DNA of 64,000 nt from Pyrinomonadaceae bacterium (lineage in GTDB: Bacteria; Acidobacteriota; Blastocatellia; Pyrinomonadales; Pyrinomonadaceae), in the NCBI GenBank assembly GCA_019694355.1, contig JAIBCB010000001.1, positions 711,001 to 775,000 on the forward strand, given 5' to 3'. The notes below the pieces were generated by a model that was not told the origin of the DNA, did not search any database, and saw nothing but the letters and a program-made list of their open reading frames with translations. The position numbers were made by a program, and so were the translations under genes. This document shows positions 1 through 64,000 of the stretch, piece after piece; position 1 is the stretch's first letter, and every line of letters begins with the position of its first letter.

Positions 1-180
1 GGCATCACCCTTATAGTCGCTGAGTTCGCGAAGCTGTCCCGCTCCGTTGAGATGTTCGGGCTCGTATGCATAGCAGCCTGGACACCGAAGAGGGCATTCG
101 CGTGTGATCTCTATCGAGAGATTAGGATAGCGGCCTGAGAGGATCTTTCCCCAAGCACGAATGACATCAGATCTATTCAA
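1..180 (-). CDS. Radical SAM protein, N-terminal part (gene runs off the left edge)
   Basis: Reading the minus strand from a TTG at 180 gives an open frame to the window edge. It starts LNRSDVIRAWGKIL and contains ITRECPLRCPGCYAYEPEHL. The CPLRCPGC segment is the CX3CX2C motif that binds the 4Fe-4S cluster of radical SAM enzymes, preceded by the usual beta-strand (LSIEIT). A purine-rich GAGG lies a few bases before the TTG. The frame is open further upstream to about 324, so a start at TTG 279 is possible. The remaining 3' part is outside the window, so no substrate can be named. Acidobacterial proteins with this N-terminus are usually annotated only as radical SAM proteins. High confidence in the family, low in the start. 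Confidence 0.72.
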   Translation of the reverse strand, partial: MNRSDVIRAWGKILSGRYPNLSIEITRECPLRCPGCYAYEPEHLNGAGQLRELSDYKGDA

Positions 181-609
181 TAAGCCTCGCTGAAGGGCAT
201 CGCCTGTGCAGACTGCGATCTTACGTATGCCCCTGATTTTCGGCCCACTGCCTGAGCCGTCCCTGATCAAAATAAACAAGCCGATGGCATAAGGCCGTTG
301 GCAAAAAGAATCCCGGATGTCGTCTCACATGGGCTGAGGAGGGACCAATAATATTCTACATTGCCGGAAGAGCATTTGCGACATTCGGTCTGTGACTTCT
401 GCGGGCTCCCTGCAAAACCCGTGTCTAACCGCAGTTTGCGGACCAGGAATATCCCGGTCTTTGCTCGGCATTTGTGCGGGCTTGACTTTATTTACAGCGA
501 GAGTATTCTTAGCGCATCTTCCCGCACAATAACTTGGCTGAAAGTGTCGATTGGGAGCCAGTCGAGACTGGCCATAAGTGTTTTTCCTTAAACTTTGAGG
601 TGACCATTC
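181..609. other. Intergenic region between divergent genes
   Basis: This stretch separates the minus-strand radical SAM gene from the plus-strand lipoprotein gene and should hold both promoters. A short open frame starting at TTG 361 was considered and not accepted: it has no close ribosome-binding site and an implausible protein sequence. A good ribosome-binding site (GAGGTGA, 599-605 region) precedes the lipoprotein start at 610. I see no RNA gene or clear operator. Confidence 0.5.
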
Positions 610-1668
610 ATGAAACGTTCAAGTTTAGCGATATTCCTTGCAGCTATGGCTTTGGGACTATCTGCTTGCGGAGCACCGGCCGCGAATTCGACGGCCAATA
701 ACACTAACTCAAATAGCAGCGCAGCCAAGCCCGCGGCGGCTGCTCCAACCGCTGATGCCTTAATGGCTCTTGATAAGCAGTTTGGAGACGCGTGGGCAAA
801 AGGCGATGCCAAGTTCTTTGAAGAGAACCTGTCTGACAAGTTCGTCGAGTTTTCAAGCGGCCATCGTGTCAATAAGGCCGAGCTCGTCAAGATGATCGCT
901 GAAACCAAATGCGACGTTAAGTCACAATCGGGCGCCGAGCCGCAGATGTCCCGGATCGATGACAACACTTATGTCCTTAGCTATAAAAGCACCGTTGAGG
1001 GCACGTGCACCGGGAAAGACGGGAAGAGCATGAAGATTCCGAGCCCGACCCAGGCGGCGAGCGTATTCGTGCGAGACGGCGAAAAATGGAAACCTGTCTT
1101 CCATGGAGAAAACCTGATAATGGCGGCACCAGCCTCAGAGACCAGCGCCGTGCCGCCAACCGAAAAGAAGGCCGAACCCAAGGCAGCAGAGCCGAAGAAA
1201 GACGAGCCTAAGAAAGACGAAGCCAAAAAAACTGATTCTTCTACCGCCAACACAGCAGCACCTGCAGAGGCTTCAAAGGGCGATGCAAACACCGAAGCTC
1301 TAGGAAAGCTACATTCAAGCGGATGGGAGGCCTTTCGGAACAAGGATGCAAAATGGTTTGAGTCAAATACCACAAAGGATCTTTCCTTTGTTGACCCGGC
1401 CGGCGGTTGGCATTCCGGCCAGGCCGCGGTCATAAAGATCTGGACGGTGGATATGAAATGCGAAGGTATTACCAAGACCTCTTTCACCGACGCTTTCGCG
1501 TCAGCGGTATCGCCCACGGTAGAGATCCTAACGGGCAAAGGCGAAGCCGACGGAAGCTGTGACGGCCAAAAGAACGGCCCTCTCTACAACGTTGCCTTTT
1601 ATACCAAAGAAGGCGAGGCCTGGAAACTCGCCTTCATGTTTGAGGCTCTTCCTGAAAAGGGAGCATAG
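610..1668 (+). CDS. Lipoprotein with two NTF2-like (DUF4440/SnoaL-like) domains
   Basis: The 352-residue product begins with a lipoprotein signal peptide ending in the lipobox LSAC (Cys20), so it should be exported and lipid-anchored. After a short Ala/Asn-rich tether there are two copies of the same fold: residues about 50-170 (ALDKQFGDAWAKGDAKFFEENLSD) and about 228-350 (LGKLHSSGWEAFRNKDAKWFESN). Each has the pattern of the DUF4440 NTF2-like cone domain, with tryptophan after the helix and F..N.SD/TKD. They are joined by a charged Lys/Glu/Pro/Ala linker at about 185-225. Such domains bind small hydrophobic ligands or act as scaffolds; no catalytic residue can be assigned. It is a single-gene unit: a good GAGGTGA ribosome-binding site in front and a strong terminator behind. 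Function unknown. Confidence 0.8.
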   Translation: MKRSSLAIFLAAMALGLSACGAPAANSTANNTNSNSSAAKPAAAAPTADALMALDKQFGDAWAKGDAKFFEENLSDKFVEFSSGHRVNKAELVKMIAETKCDVKSQSGAEPQMSRIDDNTYVLSYKSTVEGTCTGKDGKSMKIPSPTQAASVFVRDGEKWKPVFHGENLIMAAPASETSAVPPTEKKAEPKAAEPKKDEPKKDEAKKTDSSTANTAAPAEASKGDANTEALGKLHSSGWEAFRNKDAKWFESNTTKDLSFVDPAGGWHSGQAAVIKIWTVDMKCEGITKTSFTDAFASAVSPTVEILTGKGEADGSCDGQKNGPLYNVAFYTKEGEAWKLAFMFEALPEKGA

Positions 1669-1691
1669 AACACCTGGCTTTTCCCTCCTTC

Positions 1692-1729
1692 GAAGCTGTC
1701 CGACGGAATCGGACAGCTTCATTTTTTTC
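1692..1729 (+). terminator. Rho-independent terminator after the lipoprotein gene
   Basis: A perfect 12-bp stem, GAAGCTGTCCGA with TCGGACAGCTTC, encloses the five-base loop CGGAA and is followed by A and then a run of seven T. It lies 23 bases after the lipoprotein stop codon and separates that gene from the korB-like gene. Confidence 0.93.
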
Positions 1730-1850
1730 TCCCTCAGCGGCCGTATCTAAGGCCTTTCATAAGCCGTATATGGTAGAATTTCATTGCATTAAGCTCTTCA
1801 AGCATGGTGTATTTAGCTTTCACGATCGCTTCGAAAGGCCACTTTCTTTT

Positions 1851-2903
1851 ATGACTTACCTAAGATCAAAATTTCGTCATCCTTCCTTGCCGAAGAATGA
1901 CCTTGGATACACGGTCGCTCACTACGAAGGAAATCTAAGCACACTCTGTGCCGGTTGTGGCCACGATTCGATCAATGCGTCGATCGTCGAGGCCTGCTGG
2001 GAACTGAACATTGAACCGCACAAGGTGGCAAAGCTATCGGGAATTGGCTGTTCATCAAAATCACCTGCCTACTTCTTGTCGAACTCGCATGGGTTCAACT
2101 CTGTGCATGGCAGAATGCCGTCGGTCGCGACGGGTGCATATCTTGCGAACCGCGATCTGATCTATTTTGGTGTTTCGGGTGACGGTGACACAGCTTCCAT
2201 AGGAATGGGGCAATTCGTACACGCGATAAGACGTAATTTGAAGATGGTCTATCTCGTTATGAACAATGGCTGCTATGGACTGACGAAAGGCCAGGATTCG
2301 GCCACAGCGGACCTTGGATCAAAGAGCAAAGCGGGAAGCGTAAACCCTTTTGAGGCGATCGACCTTGCCGGGATGGCGATCGAACTGGGAGCGACATTTG
2401 TTGCACAAAGCTTTTCGGGTGATAAGGAACAGCTCGTTCCGCTGATGAAAGCAGCGATGCTGCACAACGGATTTGCCTTGCTCAATGTAATCAGTCCTTG
2501 TGTGACTTTTAACAATAACCCCGGATCGACCAAAGCCTACGACTATGTGCGTGAGCATATGGAAGTAGCTGCCCTGGTGGATTTCGTTCCGATCTCAAGT
2601 GAGATCCGGGCAACATACGAAGCCGGGAATGTTCAGGATCTACTGATGCACGACGGCTCGACGATCTACCTGCACAAGCTTGCAAAAGATTGGGACCCAA
2701 ACGACAGGCTCTCCGCCATCACAGCCCTTCATAACGCCCGAAAGCGGCAAGAAGTGCTCACGGGATTACTCTACATTAACGAGGATTCTACGGATCTCCA
2801 TTCAACGCTGAATACCTCTGAGAGGCCGTTAAATCAGCTGGAACAAGCCGCACTTTGTCCGGGGAGCGAGGCGCTTGCAGCCCTTAACAAAGCGCTTCAC
2901 TAA
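1851..2903 (+). CDS. korB: 2-oxoacid:ferredoxin oxidoreductase, beta (TPP-binding) subunit
   Basis: The product is the thiamine-diphosphate subunit of a 2-oxoglutarate/pyruvate:ferredoxin oxidoreductase, which oxidatively decarboxylates a 2-oxoacid with CoA to acyl-CoA and reduced ferredoxin. Visible marks are the N-terminal LCAGCGHDSI, the Cys pair in GIGCSSKSPAYF, HGRMPSVATGAYLANRDL, and the TPP/Mg motif GDGDTASIG followed by NNGCYGLTKGQDS. The C-terminal extension is typical of the KorB type of about 340-350 residues. The frame is open from 1770, but ATG 1851 gives MTYLRSKF, 350 residues and the usual N-terminus; the ribosome-binding site is weak either way. The alpha subunit normally lies directly upstream; here a terminator and an unrelated gene stand there and the downstream gene is convergent, so this beta subunit is an orphan in the window. 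Confidence 0.85.
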   Translation: MTYLRSKFRHPSLPKNDLGYTVAHYEGNLSTLCAGCGHDSINASIVEACWELNIEPHKVAKLSGIGCSSKSPAYFLSNSHGFNSVHGRMPSVATGAYLANRDLIYFGVSGDGDTASIGMGQFVHAIRRNLKMVYLVMNNGCYGLTKGQDSATADLGSKSKAGSVNPFEAIDLAGMAIELGATFVAQSFSGDKEQLVPLMKAAMLHNGFALLNVISPCVTFNNNPGSTKAYDYVREHMEVAALVDFVPISSEIRATYEAGNVQDLLMHDGSTIYLHKLAKDWDPNDRLSAITALHNARKRQEVLTGLLYINEDSTDLHSTLNTSERPLNQLEQAALCPGSEALAALNKALH

Positions 2904-2911
2904 AGACTAGC

Positions 2912-3556
2912 CTATTTTCGAGCCTCTGCTATCGCATCCAGCACGCGCCTAGCCCTCTCGGTCACTTCGCTTGCTCGACCTTGCTCGATGGCTTTAAGAT
3001 CAACGAGATCGGATCCAAGCCCGACGGCCATCGCTCCCGCTCTAATATGATCCGATGCCGTATCGACGGTTACACCGCCTGTCGGAACAACTTTCAGGTC
3101 CGGAAAAGGAGCTCGAAGCGAGCGAATGTAATCTGCGCCTCCGACCGCTCCGACCGGAAAAACTTTCACGACCGCCGCTCCGGCACTAAGGGCGGCTGTG
3201 ATCTCCGACGGTGTCAACACGCCCGGCATAACAAGTGTTTCATTGGCGACACAGACACGTATAACTTCCGGAATGGTCGCCGGACTGATGATGAATTTCG
3301 CTCCAGCGTCTATACAGCGCTGTGCGTCATCGGCCGACATTAGCGTCCCGGCGCCGAAAAGGACATTCGGCATTTCACGCACAAGCTTAGCTAAAAGATC
3401 GACGGCGTTCGGGACCGTAAGTGTAACCTCGATCGTGTCGATCCCACCCTTGCATACGGCTTCGATGGCACGATGGGCCGCATCGGCGGAACCCGCCCGA
3501 ACGACCGGCAGCACCCCGGTCCTTGATATCCGCGAAATGGTTTCCTCTTTTGTCAT
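2912..3556 (-). CDS. eda: KDPG/KDPGal-type 2-keto-3-deoxy-phospho-sugar-acid aldolase
   Basis: This 214-residue class I aldolase should cleave 2-keto-3-deoxy-6-phosphogluconate (or its galactonate epimer) to pyruvate and glyceraldehyde 3-phosphate in the cytoplasm. Visible are Glu43 in IEVTL, the FGAGTL strand, the Schiff-base Lys131 in VVKVFP, and the phosphate-binding TGGV and GLGSDL loops. The E. coli enzyme has Arg two residues after the TL (Glu45...Arg49). Here the equivalent is Thr47 (EVTLTVP), closer to the DgoA (KDPGal aldolase) pattern EIPLNSP, so sugar specificity is open. It is divergent from the KDG kinase at 3712, which would make its substrate, across about 155 bases that should hold both promoters. 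Length is normal for the family. Confidence 0.88.
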   Translation of the reverse strand: MTKEETISRISRTGVLPVVRAGSADAAHRAIEAVCKGGIDTIEVTLTVPNAVDLLAKLVREMPNVLFGAGTLMSADDAQRCIDAGAKFIISPATIPEVIRVCVANETLVMPGVLTPSEITAALSAGAAVVKVFPVGAVGGADYIRSLRAPFPDLKVVPTGGVTVDTASDHIRAGAMAVGLGSDLVDLKAIEQGRASEVTERARRVLDAIAEARK

Positions 3557-3711
3557 CGGCTTCTACTCCACCCTGCGGGTTTTCTTAAGACTTTGAGTAT
3601 AACCAAACAGTTCCGGAGTGTGAAAGCCAACTCGTCAGCAATGGTGAATTGCGAATTTTGCTGATTCAATTTAATCTCAGCTATGGGCGTGAAGATCACG
3701 AGACTCGTTCA

Positions 3712-4770
3712 ATGCTGAAAGTTCGAAAAAGAGATGAGTGCAAGTGGGACATTGTTTCGCTCGGGGAAGTCATGCTCAGATTCGATCCGGGAGAAGAGCG
3801 GGTGCATACGGCTCGCACCTTCCGCGTCTGGGAAGGAGGCGGCGAATACAATGTCGCCCGCACACTCGCTCATTGCTTTCGCTCCCGTGCGTCAGTCATC
3901 ACGGCACTTGCCGATAACCAGATAGGGCGGCTCGTCGAGAGCCTGATATATCAAGGCGGTGTTGACACGTCGAACATCATTTGGCGTGAAACTGACGGTA
4001 TTTCCGGCAATTATCGAAATGGTCTTAATTTTGTGGAGCGTGGTTTTGGCCTTCGTTCTCCTTCAGGTTGCTCTGATCGAGCCAACACCGCGATCGCAAA
4101 GCTCAAAGTGAATGACGTGGACTTTTCGTCGATCTTCGCCGATCAAGGCTCTCGTTGGTTTCATACAGGCGGAATCTTTGCAGCATTGTCTCCTGAGGCG
4201 CCGGGTGTTGTCATCGAGGCAGTGCGTGCTGCCCGTGCGAATGGCTCGATCGTTTCATTCGATCTAAACTACCGAAGTTCGCTCTGGGAGGGTCGCGGCG
4301 GAATAGACGCGGCAAACGCCGTCAATCGAATGCTTCTTGATGAAGCGGACGTTGTATTTGGCGTTGAGGGCTTTGACGCGAGACTTGCGTCGTTTTCCAT
4401 CGAAGACTTCGAAAACTCCGCTCGTGCGATGATAACGAGACACCCATCTCTTAAGGTGGTTGCGACTTCGTTGAGAGACGTCGTTTCCGCGTCTCGACAC
4501 AACATTGGTGGAGCGTTGTTCACAGAGGGCAAGACATTCGTTGGACGACAATTTACCGACGTCCAGGTCCTCGACCGCATCGGCAGCGGCGACGCGTTTG
4601 CATCCGGCATCGTGTTCGGGATGTTAGAAACTTTGGAGCCTCAGAGATCGATCGACCTTGCAGTCGCAAATGCCGCCTATGCCGTTACGTGTCCGGGAGA
4701 TGTCTCAACGGCAAGGCTCGCAGACCTTGAGACGTTGCTTGGCTCTGATCTCCCTGAGATCAAACGATAG
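3712..4770 (+). CDS. kdgK: PfkB-family sugar kinase, probable 2-keto-3-deoxygluconate kinase
   Basis: A ribokinase-like (PfkB) kinase of 352 residues from ATG 3712. Seen are the N-terminal SLGEVMLRFDPGE strand, the substrate-binding WEGGGEYNVARTLA segment, and the C-terminal signature DRIGSGDAFASGIVFG with catalytic base Asp294. The N-terminus matches KdgK-type kinases that phosphorylate 2-keto-3-deoxygluconate to KDPG. That fits the divergent aldolase gene, although kinases for other 2-keto acids look alike. The frame opens at TTG 3649, but the extra 21 residues do not look like kinase and ATG 3712 restores the family N-terminus. The glycine-rich signature is GSGD rather than the commoner GAGD, a tolerated change. 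The gene is followed by the ROK regulator after 34 bases. Confidence 0.82.
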   Translation: MLKVRKRDECKWDIVSLGEVMLRFDPGEERVHTARTFRVWEGGGEYNVARTLAHCFRSRASVITALADNQIGRLVESLIYQGGVDTSNIIWRETDGISGNYRNGLNFVERGFGLRSPSGCSDRANTAIAKLKVNDVDFSSIFADQGSRWFHTGGIFAALSPEAPGVVIEAVRAARANGSIVSFDLNYRSSLWEGRGGIDAANAVNRMLLDEADVVFGVEGFDARLASFSIEDFENSARAMITRHPSLKVVATSLRDVVSASRHNIGGALFTEGKTFVGRQFTDVQVLDRIGSGDAFASGIVFGMLETLEPQRSIDLAVANAAYAVTCPGDVSTARLADLETLLGSDLPEIKR

Positions 4771-4804
4771 GTCAACAGTTCGCGATAAACACTTTCATAA
4801 ACAG

Positions 4805-5998
4805 ATGGCAAATTTCAACGGACCTTCAATTCGAATGGTTGGCGTCAACGATATTCGGGATATCAACCAGACGATCTTCTTACACCTGATCCGTGAGCAG
4901 CAGCCGGTCTCTAGGGCCGATATCGCAAAGCAAACAGGCTTGAGAGCTGGTACGGTCTCGGCGATCGTTAATCGCTTGATCAAGAGCGGCTTGGTTCATG
5001 AGGGAACTGAAGGGCCATCGACCGGCGGGCGCCGACCGAAAAATCTTTACATCAACGCTGAGAGTTTTTATGTCCTTGCGATCGACATCGGAGTCGTCGA
5101 TACGGTTTTTGCAGTAAGCGATTTTAACGGGCGAGTTTTGAAGCGAAAGAGTATCTTGACCACGAATAAACCGTTAAAGTTTCTCGACCGGTTGTGCAGC
5201 GAGATCGAGAAACATATCTCCGAAAATTATTCTAAAGCGCGCTTTGGCGGCATCGGAGTGAGTGTTCCCGGCCTCATCGACCGCGAGAGCGGTTCGATCG
5301 AGATCTCTCCGAACCTTGAATGGAAGGATGTTCCACTGCGCGACATTCTTTCAAAACGGCTCGGCCTGCCGGTCTTTGTCGAGAACGACGCGAATGCCGC
5401 CGCGTTCTCTGAATTTTGGTATGGGCCAATAAACGAGGCAAAGGTCAAGAATTTGCTCTTTGTTCTCGTGGTCGAAGGCTTGGGTACGGGTTTGATCATC
5501 AACGGCGAACTGCACGTGGGTTCGCGCCACGGCCTTGGAGGTTTTGGCCACATGAGCATCGACCCAAATGGTGAACTGTGCTCCTGCGGCCGCAGGGGCT
5601 GCTGGGAGACATTCGCCTCCGAACGGGCAACCGTCGAGAGGTATCACCGAGTCACGGCCAAGCCTGGAGAGCCTTTGGTGACCGTTAAAGAGCTAATAAA
5701 TCTCGCAAATGACGGCGACAAGATGGCGCTTGAGTCATTGAAGATAACTGCTGAATATCTCGGTGAAGGTATTAGCAACTTGGTCCATGGCATCTTCCCG
5801 GAAACCGTCGTGATAGGCGGTAATGTTACGGCCGCGTGGCCGCTAATTGAATCGATCATTCTCGAAAAAGTTAAAAGTCGATACATCGTCTCCCCGGACC
5901 AGGTCACGATACGTCCGGCAAGCGTTGAGCGCCCCAGTCTCTATGGGGCGATTCCGATCGCTCTTCAGAATTGTGTCAGTTCCGGCCTGCTCTCGTAA
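4805..5998 (+). CDS. ROK-family transcriptional regulator (NagC/XylR type)
   Basis: The 397-residue protein has an N-terminal winged helix (about residues 15-75, with LREQQPVSRADIAKQTGLR as the helix-turn-helix) and a ROK sugar-kinase-like domain. The ROK domain shows DIG at the first strand, VSVPGLID, ENDANAAAFSE and the zinc-binding motif CSCGRRGC with Cys259, Cys261 and Cys266. ROK repressors of this build release DNA when a sugar or sugar derivative binds. It lies between the KDG kinase and the symporter of the sugar-acid locus, so it is the likely local regulator, and a candidate operator sits at 6049-6068 right after it. The start at ATG 4805 was chosen because earlier codons overlap the kinase gene; no strong ribosome-binding site decides between it and ATG 4835. 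Confidence 0.88.
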   Translation: MANFNGPSIRMVGVNDIRDINQTIFLHLIREQQPVSRADIAKQTGLRAGTVSAIVNRLIKSGLVHEGTEGPSTGGRRPKNLYINAESFYVLAIDIGVVDTVFAVSDFNGRVLKRKSILTTNKPLKFLDRLCSEIEKHISENYSKARFGGIGVSVPGLIDRESGSIEISPNLEWKDVPLRDILSKRLGLPVFVENDANAAAFSEFWYGPINEAKVKNLLFVLVVEGLGTGLIINGELHVGSRHGLGGFGHMSIDPNGELCSCGRRGCWETFASERATVERYHRVTAKPGEPLVTVKELINLANDGDKMALESLKITAEYLGEGISNLVHGIFPETVVIGGNVTAAWPLIESIILEKVKSRYIVSPDQVTIRPASVERPSLYGAIPIALQNCVSSGLLS

Positions 5999-6033
5999 CT
6001 TCAAAGTTTTATTTTCAAAATGATCTTTGCCTA

Positions 6034-6062
6034 TTGACAGTTTATTGGAAGTAGTGTATCAC
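6034..6062 (+). promoter_or_regulatory. Candidate sigma-70 promoter of the symporter operon
   Basis: A consensus -35 box TTGACA (6034-6039) is followed after 17 bases by TATCAC (6057-6062), a fair -10 box. It is placed about 170 bases before the symporter start. The -10 box overlaps the palindrome at 6049-6068. Confidence 0.5.
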
Positions 6063-6068
6063 TAACTT
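6049..6068. promoter_or_regulatory. Candidate operator overlapping the -10 box (ROK site?)
   Basis: AAGTAGTGTATCACTAACTT contains the perfect inverted repeat TAGTG-TAT-CACTA with near-symmetric flanks (AAG / ACTT). It covers the -10 box of the candidate promoter, the position expected for a repressor. The TTAGT / ACTA half-sites resemble the XylR type of ROK operator (known from Bacillus). Assignment to the neighbouring ROK gene is inference. Confidence 0.42.
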
Positions 6069-6231
6069 AGTCAACGCCGAAGAGAAAGATATTTCGTACT
6101 CGCTATGAATCAATAGATCATTTCAGACGGGTTTATAGATCAGCAGCACCATTTGAATGTGCTTGGCTGTTCTACCATCTTTCTCACCAGAGCGGAATAA
6201 GTATCGCCAGAAATTCGCAGGAGCCCGGTAA

Positions 6232-8079
6232 ATGACCCTCTCCGCAATAGATCAAGTCATCGTCGTGTTGTATTTAGCGGCGATCATGAGTATAGGCATC
6301 GCGATGAAGCGTCGAGCTTCAAAAGGAATGTCGTCCTATTTCCTTGGCGGCAGGCAGTTGCCTTGGTGGGCGCTCGCGATGTCGGGGTCGTCGTCCTATT
6401 TTGATATCACCGGGACGATGTGGATCGTCTCGACCTTTATCGTACTCGGCTTAAAAGGAATGTGGGTTCACTGGCTGTGGGGCTTTCCGATCACAGCCTT
6501 TTATTTGGCCTATATGGGCAAATGGATACGCCGTTCTGATGTGATGACCGGAGCCGAATGGATGATGACGCGCTTCGGCACCGGACGGGCCGGAGACATC
6601 GCCCGGCTGTCATACACTCTTTTTGCAGTTCTGACCATCACGGCCCTGCTCGGCTATGGAGCCATCGGGATGGGCAAATTCGGGGCGATCTTCTTACCAT
6701 TCTCGCCGACGGTATGTGCGATCTTGATCCTTGGCGTTACGGGCATTTACGTCGTTGCCGGCGGATTCCACGGCATCGTAAGGGTCGAGATCGCACAAAC
6801 TATAGTCCTGAGCGCCGGGGCGATCGCTTTTGCGATCGTTGGCTATTTGCATTTCGACGCCGCAAAATTCGCAGCCTTGGTGCCCGCTTCGTGGATGGAG
6901 ATCTTCCCATCTTCGGCCACTCCAACGGACCTCAGTGGCGTGATCTCCGGCGGAACAGACTATTCATTGTTCGGCGCTTTGATGGCCGTTTGGGTGCTGA
7001 AGGGTTTCTTGCTGTGCCTTAGCGGCCCTGAACAGCTTTATGATTTTCAACGCTTCCTGGCTGCAAAGGATGAGCGTGACGCCTCGAAACTCGGGGCCCT
7101 TTGGGGATTGATACACACAGTTCGTTGGCCGTTCGCGATGGCGATCGCGATCATGGCCATCATGGGAATCGGGAATGCCGCGTTGGATCAGCAGCTGCGT
7201 GCGGACCCGGAAACTGCTCTTCCGTTGATCATCGGTACGATGTTGCCGGTTGGCCTCGTCGGCTTTATGCTGGCGGCGCTTTTGTCAGGGTTTTTGGCAA
7301 CATTTAGTTCGACGGTCAACGGGGGAGCGGCTTATCTAGTTAAGGATGTTTATCAGCGGTACATAAATCCAAAGGCTGATGCCAAGAGACTTGTTCACGT
7401 AAGCTACTTCTCGTCGGCTCTCCTGATCATCGTCGGACTGATAATTTCGGTATTTGGCACCTCGATCAACTCGGCATTCCTTTGGATATTCGGCACGCTT
7501 GCCGCGGGAATATTGCCTCCGAATGTCCTTCGTTGGTATTGGTGGCGCCTTAACGGGTGGGGCTATGCTGCCGGCGTCTTTGGAGGAATGGTCCTCTCGC
7601 TCGGTCAGGTCGTTCTCGACACCACCTATTTGAACGAACCATTGCCGCTGTATATCGGCTTTCCGGTGATCGCGTTGGCGTCATTTATATTGACGATCGC
7701 GGTTTCGCTCGCAACGGAGCCGACGAGCATCGATACTCTTAAGATCTTTTATCGAAAGGTTCAACCAGCCGGATTTTGGAATCCGCCACGCACCGCCGTT
7801 CTTTCCGAGGAGCCAGACTTCAAGAAGCAATCTCCGTTCGCACGCGACGTTATTAATACTCTGATCGCTCTGGTCGGCATTACCGCTCTGTACGTTTCTA
7901 CGCTCTATTTGATACTGCACCGTTTATCTGTCGCTTTCGGACTAATTGCGGCAGCCGTCCTGTCGGTCATTATTTTGTATTTCACCTGGTATAAACATCT
8001 GCCGCCTGCGCGGACGCCGGAAGATTATGACGAAGAACTTCAAACGCACGGATCTGCCGAACAAGGAGAGGCCGCATGA
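6232..8079 (+). CDS. Sodium:solute symporter (SSS family)
   Basis: A 615-residue polytopic inner-membrane protein with about 14 hydrophobic segments. It opens with MTLSAIDQVIVVLYLAAIM and the family hallmark of a conserved glycine-rich FLGGRQLPWWALAMSGSSSYFDITG. This is the pattern of the sodium/solute symporter family, which imports sugars, sugar acids or other organic acids with Na+. The C-terminal 100 residues include a further membrane pair (FARDVINTLIALVGIT, LSVAFGLIAAAVLSVII) and a hydrophilic tail. A strong AGGAG precedes ATG 6232. Its last codon overlaps the SDR start (ATGA at 8076-8079), so the two are translationally coupled. The neighbourhood (KDG kinase, dehydratase, SDRs) suggests a sugar or sugar-acid substrate; the exact one cannot be read from sequence. 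Confidence 0.88.
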   Translation: MTLSAIDQVIVVLYLAAIMSIGIAMKRRASKGMSSYFLGGRQLPWWALAMSGSSSYFDITGTMWIVSTFIVLGLKGMWVHWLWGFPITAFYLAYMGKWIRRSDVMTGAEWMMTRFGTGRAGDIARLSYTLFAVLTITALLGYGAIGMGKFGAIFLPFSPTVCAILILGVTGIYVVAGGFHGIVRVEIAQTIVLSAGAIAFAIVGYLHFDAAKFAALVPASWMEIFPSSATPTDLSGVISGGTDYSLFGALMAVWVLKGFLLCLSGPEQLYDFQRFLAAKDERDASKLGALWGLIHTVRWPFAMAIAIMAIMGIGNAALDQQLRADPETALPLIIGTMLPVGLVGFMLAALLSGFLATFSSTVNGGAAYLVKDVYQRYINPKADAKRLVHVSYFSSALLIIVGLIISVFGTSINSAFLWIFGTLAAGILPPNVLRWYWWRLNGWGYAAGVFGGMVLSLGQVVLDTTYLNEPLPLYIGFPVIALASFILTIAVSLATEPTSIDTLKIFYRKVQPAGFWNPPRTAVLSEEPDFKKQSPFARDVINTLIALVGITALYVSTLYLILHRLSVAFGLIAAAVLSVIILYFTWYKHLPPARTPEDYDEELQTHGSAEQGEAA

Positions 8080-8861
8080 GATTTGACGGGAAGACGATCG
8101 TCGTAACGGGTGGAGCACTCGGTATCGGGGAAGCCGCATCTAGGTTGCTTGCGGAACGCGGCAGCCAAGTCTCTATCGTTGATTGGGACGACGAAGCAGG
8201 GAACGCGACTTGCGCAGCGATCGAAAAGGGCGGCGGCAGGGCGATCTTTACTAAAGCGGATGTCTCTGATAGGACAGCGGTCGAAAATGCGATCGCTAGT
8301 ACGATCGAGACTTTTGGCGGGATCGACGGCTTGATAGTCAGCGCCGGCATCCAGCGATATGGAACCGCATTGACCACTTCTGACGACCAATGGGACGAGG
8401 TCCTGGGCGTGAATCTGAAGGGAGCGTGGAACGCTGCACGAGCGGTCATCCCGCATCTGCAAAGGGCCGGGAAAGGCAGTATCGTCAATGTTTCTTCAGT
8501 CCAGGCCCTTGCAAGTCAGCAGAACGTGCTTGCATATACGGTCAGCAAACACGCGCTGCTTGGGCTTACGCGGTCTATCGCGATGGATTTCGCAAAGGAA
8601 AACATTAGGGCAAATGCTGTTTGTCCGGGGACTGTGGATACGCCAATGCTGCGTTGGGCCGCATCGCTAGATCCGGATCCACAGTCGGTTTATGACGCAT
8701 GCAGCCAAATGCACCCACTCGGTCGAATAGCAAGTCCGAAGGAGATAGCCGAAGTTGCATTATTTCTGGCACACGAAAGTTCGTCTTTTGTAACCGGCTC
8801 TGTCTGGACGGCGGACGGCGGATTGTTGACACAGATCGGCGGCGTTCCGCAAACAAATTGA
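8076..8861 (+). CDS. SDR-family dehydrogenase (sugar-acid type)
   Basis: A classical short-chain dehydrogenase/reductase of 261 residues. The nucleotide loop is TGGALGIG (residues 11-18), Asp36 in VDWDD after strand 2 favours NAD+, and the catalytic set is Asn114, Ser140/Ser141, Tyr154 and Lys158 (YTVSK). The usual NNAG is replaced by VSAG. It is translationally coupled to the symporter and sits in a locus with an acid-sugar dehydratase and an FAH hydrolase. Oxidation of a sugar, a sugar lactone precursor or a 2-keto-3-deoxy acid is therefore the likely task. A second SDR lies at the far end of the locus (22723). Family certain, substrate inferred. Confidence 0.85.
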   Translation: MRFDGKTIVVTGGALGIGEAASRLLAERGSQVSIVDWDDEAGNATCAAIEKGGGRAIFTKADVSDRTAVENAIASTIETFGGIDGLIVSAGIQRYGTALTTSDDQWDEVLGVNLKGAWNAARAVIPHLQRAGKGSIVNVSSVQALASQQNVLAYTVSKHALLGLTRSIAMDFAKENIRANAVCPGTVDTPMLRWAASLDPDPQSVYDACSQMHPLGRIASPKEIAEVALFLAHESSSFVTGSVWTADGGLLTQIGGVPQTN

Positions 8862-8882
8862 GAAAAATGAGGCGACAACCTT

Positions 8883-9929
8883 ATGAGTGATTCATCTTCA
8901 GCAGAACAAACGAAAGCCCATCCGGAGATAACGCAGTACCTGCCGCCTCCGGGGCTTGATGCCGCACTGGCGGCCGTTCCATTGGTCCGTGCCGATAAGT
9001 ATCCGGCAAAGATCGGCTATCTCACGAACTATAGCTTTCACATTTGGTATCAGATCGTGATCGAGATCTTAAAGAGGCGAGGTGGACAGTATCGATCGGA
9101 GATCGTCATTAAAGACGCGGAATTGAGTGTCGAACGGCAGATCGAGCAAGCAAGGGAACTCGTCGAGGAGGTCGATGTGATCATCCTTACACCGGCAGCG
9201 ACCGAAGGCCTCGAAGAGATCTTAAAGATCGCCGAAGCGGCTGACACTCCGGTCGTCGTCGAAGCAAATCCTGTAGAAGGGATGAGCACGCTCGTTGCTA
9301 TCTGCGACTACGATGCCGGATACGATATGGGCGTCTGGATAGGACGGAATGTCGTAGCTGCAAATGGCGCGCTGAGGATACTCGACGTTGGGCTTCCCAC
9401 CTTGCGGCCGTGTTTGCTTCGCAGCGAAGGATTTGCCGACGGAGTTCGCAGCATTCAACCGGACGCGGTCGTTGTGGCATCAATAAACGGAGAAGCTACT
9501 CCGTCCATTGCCCGCCGAATCGCCCTTGAAACGCTCAAAGAAACCGGAGACGTCGATGTGATCTTCGCTATGGATGATGAAACCGGACAAGGAGCGTATC
9601 AGGGGTACCTAGATGCGGGCTTCGACCCACAGACCGTGACGATCGCAGGGTTTGGCCTTGCGGGAGAGCACGAAAAGGACTGGCTGCTAGAGCGAAAAGC
9701 CCTAAAGGTGAGCGCCGCTATGTTCCCTGAATATGTCGGCCTTCGCTGCATTGACGGAGCGGTCAGATTGTTCAACGGTGACGCAGTTCCTGTAAGAGAT
9801 GTGATCCCGACAATACCAATGACGGTTGAATTGCTTGAGATCTACTACTCAAAAAAGGATGGTGTTTGGACGCCGAACTTGAATGCGATCGGAGCTATTC
9901 CGACAAAAGGCGAGTGCACGAAGATTTAA
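8883..9929 (+). CDS. Periplasmic-binding-protein-fold sugar-binding protein without signal peptide
   Basis: The 348-residue product has the type I periplasmic binding fold of the RbsB/LacI sensor family. It shows AKIGYLTNYSFHIWYQIVIEIL at strand 1, a VIILTPAATEGLEEIL segment, TPVVVEAN, DYDAGYDMGVWIGRNV, a hinge at SEGFADGVRSI, then VDVIFAMDDETGQGAYQGYLDAGF and VTIAGFG. The N-terminus is hydrophilic (SDSSSAEQTKAHPEITQ) with no signal peptide, lipobox or membrane segment, and no DNA-binding domain. No ABC permease or ATPase is nearby. As written it should be cytoplasmic, perhaps a sugar sensor or a part of a signalling pair. The alternative is a mis-set start, but no in-frame upstream start gives a signal peptide. 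It lies between the SDR and the TonB receptor on the same strand. Confidence 0.72.
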   Translation: MSDSSSAEQTKAHPEITQYLPPPGLDAALAAVPLVRADKYPAKIGYLTNYSFHIWYQIVIEILKRRGGQYRSEIVIKDAELSVERQIEQARELVEEVDVIILTPAATEGLEEILKIAEAADTPVVVEANPVEGMSTLVAICDYDAGYDMGVWIGRNVVAANGALRILDVGLPTLRPCLLRSEGFADGVRSIQPDAVVVASINGEATPSIARRIALETLKETGDVDVIFAMDDETGQGAYQGYLDAGFDPQTVTIAGFGLAGEHEKDWLLERKALKVSAAMFPEYVGLRCIDGAVRLFNGDAVPVRDVIPTIPMTVELLEIYYSKKDGVWTPNLNAIGAIPTKGECTKI

Positions 9930-9980
9930 GTTTTTGGAATTTTCTAAAAAAATGACGCGAGGATCCGCGGGAGGCAAGAT

Positions 9981-12900
9981 ATGAAGACAGGAATTTTTAA
10001 TGAGATCGCAAAAGCGGTGACTGCCATCGCCATTACGTTGACGCTCTCGATAGTCGCGTTCGCCCAGTCGAACACCGGAACGATCACCGGCACCGTTCAG
10101 GATGCGAATGGAGCTGCGGTTCCAAACGCGAGTGTCAAGGTTACGAACGTCGGCACGAACGAGACCAAGACGGTGGTGACGGACAGCAACGGAGTTTATA
10201 TCGCACCATCGCTTTCAAATGGGGTTTACAAGGTTAGTGCAACGGCCTCGGGGTTCCAGCCGACGACCGTTACTGACGCAAGACTTGCTGTTGGCGACAC
10301 TCTAAGGGTCAACATTTCGGTGAAGGTTCAGGGTGTGGAGGCCACGGTCGAAGTTACAGCAGACCAGACACCGACTGATACCGAGACGGCTACTCTTGGC
10401 GATACTGTCCTTCAGGCACGCATTCAGGATAACCCTGTAAATGGACGCGACTTCACGCAACTCCTTGCTACCGTTCCCGGATCGGTCCAGACGACCAACC
10501 AGTTCCAGACAGCCATCAATGGAATCCCATCAACCTTTGGCGGGTCAAGCGTTCTTGTTGACGGCGTCGATGCGAGCCGCGTGGATGTCAACGGAACCTC
10601 GAACGTGCTGGGCAGGATCGAATCGCGCGTTAACCGCGTGAGTATGGACAGCATTCAGGAAGTTCAGGTGCTGGAACAGAACTACTCGGCCCAGTATGGC
10701 CAAGCACTCGGCGCCGTGATAAATCCGATCACCAAATCGGGAACGAACGATCTGCACGGGAGCATATTTGAGTATTTTCGTAACGAAGGCTTGGATGCGG
10801 GTGATGCCCTTGCAGGAAAGCAGCGATTTCGGCTCAATCAGTTCGGCGGAAATCTGAGCGGCCCGATCGCGAAGGATAAGTGGTTCTTCTTTGCAAACTA
10901 CGAAGGCGTCCGCCAGACCCGCGGCCAAACATTTAACCAGCTCGTTTATACACAGCTGTTCAGAAACGGCTTGGCACCGGCGCTCAGGCCGCTGGTTGAC
11001 ACAATTCCTTTACCTCAACGGCCGTATATTCAACCATTGACCGGCCTTGTCGATCCTAACCTTGGCGAATATCAAGCTCAGCGGATCGCTAAACTTAGAG
11101 AGGACACCGGCTCAGTAAAGATCGATTTTCAGCAGAGTGATAAAAGCAGATTCTCTGCCCGTTACAACATCAATGATTCCAACACCACTACACCGTATGG
11201 TGTTGGCCTCGGCCAAGTCGCACCGGGCAAACTGCGGGTGCAGCTCTTTAAGTTCGCCCACAATTACGCATTTAACGCGAGTACGACGAATGAATTTGGT
11301 TTCGGGATCAATCATAACTTTACGGATGTTGGAGCCGGTGACGAACAGTTTCCGCGAATCGATCTTTCATTCGTAGATTTTAGGATCGCGACGCCCGGCC
11401 CGGCGCAGTTCAGTCAGCGAAGAACCGGTGTTGTGTATCAATTTCTCGATACGATGACGATGATCCGGGGCGATCACACGCTTAAATTCGGGACAGACAT
11501 CCGACTTAATCGACGGGCGGCCCTCTCGAGGGAGCAGTACACGCTCACATTCTTTGGCCTCGCGGGCGGCCCGGGATCAACGAGTTTCCAAGCTAACGAG
11601 CCTTTTGTGATCTCGCGTGGTGGAAATCCTGATCTTGACTACGCTAATGAGAATTTTGCCTTCTTCATCAATGACAACTGGCGCGCACATCCGCGGCTTT
11701 CGCTCAATCTCGGGCTTCGGTACGACGTGAGCACCGTGAGCCGTGAAAAGAATGGACTGCTTCAGAATTTTGACCTTACGACGATGAATTACACGCCGCA
11801 GGGCCAAAAGATCCACAATGTGGACAAGAACAACTTCGGTCCGCGAGTTGGTTTTGCATTTGATGTCTTCGGCAACACGAAAACGGTCATTCGAGTCGGG
11901 TATGGAATTTTCTATAACAGAGAGTTGCCCGCGAGCTACGGCTCGCCCGCAGCGAACTCTTTCCCACAGACGCAAACGAACCTTTTCGACTGGCTTTTCT
12001 GTGCCACGCCGCCGCCGACGTTCTCGTATCCGGTTGATCCCAGAGTCTTTGATTGCGGTGTGTCATCGGCTTATGTCATCGAGCGCGATCTGAAGACCGC
12101 GATGGCGCAGCATTGGTCACTTGGCATTCAACAGAACATCGGCTTTGGCACCATTCAGGCTGCGTATGTTGGCAATCACGTGACTCACATTCTTACAGAT
12201 GGTGTGGTATCGCCCAGGAACATCAATAGGGCAGATCCGGTTAGCGGCGTTCGTCCTCTCACGAGTAGATTTGGCGACATTTACGCCGTCGGCGGATATC
12301 CGCAGTCGAACTACAATGCGATGCAATTGACGTTTAGGCGCAACCTGACGAATGGCCTTAGATTCAATGCCAACTACACGTGGTCGCACACGATCGACGA
12401 TGTTGTCGGGTTCTTTAAGGACTATCAGGACGAGAACAACGCACAGGCAGAACGAGCCAGCTCGGATCAGGATGTACGCCATAACTTCACACTTGATGCA
12501 GGCTACGACCTCAAGTTCCGAAAATGGTTCGGAAATGGTCCAAAATGGTTGATCGACGGATGGCAGATCAATTCGATCGTCCAGATCCGCAGCGGACTAC
12601 CTGTCACGATCACGAGAACAGGCGGGATCTTTTCCGGGTTTTCCTTCCGGCCGAATATCGTCCCGGGAGTTGATCAATATTGTCAGCCATACAGCGTACC
12701 GAACTGCCAATTCAATCCTGCCGCGTTCTCGGATCCAGGTCCGGGCGTATTCGGTAACGCAGGTCGAAATATCCTCCGCGGACCAGGTTTCGCACAGGTT
12801 GATGCATCGCTATTTAAGAACACTCAGCTTACGGAACGGATGTCGCTGAATTTGAGGATCGAGGTCTTCAACCTCTTCAATAGAGCGAACTATGCGGATC

Positions 12901-13046
12901 CTTCGGGCGGTATCTCCTGCGGCGGTTCGGTCGGTGCTTGTTCGGCCTTCGGACGCAGTACATCGACAGTCGGAAACCAGCTTGGCGGTTTGCTCGGATT
13001 TGGCGGCCCGAGACAAGTCCAGCTCTCCGCCCGGTTGAATTTCTGA
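9981..13046 (+). CDS. TonB-dependent receptor with carboxypeptidase-like N-terminal domain (Oar type)
   Basis: A 1021-residue outer-membrane receptor. Residues 1-29 are a signal peptide ending in AFAQ. Residues about 33-125 are a carboxypeptidase regulatory-like beta-sandwich (GTITGTVQDANGAAVPNASV). About 140-245 is the plug (PVNGRDFTQLLATVPG ... VLVDGVDASRVDVNG). The rest is a 22-strand-type barrel rich in NFGPRVGFAFD-like strands, ending in the aromatic terminal residue Phe (SARLNF) expected for BAM-dependent insertion. Acidobacteria carry many such Oar-like receptors without SusD partners, and none is found here. GGGAGG precedes the start. Placed before exported glycosidases, it probably brings oligosaccharides across the outer membrane. 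A hairpin follows the gene. Confidence 0.88.
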   Translation: MKTGIFNEIAKAVTAIAITLTLSIVAFAQSNTGTITGTVQDANGAAVPNASVKVTNVGTNETKTVVTDSNGVYIAPSLSNGVYKVSATASGFQPTTVTDARLAVGDTLRVNISVKVQGVEATVEVTADQTPTDTETATLGDTVLQARIQDNPVNGRDFTQLLATVPGSVQTTNQFQTAINGIPSTFGGSSVLVDGVDASRVDVNGTSNVLGRIESRVNRVSMDSIQEVQVLEQNYSAQYGQALGAVINPITKSGTNDLHGSIFEYFRNEGLDAGDALAGKQRFRLNQFGGNLSGPIAKDKWFFFANYEGVRQTRGQTFNQLVYTQLFRNGLAPALRPLVDTIPLPQRPYIQPLTGLVDPNLGEYQAQRIAKLREDTGSVKIDFQQSDKSRFSARYNINDSNTTTPYGVGLGQVAPGKLRVQLFKFAHNYAFNASTTNEFGFGINHNFTDVGAGDEQFPRIDLSFVDFRIATPGPAQFSQRRTGVVYQFLDTMTMIRGDHTLKFGTDIRLNRRAALSREQYTLTFFGLAGGPGSTSFQANEPFVISRGGNPDLDYANENFAFFINDNWRAHPRLSLNLGLRYDVSTVSREKNGLLQNFDLTTMNYTPQGQKIHNVDKNNFGPRVGFAFDVFGNTKTVIRVGYGIFYNRELPASYGSPAANSFPQTQTNLFDWLFCATPPPTFSYPVDPRVFDCGVSSAYVIERDLKTAMAQHWSLGIQQNIGFGTIQAAYVGNHVTHILTDGVVSPRNINRADPVSGVRPLTSRFGDIYAVGGYPQSNYNAMQLTFRRNLTNGLRFNANYTWSHTIDDVVGFFKDYQDENNAQAERASSDQDVRHNFTLDAGYDLKFRKWFGNGPKWLIDGWQINSIVQIRSGLPVTITRTGGIFSGFSFRPNIVPGVDQYCQPYSVPNCQFNPAAFSDPGPGVFGNAGRNILRGPGFAQVDASLFKNTQLTERMSLNLRIEVFNLFNRANYADPSGGISCGGSVGACSAFGRSTSTVGNQLGGLLGFGGPRQVQLSARLNF

Positions 13047-13108
13047 TCTTTTGAAGCCGGTCCTACCGTCCGTATTTGGCGGTTCGGAGGGAAGGGTCGG
13101 CTCACGGG

Positions 13109-13152
13109 TGTCCCGCACCATAGAGGCTGCACAAACTCTTGCGTGCGGGACA
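13109..13152 (+). other. Hairpin between the receptor and glycosidase genes
   Basis: TGTCCCGCAC (13109-13118) and GTGCGGGACA (13143-13152) form a perfect 10-bp stem. The 24-base loop contains a further AGAG/CTCT pairing. No T-tract follows, so it is not a standard terminator. It may partly attenuate or stabilise the transcript between the receptor and the downstream enzymes (inference). Confidence 0.5.
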
Positions 13153-13196
13153 GCTTTCCCAACTTGGTTTCGAAGGACATAAAGCAGCTCGAGGTG

Positions 13197-16031
13197 ATGA
13201 ATAAAAGATTTGCCGTTCCGATCCTAGCCATTCTCGCTCTCCTCCCACTATTTGGGCTCGGTCAGGATAAGGTGCCTGACAGCTCGATAAAGACGATCTA
13301 CATTACACCCACATCCCATTACGACTTTGGCTTTGTCGAGCCGCCGGATGCGGTTCGCGAACGGGCTGCGAGACATATCGACGAGGTTATTCGCGTCGCC
13401 GAATCGGACCCAAACTTTCGATGGACCATTGAGAGTGTTTGGCAAGTAAATGAGTGGCTTAAAAGAGCGGTAAAACCGACGTCCGTTCTCCCAAATGACC
13501 GAAAAAAGATCGCTCGCCTGATGAACTTGATAAGGTCCGGCCGCGTAGCATTGTCGATGTCGTGGGGCAGTATGCATACGGATTTTATGGGCGCTGAAGA
13601 GTTGAATCGCCTTTTCCTTGACTATGCAAAGCTTCGCCTCACATACGGAATAAGCTCAGAGTTCGCTCTTATGGATGATGTTCCCGGACATCCCTCAACT
13701 ATACCGAGCGTCTTGGCTGGCAGCGGCGGTAAATATCTGGTCATCGGTGCAAACACATTTATCAACAACGCAACATCTCTTGCACCAGGAAACGTACCGT
13801 TCTATTGGCAATCACCGGATGGAAGCAAGGTTCTAACTTGGATAACGCAAAGTCCGCGAGGCGGCTATACGGAGGCCTTGACAGACTATTTTCTTGACCC
13901 GTATTCACTCGACCCATACACCGATCGTACGCCTTTCGAAATGTTCGAGCCGAACCTTGCCGAAAAGCAAAACCCGCTACAGAGAATGGAATTCGGTGTA
14001 AAGGCCCTTCTAGATCGCTACAACAAGGCGGGCTACAAATACGACGCCGTGATGACGATCTATGCACACGATTTCATCGAGCCCGACTATGTTAAGAATC
14101 TGGAGCGAGCCGTCAACCTTTGGAATTCAAAGCATAAGGGCGTGCGGCTCAAGATCGCGACGCCTCCTGAATTCTTAGACCATATTGAAAGCAAGTACGG
14201 CCCGCAGATACCGACATTTCGTGGCGAATGGTCGGGGTTGTGGAGCGAGGCAAAAACGCAATCGCCAAGGATATCGGCCATTGCTCGTTACGATCACGAT
14301 CACGTTCCTGTCGCCGAAACACTCTGGAGTGCGGTCGCTATGACCCGCCGGATCCCGTTTCCCGCCGGCAATTTGACCGAGCTTTACGACCTGATGTTCA
14401 CATATGATGAGCATAGCGGCGCCGGAAATACGGGTTGGCCCCAACTCAACAAGGCCGAGGCACTAAGCGAACAAAATCGTCAATACGTAGATATGGCGAT
14501 AGCCGGAAAAGCTTCGGTCGATAGACTGCTGAACACAGGTATCAAGACTCTCGTTCAATCGTCGAGATACGACGATCCTCAGACAGTTCCTGCCGATCGT
14601 TGGTTCTCGGTCGTTTATAACGGATTGTCCTGGACTCGGGATGATGTCGTCCGTCTCAGGCCGCCCCGGAAGGACACTAAGATCGTAAGGGTCCGCGACG
14701 TGGTATCCAAAGCGGACATTGCCTTCGACATTGACGAGAAAGGCAATGCCGTCTTTATTGCAAAGCAAATACCGGCGTTCGGCTATAAGACATTCGCGAT
14801 CGAAATCGAACCCGGAACGGCAACCTCAACCTTGCGAACGGTCTCGTCAAATGAGATCAAGAACGATCGCTTCAGCGTTCGGGTCAACAAGAAAGGATCG
14901 ATCGAGAGCATCTTTGATAAGTTGGCCGGACGTGATCTTGTCAATCCGAACGGCGAAATGCCGTTCAATGAACTGCTTCGAGTCGAAGGCAGCGATGCAT
15001 CAACCGTTGTTTATCCAGAAGAGCCGAATGTCTTAGTGAGAGCCGGTGACGTGATGTCTGAGATCGTGATCCGGCGTCCACGTTCGGTTTTTCCTAGCAC
15101 AAGATTGACGATCTACAAGGGAATCGGCGAAGTTCAGATCCGAAATGAGCTCGATCCAACGGAAATGCCATTTGTGGGCGGAAACGGCAACTGGAGCGAT
15201 TCTTACTATTTCGCCTTTCCAATGAACGTTGCAAAAGACGGCCTCAAAGTGATCCGTGGCGGACAAAAGTGGCTGGACACACTTCCTGACGACTACCTGC
15301 TGGGTGCCCGACGGGATTCGGTCACGACACAACATATTATTGGACTTACGAACGGCTCGACTACGGCCTATATAGCCCATCGCCAAGCCTTTTACTGGGT
15401 GTTCGCCGGCTACGTAAGCACAAAAGTGCGGGCGATGAATGCACCCAAAGAGTTTCCCGCTCTTTATACCGGTAAATGGCCGCTACCTGAGGCTACGCTC
15501 TATTCTCGTGCGATCCGCCACGGTTCGCAGGCCGATACTAACGACCTTGGCGTCGTAAATATGCCGACAGTTGAGCCGGGAATGTCCGGCCGATATGTTT
15601 ATGAATATGCGGTCGCGGGTGGAAGTACGCGTGATGATGTCGTCGCGAAACGCCTCGGCCAGGCTCTTAATCTTCCGTTGATCGCAGAATACGTACAGGT
15701 GCCGCCTTCAAGTTCTAAGGAAGGCTATTTTGCCATCGATCAGCCAAATGTGGAGATAGTCACCGTTAAACCGGCCGCATACAATTCAGCCCGCGGCGAC
15801 GTAAGTGCATCGCCTCTTGATCCGCCGATCAACAAGACTTTCGTCATTCGCGTGCAGGAGTTTGCTGGAAAGAAGACATCTGCGACGATTACGCTTCCGG
15901 CGAAGATCCGATCCGCCACAATGGTCGATCTTACTGAGAGCAAAGTTCTAGGTGACATCGCGCAGATATCGCCGTTGACCATCAACCTGCAGCCATACCA
16001 GACCGCAACGATCCGCGTAGTTGTGCAGTAG
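13197..16031 (+). CDS. Exported GH38-family alpha-mannosidase-like glycoside hydrolase
   Basis: From ATG 13197 the product has 944 residues, beginning with a signal peptide (about 1-22, PLFGLGQ). The N-terminal half is a GH38 domain. His41-x-Asp43 in PTSHYDFGF are the expected zinc ligands. Asp161 in MDDVPGHPS matches the zinc-bound nucleophile of the family (DPFGHS in typical members), and a YAHDFIEPDY segment and RGEWSGLWSE follow. The C-terminal half is beta-rich (about 480-940), as in GH38 enzymes. GH38 enzymes cleave alpha-mannosides with retention and need a divalent metal. The frame opens at 13143, but the signal peptide sets the start at 13197 (GAGGTGATG; a GTG at 13194 is also in frame). 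The divergence of the core motif leaves mannoside specificity unproved. It is followed by the Tat-exported glycosidase after 16 bases. Confidence 0.78.
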   Translation: MNKRFAVPILAILALLPLFGLGQDKVPDSSIKTIYITPTSHYDFGFVEPPDAVRERAARHIDEVIRVAESDPNFRWTIESVWQVNEWLKRAVKPTSVLPNDRKKIARLMNLIRSGRVALSMSWGSMHTDFMGAEELNRLFLDYAKLRLTYGISSEFALMDDVPGHPSTIPSVLAGSGGKYLVIGANTFINNATSLAPGNVPFYWQSPDGSKVLTWITQSPRGGYTEALTDYFLDPYSLDPYTDRTPFEMFEPNLAEKQNPLQRMEFGVKALLDRYNKAGYKYDAVMTIYAHDFIEPDYVKNLERAVNLWNSKHKGVRLKIATPPEFLDHIESKYGPQIPTFRGEWSGLWSEAKTQSPRISAIARYDHDHVPVAETLWSAVAMTRRIPFPAGNLTELYDLMFTYDEHSGAGNTGWPQLNKAEALSEQNRQYVDMAIAGKASVDRLLNTGIKTLVQSSRYDDPQTVPADRWFSVVYNGLSWTRDDVVRLRPPRKDTKIVRVRDVVSKADIAFDIDEKGNAVFIAKQIPAFGYKTFAIEIEPGTATSTLRTVSSNEIKNDRFSVRVNKKGSIESIFDKLAGRDLVNPNGEMPFNELLRVEGSDASTVVYPEEPNVLVRAGDVMSEIVIRRPRSVFPSTRLTIYKGIGEVQIRNELDPTEMPFVGGNGNWSDSYYFAFPMNVAKDGLKVIRGGQKWLDTLPDDYLLGARRDSVTTQHIIGLTNGSTTAYIAHRQAFYWVFAGYVSTKVRAMNAPKEFPALYTGKWPLPEATLYSRAIRHGSQADTNDLGVVNMPTVEPGMSGRYVYEYAVAGGSTRDDVVAKRLGQALNLPLIAEYVQVPPSSSKEGYFAIDQPNVEIVTVKPAAYNSARGDVSASPLDPPINKTFVIRVQEFAGKKTSATITLPAKIRSATMVDLTESKVLGDIAQISPLTINLQPYQTATIRVVVQ

Positions 16032-16047
16032 CAAGGATTTATAGTTT

Positions 16048-18273
16048 ATGAGCAGACTCGAACGAAGAGATTTTCTAAAAGCCGCAACCGCCAGCCTTGC
16101 CGTGCCGGCGTTGTTAAAAAGTTCTGCCGTTGGTGAGACACACGGATCTTTTCCAGTTCCCGCCAGCGCGCCGCTTCCGGACATTCCGACGTCAGATTCG
16201 CTCCAGAGCGTCGTGATGACGCACAAGTTTGGCGATCATTTCAATCCTCCGGGCCTCACAAATCAGTGGGGCTGTGCTCAAGCTGCGATGGATGTCGCCG
16301 CGGTCCGCAGTATCGCATTTCCCCCTTTTGCTCAAGGTGAAATGAATGTTGCACCTTTGGGCGCAGGCGGTGAATTATTGACGGGTGTTCTTTACGTCGA
16401 TGGGGAATACTTCGCCGCAACGAAGACATCGATCGAGTTCGTTTGGCGGCCCGATCGGATCGAAAGACGCTCAGAATACAAAGGGCTTGAGCTCTCGAGC
16501 ACCACGATCGTCCCATTTAAATCAATGACGACCGCGGTAAAGCTGACCATCAAGAACATCGCGACCCGGCGTCGAAAGACTGAGATCAAACTGGCGGTCA
16601 ACGGCGGGGCAACAAAGAGCGTAAAGCCGTGGAACGCTGCATATTCCCCGGGCGAATATGACAACGACCGCGTTATCGACGCGTCACGCAATGCGATCCT
16701 TTGCAAGTCAAAACGGACCGAAGCCTTCGTGCTGCAAGGCTCTTCTCCCAAACCGACGCAGTTGCTGCCGTCGTGGCTGATCTATGAGTTCGACCTTGCG
16801 CCCGGAGAAGCCAGATCGATCATATTCGTGAACTCGATGGGAGCAGACGCTGATGAAGCACGCCGCGGCTATGATGCCGTCGTAAACAGTTTCGATGCGG
16901 CCGCGAGAGCAACTACCGACGAATGGGACGCACAACTTGCCGCGGCATTCACGCCCGGCAATAAGATCTTTTCCGGGCATCTTCCGACCCTTATAACAAA
17001 AGACGAGGACGTTAAGCGGCTTTATCATTCGGCCGTGATGAGTGCGTTGTTCTTTCGAAGGACTACACCTCACTCGGTTTACGGCACCACATACGTCACG
17101 CTCGCTCCGCGATATTGGGAAACAACGACATTTCTCTGGGATATCTCCTTGAGCGCGATGCTGCTCGCGATGCTTGATCCAGCAGTGCTTCGGCGAATGA
17201 TCGAAACGTGGATGACGCTCGACGTCTATAAGCACTTTGGGACCGAATTTCTCACGGGTGCGGGCGTCGGGCCATGGTATTCGGTCAACGATTACGCAAT
17301 GTCCCGAATGGCGAAGGAATATCTTCGGTGGACGGGCGACAAGCAATGGCTTGAGAAGGAAGTTGGAGGCATAAAGGTCTTTGACCGCCTGATCCAATAT
17401 GCCGAGCATTGGCGTGCACTCGATACCAACGGCCACGGGCTCGCAGACTACGGCGGCGTCACCAATTTGCTCGAAGCTGTTTCGAGCTACGTGCATGAGG
17501 TCGCCGGACTGAATGCAGCAAATGTCTATAACCTTCAGTTCGCGGCCGAACTCCTTGACCACAAAGGCCAGACGGATAAAGCGGCAAGCTTCCGCAAAGA
17601 GGCCGACGAGCTTGCACGCCGTGTGAATCACCTTTACGTCGATGGAAAGGGCATCTGGAAGTGCCGCTTACCTGACGGATCCTACAACGAAGTTCACCAT
17701 TGCTATGATTTTGGTGTCACGCTGATGACGATCGGTGACACAATGCCGGCAAAGCAGAAAAAAGAGATGGTCGCGTTCTTCCAACGCGAACTTCAGACGC
17801 CGACGTGGATGCGGGCGCTTTCGACCCGCGATCTTGACGTAACGTTCAGTATCCGCCCAGATCATCAATGGACGGGCGCATACTGCGCTTGGCCGGCCCT
17901 TGCATTGAGCGGACTTTTTGCGGCGGGCGAAAATAAGGTGGCTCGCGACTGGATGATCGGCCTATCAAAATCCGCACAGCAGGGTCCAATCGCTCAGGCT
18001 CATTTTGTTGAGGATTTTGTTAGCCCCGAATCGAACGGCGGTGCGATAAAGGCGCCGTCAGATCCGCCGTTCATCAATGACTGGGCTTGCGTATCTGGGT
18101 GCAATTATCTTGAACCTATCGTCGATTCTATCTTCGGCGTGAACGCAGGCCTCTTTGGAGAGATCGCCGCGAAGCCGAATTTCACAGGCTTCGATCAGAG
18201 TGCTGAACTCCGAAATATCAACTATCAGGGTAAGAAATACTTTGCAACCAAGGACGGAGTAAGACCGGCCTAG
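16048..18273 (+). CDS. Tat-exported six-hairpin (alpha/alpha)6 glycosidase-like protein
   Basis: The 741-residue product begins with a twin-arginine signal (RRDFLKAATASLAVPALL), so it is folded before export. Residues about 50-300 are a beta-rich N-terminal domain. From about 330 onward the sequence has the pattern of a six-hairpin toroid: TTFLWDISLSAMLLAMLDP, MAKEYLRWTGDKQWLEKE, HGLADYGGVTNLLE, NLQFAAELLDHKGQ, DHQWTGAYCAWPALALSGLFAAGE. This resembles GH63/GH15/trehalase-like clans, where an acidic residue near the WD or the DH..W segment acts as catalyst. I cannot place it in a numbered family. Pairing with the GH38 gene in one transcript suggests joint attack on one glycan. The Tat route hints at a bound cofactor or rapid folding. 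Confidence 0.68.
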   Translation: MSRLERRDFLKAATASLAVPALLKSSAVGETHGSFPVPASAPLPDIPTSDSLQSVVMTHKFGDHFNPPGLTNQWGCAQAAMDVAAVRSIAFPPFAQGEMNVAPLGAGGELLTGVLYVDGEYFAATKTSIEFVWRPDRIERRSEYKGLELSSTTIVPFKSMTTAVKLTIKNIATRRRKTEIKLAVNGGATKSVKPWNAAYSPGEYDNDRVIDASRNAILCKSKRTEAFVLQGSSPKPTQLLPSWLIYEFDLAPGEARSIIFVNSMGADADEARRGYDAVVNSFDAAARATTDEWDAQLAAAFTPGNKIFSGHLPTLITKDEDVKRLYHSAVMSALFFRRTTPHSVYGTTYVTLAPRYWETTTFLWDISLSAMLLAMLDPAVLRRMIETWMTLDVYKHFGTEFLTGAGVGPWYSVNDYAMSRMAKEYLRWTGDKQWLEKEVGGIKVFDRLIQYAEHWRALDTNGHGLADYGGVTNLLEAVSSYVHEVAGLNAANVYNLQFAAELLDHKGQTDKAASFRKEADELARRVNHLYVDGKGIWKCRLPDGSYNEVHHCYDFGVTLMTIGDTMPAKQKKEMVAFFQRELQTPTWMRALSTRDLDVTFSIRPDHQWTGAYCAWPALALSGLFAAGENKVARDWMIGLSKSAQQGPIAQAHFVEDFVSPESNGGAIKAPSDPPFINDWACVSGCNYLEPIVDSIFGVNAGLFGEIAAKPNFTGFDQSAELRNINYQGKKYFATKDGVRPA

Positions 18274-18300
18274 CTATTTGGTGCAATGCGAGGACTGAAA

Positions 18301-19215
18301 ATGAAACAGAGATCTATCAGCACTCAAGCCGTAACGATCATATATTTACTTGCGGTCATATTTATCGGCTCTCTCTCTTTACGAGCGCAGGAGACAACGC
18401 CTGTTTTGCTGCAGATCGCAGATCGCTATTGGATGCAGCCTGACGTCGTTTACGGGACCGCGAATAACACGCAGTTGAAGCTTGATATATGGTATCCACG
18501 AGACAGCACTACCCCGACGCCAACGGTAGTGTTTATCCATGGAGGCGGCTGGATCTTTGGTGCAAAAGAAGGTGCTGTGTATCAATTGCTTCCATACCTT
18601 GAACGCGGATGGCGGGCCGTCAACGTGGAATATCGGATGGCAGGGAATTCACTTGCACCGGGCGCTGTCGAAGACGTTCGCTGCGCGGTTCGTTGGGTCT
18701 TTAGAAATGCAAAGCAGTGGAATTTTGATACCTCGAAGATCGTCCTGACGGGACAATCTGCCGGTGGACATCTCTCTCTGATAGCCGGAATGTTGCCGAA
18801 AGGTTCTCCGCTTGATGATCGGTGTTATGGTGATGAAGATTTAAAAGTTGCGGCGATCGTTAATTGGTATGGCATCACCGATGTTAACGACCTTTTGCAG
18901 GGACCGGATCTCAAGAACTATGCAAAAATGTGGATGGGAAGCCAGGCAAATTCTGCTGTCATAGCACGTCAGGCTTCGCCGCTCACGTATGTTCGCTCCG
19001 ACCTCCCACCGATCATCACGATTCACGGCGACAAAGACAGTGTAGTGCCGTATAGCCACGCGACTCGCCTGAAAGCAGCTTTGGACGAAGTTCACGCAAC
19101 GAACAAGCTTGTGACGATCAAAGGCGGTGACCACGGGATGTTCACGCAGGATCAATATAAGATGGCCTATTCGGAGATCTGGAGTTTTTTAAGGGAGAAT
19201 AAGGTCATTAACTAA
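18301..19215 (+). CDS. Exported alpha/beta-hydrolase (carboxylesterase/deacetylase-like)
   Basis: A 304-residue protein with a signal peptide (residues about 1-31, ending LRAQE) and an esterase/lipase fold of the HSL/BD-FAE type. The oxyanion motif is HGGGW ([16 protein letters not shown]). The nucleophile elbow is GQSAGGH, the acid is probably the Asp in [13 protein letters not shown], and the histidine is in GGDHGMF. Such enzymes in glycan loci remove acetyl or other ester groups from sugars. An earlier in-frame ATG at 18286 exists, but GCGAGG lies correctly before ATG 18301. It is part of the run of exported enzymes, 27 bases after the six-hairpin gene and 11 bases before the dehydratase gene. 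Confidence 0.82.
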
Positions 19216-19226
19216 TTCGTTCGAAG

Positions 19227-20486
19227 ATGAAGATAACTGATATCAAAGCCACTACCGTTACGGTTCCTCTTGAAGCTCCGCTTCGGCATGCGGCCGGCTG
19301 TCATTGGGGCAGATTTGTGAGAACCATCGTCGAGGTCGAAACGGACGAAGGCATTACGGGCCTTGGTGAAATGGGCGGCGGCGGCGAATCGGCCGAGGCG
19401 GCATTTCGAGCGATGAAAGGCTATCTTGTCGGTCACGATCCTGCGCGGCTCGAAGAGATGCGCTTTAAGATCGCGAATCCGACCGCCTCGCTCTACAACA
19501 ATCGCACACAGATCCTCGCGGCTCTCGAATTCGCGTGTCTCGACATCCTCGGAAAGAAGTGGAACGTCCCCGTTCATGAGATCCTCGGCGGAAGATTGCA
19601 GTCGGAGGTGCCGTTCGCGTCTTACTTGTTCTTTCGATACGCACACCCAAGAACGGGTGAAGGTGAGGTTCGAACGGTCGATCAGTTGGTTCAACATGCG
19701 AGGGAATTGAAGGAGAAATATGGCTTCACCTCTCACAAGCTAAAAGGCGGTGTGTTTCATCCGGAATATGAGCTGCGCTGTTATCAAGCGCTCGCAGAAG
19801 AACTTGGTTCTGATACACAGAGCGGCGACAGCTTTCGATTTGACCCGAATGCAAGCTGGTCAACGGAACAGGCAATCTGGTTCGGCCAACAGATCGAAAA
19901 TATTCGGAACGATTATTTTGAAGACCCGGTCTTTGGCCTCCACGCAATGCGGCGAACGCGCGAAAAGGTCAGAATGCCGCTTGCGACGAACACCGTAGTT
20001 GTTAATTTCGAGCAATTAGCGGCCAACGTTCTCGATACCGCAGTCGATGTGATACTGCTGGACACGACATTCTGGGGCGGCATTCGTCCATGTGTAAAAG
20101 CCGCAGGAGTGTGCGAGACGTTCCAGCTTGGAGTTGCAGTTCATTCTTCGGGCGAGCTGGGAATTCAGCTTGCGACTATGCTTCATCTCGGGGCGGTGAT
20201 CCCAAATCTTACTTTTGCTGCGGATGCTCACTATCATCACCTAGAAGACGACATTATAGTTGGCGGCAAATTCGAGTATCACGAGGGACGCATCTCAGTG
20301 CCGACCGGGCCCGGCCTCGGTGTCGAGTTGGATCGCGATAAGTTACATGAATACGGCGAGCTATATAAACGGCTCGGCGGATACGCGTATGACAAGGATC
20401 CGCTTCGCCCGGACTGGTCACCGGTCGTTCCAAACACTCGCTGGGCTGACCCGAATGATGATCGCCAGCCAAAGATCGCGTATTAG
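19227..20486 (+). CDS. Enolase-superfamily sugar-acid dehydratase (glucarate/fuconate dehydratase type)
   Basis: A 419-residue cytoplasmic enzyme of the mandelate racemase/muconate lactonising group that dehydrates an aldonic or aldaric acid to a 2-keto-3-deoxy acid. The N-terminal capping domain is followed by the barrel with K171-x-K173 (SHKLKGG), Asp206-x-Asn208 (FDPNASW), Glu232-Asp233, Asp279 and His306 (AVHSSGELG). This KxK / D-x-N / H set is that of glucarate dehydratase (E. coli Lys207, Asp235, Asn237, His339). The protein is about 25 residues shorter than E. coli GudD, and the FAH/SDR partners point as well to a fuconate- or galactonate-like substrate. It probably makes the 2-keto-3-deoxy acid that the kinase/aldolase or the SDR/FAH pair then uses. 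Confidence 0.83.
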
Positions 20487-20490
20487 CTGT

Positions 20491-21813
20491 ATGGGACGAC
20501 TCCTTCACATCGGTGCGTTGTTTGTGATCGCTGCTTTATCTGCGACCGCTGCCTTACCGCAATGCGACATTTCAGTTGGCAAGGGATCACCTGCAACGGA
20601 ATGGAACGAGATATTCTCGCGTAACGGCCCAGGTTGGACGGGCGGAGACACGACCGTTTCCATCGAACTGCCGAATGGCGATTCGGCATTCTTTTTTTCC
20701 GATTCATTTATCGGCGAGGATCCCCAGCTGCCGGGGGACGGCTCGGTCTATTTGAACAAGAACGGACTTCGGTTGCGAGAGCCAAATTGCCTGCCTCCGA
20801 TATGCGGTCCCAAGCCGGAAGTGATTCATTATGTTTACAACAGCATAGTTGTCCGCTCGAAGGACGGAAAGACAGTTCGCACGTTGACCGGGCCTAAAGA
20901 CAAGAACGGATACTCGACATCATATTTCAAACCCCAAGGCGACGATCCAAATCATATGTACTGGCTCGGCGACCCGATCATCGTTGAGGTCGGCGGGAAA
21001 AAGAAGATATGGATGTTCCTGAACGAATGGGATGTTGCACGGCCGTTCGATAAATCGTTCTGGATAAAATACCGCTCCCAGGCGATCGCTCAAATGGACG
21101 CCGACACCCTCGCGATCGAAAAGATCGTCGATCTTAGGAATAAATCCGATGAGTCGATTTGGGGGATATCCCTTTGGCTCAACGAAAAGAAGGAGCTCTA
21201 CATCTATGGAATGCGCAACGAAGGCAGGATCGAAGGTGTAAAGAGATCAACGCTCGAACTTGCAAATAGGTATAAGAAGCTCTATATCGCAAGGGTCGAT
21301 GCGTCAAAAGGCCTTGATTTTGCGGCTGATCTGAGGAACTGGACGGCCTGGAATGGCAAGTCGTTCTCAAAACGTCTAAACGATCGCCGATCGATCATTC
21401 CCGCAAACGACAGCATAAGCGACGAGCTTAGCATTCGCCGTTTGACCATAAATGGAAAGCCGACGTTTGTAATGGTAACGTTCGATACTTCTGTCGGCTA
21501 TTCAGACTGGAAAGATCTATACCTTTATTCCGCCTGCGAACCACAAGGCCCGTTTATGACCAAGCATTTCGTGTATCGAACGCCAACAGCAGGCCAAAAG
21601 AAGTTGCCCGGAATGACCGCAGCGGAATCGCTGCAAACCGGAATGAGCGTATATAACCCGCATATGCATCCGCAGTTTACCAAAGATGGTCGTTTGCTGA
21701 TCTCATATAACAGCAATCTTCCTTTTGGGGCAAAGCCGGGAGATTCGATATTTGCCGATTTTTATCGTCCACGATTCGTGTGGGTGCCGATCGCCGGCCT
21801 GGCAACCAATTGA
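20491..21813 (+). CDS. Exported DUF4185-like/five-bladed-propeller-like protein of unknown function
   Basis: The frame is open from 20260, but ATG 20491, four bases after the dehydratase stop, gives a 440-residue protein with a signal peptide (GALFVIAALSATAALPQC). The mature part has a repeating beta pattern: GWTGGDTTVSIELPNGDSAFFFSDSFIG, NSIVVRSKDGKTVRTL, YWLGDPIIVEVGGKKKIWMFLNEW, QMDADTLAIEKI, GISLWLNEKKELYIYGM, and SVYNPHMHPQFTKDGRLLISYNSN. This is like DUF4185/GH43-type five-bladed propellers that read or cut glycans. An acidic residue after each opening strand is visible (SDS, GDP), but no catalytic triad can be fixed. It is co-transcribed with the exported glycosidases and probably acts outside the cytoplasm on the same glycan. 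Function not known. Confidence 0.7.
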   Translation: MGRLLHIGALFVIAALSATAALPQCDISVGKGSPATEWNEIFSRNGPGWTGGDTTVSIELPNGDSAFFFSDSFIGEDPQLPGDGSVYLNKNGLRLREPNCLPPICGPKPEVIHYVYNSIVVRSKDGKTVRTLTGPKDKNGYSTSYFKPQGDDPNHMYWLGDPIIVEVGGKKKIWMFLNEWDVARPFDKSFWIKYRSQAIAQMDADTLAIEKIVDLRNKSDESIWGISLWLNEKKELYIYGMRNEGRIEGVKRSTLELANRYKKLYIARVDASKGLDFAADLRNWTAWNGKSFSKRLNDRRSIIPANDSISDELSIRRLTINGKPTFVMVTFDTSVGYSDWKDLYLYSACEPQGPFMTKHFVYRTPTAGQKKLPGMTAAESLQTGMSVYNPHMHPQFTKDGRLLISYNSNLPFGAKPGDSIFADFYRPRFVWVPIAGLATN

Positions 21814-21825
21814 ACATACTTTGAA

Positions 21826-22716
21826 ATGAAACTTGTCGTATTTCGGAAAAGAACTTCGCAGCCCAACGCCGGCCTTGGATACCGTGTCGGAGCCTTGCTC
21901 GACAATAACCAGATAGCAGACCTGACACCCGAATTTCTAGCAAATGGACTCTCCGCTGCGGATATTCTAAAGTGCTTTGACCTTTCTCTCGACTTTCTAA
22001 CACCCGCAACGAACGCGATCAATAGCGGCACAGCTCAGATCTTCGAACGAAACGAGATCGAACTCTATGCTCCTGTCCCGCGGCCGGGAAAGATAGTCTG
22101 CATCGGACTTAACTACCGCGATCATGCCGAGGAAAGCGGGATGACGATCCCGACTTCACCCATCGTTTTCTCGAAATTCCCCACTGCCGTCATTGGGCCT
22201 GACTCCGCTATCGAACTCCCCTTAGAGAGCGCAGAAGTCGATTATGAAGCTGAGCTTGCGGTGATAATTGGCCGAAAGGCACGACAGGTTTCGGCCGGAG
22301 ATGCAATGAATTTTGTATTCGGGTATACGAATTTCAATGACGTGTCCGCCCGCGACCTTCAGTTTGCGGACGGTCAGTGGCAGCGGGGAAAATCCTGTGA
22401 CACCTTTGCTCCAATGGGGGAGTATGTTGCCACAAAAGACGAAATTCCGGATCCGCATCGCCTGCAGATCAGCTTTAGATTGAACGGCGAGACGCTGCAG
22501 GACTCTACAACCGCCCAAATGATCTTCCGCATACCCGACTTGATAGAGTTCATTTCAAGAACGATAACCTTGGAACCGGGAGATGTGATCGCTACGGGCA
22601 CACCGCCGGGCGTCGGTTTCGCGCGCGATCCAAAGATTTTTCTACGGGCGGGCGATGTTGCCGAGGTTGAGATCGAAGGCTTGGGCGTCTTAAAGAATTC
22701 GGTTGTTGGAAGGTAA
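21826..22716 (+). CDS. Fumarylacetoacetate-hydrolase-family protein (2,4-diketo-3-deoxy-sugar-acid hydrolase type)
   Basis: A 296-residue enzyme with the FAH C-terminal domain: KIVCIGLNYRDHAEE, the metal-binding Glu141 and Glu143 in VDYEAELAVIIG, Asp172 in FNDVSARDLQ, Lys189 in QRGKSCDTFAP, and the TGTPPGVGF loop. FAH proteins hydrolyse C-C bonds of diketo acids or decarboxylate/hydrate 2-oxo acids with Mg2+. Next to an SDR and an enolase-type dehydratase, the arrangement matches the established non-phosphorylating L-fucose route. There, 2-keto-3-deoxy-L-fuconate is oxidised by an SDR and the 2,4-diketo acid is cleaved to pyruvate and lactate by an FAH enzyme. Hence a 2,4-diketo-3-deoxy acid is the likely substrate (inference). 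The FAH stop and the SDR start are six bases apart. Confidence 0.83.
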   Translation: MKLVVFRKRTSQPNAGLGYRVGALLDNNQIADLTPEFLANGLSAADILKCFDLSLDFLTPATNAINSGTAQIFERNEIELYAPVPRPGKIVCIGLNYRDHAEESGMTIPTSPIVFSKFPTAVIGPDSAIELPLESAEVDYEAELAVIIGRKARQVSAGDAMNFVFGYTNFNDVSARDLQFADGQWQRGKSCDTFAPMGEYVATKDEIPDPHRLQISFRLNGETLQDSTTAQMIFRIPDLIEFISRTITLEPGDVIATGTPPGVGFARDPKIFLRAGDVAEVEIEGLGVLKNSVVGR

Positions 22717-22722
22717 AGAGTG

Positions 22723-23487
22723 ATGTTTGATCTAAGCGGTAAAACTGCGTTGGTGACCGGAGCCGCATCGGGAATCGGCGAGGCCATCGCTCACGTTCTT
22801 GCAGATGCAGGTGCATCAGTCGTCTTGGCAGATATTGATGAGATCGCAGGTAGAGAAGCGGCCGATCGGATCATCCAGTCGGGTGATAGTGCACAATTTA
22901 TGCAGCTCGACGTAAGCGACGACGATAATTGCCGGGCCGTTGCCGCTCAGGTCATCGAAGAATGCGACATTCTCGACATACTCGTTAATAATGCGGGGAT
23001 CGGCCACGTCGGAACGATACTACAGACTGAATCGCAAGACCTAGACCGCCTATTCTCCGTCAATGTCCGCGGTATGTTCAGCCTAACCAAGGCTTTCCTT
23101 CCGGCGATGATCGAGCGTAAGAGCGGCGTCGTGATCAACATGGCGTCGATCGGAGGCGTTGTTGCGATTCCGGATCGTCTTGCATACTGCACAACAAAGT
23201 TTGCGGTGGTCGGTTTCTCAAAATGCCTTGCAGTCGACCATGCAAAAGATGGGATCCGCGCAGTTGCGGTTTGCCCGGGACGTGTAGAGACGCCGTTCGT
23301 AAAGAAACGCCTTGCGGAATATCCAGACCCGGCAAAGGCGTATGAAGAAATGGCAGCCACCCAAGCCATTGGCCGAATGGCTGCCCCTGAAGAGATCGCC
23401 GCCGCTGTCTTATATCTAGCTTCCGATGAAGCCGCCTTCGTTACCGGAACTGCGTTCGAGATCGACGGTGGTTTCAGCGGTATCTGA
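22723..23487 (+). CDS. SDR dehydrogenase, probable 2-keto-3-deoxy-sugar-acid dehydrogenase
   Basis: A 254-residue classical SDR. Gly motif GAASGIG (residues 13-19), Asp37 in ADIDE favouring NAD+, NNAG at 89-92, Ser142, Tyr155 and Lys159 (YCTTK), and PGRVETPFV after the active site. It lies immediately behind the FAH gene (GGAAGG ribosome-binding site, ATG 22723; a GTG at 22720 is an alternative). The pair reproduces the order of the oxidation-then-hydrolysis step seen in L-fucose and related deoxysugar pathways. It is one of two SDRs in the locus; the other is coupled to the symporter. Last gene of the locus: 15 bases later the tyrosine phenol-lyase gene arrives from the opposite strand. Confidence 0.83.
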   Translation: MFDLSGKTALVTGAASGIGEAIAHVLADAGASVVLADIDEIAGREAADRIIQSGDSAQFMQLDVSDDDNCRAVAAQVIEECDILDILVNNAGIGHVGTILQTESQDLDRLFSVNVRGMFSLTKAFLPAMIERKSGVVINMASIGGVVAIPDRLAYCTTKFAVVGFSKCLAVDHAKDGIRAVAVCPGRVETPFVKKRLAEYPDPAKAYEEMAATQAIGRMAAPEEIAAAVLYLASDEAAFVTGTAFEIDGGFSGI

Positions 23488-23502
23488 TCAAACTATCCCA
23501 GG

Positions 23503-24954
<1,452 letters not shown>

Positions 24955-24966
24955 TTAAAATAGATC

Positions 24967-24982
24967 TGTGACGCATGTCACA
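24967..24982. promoter_or_regulatory. CRP/FNR-family binding site between tpl and tnaA
   Basis: TGTGACGCATGTCACA matches the CRP consensus TGTGA-N6-TCACA exactly, with six-base half-sites in full symmetry. It lies 39 bases before the tnaA start and about 79 before the tpl start. Both lyase genes are under CRP control in enteric bacteria (known). On the minus strand a possible -10 box TACTAT lies at 24936-24931, which would put the site near position -50 of tpl. No other consensus site of this type was noted in the window. Confidence 0.68.
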
Positions 24983-25020
24983 GCATTGCCGAAATTCATT
25001 CAACAAAAAGGAATAATCTA

Positions 25021-26415
25021 ATGCCAAAGACGATCATTGAACCCTTTAAGATCAAGTCCGTCGAGCCGATCTTTATGTCCACACCCGAGGAACGTGAAAG
25101 ATACATCAAAGAGGCTCACTACAACCCGTTCCTTCTACATTCGCGCCATGTGATCATCGACCTTTTGACCGACAGCGGAACCTCGGCGATGAGCAGTGAG
25201 CAGTGGGCCGGCATCATGCGTGGCGACGAATCCTACGCCGGTGCCTCGAGTTGGGAGATATTTTATGATGAGGTCCGAGACCTCACAGGATTTGAATACG
25301 TACTCCCGACCCATCAGGGCCGTGCCGCCGAACGAATCCTTTATGGCCAGCTTGGGGGACAAGGAAAGGTATTCCTCAGCAACACACATTTCGATACCAC
25401 GCGTGCGAACATCGAATTCGGCGGAGCTGCCGCAATTGATATTCCAACGCATCTCGCGGCGGATCACGATTCCGACTATCACTTCAAAGGTGATATAGAC
25501 CTCAGACGCCTGGAGGAGGAGATCGCGAAACATGGTGCCGAGAATATAGCGGCGGTCGTGCTTACGGTAACCAACAATAGTGGAGGCGGCCAGCCGGTAA
25601 GCATGGAGAATGCGAGACTTACGGCCGACATCTGCCGACGCAACAACATCCTATTCATCCTTGACTGTTGCCGTATAGCCGAGAATGCCTGGTTTATTCG
25701 CGAATACGAAAAGGGGTTTGAAGGAAGATCCTACCGCGAGATCGCTCAGGAGATGTTTCGGCTTGCTGACGGCTGCATCATGAGTGCAAAGAAAGATGCT
25801 CTTGTAAATATGGGCGGCTTTCTCGCATTGCGAGATGCAAAAATCGCCGAAGCCTGCACCAATCTGCTCATCATCACTGAAGGCTTCGTGACCTACGGCG
25901 GCCTTTCGGGCCGTGATATGGAGGCGATCGCTCAGGGGCTTCGCGAAGTTTTTGATACTGATTATCTCAACTATCGCATCGTAAGCACGCGATATCTTGG
26001 CGAGCACATTAGGGCGAAAGGCATTCCGGTCCTTTACCCGATCGGCGGCCATGCGGTGTACGTCGATGCAAGTCTCCTATACCCGCACATTCCTGTGAAC
26101 CAGTATCCGGGCCAGGTACTGGTCTGCGAACTGTACAAGCGAGGCGGTATTCGCGCCGTCGAGATCGGTTCGGTTATGTTCGGAAAATACGACGAGGCCG
26201 GCAACTTGATCCCCGCCGCGTCAGAACTCGTAAGGCTTGCGATCCCTCGCAGGGTCTACACACAAAGCCACATCGATTATGTGATCGAAGTGTTTGACGA
26301 GATCAAGGATGCGGCGAACGAAACGAAAGGTCTTCGAATCGTAAAGGAAACTCCGTTTCTACGGCATTTCACAGCCCATTTTGAAGTCGCGGCGACAGCC
26401 GCTGCAGCAGCTTAG
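25021..26415 (+). CDS. tnaA: Tryptophanase-type beta-eliminating lyase
   Basis: A 464-residue paralogue of the neighbouring lyase with tryptophanase marks. PLP lysine is Lys258 in MSAKKDAL. The loop that carries MERG in tyrosine phenol-lyase is Val380-Glu381-Ile382-Gly383 here (RAVEIGS, as in E. coli TnaA). His449 in LRHFTAHF matches His463 of TnaA, where tyrosine phenol-lyase has Phe. It should convert L-tryptophan to indole, pyruvate and ammonia. The C-terminus ends in an Ala-rich tail. AAGGA lies eight bases before ATG 25021. No TnaC-like leader peptide is visible in the 111-base upstream region, so control is probably by the CRP-type box rather than attenuation. It is followed by an inverted repeat that probably terminates transcription. 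Confidence 0.83.
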   Translation: MPKTIIEPFKIKSVEPIFMSTPEERERYIKEAHYNPFLLHSRHVIIDLLTDSGTSAMSSEQWAGIMRGDESYAGASSWEIFYDEVRDLTGFEYVLPTHQGRAAERILYGQLGGQGKVFLSNTHFDTTRANIEFGGAAAIDIPTHLAADHDSDYHFKGDIDLRRLEEEIAKHGAENIAAVVLTVTNNSGGGQPVSMENARLTADICRRNNILFILDCCRIAENAWFIREYEKGFEGRSYREIAQEMFRLADGCIMSAKKDALVNMGGFLALRDAKIAEACTNLLIITEGFVTYGGLSGRDMEAIAQGLREVFDTDYLNYRIVSTRYLGEHIRAKGIPVLYPIGGHAVYVDASLLYPHIPVNQYPGQVLVCELYKRGGIRAVEIGSVMFGKYDEAGNLIPAASELVRLAIPRRVYTQSHIDYVIEVFDEIKDAANETKGLRIVKETPFLRHFTAHFEVAATAAAAA

Positions 26416-26427
26416 ATAGATTATTTT

Positions 26428-26459
26428 GTCCGGCGTTCGATATCGACCGAACGCCGGAC
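26428..26459. terminator. Inverted repeat between convergent tnaA and actF
   Basis: GTCCGGCGTTCG (26428-26439) and CGAACGCCGGAC (26448-26459) form a perfect 12-bp stem with an 8-base loop. The following T content is low, so it is a weaker intrinsic terminator than the one at 1692. Its place between two convergent stop codons supports bidirectional termination. Confidence 0.68.
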
Positions 26460-26516
26460 TATTGTCAAAGATCACATTATTCATCCCAGATCCGCCGACC
26501 GTTGCCCGCTCGTCAG

Positions 26517-27725
26517 CTAGTCCGCCATTGTGCCGGCCTTAAGCGAGTACACGATCTCAAGATGCTCGTGTTCAACGCTCTCTTCGAGGTAGGGATCATT
26601 ACGCGGGACCATTCCTTTGGCTCCGAGGCTTCTAAAGAACACAAGCAGGAAGAGAGCAATAGACCCTGCCAGCAATGCAATATCGACGTAGCTGATCATA
26701 GGGCTTCCGAAAAAGGCGGGAAAGATCATCGTATAGAAATCCAGCCAGTGTCCGACAAGGGCGATCGAGCAGGCCGCGACCATCCATTTCGCATTCATCT
26801 TGACCTGTCTTGGAAGAAGCATCACGAACGGGATCACCCAATTCAAGAAGAGGTTTACGATAAAGAACGTAAACCAACCGGTGGTGCCGGTTCGGCGATA
26901 ATAGTAAATGGTCTCTTCAGGAAGGTTTGCGTAGTAGATCAGGAGATACTGCGATATCCACATATACGCCCAGAAAGTGGCAAACCCCATTACGAGTTGG
27001 CCAAGATAGTGCATATGCTTGTCGCCAACGGCAGGAAGGTGTCCTCGCTGCTTGAGCCAGATGACAAGAAGAGTGATCGCAGCGGCACTGCTCGTAAGAG
27101 TTCCGGCTATCAAATAAAAGCCAAAGATGGTGCTGTAGAACATCGGCTCGAGCGACATTATCCAATCGAACGAAGCAAGTGAGAATGTGACCCCGAACAC
27201 CACAATGAAGATCGATGAGTAGATCTTTCTTTTACGTGTATGTTCAACGCTGCCGTCCGCATCCTGCTGAAAAGACGCTTTCCTTATTCCGTAGATCAGG
27301 CCGCACCAGATCGCAAGAAATGCCACCATCCTGCCAAAAAAGAATGACGTACTAAGCCATAGATGTTTGAAGCCAAGCTGGAGATCGGCTCCGTGGGTTT
27401 CCATCGCGGGATTCGTCCACGGATAAAGGGTGTTCCGCCCGAAAAAGACAAGCAGAAGAAGCAAGCCGCCGATCGGGACATATGCCATCATCGCTTCGGG
27501 AACACGTCGAAAAACCGTTGCCCACCCGGCATTCGATACCGACTTGAAGGCAACAAAGAGTACCGCCCCAAGGGCTATGGTCAGTACAAATAGGGAGTTC
27601 TGCAGGAAACTGAACCAAAAGCGGTCGCTCGACATTAATCCCGCCACGCCGCCAACGGCTCCCAGCACAAGCAAGCCGATAAGGACGTTTCGCTCCATTC
27701 CGTTCGTCAATTCATTCTTTGCCAT
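26517..27725 (-). CDS. actF: Alternative complex III, ActF membrane subunit
   Basis: A 402-residue polytopic membrane protein with about ten hydrophobic segments, including FLQNSLFVLTIALGAVLFVAF, HLWLSTSFFFGRMVAFLAIW and FWAYMWISQYLLIYYANLPEETIYYYRR. The last matches the ActF family (sometimes called the quinol:cytochrome c oxidoreductase membrane subunit). ActF forms the second NrfD-like bundle of alternative complex III, which oxidises menaquinol and reduces a cytochrome c or oxidase. It is the last gene of the operon; the stop is followed by the intergenic terminator region. ActC and ActF are distant relatives, and here both are present. Confidence 0.88.
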   Translation of the reverse strand: MAKNELTNGMERNVLIGLLVLGAVGGVAGLMSSDRFWFSFLQNSLFVLTIALGAVLFVAFKSVSNAGWATVFRRVPEAMMAYVPIGGLLLLLVFFGRNTLYPWTNPAMETHGADLQLGFKHLWLSTSFFFGRMVAFLAIWCGLIYGIRKASFQQDADGSVEHTRKRKIYSSIFIVVFGVTFSLASFDWIMSLEPMFYSTIFGFYLIAGTLTSSAAAITLLVIWLKQRGHLPAVGDKHMHYLGQLVMGFATFWAYMWISQYLLIYYANLPEETIYYYRRTGTTGWFTFFIVNLFLNWVIPFVMLLPRQVKMNAKWMVAACSIALVGHWLDFYTMIFPAFFGSPMISYVDIALLAGSIALFLLVFFRSLGAKGMVPRNDPYLEESVEHEHLEIVYSLKAGTMAD

Positions 27726-27728
27726 AGC

Positions 27729-28289
27729 TTATTTTTTCTGAAGACTGCGAATATAGAGGATCACCTTCCAACGATCGTCCGGAGCGACCTGGGCCGCGTA
27801 GGATCCCATATTGTTCCTTCCCATCGTGATTATGTGATACATGGCACCATCCGGCAGAGCCTTTGATGTATCCGTGTGATAAGACGGCGGATTCGGGAAC
27901 TTTGGTATGATCGGCCCATCACCGGCACCCGTTGCACCATGACAAACGGCGCAATTATTGGTAAAAATGTATTTTCCGCGATCAAGGTTCTCTTGCGTCG
28001 GCTGAAAGGGATTTGTCAGCTCTCTCCCGGCCCGGGCCTCTTCGTCAAGGCCGGGACCATAATGGAACGGCATAAACCCTCGTCTGATCGTTCCCGCAAC
28101 GGGCGGCTGCAGCGTCATACCGTTCGGCAGTACCGGATTAGCCGTTTGAGAAAGATACGCCGGTGAGTATTCCATTTGAGTTGGAAACTCTCGATTCCTT
28201 TTTGTTAGGTCACGGCTGAATGCGACCATTCCGCCAATGACAATTACCGGTAACAGAAGAAAGGAAGCTATGGTTATGTTCCTTTTCAT
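27729..28289 (-). CDS. actE: Alternative complex III, ActE monoheme cytochrome c
   Basis: A 186-residue protein with an N-terminal hydrophobic anchor (ASFLLLPVIVIGGMVAF) and a class I cytochrome c domain. It has one heme-binding CAVCH (NNCAVCHGATGAGDGP) and a probable methionine ligand in MGRNNMGSYAAQ. ActE is the single-heme c subunit of alternative complex III and passes electrons out of the pentaheme ActA. Its start overlaps the actD stop by four bases (28286-28289) and its stop is three bases before the actF start, which shows tight co-translation. Confidence 0.88.
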   Translation of the reverse strand: MKRNITIASFLLLPVIVIGGMVAFSRDLTKRNREFPTQMEYSPAYLSQTANPVLPNGMTLQPPVAGTIRRGFMPFHYGPGLDEEARAGRELTNPFQPTQENLDRGKYIFTNNCAVCHGATGAGDGPIIPKFPNPPSYHTDTSKALPDGAMYHIITMGRNNMGSYAAQVAPDDRWKVILYIRSLQKK

Positions 28290-28831
28290 ACGAATTTGTC
28301 ACCCTCCATTACCTTGAGAGCTCCGTACTTCTTGAAAAGACGAGCGGCCTTTTCCGTGTCAAAAGATGCATCTGCTTGTTTCAAGACCAAAACGAACTGG
28401 TCGTCCGTTACGCCTTCGAATATCTTCTTTTTGCTGAAGATCCAAAGCCTGTTCATCATAAAAAGAACGCCGATCGAAATAAGCCCGGAAAAAAGAACGG
28501 TCAATTCGAACATCACAGGCACGAAGAGCGGAAAGGAGTTAAAAGGTTTGCCGCCGACATTCAGCGGCCAGTCGTAGGCGGACGTCCACACCTGGAGCAG
28601 GATCGCCGAGATCAATCCTAAGGCACCTGCTGCAAAAGCGATCCAACCAAGACGTGATCGCTCAAGTCCGACGGCTCTATCCATTCCGTGAATAGGATAT
28701 GGAGAAAAGACATCCTGTATCTCAAAGCCGCGCAGCCGTGCCTCGGCAGCGATCGCCATCAGATCATGTTCATTGTCGAAAAACGCGGCCGTATAACGCA
28801 CCGTCTTTTCGCTCGGTTCAGTCGCGCGCAT
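28286..28831 (-). CDS. actD: Alternative complex III, ActD (DUF3341)
   Basis: A 181-residue protein of family DUF3341: an N-terminal cytoplasmic ferredoxin-like part (AAFFDNEHDLMAIAAEARLRGFEIQDVFSPYPIHGMDRAVG) and two membrane segments (LGWIAFAAGALGLISAIL; PLFVPVMFELTVLFSGLISIGVLFMM). ActD packs next to ActC in alternative complex III and has no cofactor. The PIHGMD motif is characteristic. It overlaps actC by 14 bases at its 5' end and actE by four at its 3' end. Confidence 0.9.
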   Translation of the reverse strand: MRATEPSEKTVRYTAAFFDNEHDLMAIAAEARLRGFEIQDVFSPYPIHGMDRAVGLERSRLGWIAFAAGALGLISAILLQVWTSAYDWPLNVGGKPFNSFPLFVPVMFELTVLFSGLISIGVLFMMNRLWIFSKKKIFEGVTDDQFVLVLKQADASFDTEKAARLFKKYGALKVMEGDKFV

Positions 28832-30254
28832 AGTGCAAAACTCCTTTTACCTCGTTCATTGAAATAACCGGAAACAGTCTCAAGAAGAGCAGAAAAGCCG
28901 TAAAGAACAGGCCGAAACTGCCAACCAATAGCCCTAGATCGGTCAAGGTCGGAATAAAGATGGCCCAGCTCGATGGCAGGTAATCCCTATGCAGGCTCGT
29001 GACGATGATCACAAAGCGTTCGAACCACATTCCGACGTTAACTAGAATACATAGTCCCAAGATCAAAGGGATCTTTGTTCGGAAGGCCTTGAACCAGAAC
29101 AGCTGTGGGAAGATCGCATTGCAGCTGAACATGATCCAGTACGCCCATGCATATGGCCCGCCCATTCGGTTAAGGATCACAAAGATCTCATTCGGGTTAC
29201 CGCTGTAAAAGCCGATGAAGAGCTCGGTCAGGTACGACAGTCCAACGATCGACCCCGTTAAGAGCGTGATCTTGCACATGTTGTCCAGGTGCTGAATGGT
29301 GATGTACCCCTCAAGATGCATCACTTTTCGCACTGGGATGAGCAGCGTCGTCACCATCGCAAAACCCGAGAAGACGGCTCCGGCGACAAAATAGGGTGGA
29401 AAGATCGTTGAATGCCAGCCCGGAACGAGAGAAGTGGCGAAGTCGAAGCTAACGATACTGTGAACGGAAAGGACCAGTGGTGTTGCAAGAGCAGCAAGTA
29501 CGCCATAGACAGTCTCATATCGCGACCATGTTCTATTGGAGCCATTCCATCCGAGGCTTAGGACAGTATAGAGGATCCGACGCCATTTGCTCGTTGCACG
29601 ATCGCGGGCGGTGGCAAGGTCGGGAACAAGTCCCAGATACCAAAACACGAGGGAGATCGTAAAGTACGTCGATATCGCAAAGAAGTCCCACAGAAGAGGT
29701 GATCGAAAATTCACCCAAAGGGAACCGCGCGTGTTCGGATACGGCATTATCCAATAGAAGAGCCATGGCCTTCCCATATGGAGAATAGGGAAGACTCCGG
29801 CGCACATAACTGCGATCAGCGTCATGGCCTCGGCCGAGCGATTGATCGAGGTGCGCCATTTTTGTCCAAAAAGATAGAGGATCGCTGAGATGAATGTTCC
29901 CGCGTGGCCAATACCGATCCAGAACACGAAGTTCGTGATACCGAAAGCCCAGCCGATCGTCTTGTTCAGTCCCCAGGTGCCGATCCCGAAGGTTACGGTG
30001 TTGATCGCCGCAAGGGCCCCGAGAACCAGTAGAAACAAAGAAATGCCGAACAGTATCCACCAGCCCTTTCCGGGAGAACGCTCAACGAGTCCGCAAATAT
30101 CAGCGGTTACATCACCGCAATGCTTGCTTTCGTCGATCAGCGGTTCTCGCAGCGGAGAATAGACCTGGTGAGCTGTTACGCTGTCGATCTCATTCTGAAG
30201 CCGGATCTCTTCCTCTGCGTTATGAAACTCAATGTCTTTAAAGACTGCTGCCAT
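28818..30254 (-). CDS. actC: Alternative complex III, ActC (NrfD/PsrC-like) membrane subunit
   Basis: A 478-residue integral membrane protein of the NrfD/PsrC family with about ten helices. It begins with a long hydrophilic N-terminus, then WILFGISLFLLVLGALAAINTVTFGIGTWGLNKTIGWAFGITNFVFWIGIGHAGTFISAI. The WxxGIGHAGTFISA stretch is typical of ActC, where the quinol site forms. Further marks are HMGRPWLFYWIMPYP and NRMGGPYAWAYWIMF. It does not bind heme. Encoded six bases after the actB stop. Confidence 0.9.
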   Translation of the reverse strand: MAAVFKDIEFHNAEEEIRLQNEIDSVTAHQVYSPLREPLIDESKHCGDVTADICGLVERSPGKGWWILFGISLFLLVLGALAAINTVTFGIGTWGLNKTIGWAFGITNFVFWIGIGHAGTFISAILYLFGQKWRTSINRSAEAMTLIAVMCAGVFPILHMGRPWLFYWIMPYPNTRGSLWVNFRSPLLWDFFAISTYFTISLVFWYLGLVPDLATARDRATSKWRRILYTVLSLGWNGSNRTWSRYETVYGVLAALATPLVLSVHSIVSFDFATSLVPGWHSTIFPPYFVAGAVFSGFAMVTTLLIPVRKVMHLEGYITIQHLDNMCKITLLTGSIVGLSYLTELFIGFYSGNPNEIFVILNRMGGPYAWAYWIMFSCNAIFPQLFWFKAFRTKIPLILGLCILVNVGMWFERFVIIVTSLHRDYLPSSWAIFIPTLTDLGLLVGSFGLFFTAFLLFLRLFPVISMNEVKGVLHYARD

Positions 30255-30260
30255 TGCAGG

Positions 30261-33167
30261 TTATCCCTCCAGATCCTCGCCGTCGTTGTTCACCTTGCCA
30301 AGATAGGTAAGGCCGGGGCGAAGATTCAGTTCCTCTAACAAGATGTAATTTCGTTTGGTATGCCGCAGCGTTGAGACCTTGCTCTCGAGATCTTTCAGAT
30401 CGCCAAAGCTGATCGCGTTCGCCGGGCAACTCTGCTGACACGCCGTTTGGATCTCGCCGTCTTTGATCGGACGACCTTCGTTGCGTGCCCTTATCTTTCC
30501 TTCTTCGATCCGCTGGACGCAGAAGGTGCATTTCTCCATGACGCCGCGGCTTCGAACCGTTACGTCAGGGTTAAGAGCAAGATTCGCGACCGGATCCTCG
30601 TGTGGATATAAGAACCAATTGAACCGACGGACCTTAAATGGGCAGTTGTTTGCACAGTACCTTGTGCCAACGCAGCGATTATAGACCTGCATGTTCAAGC
30701 CTTCGCTAGAGTGCACGGTCGCAAGCACCGGACAAACCGTTTCGCAAGACGCATTATCACAATGCTCGCACGTCATCGGCTGAAATCTTGTCGTTGTCCC
30801 GTCCGGCTTCTCATCAAAGTATCGGTCGATCCTCATCCAATGCATTTCACGACGCCGATGAACTTCATCTTTTCCGACAACCGGAATATTGTTCTCCGCC
30901 TGGCAGCTCAATACACAAGCGTTGCAGCCCACACACGAATTCAGGTCGATCACCATTCCCCATTTGTGCTCAGGAAAATCGTGCGGTTTCCAGAGATCGA
31001 CCTGCTTTTCACTTTCCTCGTGAAGATGGCCGGCGACGAATTCCTTAAGGGAATACTCTTTGATCAGCGGCCGGCCTTCAGCCGAGTTTTCGGTCTGTGT
31101 TTTTGCGAAGCTGGTAAAGTTCGATGTTGCGGTCAGGGAAGCGCCTTTTGAGTCATAATGGAAACTGCCATTTGCGAACTCCACGAACGGAAACGCGTTC
31201 GTGCCAAGTCCCGTGCCGACCTTGCCGGCCTTCGTCCTGCCATATCCGACCGCGACGACAACGCAATCATCTGCCTGCCCCGGCTGGATCATCACAGGCA
31301 GTTCGGCGGAAATATTCCCCTTCTGGATCCGAACGAATTGCCCTTCGACAACACCGGCTTTAGCTGCAGCATTGGGCGAAAGACATGCATAGTTGTCCCA
31401 GGTCGTCTTCGTGATCGGATCCGGAATCTCGTGCAGCCAGGGATTATTTGCAAATCTCCCGTCACGCAAGGTCACCTTGGGATAGAGTGCAATGGAAAGC
31501 CCTTCGCCGCTCGATCCTGCGGTCATTCTTGCGCCGGTTTCACTGAGGCCATCGGCTTTGAAAGCCGGCGGACCTGCCTGCGCAACGGCCGGACGGAAAA
31601 CACCATCGTGGAGAGATCTGTCCCAAAGGTCATCAAATGTTTTGAAGGTGCTCTGTCCGCCGAAGTAGCGCGCCTGCCACTCGGCCCGCAGAGCATCATA
31701 GTAGCGACGCTCGTCGCCGCTCCACCGCATTAGGCTCTCTTGATAGGCACGTGTCTGGAACAAAGGAGCGATCGTCGGCTGTACTGTACTCACAACGCCG
31801 CCGACCGCTTCTGCATCATCCCACGATTCGAGCGTGTGGTGTGTTGGACAAACGTAGTCGGCAGCCGATGTTGTCTCATCAAGCGTTGGGCTAAGCGACA
31901 CCTTTAGTGGAACTTTGCTCAAAGCAGCCAGGAATTCGGCTCCTGCAAAATGGTCGTAGGCTGGATTGGCGTCGAGGATGAACAGGGCTGCGACCGAGCC
32001 ATCCTTTACTTCCTGGAAAAGGGTCTGGATATCTTCGTCCCGGCTCTGGCCCTCGGACGCGGTTGAACTGATAGAGATCGTTTTTCCGTAATTTTCTAAG
32101 CTTTGGTTGATAAAGTTTACGATCTGCTGTTTATCAACGTCGTTCGACCCGCAGACGACAAGGGACGAGCCCTTTGCGTTTGTCAGCTCTGCGGCACAAC
32201 GCTTAATCGCGGCCATAGTTGGCTCGGCAAGACTCTTTGGTTCAAACCCGGAAAAATTTGCAGATTGCGAACTACCGCCAACCAACTTTGCCAAAAACAG
32301 AAGAGCGTCCGCCTCTTCGGCCGGGCTGACCTTCACACGCTTATCGGCATTGGCTCCGGTGAGGGACAATCGGGATTCGAACTGTACGTGCCTCAGCATG
32401 TCCTGCTTGCGTTCGTTTACGTTCCGTCCCTCGGAATACCCGCGAATGAATGCCGCCGGTGAGATCCACGTTCCAAGAAAATCCGCTCCAAAACTGACGA
32501 CAACCTTTGCCTTGTCAAAGTTATAGAACGGGAGGGCCTCGACACCGTGAGTGCGAAGATGTGCCAACCGAATCCCGGATGTCGAGACCGGTTCGTAAAC
32601 CACATGCTTCGCATCTTTGAATTGGGAAAGGAATTTTTTGATCGTCGCCCGCGAGCTTGGACTAACGATCGTGTTGGACAAAAATCTCACCTTTCCGCCG
32701 GAACTTTTTAGTGCAGCGAGCTTCTGGACGATCTGGGCATCCACATCGTTCCAAGCCGCCGTCTTTCCGCCGATAAGCGGCTGCTGCAAGCGTTCGGCAT
32801 CGTAGAGACTAAAGACCAGCGAATGAGCAACCGGGCAAAGCGCGCCCTTACTTATCGGATGTTCGGGATTTCCCTCGACCTTTATCGGACGGCCATCCCG
32901 CACCTTCACGAGCATTCCGCAAGCTGCGCTGCAGCCGCCGCAAGTTGAAGCGTACCAGTTCGCAACGCCCGGTGTTAGTTCCGGCGGCTGCTTTAGGTAA
33001 GGGATCACTTTTTGTTCCGGCGTCGCGCAACTCGTCAATGCGATCGCGGCGGTCGTATAGCCGATCGCTTCAAGAAAAGTGCGGCGCGAGATCCCGTTGC
33101 CATTCTGCAGAACAGGCAGGCCTCGGTCGTCTTCGTCGATATATTGCTTCCAGAGCTTATCCTTCAT
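30261..33167 (-). CDS. actB: Alternative complex III, ActB (molybdopterin-oxidoreductase-like plus Fe-S)
   Basis: A 968-residue protein starting with a twin-arginine signal (RRTFLEAIGYTTAAIALTSC, with a lipobox-like end). Residues about 55-700 resemble the molybdopterin oxidoreductase fold but are not expected to hold a cofactor in ActB. About 735-960 is a PsrB/NrfC-type ferredoxin domain with four Cys groups: CVGCNACVLSC, CEHCDNASCETVC, CVGTRYCANNC and CTFCVQ, enough for three 4Fe-4S and one 3Fe-4S cluster. In alternative complex III this subunit sits on the periplasmic side and carries electrons from quinol to the c-type hemes. It is adjacent to actA and actC. Length is normal. Confidence 0.9.
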   Translation of the reverse strand: MKDKLWKQYIDEDDRGLPVLQNGNGISRRTFLEAIGYTTAAIALTSCATPEQKVIPYLKQPPELTPGVANWYASTCGGCSAACGMLVKVRDGRPIKVEGNPEHPISKGALCPVAHSLVFSLYDAERLQQPLIGGKTAAWNDVDAQIVQKLAALKSSGGKVRFLSNTIVSPSSRATIKKFLSQFKDAKHVVYEPVSTSGIRLAHLRTHGVEALPFYNFDKAKVVVSFGADFLGTWISPAAFIRGYSEGRNVNERKQDMLRHVQFESRLSLTGANADKRVKVSPAEEADALLFLAKLVGGSSQSANFSGFEPKSLAEPTMAAIKRCAAELTNAKGSSLVVCGSNDVDKQQIVNFINQSLENYGKTISISSTASEGQSRDEDIQTLFQEVKDGSVAALFILDANPAYDHFAGAEFLAALSKVPLKVSLSPTLDETTSAADYVCPTHHTLESWDDAEAVGGVVSTVQPTIAPLFQTRAYQESLMRWSGDERRYYDALRAEWQARYFGGQSTFKTFDDLWDRSLHDGVFRPAVAQAGPPAFKADGLSETGARMTAGSSGEGLSIALYPKVTLRDGRFANNPWLHEIPDPITKTTWDNYACLSPNAAAKAGVVEGQFVRIQKGNISAELPVMIQPGQADDCVVVAVGYGRTKAGKVGTGLGTNAFPFVEFANGSFHYDSKGASLTATSNFTSFAKTQTENSAEGRPLIKEYSLKEFVAGHLHEESEKQVDLWKPHDFPEHKWGMVIDLNSCVGCNACVLSCQAENNIPVVGKDEVHRRREMHWMRIDRYFDEKPDGTTTRFQPMTCEHCDNASCETVCPVLATVHSSEGLNMQVYNRCVGTRYCANNCPFKVRRFNWFLYPHEDPVANLALNPDVTVRSRGVMEKCTFCVQRIEEGKIRARNEGRPIKDGEIQTACQQSCPANAISFGDLKDLESKVSTLRHTKRNYILLEELNLRPGLTYLGKVNNDGEDLEG

Positions 33168-33179
33168 AGCTATTGATCA

Positions 33180-33767
33180 TCAGTGATGACAAACTGAACA
33201 GTCCGTCGAAGCCATCAGCTTCTGTGCCGTGTTCTCCCGGGCGATCTGCGGTTTTCCTGTCTCGTCCAAGGTGACCTCGCGGTGCGTTCTGTGACAACTC
33301 ACGCAGTCACCCATGGTGAACGCGGTCTGCTGTGAGAGCCGTTCCATCGTCTCGACCGCTCCGTGGCAGGTCTGGCAGCTGATGCCGGATGTTACGTGCC
33401 TGCTGTGGTTGAATGCAACAAGGTCGGGCAGATCGTTCACCTTTACCCATTCGATCGGTTTGTTGTCCGCGATCGCCGTGGTGATCTTTTGTATTTCCGG
33501 CGAATCGGGCAATACCTTCGAGTGGCAATTCATGCAGGTCGATGCGGGCGGAACGCCTGCCACCTTTGACTTGTCTGCTGATGAATGGCAAAAAAGGCAC
33601 GAGATCTGGTTGTCGCCCGCATGAAGTTTGTGGGAGAAATTGATCGGCTGAATCGGCTCGTAACCCAGCTGATCACCGTAGATCCGGAACGTCTTACCCT
33701 GCCAAACAAGGAACGCTCCAATAAATGTGATCAATATCATTAGGATCTTTAGTGTTGTCAGGCTCAT
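33180..33767 (-). CDS. actA: Alternative complex III, ActA pentaheme cytochrome c
   Basis: A 195-residue protein with an N-terminal anchor (LKILMILITFIGAFLVWQG) and five CXXCH motifs: CLFCH, CMNCH, CQTCH, CVSCH and CSVCH, the last at the very C-terminus. This count and size are those of ActA, the pentaheme subunit of alternative complex III. NFSHKLH and FNHSRH supply distal histidine ligands. It is the first act gene, 18 bases behind the narI stop, so it follows the nitrate reductase genes in one transcript. Confidence 0.92.
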   Translation of the reverse strand: MSLTTLKILMILITFIGAFLVWQGKTFRIYGDQLGYEPIQPINFSHKLHAGDNQISCLFCHSSADKSKVAGVPPASTCMNCHSKVLPDSPEIQKITTAIADNKPIEWVKVNDLPDLVAFNHSRHVTSGISCQTCHGAVETMERLSQQTAFTMGDCVSCHRTHREVTLDETGKPQIARENTAQKLMASTDCSVCHH

Positions 33768-33785
33768 AGATCACCTCGAGATCGA

Positions 33786-34529
33786 TCAGCGACCGATCAC
33801 GTTCATATTTGAATCCTCTTTTGCTTTTGAAAGTGAGTACTGCCCGCGGATCTTCTTTCGATTCCAGTTCCAAATAACGACCTGATAAGGCCTCCAAAGA
33901 TATTCGATCGGCAGTGAAACCATATGAACAAGCCGCGAGAACGGAAAGATCGCGATTATCAGGAAGGCATTGATGATGTGCGTCTTGATAATGTGCGGCA
34001 ACGGCTTGACCATCTCGATATCCGGTTGGAAGAAGAGAAGCGAACGCAGATAAGGCACTGCGGACGCGGCATACCACGATGAACCCCAGCGGTAAAACAG
34101 AGCCGTATATACGCCGAGAACGACCTGGGCAAAAAGCAGCACGAGAACGATGGTATCGACCGTCGAGGTGACGGAACGGATGCGCGGCATTCGGATACGG
34201 CGCCACATCAGGGCCACGATGCCTATCAATGCCAGCAAGCCGAAGACGAGGCCGGTCGTCTCCAGAATATAAAGTCGCACCGGGACGCCGTTGAACCACA
34301 ACACCTCTTTGGGGAAGAGGAAGCCGATCAAGTGGCCCGTCAGCGCCCCGATGATCCCGATGTGCCAAGGCACGACGCCATAGAAGAGCTCGTCCGACTC
34401 CAAAAGTTGTGATGAAAGGCTCGAGTACGAAAACTTATCCGTTATGTATCGGTAGATCGATACGACAACGAAGAGAGTCACCGCAATATACGGCAGGACG
34501 ATGAAAAGTAAATTGTCCATCATAAGCAC
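33786..34529 (-). CDS. narI: Respiratory nitrate reductase gamma subunit (cytochrome b)
   Basis: A 247-residue membrane protein with five hydrophobic segments. The heme b ligands of E. coli NarI (His56, His66, His187, His205) have counterparts at His56 (PWHIGI), His66 (TGHLIG), His184 (KTHIIN) and His202 (RLVHMV). It accepts electrons from quinol on the periplasmic side and passes them through two hemes b to NarH. The final residues (after about 225) form a hydrophilic tail. It lies two bases behind narJ. Confidence 0.94.
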   Translation of the reverse strand: MLMMDNLLFIVLPYIAVTLFVVVSIYRYITDKFSYSSLSSQLLESDELFYGVVPWHIGIIGALTGHLIGFLFPKEVLWFNGVPVRLYILETTGLVFGLLALIGIVALMWRRIRMPRIRSVTSTVDTIVLVLLFAQVVLGVYTALFYRWGSSWYAASAVPYLRSLLFFQPDIEMVKPLPHIIKTHIINAFLIIAIFPFSRLVHMVSLPIEYLWRPYQVVIWNWNRKKIRGQYSLSKAKEDSNMNVIGR

Positions 34530-34531
34530 AC

Positions 34532-35179
34532 CTAATCGATGATCGGCACCCGATCATTTGCTCTGTTGACAGCTTGCGTAAGGGCCGCGAGCACAGCATT
34601 CAAGAGATCAACATATGGATTTTCTCCCTTAAAGGCTGTGATGATCTTCTTGACACCCGGAATCACGCAGTGGCCTGCAAGCGAGCCTCTCAACTCGTCG
34701 TCTTCCAGATGCGCGAGCAGTCTCAGCAAAACAGGAAGGTAGTCGGGAAGCTGTTGATCCTGGCCCAGTTGCAGGTCGCCCTCGGTCTCACGAAGATTGG
34801 CCAGAAAAGCACCTCGTTTATAGTCTTCGCCGAAGAGGTGATAGCCGATCTCCAATGCACAGTTTGGATTCAGATCGAAGGACTGAGCATAAAGTTCTTG
34901 AAGGTCGATCAGGGACATTGCCTCGGTCTTCTGACTGAATTTCGCGAGATGCTCGTTGATCGAATGTTTGTCCCTCATTGCGGAAGTCAAAGCTTCCAAA
35001 CGTAAGGACCATCTTTCGCACGGATACTCGAAGATATCTGCGAACGCCGCCGGCAGTTCTGCCGCAGCCTTATCGAGATAAATGTCTTCGATGTCCGGTG
35101 CGTGCGATCTGGCATACTGAACGGGATCGGAAGCCGCCGAGAGTTTTTTGCGAGTGAGTTGGGTCAATTCTGTCTGCAC
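34532..35179 (-). CDS. narJ: Nitrate reductase assembly chaperone
   Basis: A 215-residue all-helical protein of the TorD/NarJ family. The core YAQSFDLNPNCALEIGYHLFGEDYKRGAFLANL is typical of NarJ. It binds the NarG N-terminus and helps insert the molybdenum cofactor and Fe-S clusters before membrane attachment; it is not part of the finished enzyme. Slightly shorter than E. coli NarJ (236). The stop is two bases from narI and the start five bases from the narH stop. Confidence 0.93.
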   Translation of the reverse strand: MQTELTQLTRKKLSAASDPVQYARSHAPDIEDIYLDKAAAELPAAFADIFEYPCERWSLRLEALTSAMRDKHSINEHLAKFSQKTEAMSLIDLQELYAQSFDLNPNCALEIGYHLFGEDYKRGAFLANLRETEGDLQLGQDQQLPDYLPVLLRLLAHLEDDELRGSLAGHCVIPGVKKIITAFKGENPYVDLLNAVLAALTQAVNRANDRVPIID

Positions 35180-35184
35180 AAAGT

Positions 35185-36681
35185 TTATGCTCCTCTTACC
35201 GGCGCTTCTCTAAAGCCAAATCCCGCGGAGCCCTTTTGCTCCCACATATCGTCGTCCAGCATCGCCATCGCTTCTTCACGATGCATTGGCGGAATAACGA
35301 CTCTCTCGTCCATGGTCGGAAGAGATGTAAGGCGATACACGGCCTCAGCTTCTTCGGCATCCATTCCGCATTCAGCGAGAGCGTAATTCACCACTTCCTC
35401 CGAGACATCGCCAACCGTTTCGAGCCGCTTGAACAATCGCACCGCGTACTGTTTCTTCAGGGCGTAGCTGACCTGATCCGTATTTCCGGCAGAGAAGAGG
35501 CTTGCAAGATACTTGATGGGAAGACGGGCCTTTTCGATCGGGCTGAAAAGCTCATCGTTCGCGGTCTCGTAAACACCGTTCTCTGTCTTTGCCATTACGG
35601 GCAGGAGAGGCGGAACGTAGAAAAGCATTGGGAGCGTTCTGAACTCAGAGTGCAGCGGCAAGGCCATTTTCCACTCTTTCACATACCTATAGACGGGCGA
35701 GCGTTCACAGGCTTCGAGCGTTCGCTCGTCGATGCCGTTCTCCTTCGCTTTTTCTCGAACAACGGGATCGCGTGGATCAAGAATGAGATCCCGATGTGCG
35801 TCGACAAGCTTGTCGTCGTCTACATTAAGGGCATCGGTCAGGCGATCAGCGTCATACAAGATGCCGCCGAGGTAGCGGATGCGCCCGACGCATGAGTGAA
35901 AGCACGCCGGTGCTTGGCCTGTCTCCAAACGCGGAAAACAGAGAATGCACTTTTCGCTCTTTCCGGTCGACCAGTTGTAATAGGTCTTCTTATAGGGGCA
36001 CGCGGAAACACACATCCTCCAGCCGCGACAAACTTCCTGATTTATGAGCACGATACCGTCTTCGCCGCGTTTGTAGATCGCACCGGAAGGACAAGCGGCA
36101 ACGCAAGCCGGATTCAAGCAATGATTGCAGATGCGTGGGAGATAAAAGAAAACAAGGCGTTCGACATCAAAAAGTTCCTGCTGCTCTTCGGGGGAGAGGC
36201 CTTCGAAGTTCGCATCATTCTCGGCATAAACAGGTGAACCGCCAAGATCGTCGTCCCAGTTCGGGCCGGCTTCGATGTCCATGAACTTTCCGGTCACCAT
36301 CGATATCGGGCGTGCCGTCGGTTGGTCCGCTCCTTCGGGTGAATCAAAAAGGTCTTCGTATTTGTAAGTGAAGGGCTCGTAGTAATCATCCATCTTCGGA
36401 AGGGACGGATTGTGAAAGATGTTGATCAGGCGCGAGGCACGGTTGCCCATTTTCAACTCGGGTTTGCCGTTGTCCTTCTTTTCCCAACCGCCATTGTACT
36501 TGCTCTGATCTTCCCATTTTGTCGGATAGCCCGTGCCGGGCTTCGTCTCGACATTGTTCCACCACATATATTCGGCACCTTTGCGGTCGGTCCAAACATT
36601 CTTGCAGGCGATCGAACAAGTGTGGCACCCGATACACTTATCGAGGTGAAAAACCATTGAAACTTGCAGTCTGACGTCCAT
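35185..36681 (-). CDS. narH: Respiratory nitrate reductase beta subunit (Fe-S)
   Basis: A 498-residue ferredoxin-like electron carrier. Four Cys groups are visible: CIGCHTCSIACK, CNHCLNPACVAACP, CRGWRMCVSACP and CILCFPRLETGQAPACFHSC. The third has Trp (CRGWRMC), as in NarH where one cluster is 3Fe-4S. It links the hemes of NarI with the NarG active site on the cytoplasmic side. Length is close to E. coli NarH (512). The gene lies 15 bases behind narG. Confidence 0.95.
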   Translation of the reverse strand: MDVRLQVSMVFHLDKCIGCHTCSIACKNVWTDRKGAEYMWWNNVETKPGTGYPTKWEDQSKYNGGWEKKDNGKPELKMGNRASRLINIFHNPSLPKMDDYYEPFTYKYEDLFDSPEGADQPTARPISMVTGKFMDIEAGPNWDDDLGGSPVYAENDANFEGLSPEEQQELFDVERLVFFYLPRICNHCLNPACVAACPSGAIYKRGEDGIVLINQEVCRGWRMCVSACPYKKTYYNWSTGKSEKCILCFPRLETGQAPACFHSCVGRIRYLGGILYDADRLTDALNVDDDKLVDAHRDLILDPRDPVVREKAKENGIDERTLEACERSPVYRYVKEWKMALPLHSEFRTLPMLFYVPPLLPVMAKTENGVYETANDELFSPIEKARLPIKYLASLFSAGNTDQVSYALKKQYAVRLFKRLETVGDVSEEVVNYALAECGMDAEEAEAVYRLTSLPTMDERVVIPPMHREEAMAMLDDDMWEQKGSAGFGFREAPVRGA

Positions 36682-36696
36682 ATTGTGAATCCCTCT

Positions 36697-39600
36697 TTAC
36701 CAGTTGAGCTTCTCCAGCTTCTTCACGAGAATGAAAGTGTCGCGATTAACGCCCGTCGGGCCCCAATAGTTGAAGTGGTATGTGTATTGGCCATAACCAC
36801 CCATCATTAGGACCGGTTTCAAACGAATACGGGTCAAGCTGTTGTGACCGCCGGCACGCCGATTCCCGCGAGTTGGCGATTTTGGAATGCTCAGCGTTCT
36901 CTCAGGCGAGTGGTACTGAATGCAAACTCCGCGCGGAATACGGGCACTGACAACACACCTCGTGCAGACGACGCCATTGTCGTTATAGGCTTCGACCCAA
37001 TCGTTATCGTTGAGTCCCATTTCGATCGCGTCCTCGTCATTTACCCACAGCGGTTCGATACCACGAGAAAGGGTCAACATTCGATTGTTGTCGTAGTACG
37101 TCGAGTGAATGTGCCATTTCCCATGCGGGGTCAGGTAATTCAAGGCAAGCGTCTTTTCGCCTTGCTCGCTTAACTTGATGTCGCCGAATGCGGCAGGTTT
37201 TGGTGATGGCTTATACGTTGGAAGATTCTCACCAAATGCAACGTAGCCTTCATGATCGTGATAGAAATGCTGTCGGCCGGTGAGCGTTCGCCAAGGCACT
37301 AGCCGCTCGTAGTTATAGGTGAAGGGAGCGTACGCCCGCCCGTTGGTAACAAGGCCTGACCAGCAGGGGCTATTCAGGATGCGTCGAGGCTGCGCTTGCA
37401 GGTCCTTATAAGTAACACGCGCATTCCTTGACTTCTCCCCAAGATCGGCCAGCGGACGCCCAACTTTCTTCTCGACGTATTGATACGCCCGATACGCAAG
37501 CTCACCGTTCGTTTCCGGGGCAAAGTAGAGCAGCATATTCGCGGCTTCTTCGGCCCGTTTAAGCGATGGATATTTCTTGCCGCCCCATTCGACAAGCGGA
37601 TACGACTGTGAGCTCACAACATCGTCATAGAAATCCGCGATGTCATACTTGACCCCGTGAGCTCCCATTCCATTCTGCCGAGCTAGCGGCCCAAGGGAGA
37701 TGAATTGGTTGTATAAGCTTGGATAGTGACGCTCAACAACCTTGAAATGAGGCATTGACTTGCCTGGGATCGGTTCGCATTCACCCTTTGACCAATCTTT
37801 TACGGAGGGCTGAGCGATCTCATCCTTCGTGTCGTGTGCGAGTGCGGCCGTCACAAGGTCTTTGACCGGCTCCGGCAGATGCTTTTCTGCGAGTTGGCTG
37901 ACCTTTTTTGCAAGCCCGCGGAAGATCTCCCAGTCTGATCGCGATTCCCATGAAGGAGGCACCGCCTCAGACAGTGGGTGGATAAATGAATGAAGGTCTG
38001 TTGAGTTTAGATCGGCCTTTTCGTACCACGTTGCCGCCGGCAGGACTATGTCCGAATAGAGAGCCGATGTATCCATTCGGAAGTTCAGATCGACCACCAG
38101 GTCCATCTTGCCCGATGGCGGCTCAGAACTGCAGTCGATGTCTTCAACGGAGCCTTCGACGCAAGGTTCTGCGATCTTGTTTGTATGCGTTCCGAGATAA
38201 TGCTTCAGGAAATACTCATGGCCTTTGGCACTTGAAAGCAGTGCGTTTCCACGCCAGATGAACCAAACTCGAGGGAAGTTTTCCGGAGCTCCGGGGTCTT
38301 CGACCGAGAACTTTAGCTTCTTATCCTTGAGCTGTTTAACGACGTATTCGACGGACTCGGCATCCGTTGTGGCTCCGTTCTCGGCCGCTTCCTTCAATAG
38401 CTCACCGTTCTTTTTCTCGAACTGTGGATAGAAGGGAAGCCATCCGTTGCGAACCGCTTTGACCTGCACATCCGCAGCGTGCATATGAGCCATCTTGCCG
38501 AGCTGGTCTCCGACGGCGGAATTGTCAGGAACCGAGTAGTATTCTTTGAATTCGCGCTCATACCGCCATTGCTCACTCATGATGTAATGCCACGACGGAG
38601 CATTTTGGAGACGTGATGCGGGAACCCAATCCTTTGCAAAAGCTAATGTGCTCCAAGGTGCGACGGGTGCAAGTTTCTCCTGTCCGACATAATGGTTCAG
38701 GCCGCCGCCATTCTTCCCGACACAGCCGCAAAGCATCAACGCGGTCATAGCGGATCGGTACATCAGGTTGTTGTGATACCAGTGGTTGATGCCGGCACCG
38801 ATAATGACCATGCATTTGCCTTCGGTCTTGTCGGCGGTGACCGCCCACTCACGCGCGAACTTGATCACAGTCTCGCGGCCGACGCCGGAGAACTTCTCTT
38901 GCCAGGCAGGTGTATATGATCCTTCTTCGTCGTCGTAGTCGCTCGGGAAACTTCCGCCAAGACCTCTATCCACGCCGAACTGAGACATCAGAAGGTCGTA
39001 GATCGTCGTTACTACGACCGAACCGTCCTCTGTCTCTATGGTCTTCGTAGGAACGTTGCGCTTGAAGATCCGATCCGTTCCGAACTCGCGAAAGATCACT
39101 TCCGTCGGGCGGGAACTATCGCCGATCAGGCTTAAGCGCGGATCGATCTCCTCGCCTGTCGCGGTATCTTTGAACTCAAGGTTCCATTTGCCGCCTGTCT
39201 CTTCCCAACGGTGTCCAACGGTACCGCCCGGCATTCGCGGAGCATCCGAAAGCTCATCCCATACGAGGAATTTCCACTCGCCATTCTCTTCTGTCTTGTA
39301 CCGGCTAAGTTTGTTCGCTCGAACAAGCCTTCCGGCCTCAAATCCGTTTTCGGTCTTTACGAGCTCAATAAGGAACGGAGAGTCTGTGTATCGCTTTGTG
39401 TAGTCGAGGAAGTATTGTGTCGGTTTCTCGTAATGAAACTCCTTTAGGATCACGTGATTTACGGCCTGCCAGAACGCTCCGTCCTGCCCTGCATGTACTG
39501 GGATCCATTGATCGGCGTACTTAGAGACCTGGCTGAAATCCGGTGCAAGAACGACCATCTTCGTCCCGTTATGCCGGGATTCGGCCGCAAAATGGCAGTC

Positions 39601-40338
39601 CGGCGTGCGGGTCATATTGAGGTTCGATCCCATCACGGCCAGGAATTTCGAGTTGTACCAATCTGCGCTTTCACAAACATCTGTCTGTTCACCAAAGACC
39701 TCCGGCGAGGCAGGTGGAAGGTCGGAGTACCAGTCGTAGAAGCTGAGGTTCATCCCGCCCAATAGCTGGAGAAACCTTGAACCGGCGGCATATGAAAGGA
39801 ACGACATTGCCGGGATCGGAGAGAATCCAAGGATCCTGTCGGAACCATGCTGCTTGATCGTATGAATTACCGACGCCGAGATGATCTCGTTGACCTCATC
39901 CCAGCTTGCACGACGGAATCCGCCTTTTCCGCGTGCTCGCTGGTAACGTGCACGGGATTCCGGATCGTTTACGATCGATGCCCAAGCTTCTACGGGGTCA
40001 TCAAACTTCTTTCTTGCCTCTCGCCAGAGGTCTTGGAGTGCTCCACGGAAATATGGATACTTGACGCGGATCGGGCTGTAAAGATACCACGAATAAGAGA
40101 TACCTCGCTGACATCCTCTGGGCTCATACGGCGGCAGTCCATCCTCGAGCAGCGGATAATCGAGAGCCTGCATCTCCCAGGTCACGATTCCTTGCTTTAC
40201 ATAAATATTCCAGCTGCAGCCGCCTGTGCAGTTCACACCGTGGGTACTGCGAACGACCTTGTCGTGCTGCCAACGGTTGCGATAGAACTCTTCCCATGAT
40301 CGGGTCTTGGGGCTGATAAGATCTTTTATCCAAGTCAT
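36697..40338 (-). CDS. narG: Respiratory nitrate reductase alpha subunit (molybdopterin catalytic)
   Basis: A 1213-residue catalytic subunit that reduces nitrate to nitrite. The N-terminus lacks a functional Tat signal, so the site faces the cytoplasm as in classical NarG. His33-x3-Cys37-x3-Cys41 ... Cys76 ([15 protein letters not shown]) bind the FS0 4Fe-4S cluster with E. coli spacing. [12 protein letters not shown] at 201-212 is the segment with the molybdenum-ligating Asp. [15 protein letters not shown] and [20 protein letters not shown] are strongly conserved NarG blocks. The C-terminal dinucleotide-binding domain is complete. Its start overlaps the cytochrome gene by four bases (ATGA). 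Confidence 0.95.
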
Positions 40339-41234
40339 ATTTTCGACCTCCGAACCATCTCCTTACGCACACCGTGTGATCGCTTCCGCCAGAACACATT
40401 CAACCCGATCAGCACAAGAGTTGCCGCTCCAAAACCAAGGACCAGGAACCGCGGGTCGGTTGTGGCGGCCGCTTGCGTCGGCACAACGCTTGCCTCCGGA
40501 TAGACCTGCTTGGCGTTCTGCAGATACGCAAAAAGCTGAACGACCTCTTCGTCAGTAAGTTTGTGATTCGTAAAGATGGTATTCATCGTCGGAAAGTTCG
40601 GGCTCTGAAGTATTGAGATCAATTCCGGATCGCGATACTTAATGTTGGCGGCTGTAAGATCCGGGCCAAGCGTGCCGCCGCCAAGGGCTCCGACCCCGTT
40701 TACGCTGTGACAGGAATTGCAGCTTGGAGCACCATTCGCAAGATGGATCTGCCCGGTAAACAGCTCCTTCCCGGCGATAATGTCCGCGGGAACGATCGCT
40801 CGGGAAAGTTTTGCCCCGGATGGTACAAAAGTTTCGTTCTTCGACGTGAGATTCTTAATGAGGGTAATTATCGAGTCGAGTTCGGCCGGCGTAAGCGTCT
40901 GGTCCGGCATTATCGTCGGCGAGAATTTCTTAAATAGCTCGGCCGCAACCGGATCTTTTCGACTCATCGCCGTCGGGGACTTCACGAACTCTTCGATCCA
41001 CTCTCGCGATTGGCGCTCGGTCACACCTTTGAGGTCCGGACCTTGTTTATCGCCACCGCCAATGTTGTGGCAGCTATAACAGCGTGTCTCAAACAGCTTG
41101 GCTCCGTCATCCTGAGCTTCTGCACGTAGTGCGCCCACGAGGGTCGTAAAGACTATCAAAAGCCCGACGACTGCCAACCGTTCAATGGCCGTCCTGGCTC
41201 GTTTTGGCTCGCTTTGCATTTCCATTCCGTTCAC
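40335..41234 (-). CDS. narC: Membrane-anchored diheme cytochrome c, NarC-like
   Basis: A 299-residue protein with an N-terminal signal or anchor ([17 protein letters not shown]), two cytochrome c domains with CYSCH (about residue 55) and CNSCH (about residue 175), and a C-terminal membrane helix ([20 protein letters not shown]) with a basic tail. Thermus nitrate reductase operons have the order narC-narG-narH-narJ-narI, with a diheme NarC that is part of the complex. Position and heme number agree here, but similarity to NarC was not tested. The first domain has a candidate Met ligand ([11 protein letters not shown]); the second is less clear. It could instead pass electrons between ACIII and a partner. 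It overlaps both narG and the regulator by four bases. Confidence 0.78.
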
Positions 41235-41707
41235 TGGCCTCTTTCCTCTCCACCGTAAGGGATATCGCTCTCGTGTACCGTCTGTGGATCATTTCTCCGT
41301 CTTTGAACCGCCTCAGCGATCTGGCCTATCGTCGTCGTCTGCAGCAACTCGACATAGCTCCGACGTATCGTCTGCCATTTATCGTGCAGAACACATACAT
41401 CTGAGTCCTTGCAAAGCCCGAACCCGAGAAGGCAATCGTCAAGGTACGGATCAGGAGCAAGTATCTGATTGACTTCCCACACCGTTATCGATCCGGGTGG
41501 ACGAGCAAGCGAGTATCCACCATGGATCCCTTTGATCGAGCGCAGTAACCTGTGCCGACGGAGTTCTCCTAGGATTTTTCGAAGGTAAATGGGAGGTATA
41601 CATTCTGTTTCTGCGATCTCCTGAAGGCCGCATACCATCGAAGCGTCTTTCCCGGCCAAATATGCTAGGGCCATAACTCCATAGCCGGTGGTTTTCGATA
41701 GGATCAT
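41231..41707 (-). CDS. Rrf2-family iron-sulfur regulator (NsrR/IscR-like)
   Basis: A 158-residue Rrf2 protein: winged helix at 1-80 with IYLRKILGELRRHRLLRSIKGIHGGYSLAR, and a cysteine set Cys92, Cys99, Cys105 (DDCLLGFGLCKDSDVC). The three cysteines at this spacing are those used by IscR and NsrR to hold a 2Fe-2S or 4Fe-4S cluster that reacts to NO, oxygen or iron status. As first gene of the nar-act operon it probably controls the operon and itself. A palindrome in the promoter region is a candidate site. Overlaps narC by four bases. Which signal it senses cannot be told from sequence. Confidence 0.85.
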   Translation of the reverse strand: MILSKTTGYGVMALAYLAGKDASMVCGLQEIAETECIPPIYLRKILGELRRHRLLRSIKGIHGGYSLARPPGSITVWEVNQILAPDPYLDDCLLGFGLCKDSDVCVLHDKWQTIRRSYVELLQTTTIGQIAEAVQRRRNDPQTVHESDIPYGGEERGQ

Positions 41708-41756
41708 TGCTTAATTCAGAAAAGCGTATCTTTTTGTCCTTATTAGTATTCAGGCA

Positions 41757-41779
41757 AGACTTTGATTGAACAATAGTCT
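41757..41779. promoter_or_regulatory. Candidate operator in the divergent nar-act / PAS-LuxR promoter region
   Basis: AGACT (41757-41761) and AGTCT (41775-41779) are perfect inverted half-sites, 13 bases apart, with partial symmetry in between. The 100-base region lies between the Rrf2 gene (minus) and the PAS-LuxR gene (plus). On the minus strand a possible -35 TTGTTC overlaps the palindrome and AATACT follows 17 bases later. Either neighbouring regulator may bind. Confidence 0.38.
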
Positions 41780-41810
41780 GTTGGTATCATTTTTCTAGTT
41801 GAGGTTGATG

Positions 41811-42473
41811 ATGCGCCTACGAAGTATCTTTGAACTCATCGATGGAACGGCAGATGCCGCTTTCGTAACAGACAGCGGCGGGGCGATCGTCGCGCTGAAT
41901 CTCGCAGCGGAGAATTTGTTCGGCGTTAACGCCAAAACGGCGATCGGCGAATTCTGCCATGTGGTCGTCAAAGGCATGGACGAATGCGGTAAGGTCTGCA
42001 CCGAAAACTGTTCGATAAAACAAGCGGCAGGGAAGAATCACCCGATCCACCATTTCGACCTGAAAGTGGAAACTCCGTCGGGCAGGCAATGGTGCAATAT
42101 GTCCGTAATTATTGCGCGGGAAAATAACACCAGAGAGCCTTATACGGTGCACATCCTCCGGCCTGTTGACGTCCGTAAACGCCTCGAGCTTGCTGTTCGG
42201 GATTTTTTGGTGACCGAGGTAAGCCTACCACAAGAAAAGGCGGCCGCACTGGTGCGGACGACCAAATCCGGCGTGAGCGAGACCGAACTCACACCAAGAG
42301 AAAAGCAGATCTTAAAACTCCTCGGGACCGGAAAGACCTCGCCCGCGATCGGCAAGGAACTGCACATCAGCCGCAACACTGTAGATAATCACATCCAGCA
42401 TATCCTCAAAAAACTCAACGCACATACACGCCTCGAAGCGGTGCGCCGTGCCGAACTCTCCGGATTGATCTAG
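41811..42473 (+). CDS. PAS and LuxR-type helix-turn-helix regulator with four-Cys cluster
   Basis: A 220-residue transcription factor: PAS domain (about 1-120; FELIDGTADAAFVTDSGGAIVALNLAAENLFG) and C-terminal LuxR/GerE helix-turn-helix (about 160-220; LTPREKQILKLLGTGKTSPAIGKELHISRNTVDNHIQHILKKL). In the PAS core four cysteines Cys49, Cys59, Cys63 and Cys67 are set as C-x9-C-x3-C-x3-C, a plausible metal or iron-sulfur site. No receiver domain is present, so the signal is probably sensed directly. GAGG lies six bases before ATG 41811; ATG 41808 is also possible. Divergent from the nar-act operon, which suggests that it controls it. Confidence 0.83.
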   Translation: MRLRSIFELIDGTADAAFVTDSGGAIVALNLAAENLFGVNAKTAIGEFCHVVVKGMDECGKVCTENCSIKQAAGKNHPIHHFDLKVETPSGRQWCNMSVIIARENNTREPYTVHILRPVDVRKRLELAVRDFLVTEVSLPQEKAAALVRTTKSGVSETELTPREKQILKLLGTGKTSPAIGKELHISRNTVDNHIQHILKKLNAHTRLEAVRRAELSGLI

Positions 42474-42478
42474 ATTCC

Positions 42479-42547
42479 GTCACTACCGCCTGCGGTAGCT
42501 GGAGATAGGAGATCGTGCGTCCTGTCAGTACCGCCTGGGGTAGCGGG
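42479..42547. repeat. Two-copy 24-base imperfect direct repeat
   Basis: The copies at 42479-42502 and 42524-42547 begin GTCA(C/G)TACCGCCTG(C/G)GGTAGC and agree at 21 of 24 positions; their starts are 45 bases apart. The first contains the small palindrome TACCGC-CT-GCGGTA. It lies just after the PAS-LuxR stop and could be a short interspersed repeat of the genome. Confidence 0.6.
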
Positions 42548-42576
42548 TGGTTTAAGATACCCTTGACACGTGTGAA

Positions 42577-42593
42577 GTGACACAACTTGTCAC
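42577..42593. repeat. Inverted repeat GTGACA-CAACT-TGTCAC
   Basis: Perfect six-base half-sites with a 5-base spacer. The palindrome ACACGTGT lies a few bases before it (42566-42573). It could be a protein-binding site or a weak hairpin; nothing assigns a protein. Confidence 0.45.
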
Positions 42594-42781
42594 CACTAGC
42601 GCGAAAAACGCCGATTTTTGTTCCACTTTGTTCTGCTTGTTCCGCCGCGCGGTGTAACTACGTGAAAACCGGGCTAACTGTTGATAGGACAATAGTTGCC
42701 TTGTTCCGCCTCTGCTTTAGCGGAACAAATATAACGGTTTTGAGATCGTTGTTGACGTCCGACGGGGAAATTGTCGATGGT

Positions 42782-42856
<75 letters not shown>

Positions 42857-43048
42857 GAAATTTGACGTTCCCGTAAGGGAAGAGATACGAGGTCGGTCGT
42901 ATCAAAGTTCCAGTACAACTCAGAACAAATAGTTAGGCAGAACTTAATGTTTACTCACCTAATGTCCTGCAAGAAATAGCTTTACCAAACTGCAAGCATT
43001 AAGTGAATGACCTTGGAGATCAGGCTATACTGTCTCCATAAAGTCTAA

Positions 43049-43091
43049 GCCGGCCAGTTTCGGTATCTAAGACTTACCGGAATCGGCCGGC
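43049..43091. other. Long nested hairpin between the tRNA genes
   Basis: Outer stem GCCGGCC (43049-43055) with GGCCGGC (43085-43091), inner stem TTTCGGTA with TACCGGAA (one mismatch or G-U), loop TCTAAGACT. On the minus strand it follows tRNA-Gly and could end or process that transcript; no clear T-tract. Confidence 0.5.
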
Positions 43092-43116
43092 CTGGAACTG
43101 CCTACCTAATAAATAT

Positions 43117-43191
43117 TGGAGCGGGAGACGAGGGTCGAACTCGCGACTTCGACCTTGGCAAGGTCGCGCTCTACCACTGAGCTACTCCCGC
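43117..43191 (-). tRNA. tRNA-Gly (anticodon GCC)
   Basis: Minus-strand cloverleaf: acceptor GCGGGAG/CTCCCGC, D arm GCTC-AGTGGTA-GAGC, anticodon loop TTGCCAA with GCC, T arm GCGAG-TTCGACC-CTCGT, discriminator T and encoded CCA. It lies 260 bases upstream of tRNA-Cys on the same strand. Confidence 0.97.
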
Positions 43192-43247
43192 AATGGCAAA
43201 TGATAATTTTAGCGTCTCGAATCCAATTGTCAAGCCGAGCTAAAATT

Positions 43248-44879
43248 TCACTCAGAAACCGTTACATCTTTCAAAAAACCCCAATCACCGCTCGGGTTGA
43301 TGTGAATATTCCCAATTCGCTTGGTAGCTACCACGATATTTGCCGGATACCAAAGGGGTAGAAGGGGCACGTCTGCCGACACAAGATCCCAGGCCTTTTG
43401 GTACAGCGCTTTTGCCTCGTCCTTGTTCGTGGTGTTAATGGCCGCATCGACTGTCTGATCTACGGCGGGATTGCTATAACGTCCACGATTACAACAAGAT
43501 GCGGTCGGTCCGGGTATCTTCGCGGTTGTAAACAATTCGCGGAAAAAGATCGGGTCCTGGTTGCCGCCGATCCATACTCCGGTATAAAGTTCGAACTCAC
43601 CCTGGGCCAATTTTTTACGCAGGACATTCACGTCCATCGTCTCGATCCGGATGTTCAGCCCGACGTCGTTCATCGAACTCTGCAGGATCTGAGCGTACTG
43701 GCTGACAGCGAGATTTCCGGCTCCAAACTTAAACACCATCGGCTCGCCTTTGTATCCCGCTTCGGCCAGAAGTTGCTTTGCCTTTGCAGGATCGTAGGGA
43801 TACTGAGTGCCCGGCGTGTAGGCCCAAGACTGTGGCGGAAGTACCGATGAGGCGACCTTAGCCTGTCCAAGAAGAAGATCGCGAACGATCTTTTCGCGGT
43901 CGATCGAGTACGCGATGGCTTGCCGGATCCTAACATCCGCAAGGGTGGGAGTCTTAACGTTAAGGATGAGATATTGGATGTTAGACCCTTCTGACTGAAC
44001 AACTTGCAGGTTCTGCCCCTCAGACAATGCCTTTATCGTGTCTGCCGAAATATTATTGGGATTTGGAGCAATATCGACGCCCCCGGTCTGAAGTTCCGCT
44101 TGCAGGGAGTTTGCATCGGTGATGGTCTTCAGCCGCAGTTTCTTGATCTTTGGCGGCCCATCCCAATAATCTGGATTTGCCTCCATTTCGACAATATTCT
44201 GGCCTGCATCAAGACTAACGAACTTAAATGGCCCTGAACCTACTGGTGAATCCTTCTGTTGCGCAGCAGAGCCGGTTGGGATGATCGGGATCGTAACAAG
44301 GTTTGATAGAAGGGTGGTCTTCAGCGCAGGTCTCGCGATCTTAATGACGACCGTTTTTTCATCAGGTACTTCGATGGAAGTGATATGCGGAACCTGTTTC
44401 GTTTCGGGGGCTTCAGCAGGTGCCGCTGCGTTCGCGTTTGAGGCCGACTTTTTAGCAGATGGAGCTTTCTCAACGGGAACGGAATCGTAGAATGCCTGTG
44501 CTTTATAACCTTTGCTGTTAAAGAGAGTATCGAGCGTATATTTAACGTCTTCGGATGTCAGCGTCTTACCGTTGTGAAATTTCACCCCATCACGAAGAAC
44601 AAAGGTGATCGAAAGCCCGTCCTCGGACGTTTTGATCTCCTTGGCCAGGTCGCCCACATAGTCGAAGTTTTCATCCTTCTTCACAAGAGAGTTGAAGAGA
44701 AGATTTTTGACCCTTTCGGCGGCGGCATCCGAATTTGTAGATGAGATCGTATCGAACGCCGTGAATTTTTCGGGCAATGCAACGGTAACTACACCGGAAT
44801 CTCGGCGTCTGCATGAAGAAGCAGCGGTTGCAAGCAGAAGGGCAAAAAGAGCAAGAAGGACGAAAATTTTTTGTTTCAA
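43248..44879 (-). CDS. ABC-type peptide/oligopeptide-binding lipoprotein (SBP family 5)
   Basis: A 543-residue substrate-binding protein of the OppA/DppA type. Lipoprotein signal with ASSC lipobox (Cys23), then VVTVALPEKFTAFDTISSTNSDA, LVKKDENFDYVGDLAKEIKTSEDGLSITFVLRDGVKFHNGKTLTSEDVKYTL and LADVRIRQAIAYSIDREKIV, all family hallmarks. An Ala/Pro/Lys-rich insert lies near residues 145-165. No permease or ATPase gene follows, so the partner transporter must be encoded elsewhere or the protein has another role. It is 18 bases behind nagZ on the same strand, which suggests a link with cell-wall peptide recycling, as for murein tripeptide-binding proteins in enteric bacteria (inference). Confidence 0.86.
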   Translation of the reverse strand: MKQKIFVLLALFALLLATAASSCRRRDSGVVTVALPEKFTAFDTISSTNSDAAAERVKNLLFNSLVKKDENFDYVGDLAKEIKTSEDGLSITFVLRDGVKFHNGKTLTSEDVKYTLDTLFNSKGYKAQAFYDSVPVEKAPSAKKSASNANAAAPAEAPETKQVPHITSIEVPDEKTVVIKIARPALKTTLLSNLVTIPIIPTGSAAQQKDSPVGSGPFKFVSLDAGQNIVEMEANPDYWDGPPKIKKLRLKTITDANSLQAELQTGGVDIAPNPNNISADTIKALSEGQNLQVVQSEGSNIQYLILNVKTPTLADVRIRQAIAYSIDREKIVRDLLLGQAKVASSVLPPQSWAYTPGTQYPYDPAKAKQLLAEAGYKGEPMVFKFGAGNLAVSQYAQILQSSMNDVGLNIRIETMDVNVLRKKLAQGEFELYTGVWIGGNQDPIFFRELFTTAKIPGPTASCCNRGRYSNPAVDQTVDAAINTTNKDEAKALYQKAWDLVSADVPLLPLWYPANIVVATKRIGNIHINPSGDWGFLKDVTVSE

Positions 44880-44897
44880 ATCAAATACTCCTGGTAT

Positions 44898-45992
44898 TTA
44901 TACCGACGCGTTGAAGGCTGCTATCTCATCTGACAGTTCCTTGATTCGGGCTTCATTGAACGGGAGTGGCTCAGCAAGGCCTGCTTTTACCTTGGCGATT
45001 CTAGAAAGCGATTCATTGAGCCTCCCTTCTGAGATCTCGCCGGAAGCGATCGCCTTTTCGACGGCCTTATATCCTTCGCGAATATTCGCAGGATCCGCAC
45101 AAATACATAGTGCATCGACACCTGCCAGAAAGGCCCTACTACATGCGTCCCCGATCCCAAAATCTCGAAGGATCGCTCCCATTTCAAGGTCGTCCGTAAA
45201 GACCATCCCATCAAAGCCGATCTTCTCGCGGAGCAGGCCGGAAATGATCGAATGACTCAACGACGACGGTAAAAGTGTGCCATTTTGGGCCTTTTCCTGC
45301 AAGGATACGCCTGTGTACGCCGCGTGGGCGACCATAACCGCTACGTTATGCTTCGGCAGGAGTTCCATGTATGGATAAAGATCGACGGTGGACAGCTGAT
45401 CGTCCGCGATCTCGATGTAGGGAAGTTCGTTGTGTGAATCGACCTTCGCGGCGCCAAGCCCCGGGAAGTGCTTCAAGCAGCCGACGATCCCTTGAGATTC
45501 AAGTCCCTTCAGGAATCCACCGGCCAACTCCACAACATCTTCTTTTGATCGCCCAAAAGGCCTTGTGAACAATCCATTCGATGCGCCCGAGCGATCTTCG
45601 TCCACGACATCGACGACGGGCGCAAAATCAGTATTTACACCTAGGATCCGAAGGAGCTCACCAATTATTCGCCCCATTCGCTCTGCTTTCTCGCTCGAAG
45701 AAACTTGCCCGGCCGCCGCCATCGGCGTGACGATCCGTCGGAGGCGATCTACCGTTCCGCCTTCCTGGTCAATACTAATTATCGGGTTGGCAAGGATCTC
45801 ACGAAGCCCATCACACAGATCGCGGACCTGCGACGCCTCGCGGACGTTCCTCGCAAAAAGGCAGACACCACCGGGCTGTATTTCGCGAAGCAGTTCTTCG
45901 GTCGCGCGGTCGATCTCCGGCCCTGCAATGCCGATCGAAAACAGTTGGCCGACCTTTTGCTCAAGATCGAGATTTGAGATGAAATTTGTCAT
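44898..45992 (-). CDS. nagZ: Beta-N-acetylhexosaminidase NagZ (GH3)
   Basis: A 364-residue single-domain GH3 enzyme without signal peptide, so cytoplasmic, that removes GlcNAc from muropeptides. Visible are PIISIDQEGGTVDRLR, the loop CLKHFPGLGAAKVDSHNELP with the NagZ Asp-His general acid pair, and the nucleophile Asp in GFDGMVFTDDLEM. The usual GHG is GLG here. It is followed by the peptide-binding lipoprotein gene and starts divergently from the HIT gene. Length is close to Gram-negative NagZ (about 340). Confidence 0.9.
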   Translation of the reverse strand: MTNFISNLDLEQKVGQLFSIGIAGPEIDRATEELLREIQPGGVCLFARNVREASQVRDLCDGLREILANPIISIDQEGGTVDRLRRIVTPMAAAGQVSSSEKAERMGRIIGELLRILGVNTDFAPVVDVVDEDRSGASNGLFTRPFGRSKEDVVELAGGFLKGLESQGIVGCLKHFPGLGAAKVDSHNELPYIEIADDQLSTVDLYPYMELLPKHNVAVMVAHAAYTGVSLQEKAQNGTLLPSSLSHSIISGLLREKIGFDGMVFTDDLEMGAILRDFGIGDACSRAFLAGVDALCICADPANIREGYKAVEKAIASGEISEGRLNESLSRIAKVKAGLAEPLPFNEARIKELSDEIAAFNASV

Positions 45993-46061
45993 TTCGAGGT
46001 CTTGTAGGGAAGCACTTCGTAAAGCTTAATGCTACAGTAACGATTCGACAACGCAAACGGA

Positions 46062-46418
46062 ATGGCTTACGAACCTACAGATGATTTCTATTGTGACTTT
46101 GTTTTCTCCGGCAAGGTAGAGATCGACCGCGTGTTTGAAACGGAAAACGTTCTCGCCTATCACCATACGCGGCCTTTCTGGGAAACGCACGTTGTGGTCG
46201 TTCCTAAACGTCACGTCGCATCGGTTCAGACAATTCTGCCTGACAACGCCGATCTCCTTATCGAGATCATTTCAGTGGTGAACAAGGTCGCCGCGGAGAT
46301 AGTCACCAAAACAGGAGCCGCTCGCGTGATCACCAATCTCGGTGAATACCAGGAATCGAAGCATCTGCACTTTCACGTTTGCTCGGGGAAACAGACTCGC
46401 GCTGACAACGCCACTTAA
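46062..46418 (+). CDS. HIT-family nucleotide-binding/hydrolysing protein
   Basis: A small 118-residue histidine-triad protein with the motif His101-x-His103-x-His105 (HLHFHV), preceded by PFWETHVVVVPKRHV. Proteins of this group hydrolyse adenosine 5'-phosphoramidates or related nucleotides; the cellular role is usually unknown. It is convergent with mutS; the stop codons overlap by four bases. Confidence 0.87.
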   Translation: MAYEPTDDFYCDFVFSGKVEIDRVFETENVLAYHHTRPFWETHVVVVPKRHVASVQTILPDNADLLIEIISVVNKVAAEIVTKTGAARVITNLGEYQESKHLHFHVCSGKQTRADNAT

Positions 46419-49063
46419 ACTATCTTCGAACGAACCGAAGCTAGCAATTCTCTAGCCTCTGCGTCTGACAAGGCTTCAACGTCTACCGATCGGATCGCGT
46501 CAAGGGCAGTTTCGTTTGCGAGCGAGAAAAGCGTCGCTTGCGACGCAACTGACGAAGCGGCTGCTTTTTCGACGCCAACTTTTGCGACGTCCGAAACCAC
46601 CGCAAGTTCATATTCCTCAAGCTTCGCAAGAACACCTTTTGCGCGAACGATCACTTCAGCCGGAAGGCCGGCAAGCCTGGCGACCGCGATACCGTACGAC
46701 TTAGACGCTCGCCCTGCCAGCAGCTTGTGAAAGAAGACGATCTGACCGTCTTCTTCAGTTGCGGTTATCTGATAATTCTTTGCACCCGGCAATAGATCGG
46801 CGAGTTCCGTGAGTTCGTGGTAATGAGTTGCGAAGAGCGTCTTTGCAGCATGCTCCGACGAGTTATGAAGATATTCAGCGACTGCCCAGGCGATCGACAG
46901 ACCGTCAAACGTCGAGGTTCCACGGCCGATCTCATCAAGAAGGATCAGGCTGCGTGGCGTTGAATTGCGCAAAATGGTCGCTGTTTCGGTCATCTCGACC
47001 ATGAACGTGGATCGGCCAGACGCAACGTCGTCGGATGCACCGACACGCGTCCACACTCTATCCACTATCGGCAGCCGTGCTGCGGTCGCTGGAACGAATG
47101 AGCCGATCTGCGCGAGTATCTGAACGATCGCGATCTGTCGAAGGATCGTCGATTTTCCGCCCATATTTGCACCAGTAATTATCAGCAAGCGATCGGTCGA
47201 GTTGTTCAGGTAAGCGTCATTCGGGACGAACGAATCTTTGACGAAGGCTTCAACGATCGGATGCCGGCCGCCGCGGATCTCCAACTCATCACCGTCGTGA
47301 AGCGTCGGCATGACATAGTTGCGGCGTGCTGCGGTTTCGGCAAGAGAGCAAAGTGCATCGAGCGTCGCGATCGAACGCGCCGTTACCTGCAGACGACGGC
47401 TCTCGCTTTTTATCAGATCGCGGATCGACGCGAACAAGGTCTGTTCGAGCTTTGCGATCTGCTCGTCGGCGCCGAGAACTTTTAACTCCCACTCTTTGAG
47501 TTCGGGGGTCGTATAACGTTCGGCATTAGCAAGCGTCTGGCGACGTTCATAATACTCGGGCACTCGTGCGAGTTGTGCCTTCGGTACTTCGATGTAATAG
47601 CCAAATACGTTATTGAAACGAACCTTGAGGCTTGCGATGCCGCTCCGCTGTCGTTCGGACGCTTCGAACGAGGCAATGATCTGCTTGACGTTCGACGAGA
47701 TCGATCGGAGTTCGTCCAAGTCAGAGTTAAAGCCCGCCTTGATCACGCCGCCGTCCGAGACCAACATCGGCGGCTCATCGCTTATACCATTCTCGATCAC
47801 GCTCCGTATTTCGGGCAGTTCGAAAATGTTCTCCGCCAGAACCTGAAGCAAAAGAGATGTTGCTTTGTTCAGAATGGCGTTGATCTGCGGCGTTTGGCCG
47901 AGCGACCGCTTTAGTGCGATCAGGTCGCGGGGGGATACCGTTCCAAGATTGACGCGTCCGATCAGGCGTTCGAGATCAGCGACTTCCTTGAGCAGGAATC
48001 GAAGCTTTTCTCGCATTATCGAATCCTGCAATTCCTCGACCGCCGAAAGACGTGTCTGGATCTCGTTGCGGCGAAGAAGCGGGCGCAATAGCCATTGCTT
48101 CAAAAGGCGGGAACCCATTCCGGTAACGGTTTCGTCGATTACATCGCAAAGGGTCTTCTTCGACGACTCGCTTCTTGATTCAAGTATTTCCAGATTCCGA
48201 AGCGTCAGGTTGTCAAGAACCATATGATCGGCCGAATCCAAAAATTCGATCGACGAAATATGGTCGGCCGAAGCACGCTGTGTTTCCTTGGCATATGTTA
48301 GGCACGCCGCGGCCGCAGCAGTTGCGGTCACCTTACCGGAAAGCCCGAATGAGGCGAGTTCGCGAACTCCAAAATGCTGTGAAAGCAGCTGCTCAGCCTG
48401 CGCCGGATCAAATTGTTCCGAGTCGAGTTCGGTTATGACCGTGCCGCCGGAAGCTTTCGGCTTTTCAAAAAGACCGATGCTCTCGGTCGAAATGCCAAGG
48501 GCTTGACCGATTCGGCGCGAGATCGTTGCGGACGCGAGAATTTCCCGCGGACTGAAACTCTCCAACTGCTCACATATCCGCGAAAATGCATTCGCTCCGG
48601 TGCTTTCCGTTACAAGCAGTCTCCCGGCCGAAACTTCCAGGAACGCAGCCGCGAAATGTTCGTCCTTCCCCGCAACGGCCGCAAGATAGGTCGATTCACG
48701 AGAATCAAGAAGTTGCGGGTCGATCGCAGTGCCCGGCGTAATGACCCGCACAACATCTCGATTCACAAGTTTTACGCCTTTGCCTGCTTCCTCCGTCTGT
48801 TCGCAGATCGCGACACGAAAGCCGTTCTTGATCAGCTTGGCGATATAGCCGCTGGCCGAATGGTGAGGAACTCCGCACATTGGGATCGGATTCGGGGTGT
48901 CCTTCTGTCTTGCCGTGAGTGTTATTTCGAGCACTCTTGAGGCAACGACCGCATCCTCATTGAACATCTCGTAGAAGTCACCAAGCCGAAAGAACAGGAT
49001 CGTTCCCGGAAATCGGCTCTTTATTTCGAGATATTGCCGAAGCATCGGCGTCGTGTTTGTCAT
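46415..49063 (-). CDS. mutS: DNA mismatch repair protein MutS
   Basis: An 882-residue MutS with all domains. The mismatch-wedging Phe-x-Glu is in LGDFYEMF (domain I). The connector, lever and clamp parts follow. The C-terminal ATPase has Walker A TGANMGGKST, the ST(F)MVEMTE loop, Walker B LILLDEIGRGTSTFDG, and FATHYHELTEL. It recognises mismatches and recruits MutL. Length is typical (E. coli 853). No mutL lies nearby. The gene is divergent from the polysaccharide export gene across 171 bases. Confidence 0.96.
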   Translation of the reverse strand: MTNTTPMLRQYLEIKSRFPGTILFFRLGDFYEMFNEDAVVASRVLEITLTARQKDTPNPIPMCGVPHHSASGYIAKLIKNGFRVAICEQTEEAGKGVKLVNRDVVRVITPGTAIDPQLLDSRESTYLAAVAGKDEHFAAAFLEVSAGRLLVTESTGANAFSRICEQLESFSPREILASATISRRIGQALGISTESIGLFEKPKASGGTVITELDSEQFDPAQAEQLLSQHFGVRELASFGLSGKVTATAAAAACLTYAKETQRASADHISSIEFLDSADHMVLDNLTLRNLEILESRSESSKKTLCDVIDETVTGMGSRLLKQWLLRPLLRRNEIQTRLSAVEELQDSIMREKLRFLLKEVADLERLIGRVNLGTVSPRDLIALKRSLGQTPQINAILNKATSLLLQVLAENIFELPEIRSVIENGISDEPPMLVSDGGVIKAGFNSDLDELRSISSNVKQIIASFEASERQRSGIASLKVRFNNVFGYYIEVPKAQLARVPEYYERRQTLANAERYTTPELKEWELKVLGADEQIAKLEQTLFASIRDLIKSESRRLQVTARSIATLDALCSLAETAARRNYVMPTLHDGDELEIRGGRHPIVEAFVKDSFVPNDAYLNNSTDRLLIITGANMGGKSTILRQIAIVQILAQIGSFVPATAARLPIVDRVWTRVGASDDVASGRSTFMVEMTETATILRNSTPRSLILLDEIGRGTSTFDGLSIAWAVAEYLHNSSEHAAKTLFATHYHELTELADLLPGAKNYQITATEEDGQIVFFHKLLAGRASKSYGIAVARLAGLPAEVIVRAKGVLAKLEEYELAVVSDVAKVGVEKAAASSVASQATLFSLANETALDAIRSVDVEALSDAEARELLASVRSKIV

Positions 49064-49234
49064 TTGGACCGAAAAGCAGAGTTTAGCGAACTACACGAAA
49101 ACATTCAAAATGCTTATTTTCAAAGCGGTTAGTATCTGTTACGATATTTGTTTGCGTTCGTATTAGCTCGCGTCTCGGTTGATTACCTTAGATTTCTCGT
49201 GCGGGCAAGTAATGCTCAGCAAGGCAGGTTTTGT

Positions 49235-50179
49235 ATGAAGTTTATACGCAGCTTATTTTTAATGAGTTTTGCGATGCTCGCGCTGTGCGCGGCCGCATTT
49301 GCGCAGGGGACGGCCGCGCGCGACGAGAGATACCGGATCGGCTTTCAGGACGTGATCGATGTGAAGGTTTTCAGGCATCCTGAACTTGATGTAAGGGCGC
49401 CGGTCAATCCCGATGGCCGGATCTACCTTTATCGCCTTGAAAAGCCGCTCGTCGCCGTTTGTAAAACGGAACGCGAACTTGCCAACGACATCGTTGCTGC
49501 CTACAAGGTCAGCTACCTTCGTGACCCGCAGGTAACGGTAACCGTAGCAGAGCAAAAGTCGCAGTCGATGGCGGTTATCGGCGCAGTTGAAAAGCCCGGA
49601 ACCTTCTTTATTGGCCGCGAACTCAATTTGCTCCAGCTGATCGCGATGGCCGGCGGCCCAAGCAAAGATGCGGGCACTCGCGTCCTTGTTGTCCGAGTCG
49701 GAAGCAATACCGATTGCAAGACCGACGATGACTCGAAAGAACAGCCCGGCCTGATGACGTTCAAAATTCGCGATCTTCAGGAAGGCAAACAAAACCTTGA
49801 AATGCGTCCGGGAGATGTCGTTTCGGTCCTTAAGTCGGACATTATTTACGTTTATGGGAACGTCAAGAAACCGGGACCTGTCGAAGTTCGGGAACCGATA
49901 ACCCTCACGCAAGCGATCGCGAGCGCCGAAGGCTACACAAATGCGACGGACAAAGATAGCGTTCGCATACTTCGTCAGAAGCCGGACAGTCTCGACCGCG
50001 AAGAGATCATAGTGAATCTGTCCGATATCGAAAAAAGAAAGGCGTCCGACCCGTATCTGCAGCCGAATGACATCGTCGCCGTGTCTAAAGACAATGCAAA
50101 GGCTATCCTGACCGGCATCGGTACCGCGTTCAAGAACGGAATTCCGCTCCTGATGTCTCGAGGAATACCAGGGCTTTAA
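49235..50179 (+). CDS. Outer-membrane polysaccharide export protein (Wza-like)
   Basis: From ATG 49235 the product has 314 residues with a signal peptide (SLFLMSFAMLALCAAAFAQ). The Poly_export domain follows (about 25-110; YRIGFQDVIDVKVFRHPELDVRAPVNPDGRIYLYRLE), then SLBB domains (VIGAVEKPGTFFIGRELNLLQLIAMAGG; VYGNVKKPGPVEVREPITLTQAIASAEG). Such proteins form the outer-membrane channel for capsule or EPS in Wzy-dependent systems. The signal peptide ends AQG without a lipobox, unlike E. coli Wza. The frame opens at 49148, but the signal peptide decides the start. Operon leader, 18 bases before the tyrosine kinase gene. Confidence 0.88.
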   Translation: MKFIRSLFLMSFAMLALCAAAFAQGTAARDERYRIGFQDVIDVKVFRHPELDVRAPVNPDGRIYLYRLEKPLVAVCKTERELANDIVAAYKVSYLRDPQVTVTVAEQKSQSMAVIGAVEKPGTFFIGRELNLLQLIAMAGGPSKDAGTRVLVVRVGSNTDCKTDDDSKEQPGLMTFKIRDLQEGKQNLEMRPGDVVSVLKSDIIYVYGNVKKPGPVEVREPITLTQAIASAEGYTNATDKDSVRILRQKPDSLDREEIIVNLSDIEKRKASDPYLQPNDIVAVSKDNAKAILTGIGTAFKNGIPLLMSRGIPGL

Positions 50180-50197
50180 TCGTAAGAGACAATCAGT

Positions 50198-52678
50198 ATG
50201 AAGGAAACGCGAAACATCATTACAACGACCACGCCGGAACCGGTCGAGCTTGAACGACCGGCGGACCCGACGATCCCTGCAACAGGACGCTATCCCGGTT
50301 ATCACGCTGCGGCTCAGAGCGAAGGTTTTCAGCTGATCGACTACTGGCGGGCCGTTCGCAAACGCCTCTGGCTCGTTGCCGGTATTGCGGTCGTAATGAC
50401 GACGCTTGCAACGATCTACATCGCCCGCAGACCGAATATTTACCGCGCAAAGGCCGTCGTTCAAGTCGATAATGAGCAGGTAAACCCGGACCTTGTCACC
50501 AATGACCGAGCCCGTCCTCTTTCGAATGCTGATCCTTCCTACTTCAACACTCAGCTTCAGCTTCTATGGAGTGAGAGTCTCTTGAGGCGTGTCGTAAAAG
50601 AGCACAATCTCGACGCGAATAAAGAATTTCAGGCTCTTGCACGGACAGGCTCGACCTCGACGTTCGGCCAACTTTTGAAATCGATCGGACTCGCAAGCCG
50701 CGAAACTCAAAAGAACGATGAAAATCCGCCTATCGACCCGAATTCGAGTCTGGCATCTGCTGATGAGATCGCTGAGGCTGTCCGTTTGACGCCCTTCGTG
50801 GAGGTCATTCGCCGCAATCTAAGCGTCGATCCGGTTCGCGAGTCTCGCGCAACGGTCAAAGACACACGCTTGATCGAGATATCGTACAACGACACTGACC
50901 CTGACCTTGCTGCCTACGTTGCAAATGCGATCGCAGAGACCTTTACGAATCAGAATCAGGAGAAACGAACCGGAACGAGCCGCAAAACAAATGACTTCTT
51001 GCAGGAAAGGATCGCGAGTCTCCAGTCCGACATCCGACGCGACGAAGAAAAGCTCGTTGAGATGACCCAGAACGCCGGCATCTTGAAGACCTCTGATGAT
51101 TCGACGATCGTGATGGATCGCCTATCGGGTTTGAACAAGTCGATGCTCGAGGCAGAGAACGCGAGAAAGAACGCTGAAGCAAATTACTTTGAGGTCGCGA
51201 AATCGCCTGAAAGGCTTTCGGCGATGGCCGAGGCCGAAATGGCACGCTTCATCACCGAGCAGCAGAACAATATTCGCCAATTCCAATCCGACACGCTGAA
51301 AAAGATATCGGACCTCCGTCAGGCAAGAGCCCTCAAGCTACAGGAATATCAAGAAGGCGCACCGGAGATCAAAGAGATCGACGCGCAGATATCCAGCTAT
51401 CAAAGCTCAATCGATAATGCCGTCCAAAAGTTTCAGGGCGACCTCGAAAAATATCGCGAATCGACTAAAAAGACACTGCTCTACAACCTGCAAACGAAGT
51501 ACCTGCAGGCAAAGGCCAATGAGGACAAGATTCGAGCTGATTTCAATAAGCAGTTTGGTGAAGCGACCGGACAGAATCAGTCGGCTGTCAGTCTCGCCCT
51601 TCTAAAGCAGACCATTGATACGAACAAGGGCTTTTTGGAGAACTTGCAGAAGCAGGTCAGCAGCAACGACGTTGCCGCACAAGGCTCTGACAACAACATC
51701 AGCGTGACTGAGCCGGCCGTTCCTTCGAATGTTGCGGTTTCGCCGAGAAGGCTGATGACAGTGCTTGGAGCTTTGTTCCTTTCTACGCTTTTTGGCGTCG
51801 GCCTCGCTCTTTTCCTTGAATATCTTGACGATACCGTCCGCTCGACCGAAGAGGTCGAAAGCCTGCTCCAACTTCCGGCCCTCGCAGCGATCCCAACGAT
51901 CGATTCGATGCCGAAGCGCCGGCTGCAGCTCGTTGCAGAGAACGGAGAACCTGCCGAGGAGAACAAGCTGGGCTCAGAGCTGCTTATTCATGCGGATCCG
52001 CGGTCGTCGCTTGCTGAAGCTTACAGACAGCTTCGTACGTCGATCCTTCTTTCGACGGCCGGACATGCTCCAAAATCATTGCTGATCACATCCAGCCTTC
52101 CTTCCGAGGGCAAGACCACGACGGCGACGAACACCGCGATCAGCCTTGCACAGACGGGCGCAAATGTTCTTATCATCGACGCTGATATGCGTCGTCCGAG
52201 ACTGCATTCCGTTTTTGGGATCAATAATGCCGACGGACTCAGCACGATCCTTGCAAATGAGCTCTCAGACGCCGAGATCTTGAATATAATCAAACAGGAC
52301 GCAAGCTCAAAACTTCATCTTTTACCGTCCGGCCCTGTGCCGCCAAATCCGGCGGAATTGATCGGTTCCGAGCAAATGGCAAAGCTGTTAAAAATGCTGC
52401 AAGGCCATTTCACACATGTGGTGGTCGATTCGCCGCCGATCGCGTCGTTCACCGACGGTGTGCTTATCGCGTCGATGGTCGATGGCGTGATCCTCGTCGT
52501 TCATTCCGGCAAGAGTTCGCGGCAGGTCGTTCGCCGCTCAAGGCAGTTGCTGCAGGATATCGGAGCAAAGATCCTCGGCGTCGTACTGAACAACGTAAAT
52601 CTGCGTGCACAGGACAACTATTACTACTACCAAAGCTACTACACCCGGGATAACTATCGGTCGGATGACGAAGCATAG
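50198..52678 (+). CDS. Polysaccharide co-polymerase with tyrosine autokinase (Wzc-like)
   Basis: An 826-residue protein: Wzz domain with first membrane helix about 50-72 (RLWLVAGIAVVMTTLATIYI), a long coiled-coil periplasmic part, second helix about 510-535 (LMTVLGALFLSTLFGVGLALFLEYLDD), and a cytoplasmic bacterial tyrosine kinase. The kinase shows Walker A SSLPSEGKTTTATN, Walker A' LIIDADMRRPRLH and Walker B VVVDSPP. The C-terminal tail has a tyrosine cluster (YYYYQSYYTRDNY), the site of autophosphorylation in such kinases. It controls chain length and export together with Wza and Wzx/Wzy. Confidence 0.92.
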   Translation: MKETRNIITTTTPEPVELERPADPTIPATGRYPGYHAAAQSEGFQLIDYWRAVRKRLWLVAGIAVVMTTLATIYIARRPNIYRAKAVVQVDNEQVNPDLVTNDRARPLSNADPSYFNTQLQLLWSESLLRRVVKEHNLDANKEFQALARTGSTSTFGQLLKSIGLASRETQKNDENPPIDPNSSLASADEIAEAVRLTPFVEVIRRNLSVDPVRESRATVKDTRLIEISYNDTDPDLAAYVANAIAETFTNQNQEKRTGTSRKTNDFLQERIASLQSDIRRDEEKLVEMTQNAGILKTSDDSTIVMDRLSGLNKSMLEAENARKNAEANYFEVAKSPERLSAMAEAEMARFITEQQNNIRQFQSDTLKKISDLRQARALKLQEYQEGAPEIKEIDAQISSYQSSIDNAVQKFQGDLEKYRESTKKTLLYNLQTKYLQAKANEDKIRADFNKQFGEATGQNQSAVSLALLKQTIDTNKGFLENLQKQVSSNDVAAQGSDNNISVTEPAVPSNVAVSPRRLMTVLGALFLSTLFGVGLALFLEYLDDTVRSTEEVESLLQLPALAAIPTIDSMPKRRLQLVAENGEPAEENKLGSELLIHADPRSSLAEAYRQLRTSILLSTAGHAPKSLLITSSLPSEGKTTTATNTAISLAQTGANVLIIDADMRRPRLHSVFGINNADGLSTILANELSDAEILNIIKQDASSKLHLLPSGPVPPNPAELIGSEQMAKLLKMLQGHFTHVVVDSPPIASFTDGVLIASMVDGVILVVHSGKSSRQVVRRSRQLLQDIGAKILGVVLNNVNLRAQDNYYYYQSYYTRDNYRSDDEA

Positions 52679-52699
52679 CGGGGACAAAGTTTATTCATT

Positions 52700-53704
52700 A
52701 TGAGCGAACAGACGCGCGTTCTGGTAACGGGTGCGGGCGGCTTCATCGGAAGCCACCTTGTCACATATTTGAAAGATAAGGGGTACTGGGTCAGAGGTGT
52801 CGACATCAAGCGTCCGGAATTCAGCGAATCCGACGCGGATGAATTTTTGCTGCTCGACCTGCGCCGTTGGGAAAACTGCCTGAGATCGACCGAAGGCATT
52901 GACGAAGTTTACGCACTTGCCGCTGATATGGGCGGGATGGGCTTTATTTCGTCCCACCACGCACAGATCCTTTACAATAACTCGCTCATCAACCTTCATA
53001 CACTTGAGGCCGCACGTGAGAACGGAGTAAAGCGATATCTCTATACGAGTTCGGCATGCATTTACCCGGAATTTCTCCAGGAAGAGACCGATGTAAAGCC
53101 GCTCAAGGAAGCGGACGCCTATCCCGCATTTCCTCAAGATGCCTACGGTTGGGAAAAGCTGGTTTCAGAACGCCTTTGCCATCACTATCGCGAAGATTAC
53201 GGAATTGAGACACGCACCGTTCGTTTTCATAATATCTTCGGCGAAAAGGGAACTTGGGAAGGCGGCCGCGAAAAAGCACCTGCTGCGATGTGCCGCAAGA
53301 TAGCAATAGCAAAGCTCACGGGCGACAATGTTATCGAGATCTGGGGCGACGGTGAACAGACGCGCTCGTTCTGCTATATCTCTGATTGCGTTGAAGGGCT
53401 TTATCGCCTGATGCGTTCGGATTTCCACGAACCGCTAAACCTTGGACAGGACCGAATGGTAACGATCAACGAGCTTGCCGATATGGTCGCAAAGATCGGC
53501 GGTGTAGAGATCGAAAAAAAGCATATCGACGGCCCGCAAGGCGTACGCGGCCGCAACTCCGACAACACGCTGCTGCGCGAAACGCTAAAATGGGAGCCGG
53601 CAATTTCGCTCGAAGAAGGCCTCGCAACCACTTACGCGTGGATCGAAGAACAGGTCCGTGAGAGCCTCGCGCAGAATAGCGAAAAAGCCGCTCAACCAGC
53701 CTAA
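52700..53704 (+). CDS. GDP-mannose 3,5-epimerase-like SDR
   Basis: A 334-residue extended SDR. TGAGGFIGSH is the NAD loop. The sequence is unusually close to plant GDP-mannose 3,5-epimerase: AADMGGMGFI, YTSSACIYPEF, QDAYGWEKL, GTWEGGREKAPAAMCRK and GPQGVRGRNSDN. The residues used by that enzyme are present: Cys120, Tyr149, Lys153, Lys192 and Arg283. It should make GDP-L-galactose (and/or GDP-L-gulose) from GDP-mannose. No GDP-mannose synthesis genes are in the window. Followed at once by glycosyltransferases, which could use the sugar in the surface polymer. Specificity inferred from conserved sites, not tested. Confidence 0.86.
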   Translation: MSEQTRVLVTGAGGFIGSHLVTYLKDKGYWVRGVDIKRPEFSESDADEFLLLDLRRWENCLRSTEGIDEVYALAADMGGMGFISSHHAQILYNNSLINLHTLEAARENGVKRYLYTSSACIYPEFLQEETDVKPLKEADAYPAFPQDAYGWEKLVSERLCHHYREDYGIETRTVRFHNIFGEKGTWEGGREKAPAAMCRKIAIAKLTGDNVIEIWGDGEQTRSFCYISDCVEGLYRLMRSDFHEPLNLGQDRMVTINELADMVAKIGGVEIEKKHIDGPQGVRGRNSDNTLLRETLKWEPAISLEEGLATTYAWIEEQVRESLAQNSEKAAQPA

Positions 53705-53707
53705 ATA

Positions 53708-54592
53708 ATGACTGAAAACGCGCGAAAGGTCGCGATCGTCATTCCGGTCTATAATCGTCGAGAGATCACGCTGCAAGGCCTACGAAGCTTGGCGCGTGTC
53801 GATAGGACCGGCCTCGATGTCCGCATCTTCATCGTAGATGACGGCTCGACCGACGGGACCTCCGATGCCATTCGAAAGAGCTTCCCCGACGTTGCCCTCA
53901 TTCAGGGCGATGGAACGCTCCATTATGCCGCGGGCACGAACCGAGGGATCGAAGCAGCCCTCGAGTGGGGTGCCGAGTTTGTCGCGACGATGAACGATGA
54001 CGCGGTCTTTCACGACCAACTCCTTCAAAGGCTAATTAATACGACGGAAGCGAACCCGCGTTCGATCATTGGCGGCCTTTTGCTTCTTTGGGATGAACCG
54101 CACAAAGTATTTCAGGTCGGACAAACCTGGAACACGCTCAAAGGTGGATGGGTCATTCCGGACGATCTGACCGCGTTTAACGTGCCTCAAACGGCGTTCC
54201 GGGTTGAATGCCTTGTCGGGAACTGTCTGATGCTCCCAGCGGCTTCTATCCGCGAAGTCGGACTTATGGACGAAAAGCGGTTTCCCCACGGCTGGGGCGA
54301 CGCACAATGGATGGCACGGTTTTCGAAGGCCGGTTGGAACTTGCTCGTTGAGCCAAAGGCTTTTGTTTGGTGCGAGCCTAATACTTACCCGAAACCGCTC
54401 CATGAGATGTCAAGATCCAAGGTCCTTCGCACGCTTTTTTTGGACAAGCGGCATCCCTTAAATCTCTCGCGGCAGTTCATTGCACGCTGGGAGTCCGCAC
54501 CATCGCAAACAAAAGCGGTTGTAAGCTTCTGCGTCTATCTGACTCAATTGGCAGGCAAGACGCTCGGATTTGCCACTGGCAGAAGGAAATAG
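53708..54592 (+). CDS. Glycosyltransferase family 2
   Basis: A 294-residue GT-A enzyme: VAIVIPVYNRREITLQGLRSL, the UDP-binding VDDGSTDGTSDAI and the metal-binding MNDDAVF (an NDD version of DXD). C-terminal hydrophobic positions are weak, so it is membrane-peripheral at most. It adds a sugar during assembly of the polysaccharide repeat; donor and acceptor unknown. Starts three bases after the epimerase stop. Confidence 0.86.
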   Translation: MTENARKVAIVIPVYNRREITLQGLRSLARVDRTGLDVRIFIVDDGSTDGTSDAIRKSFPDVALIQGDGTLHYAAGTNRGIEAALEWGAEFVATMNDDAVFHDQLLQRLINTTEANPRSIIGGLLLLWDEPHKVFQVGQTWNTLKGGWVIPDDLTAFNVPQTAFRVECLVGNCLMLPAASIREVGLMDEKRFPHGWGDAQWMARFSKAGWNLLVEPKAFVWCEPNTYPKPLHEMSRSKVLRTLFLDKRHPLNLSRQFIARWESAPSQTKAVVSFCVYLTQLAGKTLGFATGRRK

Positions 54593-54598
54593 ACGAGA

Positions 54599-55831
54599 AT
54601 GGCTGATGATCGGACCAAAGTTTGGGAAGCGGCAGGTCCGCTGACGATCAACCTGATCTGGCCCTACACGACCTGGGGCGGTGCTCAGATCTATTTTCTC
54701 TCGCTCGTCCGAAATGCTCCAGATGGATGGAATTTTCGTGTCATCGTGCCCACAGGGTCGGATGACGAACTAATGAAGCTCTTCGCTGCGGCCGGTGCGA
54801 AGATCGTCTATCTCACGACTGTTCATAACCCCACACCGGCACACGGCATCTTCGAAAAGATCGCACGCCAACGTCGACGTTTGCGGTCTGAAAAAGAGAT
54901 CCTTGCTTTGATCGAGCGGCTTTCAGGTGAAGGGGAGATCTTCCATATCGAAGCTGGGCCGTGGCAATCTGTCTCGCTCTTGAAGAAGCTCGCCGGGCGA
55001 GGAAAGACGTTCGTAACGGTGCAGAATGCGATGCCGTCCGGTGTGTCGCAAGCGAGGAAACGTGCATGGAGTCGTCGAATGACCTCGCTCCTATCGATGC
55101 CGTCCTTTGAACTCTTTGGCGGCAATCAGCACGCGGTCGATGACATCCGCACCTTCGTCCCCGAAGACCTGCACTCAAAGATAACGATCTCGCGCGCGAC
55201 CTTTTCACGAACCGACGTGAACAAGGCTCTCGCTATGCCTGTGCATCGCGACGAAGTTCTGACCGGCTTGGGCCTGCGGCCCGACAAACTCACGGTGCTG
55301 GCTGTCGGGCAGTTCATAGACCGAAAGGGAAGATGGGATTTTTTAGAAGCGGCAAGGATCTTGAGCGAAAACTTTCAGTTCATTTGGGTCGGCCCGACCG
55401 AGTTGACCGACGACGAAAGAGCTCGGATCGAAACGTATGACGTCCGTGAGACGTTTCGATACGTCTTGTCCGAAGATGCGGGGAAGTCGCGGGCAGAGAT
55501 CCTTGCATTCTTCCGCAATGCCGACATCTTCGCTCTGCCAAGTTATTGGGAAGGTTTGCCTGTCTCGATCCTTGAGGCGATGGCCTTGGGGCTTCCGATC
55601 GTCTCGACACGGATAAACGGGATCCCGGAAGCCGTGATCGACGATATTACGGGATATCTGGTTGAGGCGGGCAATGCAGTCGCATTTGCAAAGGCGATCG
55701 AGAAGCTTGAAGCCCCAAACCTTCGCACGCGGCTGTCGGAAGGTGCTCTTGCCGCCGCAACCGGCGAATTTGAAGAGATCGTCTCCGTTTCCAATGTATT
55801 CGACCGCTATGTTGCTCCCGGGAAGCAATGA
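54599..55831 (+). CDS. Glycosyltransferase family 4/GT-B
   Basis: A 410-residue GT-B enzyme. The N-domain has the acceptor loop LIWPYTTWGGAQIYFLSLV; the C-domain Glycos_transf_1 carries LAVGQFIDRKGRWDFLEAARIL and the E-x7-E motif in FALPSYWEGLPVSILEAMALGLPIVST. The first Glu is the expected donor contact. Probably transfers a sugar in polymer assembly. Starts seven bases after the GT2 stop; the next gene lies 73 bases later. Confidence 0.87.
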   Translation: MADDRTKVWEAAGPLTINLIWPYTTWGGAQIYFLSLVRNAPDGWNFRVIVPTGSDDELMKLFAAAGAKIVYLTTVHNPTPAHGIFEKIARQRRRLRSEKEILALIERLSGEGEIFHIEAGPWQSVSLLKKLAGRGKTFVTVQNAMPSGVSQARKRAWSRRMTSLLSMPSFELFGGNQHAVDDIRTFVPEDLHSKITISRATFSRTDVNKALAMPVHRDEVLTGLGLRPDKLTVLAVGQFIDRKGRWDFLEAARILSENFQFIWVGPTELTDDERARIETYDVRETFRYVLSEDAGKSRAEILAFFRNADIFALPSYWEGLPVSILEAMALGLPIVSTRINGIPEAVIDDITGYLVEAGNAVAFAKAIEKLEAPNLRTRLSEGALAAATGEFEEIVSVSNVFDRYVAPGKQ

Positions 55832-55904
55832 TCCATCCGCTTTTGTGTCGAAAAGCCATCACGAACCTGTTAAACTCAACGCTTATCTTCGGTTCCCCGA
55901 ATAA

Positions 55905-57419
55905 ATGACCGCTAGCGAAACGACCAGTGCAGGCCGCAGGTACATCTTGAATACCGCTTTTGGCGGTATGTCATGGGTCTTGCCGATCCTCATCAGCTTT
56001 GTCGCCACGCCGATCATTCTGAAAAAGCTAGGTGTCGTCCAATATGGCCTTTATGCAACGATCCTTGGTTTTATCAGCTATTCGTTCGTCTTTGGCATCG
56101 GCAAGGTTCTCGTAAAATACATCGCCGAATACCGAGCCTCCGGCCAGATCGAGAAAATATCGATCGTTGTTTCATCAACCTTCTGGCTGAGTATCGCATT
56201 CTCAATGCTAGGAGCCCTGATCGCGGCCGCATTTGCAACGCCCCTTGTGCGTGACGTGCTTGCGATACCCGAACCTGACCAGAGGATCGCGGTCGTAGGA
56301 ATTTATCTTGCCTGCGGAGCGATCGTTGTCTCGATGCTCAGCCAGGTGTTTCAGTTCATTCTGCAAGGGCTGCACCGATTCGGCACGCTTTTGCTTCTTG
56401 CGAACATCGGCGGTCTGATATTGAACTCCGGCAACATCGCTCTCGCCCTTTTTGGGTTTGATATGCGGTTCCTTCTGGGATGGAATTTGATCTCTCTCGC
56501 CGCGATGGCACTAACGTACGGTGTCATCGCCCGCAAACATCTTCCGGAGTTCTCTCTTTCTCTTTCAAAGGCCCGTAAGATCCCGGGGCAGCTTCTTCGA
56601 TACAGTTCGAGTGTCATTCTCTACCAGGCGATAGGGAACATACTCTTCCTGTTCGAACGCGGCGTCGTATTGAGAGAATTCGGGGCAGAGATCGCTTCAT
56701 ATTACTTGGTGCCAATGACGCTCGGCATTTACCTTCACGGTGCAACCGCGAGCTTGCTCCAGGCAACATTTCCGCTCATCAACGAGATGCTTGAAGATAA
56801 AGAGCGGTTGATCAGACTTTATCAGAAGGCAACAAAGCTCACCCTCACGATCGTCGCGTTCGCTCTTCTTTCTGTTGCGGTGCTTGGCCGGACATTTCTT
56901 AGCCTCTGGATAGATACTGAGTTTGCAAACAGATCGTTCGTCTTCCTGGCGATCCATGCCATTACCTTCGGCCTCATCGCCCTTTGGATAAACGGTTGGT
57001 CGCTTGCCGAGGGACTGCGACAGCCGCGTTTTGCCGTCATTATTACCGCGATATGGAGTCTTGTTGCGATCCCGCTGATGATCGCTGCGGCGGTGAACGA
57101 AAGCGTCGCGGGGGTCGCAATTTCGCGCCTTCTGGGTGTCGCCGTTACCGTGCCGATGATATTCTATTTTGAGAAAAGATTTCTTGGACGGACGATCTTG
57201 ACGTTTTGGGCGAATTGCCTTGTTAAACTGGTCATCGCGGGCACAGCGGCCGCCTTCGTCCAATATTTGTTGTTGCAGATGAGTCTCTTTTCGCAGGTTA
57301 CGAATTTTCTGCTCGCCGCCGTTTCGAGCAGCATCGTTTTTTTGGTCGGTTTGATAGTTACCGGATTTGTGGATGCTGAAGAGCGGGCCGCGGCCTTCAG
57401 CCTTTTTAGGAGAGCATAG
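55905..57419 (+). CDS. wzx: Lipid-linked oligosaccharide flippase (Wzx-like, MATE fold)
   Basis: A 504-residue membrane protein with about 14 hydrophobic segments, of the polysaccharide transporter group in the MVF/MATE superfamily: LNTAFGGMSWVLPILISFVATPIILKKLGVVQYGLYATIL and FIAEY-type early helices, then LRYSSSVILYQAIGNILFLFERGVVLREFGAEIASYYLVPMTL. It flips undecaprenyl-linked repeats. Overlap: the methyltransferase frame begins inside its 3' end, but the true start of that gene is behind the stop. Confidence 0.85.
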   Translation: MTASETTSAGRRYILNTAFGGMSWVLPILISFVATPIILKKLGVVQYGLYATILGFISYSFVFGIGKVLVKYIAEYRASGQIEKISIVVSSTFWLSIAFSMLGALIAAAFATPLVRDVLAIPEPDQRIAVVGIYLACGAIVVSMLSQVFQFILQGLHRFGTLLLLANIGGLILNSGNIALALFGFDMRFLLGWNLISLAAMALTYGVIARKHLPEFSLSLSKARKIPGQLLRYSSSVILYQAIGNILFLFERGVVLREFGAEIASYYLVPMTLGIYLHGATASLLQATFPLINEMLEDKERLIRLYQKATKLTLTIVAFALLSVAVLGRTFLSLWIDTEFANRSFVFLAIHAITFGLIALWINGWSLAEGLRQPRFAVIITAIWSLVAIPLMIAAAVNESVAGVAISRLLGVAVTVPMIFYFEKRFLGRTILTFWANCLVKLVIAGTAAAFVQYLLLQMSLFSQVTNFLLAAVSSSIVFLVGLIVTGFVDAEERAAAFSLFRRA

Positions 57420-57432
57420 GTGTAGCCGTTTT

Positions 57433-58107
57433 ATGACGCCGAGATTGGTTCAACGCCTCGATTTTTTGGATGAAGTATGCGCCGGCAAGCGCGTGCTGCA
57501 CCTTGGCTGCGCCGACAGTCCGTACACGGACGAAGCGATCGCAGCCGGCACGCTCCTTCATGGACGGCTCTCAAAGGTCGCAGCGAGCGTTACGGGTCTT
57601 GACGGCGATATTGAAGGGCTCGAAAAGCTTCGACGCGCCGGTTTTGACGATCTCGTTGTCGGCGACCTTGAAAAACTTGAAGACACCGGTCTTGAAAATA
57701 ACTTTGACGTTATCGTCGCCGGCGAGATCATAGAGCATTTAAGCAACCCGGGGATATTTTTGAATGGCGTGCGTTCGCTGATGAATCCGTCCACAAAGCT
57801 GGTCGTTACGACGATAAACGCCTACTGCGGAATGCGTTCCATCTATTACTCGCTTACCCGCGGCAAGGGAACGCACGAACCTGTCCATCCGGATCACGTG
57901 GCATATTATTCATACTCGACGCTCAATCTGCTCCTAAAAAGGCACGCTCTCTCGGTCGAAGACTTTCTTTTTTACGATATGGGAACTGACCATCGAAAAA
58001 CGACGCCGTGGTACCTAAAGGTATTTAATGATGTCAGTGTGACGTTTTCCCGGCAGTTGGCCGACGGAGTGATCGCGGTGTGCACAAAGGAGGCGGACGG
58101 GATCTGA
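57433..58107 (+). CDS. Class I SAM-dependent methyltransferase
   Basis: A 224-residue methyltransferase from ATG 57433 (MTPRLVQRL). SAM motif I is VLHLGCADSPY, with LDGD and GDLEKLE as later contacts and FDVIVAGEIIEHLSNPGIFL as the post-motif typical of O- or C-methyltransferases acting on sugars. The frame is open from 57367 inside the flippase gene, but those residues are not methyltransferase. It may methylate a polysaccharide residue or cap the chain (inference). Confidence 0.8.
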   Translation: MTPRLVQRLDFLDEVCAGKRVLHLGCADSPYTDEAIAAGTLLHGRLSKVAASVTGLDGDIEGLEKLRRAGFDDLVVGDLEKLEDTGLENNFDVIVAGEIIEHLSNPGIFLNGVRSLMNPSTKLVVTTINAYCGMRSIYYSLTRGKGTHEPVHPDHVAYYSYSTLNLLLKRHALSVEDFLFYDMGTDHRKTTPWYLKVFNDVSVTFSRQLADGVIAVCTKEADGI

Positions 58108-58116
58108 CCGAAATTG

Positions 58117-59646
58117 ATGGCCGCACGTTCTTTTACAGCTTCAGGTGACGCAGGACGGAATCCGCTTCCGGCTATCGCTATAATGGCATTTGCCGTCGTT
58201 GTGGGGCTTATCGGCTTGCTGATGTCAACGGGCGCTTCGCTTGGCATCCCTTATCCGTATTTGCTCCCGTGGCTTCTTGCCCTTGCGATCGTCATGGCGA
58301 TCCCGCTGATCGTGCAGAAACGCAGAGGGAAGTTTACGCTTGCCGATCCGATCATCTTTGCAACTCTATCGTATTTTTACCCTGCGTTCGTGCTTGGCGG
58401 ACTCTCGCTTGCCGCTGGATTTTCGCACCCTTATTTCTTGGCTTTTGTTCAAGATCCGCAAATAAATTATCCCTATACTGTCTGGATAATCATCATGGGA
58501 TATGTCGGTCTTGCGGCCGGCTACTTCTTGCCTCTTGGCAATCATATTGGAGCGTATCTTGAACGTAAACTGCCGACAGCGGACTATGCTCCTGACTACT
58601 ATGCAATACCCGGCTCGGTCCTTTTGTTCTTGGGTATCGCAAACACCGCTCTTGCCATCGGACTCGGTCTGATAGGTTTTCAAAGGGCGAGTGAGATCGG
58701 CGCGTATGACGGCCTGATCTTCTTGACGACGCTCTTCTGGCTCGAAGCAAGCTTTGTGCTTTGGTTCGTGATCTTCAGCAGACAGAAATTCGAGTTCGGC
58801 TCAGGTGTCCTTTTGGTTCTGCTCGGTGCGACAGCCCTTTCCAAAGCTCTTTATGCGGGCAATCGCGGTAGCGTCATCCAGATCTTTATCGTAATTGCTC
58901 TTGCATATACGCTCTCGGGCAGGAAGTTCCGCCTAAAGCAATCCTTATTCGCAGGAACTGTCCTTACCATCGCTCTCTTGTTGGGAACGATCTACGGCAC
59001 GACTTTTCGCAACGTCAAGGGCGACGAGTCACAGTCGAATTTTGGAAGCTATTCGGGCAATATTTTGGAAACACTCGATAAGATCGGATCGGACGCCCAG
59101 TTTTCAACATTGAACTCGGGCTTCAACACGTTCGCCGAACGCATCGACCTCGTAAGCTCGCTCGCCGTCGTTGTCTCGAACTACGAGCAGCTCGCTCCGT
59201 ATGAGGAGAGCTACGGTCTCGACCACAATATAGTCAAAGACCTTTCGAGCTTTATGGTTCCTCGCGTGATCTGGCCAGACAAGCCGGTCGCATCCGAATC
59301 GCACCAATACAGCGACCTCTATTTTAACTATAGCGAGAACTCTTTCGGCATCACGCCGATGGGCGACCTGATCAGAAACTTCGGGCCGATCGGTGTGCCG
59401 CTGGGAATGCTTGTGATCGGACTGTTGCTGCGAGTTCTTTATCGAACCTTTGTCGAAGACCAAAAGGTCATCCTTTGGCGGGCGGCAATTTATTTTATGA
59501 TCCTAACCTCGGTCTCGTATGAGAGTTTTTACGCCTCGATCATTCCGTATGGCTTCAAGGTTGGAACAACGGCACTTGTCGGCGTTCTCTTACTTCATCT
59601 GATGGCACGTGCACTCGGTGCAAAGAGCCGGCAGGCTGTGCAATAA
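58117..59646 (+). CDS. wzy: O-antigen polymerase-like membrane protein (Wzy candidate)
   Basis: A 509-residue polytopic protein with about 12 hydrophobic segments and a large periplasmic loop around residues 300-410 (YGTTFRNVKGDESQSNFGSYSG ... LSSFMVPRVIWPDKPVASESHQYSDLYFNYSENSFGITPMGDLIRNFG). The loop and the GNRGSVIQIFIVIAL helix fit oligosaccharide repeat-unit polymerases. Wzy proteins are poorly conserved, so the call rests on topology, loop motifs and neighbours (Wzx, Wza, Wzc). The start is ATG 58117; TTG 58114 is in frame. Confidence 0.74.
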   Translation: MAARSFTASGDAGRNPLPAIAIMAFAVVVGLIGLLMSTGASLGIPYPYLLPWLLALAIVMAIPLIVQKRRGKFTLADPIIFATLSYFYPAFVLGGLSLAAGFSHPYFLAFVQDPQINYPYTVWIIIMGYVGLAAGYFLPLGNHIGAYLERKLPTADYAPDYYAIPGSVLLFLGIANTALAIGLGLIGFQRASEIGAYDGLIFLTTLFWLEASFVLWFVIFSRQKFEFGSGVLLVLLGATALSKALYAGNRGSVIQIFIVIALAYTLSGRKFRLKQSLFAGTVLTIALLLGTIYGTTFRNVKGDESQSNFGSYSGNILETLDKIGSDAQFSTLNSGFNTFAERIDLVSSLAVVVSNYEQLAPYEESYGLDHNIVKDLSSFMVPRVIWPDKPVASESHQYSDLYFNYSENSFGITPMGDLIRNFGPIGVPLGMLVIGLLLRVLYRTFVEDQKVILWRAAIYFMILTSVSYESFYASIIPYGFKVGTTALVGVLLLHLMARALGAKSRQAVQ

Positions 59647-59671
59647 TACCGATTTCATACTCCGAGAAACG

Positions 59672-60676
59672 ATGCCAAAAGTTGTCTTTACGAACGGTTG
59701 CTTCGACATCATTCACCCGGGCCACATCGACCTTTTGAACAAGGCGAAGGCCCTCGGCGACAAACTGATCGTCGGCTTGAATAGCGATTCGTCCGTGCGG
59801 CAAATGAAAGGCGCAGGCCGGCCAGTAGTCTCACAGGAGGCGCGCAAAGCAGTTCTGCTTGGTCTGAAAGCGGTTGATGAGGTCGTTGTATTCGACGAAT
59901 TAACACCGGAAAAGGTTATAGAAGGACTCCGACCCGATGTTCTCGTAAAAGGCGGCGATTGGCCGCTCGATCAGATCGTAGGAGCAGAGTTTGTGAAAGC
60001 AAACGGCGGTGAGGTCGTTTCGATCCCGCTAGTCGAAGGCTTTTCGACCTCAACGCTGATCGAGAGCCTGAAGGACGAGAATCCTAGCGTGAAGAAGTCC
60101 GTGGATGACGCGGTTTCAGCTTCTATCAGCGAACACCGCGAGGTCTTCGACGCCTTTGAGGATGCCGTCGGCGAAGCCATCCGAAACACTGCAAAGCTGA
60201 TCTCCACGACGTTTTCGACGGGTGGAAAGGTGCTTATTTGCGGTAACGGCGGCAGTGCCGCTGATGCGCAGCATATTGCCGCGGAATTCGTCGGACGTTA
60301 TGAAACCGAACGCATCGCGCTTCCGGCAATTGCATTAACGACCGATACGTCTGCGTTAACGGCCCTTGCAAATGACTACAACTTTGAGCGTATTTTCGCC
60401 CGCCAGGTCGAGGCTCTTGGCAGGGAAGGCGATTGCCTTATCGCGATCAGCACGAGCGGAAATTCGCCGAACGTTCTTGCAGCTGTAATGGCAGCCCGTT
60501 CTCGCGGAATGAAGATCGTCGGCTTCACAGGAGCCAATGGCAAACGGCTTGCGGGCTTGTCGGATGTGGCAATAATGGTGCCATCGGAGCGTACTGCCCG
60601 GATTCAGGAAGGGCATATCACTGCCGGCCACATCATTTGCGAACTTATTGATCTTGGGACCCCACAAGCCGAATAA
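59672..60676 (+). CDS. Fusion: heptose-1-phosphate nucleotidyltransferase and sedoheptulose-7-phosphate isomerase
   Basis: A 335-residue two-domain protein from ATG 59672. Residues 1-135 are the cytidylyltransferase-like RfaE2/HldC domain (FTNGCFDIIHPGHIDLL, HPGH at 15-18, EGFSTSTLIE). Residues about 150-335 are a SIS domain of the GmhA type (GNGGSAADAQHIAAEFVGRY, AISTSGNSPNVLAAV, QEGHITAGHIICELID). GmhA makes D-glycero-D-manno-heptose 7-phosphate and HldC activates the 1-phosphate, i.e. the first and fourth steps of ADP-heptose synthesis in one chain. In most bacteria the transferase is fused to the kinase (HldE) instead. The kinase follows at once as a separate gene; no GmhB phosphatase or HldD epimerase is in the window. 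Confidence 0.88.
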   Translation: MPKVVFTNGCFDIIHPGHIDLLNKAKALGDKLIVGLNSDSSVRQMKGAGRPVVSQEARKAVLLGLKAVDEVVVFDELTPEKVIEGLRPDVLVKGGDWPLDQIVGAEFVKANGGEVVSIPLVEGFSTSTLIESLKDENPSVKKSVDDAVSASISEHREVFDAFEDAVGEAIRNTAKLISTTFSTGGKVLICGNGGSAADAQHIAAEFVGRYETERIALPAIALTTDTSALTALANDYNFERIFARQVEALGREGDCLIAISTSGNSPNVLAAVMAARSRGMKIVGFTGANGKRLAGLSDVAIMVPSERTARIQEGHITAGHIICELIDLGTPQAE

Positions 60677-61648
60677 ATGATGAGCAGCATCCTCGATACG
60701 TTTCACAATACGACAGTCGCCGTGATCGGCGACGTAATGCTTGACCGCTATTGGTGGGGGAGCGTAAGCCGCATATCGCCCGAAGCTCCTGTACCCGTCG
60801 TTAAGATCGAGCGAATGACGCTTGCGGCCGGTGGAGCCGCGAATGTGGCCGCAAACATTGCTGCCTACGGCGCACAATGCATCCTCGTCGGAGTGGTCGG
60901 GGATGACGATGCCGCAGCCCAAACTCGGCAAGTTCTCAAGGAAAGCGGCGTTTCCGACCAGTATCTTGTAACTGCGGTTGGACGCCCTTCGACGGTGAAG
61001 ACTCGACTCGTCGCACACAGCCAGCAGGTCGCCCGGATCGATCAGGAGGATGAAATGGTTTGCACGGGCGATGTCGAGTCAGAGATCCTCGACCAGATCG
61101 TCTTGGCCGTTTCGGCAGCAGATGTTGTCGTTCTATCAGATTACGCAAAAGGCGTCTTAAGTGATCGCGTGATCTCATTCGCGATCGAGTGTGCAAAAGA
61201 GGCGGGTGTAAAGGTCCTGGTCGATCCAAAAGGGAAAGTTTACGAGAAATACCGCGGAGCCTCGCTACTCACTCCGAACCGACGCGAGGCGGCTGAGGCC
61301 GTCAACCTCGATGAGAAGGACTCAGATCTCGTTCAAACCGCAGGAAAGCGGCTTTTGGAAAGCGTTGATGTCGAAGCCTTGCTGATCACCGAAGGAAGCG
61401 AAGGTATGAGTCTGTTCAGAAAGGGCGAACCGTCAGTGCATTTGCCCGCATTAGCTAGAGCTGTCTTCGATGTAACCGGCGCCGGAGACACCGTCATCGC
61501 CACACTCGCAACTTCGCTTGGATCAGGCGCTGACCTCGAATCTGCGGCAAGGCTTGCCAATATCGCAGCTGGTCTTGTCGTCGAACGGTCTGGCACTACA
61601 ACACTTACACTCGCAGAGTTAAAGCAACACCTATACGATACGCCTTGA
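60677..61648 (+). CDS. D-glycero-beta-D-manno-heptose 7-phosphate kinase (RfaE1-like)
   Basis: A 323-residue PfkB kinase of the RfaE1/HldA type: VAVIGDVMLDRYWWGSVSRISPEAPVPVVKI, GGAANVAANIAAYGA, VVVLSDYAKGVLSD, LTPNRREAAEAV and the catalytic signature DVTGAGDTVIATLA. It phosphorylates heptose 7-phosphate to the 1,7-bisphosphate. The nucleotidyltransferase half of the usual HldE is missing here and sits in the preceding gene fused to GmhA. Starts directly after the fusion's stop codon; the stop overlaps the next start (TTGA). Confidence 0.9.
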   Translation: MMSSILDTFHNTTVAVIGDVMLDRYWWGSVSRISPEAPVPVVKIERMTLAAGGAANVAANIAAYGAQCILVGVVGDDDAAAQTRQVLKESGVSDQYLVTAVGRPSTVKTRLVAHSQQVARIDQEDEMVCTGDVESEILDQIVLAVSAADVVVLSDYAKGVLSDRVISFAIECAKEAGVKVLVDPKGKVYEKYRGASLLTPNRREAAEAVNLDEKDSDLVQTAGKRLLESVDVEALLITEGSEGMSLFRKGEPSVHLPALARAVFDVTGAGDTVIATLATSLGSGADLESAARLANIAAGLVVERSGTTTLTLAELKQHLYDTP

Positions 61649-62712
61649 ATTTTGAGAACATTCTTGTGATGCGAATCGGCCATCTGGGCGACACGCTCGT
61701 GGCGCTGCCGGCATTTTGGAGCTTGCGAAAAGCATTCCCCGCCGCAAAACTCACGCTCCTTTCGAACGCCGATAAACGTAATCCGAATTACCTCGCATCT
61801 GCGTCCGTATTGCCTTCGACCGGACTTTTTGACCAATTCATCGACTATCCAACGAACGTCTCCTCATTCGAAAGCATTTTCGGCGCAGTAAAACTCGCGT
61901 TCTCGCTAAGAAGGGAGCGTTTCGATGCCGTGTTCTATCTGATGCCGCGTGCACGCACGGAAAAACAGATCGCGCGCGACCGTCTGTTCTTTCGCATAAG
62001 TGGGATCGAGCATGTTTTTGGGCTTGAATATACGCTTGAGAATTCGCTTGCCGGGCCGATTCCATCGCCGGCGCCGAACGTTTGCAGTGAAACGGACTTT
62101 CTCCTCGATCTTCTCGAAAACGCGGGCGTTCCGGGTGATCAAGCGGCTCTTTCGACCGCGTTGAACCTGACCGAATTGGAGTTGAAGGCAGGAACGGCTT
62201 TTCTGGTTGAAAACGGAATTGATGCGGGGGAAAGGATCATCGCAATCGCACCCGGCAGCAAGTGGGCTTCAAAGATCTGGTTCGAAGATCGCTACCGGGA
62301 GGTCGTACAAAGGCTTATCAAAAAGCACAACGCTTTTCCGATCGTCCTCGGCGGCTCCGAAGACCGCGGTTGCGGCGAGAGGCTGATCAAAGCTTGGGGC
62401 CGCGGAGCGAACGCCGCAGGCCGCCTGAATGTACGGGAAGCGGCAGCATTGCTTCTACATTGCTCACTCTACCTCGGCAATGACACCGGGACCATGCATC
62501 TCGCGGCGGCAGTGGGTGTGAGATGCGTCGCCATCTTTGCCGCGATCGATTACCCCGGACGCTGGGTGCCTTTTGGAAGCGGACATCAGATCTTCCGGCG
62601 TTCCGTAGAATGTGAAGGATGCCACACGCCTGATTGCTTTAACGCGAACAGATGCCTGGACCTGGTTGGTGTCGAAGAGGTATTTAGGGCGGCGTCCCAG
62701 ATCCTGTCATAA
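61645..62712 (+). CDS. Glycosyltransferase family 9, heptosyltransferase-like
   Basis: A 355-residue GT9 protein: VMRIGHLGDTLVALPAFWSLRKAFPAAKLTLL, IAIAPGSKWASKIWFEDRYREVV and LYLGNDTGTMHLAAAVG are the three family blocks. GT9 members add heptose from ADP-heptose to LPS core, which fits the heptose genes in front. The C-terminal ECEGCHTPDCFNANRC cluster is seen in some family members. The start is TTG 61645 overlapping the kinase stop; ATG 61669 is possible. Single glycosyltransferase of this family here. Confidence 0.86.
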   Translation: MNFENILVMRIGHLGDTLVALPAFWSLRKAFPAAKLTLLSNADKRNPNYLASASVLPSTGLFDQFIDYPTNVSSFESIFGAVKLAFSLRRERFDAVFYLMPRARTEKQIARDRLFFRISGIEHVFGLEYTLENSLAGPIPSPAPNVCSETDFLLDLLENAGVPGDQAALSTALNLTELELKAGTAFLVENGIDAGERIIAIAPGSKWASKIWFEDRYREVVQRLIKKHNAFPIVLGGSEDRGCGERLIKAWGRGANAAGRLNVREAAALLLHCSLYLGNDTGTMHLAAAVGVRCVAIFAAIDYPGRWVPFGSGHQIFRRSVECEGCHTPDCFNANRCLDLVGVEEVFRAASQILS

Positions 62713-62790
62713 GATTGAAAGAGGTCAAGTTGAGCTACAGGGCTGCATTTGAGACAATTCGCCTGACCTGCTGGAAATTCTAAAGAACGC

Positions 62791-63690
62791 GTGCCAACAC
62801 AAGACAAGAAGACAAAAGTTCTGATCCTCGGTGCAACCGGAATGCTTGGACACAAACTTGTCCAGTGCCTCTCGGTGCATTTCGACGTGTATTCGACGAT
62901 CCGCGGCGGCTTCGATAATGTCGAGCGATACGGAATCTTTCGTCGAGATCGGATCATCGAGAATGTCGATGCGACCGATGCGGCAATTCTCGAAAAGGTC
63001 ATCATGGAGACGGTTCCCGATATCGTTATCAATGCGATAGGCGTTGTAAAGCAGGTTCCATCGGCCAAGGACGTCATAACGACGCTCGAGCTAAATTCGA
63101 TCCTGCCGCAGCGACTCGCCGTCCTCTCAAAAAAACACCGCTTTCGCCTGATACTTTTTAGCACGGACTGTGTGTTCGACGGCGGCCGCGGAATGTACAC
63201 GGAACAGGACACGCCCAACGCACTCGACCTATACGGCAAGAGCAAGCAGCTTGGCGAAGTTTCCCAGGAAAATGTGCTTACGATACGATCGTCGATCATC
63301 GGCAGGGAACTGAGCACTTCTCACAGCCTGGTCGAATGGTTTCTTTCAAATCGAGGCGGCCGGGTGTTCGGTTATACGACCGCGATATACAGCGGCTTTC
63401 CAACGATCGTTATTGCCGATATAATCAGGGGTTTGATCGTCGATCACCCGAGCCTTAGCGGTGTTCATCATATCGCTTCAGAGCCGATCAACAAATACGA
63501 ATTACTTGGGCTCGTTGATGAGTTTTACGACGCAGCGATCGAGATCGAGCCATCGGACCAACTTGTGATCGATAGGAGCCTTGATGGCTCGGCGTTCAGC
63601 TCCTTAACCGGCTTTCAACCGGAAGACTGGCCGACGATGATCCAGAAGATGGCAGAAGATAAAACTCCATACGACGACTTTCATAGATGA
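62791..63690 (+). CDS. RmlD-like nucleotide-sugar reductase (SDR)
   Basis: A 299-residue extended SDR: VLILGATGMLGHKLVQCL loop, IVINAIGVVKQVPSA, LFSTDCVFDGGRGMYTEQDTPNALDLYGKSKQLGE (with the STDCVFDG and Tyr-x3-Lys of RmlD). It reduces a 4-keto nucleotide sugar. The next gene encodes a CapE/WbjB-type 4,6-dehydratase/epimerase and starts inside its stop codon (ATGA). In known clusters such pairs make UDP-L-QuiNAc or UDP-L-FucNAc-type sugars with an RmlD-like reductase and an epimerase. So the product is probably a UDP-6-deoxy-L-aminosugar rather than dTDP-rhamnose. A GTG start is assumed. Confidence 0.8.
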   Translation: MPTQDKKTKVLILGATGMLGHKLVQCLSVHFDVYSTIRGGFDNVERYGIFRRDRIIENVDATDAAILEKVIMETVPDIVINAIGVVKQVPSAKDVITTLELNSILPQRLAVLSKKHRFRLILFSTDCVFDGGRGMYTEQDTPNALDLYGKSKQLGEVSQENVLTIRSSIIGRELSTSHSLVEWFLSNRGGRVFGYTTAIYSGFPTIVIADIIRGLIVDHPSLSGVHHIASEPINKYELLGLVDEFYDAAIEIEPSDQLVIDRSLDGSAFSSLTGFQPEDWPTMIQKMAEDKTPYDDFHR

Positions 63691-64000
63691 GCACACTCGA
63701 AGGCAAACGCATTCTCGTAACGGGCGGCACCGGTTCGCTTGGGCAGACGCTCGTCCGCCGCATTTTGACCGGTGAGATGGGACGCCCAAAAAGCATCACC
63801 GTCTTTTCTCGCGATGAGGCCAAGCAGCATTATATGCGGCTCGACTTTATGGAGAAAAAAGCTGCGACCGATGAGGTGATATATCAGAATTCCCAGGATC
63901 TGCTTAGGTTCACGATCGGCGATGTGCGCAATTATCCGGCATTGCTCGCCGCTATGCGAAACGCGGATGTTGTGTTCCACGCCGCAGCGTTGAAGCAGGT
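63687..64000 (+). CDS. CapE/WbjB-type UDP-GlcNAc 4,6-dehydratase/5-epimerase, N-terminal part
   Basis: From ATG 63687 (overlapping the reductase stop) an extended SDR runs to the window end. It reads EGKRILVTGGTGSLGQTLVRRIL, FSRDEAKQHYMRLDF, FTIGDVRNYPALLAAMRNADVVFHAAALKQ. The RDEAKQ and GDVRN..L pattern is that of UDP-N-acetylglucosamine 4,6-dehydratases that also invert C5 (WbjB, CapE, FnlA). The active-site part is outside the window, so the type is tentative. Confidence 0.8.
   Translation, partial: MSTLEGKRILVTGGTGSLGQTLVRRILTGEMGRPKSITVFSRDEAKQHYMRLDFMEKKAATDEVIYQNSQDLLRFTIGDVRNYPALLAAMRNADVVFHAAALKQ

Follow-up and report, generated by a model that had tools for sequence, protein, structure and literature searches.

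A signal-less protein of the sugar-binding-protein fold in a Pyrinomonadaceae catabolic locus, a possible cytoplasmic sensor

Introduction

Why should a catabolic locus whose likely inner-membrane importer is a sodium:solute symporter (SSS) encode a protein with the fold of the substrate-binding components of ABC sugar transporters, and why should that protein have no recognisable export signal? The gene in question lies at positions 8883..9929 (+ strand) of the 64 kb stretch of Pyrinomonadaceae DNA analysed here (the window). Family-based annotation would suggest that it encodes a sugar ABC substrate-binding protein, and hence that there is an ABC uptake system, which the locus does not show. 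We therefore asked what the protein is, whether its N-terminus and its neighbours agree with export, how firmly it is tied to the locus, and what its ligand cleft and the nearby regulator suggest about its role.

Results

Fold and family of the 8883-9929 protein

The open reading frame starts with ATG and encodes 348 amino acids, a signal-less protein of the type I solute-binding-protein fold. It is not a chance open frame, because 20 aligned orthologues are 58-91% identical to it and syntenic. Its sole Pfam family is PF13407 (Peripla_BP_4; residues 45-294, 67.7 bits against a cut-off of 35.1), and the Pfam scan found no HTH or kinase domain. NCBIfam gives sub-threshold matches to YtfQ and RbsB, and the relatives found by sequence in the PDB are YtfQ-type proteins and RbsB. 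An AlphaFold2 model built from 21 sequences has a mean pLDDT of 86.8 and a pTM of 0.84, and residues 1-11 are its only segment with pLDDT below 50. The best Foldseek match of the model in the PDB is MSMEG_1712 (E 8.5e-15), in the neighbourhood of sugar-binding proteins of ABC systems; VIA-align 2 gives structural Z values of ~27-28 (best 28.4; RbsB, YtfQ and GGBP-type proteins) over an aligned span of up to residues 39-344. A preliminary description of this DNA had called the protein a complete RbsB-like binding protein with neither a DNA-binding nor a kinase domain, and the Pfam score, the model and Z values near 28 bear this out. It is likewise not built as a LacI-family repressor, which would have an N-terminal HTH (PF13407 stands alone here and ~42 residues precede strand 1), nor as a BT1754-type hybrid sensor, which would have kinase and receiver domains (here there are 348 residues and one Pfam domain).

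The N-terminus

The N-terminus is hydrophilic in the window protein and in all 23 orthologous loci in which it can be read (a 24th locus, L027, lacks its 5' end and was left out of this count), and by eye and by hydropathy none of these 24 proteins has a recognisable signal peptide or lipobox; read by eye, they have neither a basic n-region nor a lipobox. The 21 aligned members instead share a layout in which a variable polar stretch is followed by the motif Y-x-x-P-P-x-L-D-x-A and then by strand 1. This conserved N-terminal arm (8937..9005, + strand; residues 19-41) stands where exported relatives have their signal peptide, and its residues Y19, P22, P23, L25, D26, A28 and P41 are invariant in 21/21. 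Ahead of strand 1, the highest-scoring Kyte-Doolittle window of 10 residues gives 0.65-2.04 in the 21 members versus 2.37-3.43 in 11 of 12 exported controls. This score agrees with the lack of a signal but is not decisive alone, because the twelfth exported control, encoded by a neighbouring gene and Tat-like at its N-terminus by eye, scores 1.79 and one of the five cytoplasmic controls (a dehydrogenase) scores 2.11. PF13407 matches two more proteins of this genome, one at 188.9 bits and one, below the cut-off, at 27.1 bits; both begin with a hydrophobic signal that ends in a lipobox-like Cys, and the 27.1-bit match adjoins an ABC ATPase.

Could a start codon have been missed? In the window a stop codon closes the frame only four codons (GDNL) upstream of the ATG, and none of the four is a possible start, so a missed upstream start that supplies a signal is ruled out there. 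Several orthologues (e.g. those of L009, L018, L023 and L026) do have earlier in-frame starts; the residues these would add are unconserved and by eye none is signal-like, the nearest thing to a signal being a short hydrophobic stretch in L026 that lies inside the end of the upstream SDR1 gene. The preliminary description had reported the absence of a signal peptide and lipobox, and had named signal-bearing orthologues or a missed upstream start as what would speak against it; neither was found, since all 23 readable orthologous N-termini lack a recognisable signal and the window offers no start further upstream.

Genes of the locus

Upstream of the binding-protein gene lie a KDPG/KHG aldolase gene (2912..3556, - strand; PF01081), a KDG-kinase-like PfkB kinase gene (3709..4770, + strand; its NCBIfam matches are below cut-off, and it is present in 7/24 fetched loci), a regulator gene of winged-helix plus ROK architecture (4805..5998, + strand, from a chosen start codon; the mechanical ORF begins at TTG 4658), the SSS symporter gene (6232..8079, + strand) and the gene for a short-chain dehydrogenase, SDR1 (8076..8861, + strand), whose top sequence match in the PDB bears the name glucose 1-dehydrogenase. 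Downstream, all on the + strand, are genes for a CarboxypepD_reg/TonB-dependent-type outer-membrane protein (9981..13046; the next downstream gene in the orthologous loci, where visible), a GH38-type glycosidase with a signal peptide by eye (13197..16031, a chosen start; the mechanical ORF begins at 13143), a conserved protein of 741 aa whose N-terminus looks Tat-like by eye (16048..18273), a BD-FAE-type esterase with a signal peptide by eye (18286..19215), an enolase-superfamily (MR_MLE) sugar-acid dehydratase (19227..20486; nearest NCBIfam glucarate dehydratase, below cut-off), a DUF5005 protein (20458..21813, start uncertain), an FAA_hydrolase family enzyme (21826..22716) and a second short-chain dehydrogenase, SDR2 (22720..23487). 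Searches of Pfam, NCBIfam and the PDB sequences gave no match to the 741-aa protein, which is found in 28/119 genomes of the family Pyrinomonadaceae; our guess is that it is glycosidase-like. Just downstream of the locus two Beta_elim_lyase genes stand back to back (23503-24909, - strand, and 25021-26415, + strand).

The symporter, SDR1, the dehydratase, SDR2, the FAA-hydrolase-type enzyme, the KDG-kinase-like PfkB and the aldolase together suggest oxidative degradation of a sugar, an assignment that presumably holds from what is generally known of these enzyme families. The sugar, which cannot be named, is suggested to be one freed by the exported GH38 enzyme and its neighbours.

No partner of the ABC kind is nearby. 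The ABC-ATPase signature (a Walker A followed by DEPx) is absent from the 64 kb window and from 24/24 orthologous loci (419,552 bases), and the same scan was positive in 6/6 ABC-bearing control loci. Permeases were sought among the Pfam-scanned locus genes of the window, where there is neither an ABC nor a TRAP partner. The preliminary statement that no ABC transporter is near holds to this extent, for the ATPase in all 24 loci and the window and for permeases in the scanned window genes.

Linkage of the gene to the locus

In 21/21 loci in which both neighbours can be read, the gene is flanked by SDR1 and by the gene for the TonB-type outer-membrane protein; the remaining three of the 24 loci are cut by contig ends. 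A symporter orthologue of at least 75% identity is present in 26 genomes of the family, and 25 of these also hold the binding-protein gene; in the exception, G317, only 162 nt of the contig remain after SDR1. Two highly fragmented assemblies (G276 and G297) have fragments of the binding-protein gene and no symporter match. Among the 28 genomes that have the 741-aa neighbour we found no locus that keeps the pathway, with its upstream half intact, and lacks the binding-protein gene: three of them have no binding-protein match, namely G310 and G317, in which the contig ends first, and G311. The G311 locus (L048, G311:C96:78500-98400) is cut inside the 741-aa gene (the match begins at residue 139) and its upstream half is missing, with very large ORFs in its place; a deletion or a misjoined contig is possible.

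In the window the spacing is operon-like, with a 4-nt overlap of the symporter and SDR1 genes followed by gaps of 21, 51 and 150 nt; elsewhere the binding-protein gene is separated from its two neighbours by up to ~300 nt. A promoter scan found no site where shuffling predicts 5.7. Sister SSS symporters that are 37-38% identical (L093 and L094, the latter cut upstream) lie beside other glycan-degradation genes, by eye, and have no binding-protein gene with them.

Distribution and nearest relatives

The binding protein is encoded in 27/119 Pyrinomonadaceae genomes, and the locus is also present in Pyrinomonas methylaliphatogenes K22 (L021). A class-wide profile search (E up to 1e-20) gave 27/162 genomes, the same 27 as the search within the family, and in a phylum sample (E up to 1e-25) it was found in 5/247 genomes, all Pyrinomonadaceae. 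A looser phylum profile search (E up to 1e-12, with up to five candidates scored per genome, in 396 genomes drawn from a larger group) matched 15 genomes, 11 of which carry the protein family. Beyond the family itself it brought up six distant matches (two in genomes of those 11), which look like ordinary RbsB-like proteins: five have a lipobox by eye and several lie beside ABC genes. Candidate signal-bearing orthologues elsewhere thus came to nothing, the class search returning the same 27 genomes and the phylum search adding distant RbsB-like proteins only. Among plasmid records 26/72,556 match at 23.8-28.3% identity and none covers 80% of the query. Beyond Acidobacteriota the search for distant members covered the PDB, the plasmids and 14 control genomes, and the contig scan finds close relatives only.

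By these searches the protein family is a discrete one, separated by a wide gap from its nearest relatives within the phylum. Because those relatives appear to be exported, an origin by loss of the signal would fit. One of the six distant matches, from a different family of Acidobacteriota (L082, G008:C86:12357-13109 and flanks), is an RbsB-like domain that shares one long open frame with a preceding glycosidase, GH32-like by eye; this is an apparent glycosidase/binding-protein fusion, with an rbsA-type ATPase gene just downstream.

The ligand cleft

Is the cleft that would hold a ligand conserved, and is it still an RbsB-like cleft? With the cleft defined by the strand ends in the DSSP string of the model, 48/72 core positions in the ligand-side loops that follow the strands are invariant, versus 55/208 other core positions (Fisher p 1.9e-9); in the far-side loops 9/67 positions are invariant. 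Because the invariant residues concentrate in the cleft-forming loops, the modelled ligand site is probably under selection. Similar conservation would be expected in exported binding proteins, and it would suit an enzyme or a carrier equally. The invariant residues of the cleft loops include His53, Cys177, Asp231, Asp232, Glu233 and Glu283; in all, the protein has four invariant cysteines.

Twelve positions of the RbsB pocket were mapped, with the contacts, apart from R90, as named in the accessible part of PMC5557919; the alignment used is of low identity, and an individual position could be misplaced by several residues. RbsB D89 and R90 align to a gap, where the family has an invariant E127-A-N-P; R141 (R180 here) and F214 (F257 here) are kept, N190 is replaced by D231 and Q235 by M280, and no Asp stands opposite D215. 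Of D89, R90 (which we take to be a sugar contact in RbsB), R141, N190, D215 and Q235, only R141 is kept, so the protein does not retain an RbsB-like set of sugar contacts. Nevertheless 8 of the 10 pocket positions that have a residue in the query are invariant in 21/21 members. The picture is of a conserved site whose contacts are probably other than those of RbsB.

The ROK regulator and other candidate partners

The ROK protein is the only regulator found among the locus genes scanned. Its ExGH motif reads GGFGH, with the Glu replaced by Gly in 20/20 aligned orthologues; NagC and Mlc keep this Glu, and so does the one of the genome's two further ROK proteins that is in the alignment. According to the accessible part of PMC5458393, the ExGH motif interacts with the sugar substrate. 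The loss of its Glu is consistent with a repressor that has given up the usual mode of sugar recognition and so would leave room for a separate sensor. On the other hand, the regulator keeps ENDAN, the CxCGxxGCxE parts, the His of ExGH and the Glu of GCWE, and because ENDAN and these two residues are kept it may sense a ligand alone. No ANTAR gene was found among the Pfam-scanned locus genes; a search of the genome was also empty, which is to be read with the fact that its control was positive in 0/14 control genomes.

Discussion

From the N-termini and the gene neighbourhood, the 8883-9929 protein and its relatives appear to be cytoplasmic. Our preferred reading, to which we give close to an even chance, is that it is a cytoplasmic ligand-binding protein derived from an exported RbsB/YtfQ-type ABC binding protein, and that it acts as a sensor on a partner protein, for which the ROK regulator is the most plausible candidate. 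In this scheme the ancestral protein would have lost its signal peptide and its transporter, gained the short conserved N-terminal arm, and become a fixed part of a catabolic locus fed by a sodium symporter rather than by an ABC transporter. It would bind the imported sugar or, more likely because the pocket has changed, an intermediate of the oxidative route (an aldonate or a 2-keto-3-deoxy acid). The closed form would then alter its partner, perhaps the ROK regulator encoded upstream, and the operon would respond to the internal substrate; such a circuit would follow the logic of AmiC and NasS, though both the sensor family and the partner differ. The preliminary description had proposed a cytoplasmic sugar sensor: the sensor part is plausible and is the reading we favour, but the word sugar is unsafe, given the absence of the Asp-Arg pair, Asp215 and Gln235 contacts. 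What weighs against a sensor is that both of the cytoplasmic binding-protein sensors cited below pair with ANTAR antiterminators (accessible part of PMC3795266).

Four other explanations must be considered. It is unlikely, in our estimation, that the protein has no regulatory partner and serves as a cytoplasmic buffer or hand-over protein, keeping hold of a pathway compound (the imported sugar, a lactone or some other intermediate) on its way from the symporter to SDR1 and the dehydratase. Its gene does follow those of the symporter and SDR1 at short gaps in the window (wider in some loci), and both the conserved cleft and a locus with ROK as its sole scanned regulator would agree with such a role; but a buffer would need high protein levels, and we know of no soluble carrier of the type I binding-protein fold that serves a symporter. 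Rather unlikely, too, is a cytoplasmic sensor whose partner is not ROK, one that gates the symporter or acts on an unlinked regulator. The tight linkage of the symporter gene and the possibility that ROK senses alone speak for this, and against it we can say that control of an SSS symporter by a binding protein is a case of which we know no example.

That the protein has become a pathway enzyme, its former sugar cleft rebuilt as an active site (e.g. for a lactonase, epimerase or mutarotase step that links SDR1 to the dehydratase), seems to us improbable. No lactonase family turned up in the scan of the locus genes (matches to SGL and Lactonase are confined to another contig), the cleft loops carry the invariant His, Cys and acidic residues listed above, and cyclohexadienyl dehydratase is a binding protein turned enzyme (accessible part of PMC7683729). 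Against this, no catalytic motif was recognised, Amidohydro_2 candidates exist elsewhere in the genome, and some orthologous loci have an extra esterase between the ROK and symporter genes (L008: PF00756). Moreover, lactones can hydrolyse spontaneously, and cyclohexadienyl dehydratase derives from a different class of binding protein. Finally, an ordinary periplasmic binding protein still exported beside the TonB-type receptor by a signal that escapes recognition is very improbable, for although its fold relatives are exported and the locus has a periplasmic half (the outer-membrane protein, GH38, the 741-aa protein and the esterase carry export signals by eye), the lack of a recognisable signal at all 23 readable orthologous loci, of an ABC or TRAP partner among the scanned genes and of an ABC-ATPase signature all point the other way.

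If the sensor reading is true, binding proteins of the sugar type have joined those for nitrate and amides in becoming cytoplasmic components of pathways, and the Pyrinomonadaceae locus would directly test how a symporter-fed pathway reads its internal substrate.

How does the 8883-9929 protein compare with known systems? It shares its fold and PF13407 with RbsB/YtfQ-type proteins (MSMEG_1712, E. coli RbsB and YtfQ), and differs from them in having no recognisable signal and no nearby ABC ATPase and in having the conserved N-terminal arm; relative to RbsB, Asp89-Arg90, Asp215 and Gln235 are not kept and Asn190 has become Asp, while Arg141 remains. LacI-family repressors use the same ligand-binding fold for sensing, as do BT1754-type hybrid sensors (the BT1754 domain, 2x7x, is among both the sequence and the structure matches); these sensors carry their own output domain, an HTH in LacI and a kinase in the BT1754 type, whereas by Pfam the present protein has none.

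AmiC is cytoplasmic and of the type I fold, in the amino-acid/amide-binding branch, and was not retrieved as a sequence relative of our protein. Like the role proposed here, its role is that of a small-molecule-binding sensor of a catabolic operon, but its partner is an antiterminator; AmiC-AmiR is cited as possibly sharing the mechanism of NasS-NasT (accessible part of PMC3795266, as for the statements on NasS that follow). NasS reportedly lacks the signal sequence of its relative NrtA, is predicted to be cytoplasmic, and on binding nitrate releases NasT. The likeness is thus to a binding-protein homologue without a signal sequence that controls an assimilation gene cluster; the differences are that NasS is related to NrtA and not to PF13407, that its ligand is nitrate and that its partner NasT is an ANTAR protein, of which there is none among the present locus genes scanned. 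The three features of this AmiC/NasS kind, a binding-protein fold, no recognisable export signal and linkage to a catabolic locus, are all found in the 8883-9929 protein. Given these two precedents (accessible part of PMC3795266), the preliminary description went too far in calling such a role poorly described for this fold. Among the open-access literature matches listed, as judged from titles and the openings of abstracts, neither this family nor a cytoplasmic PF13407 sensor in a polysaccharide locus is described. Signal-less binding-protein sensors therefore have precedents, and what is new is this family, its origin among sugar-binding proteins and its linkage.
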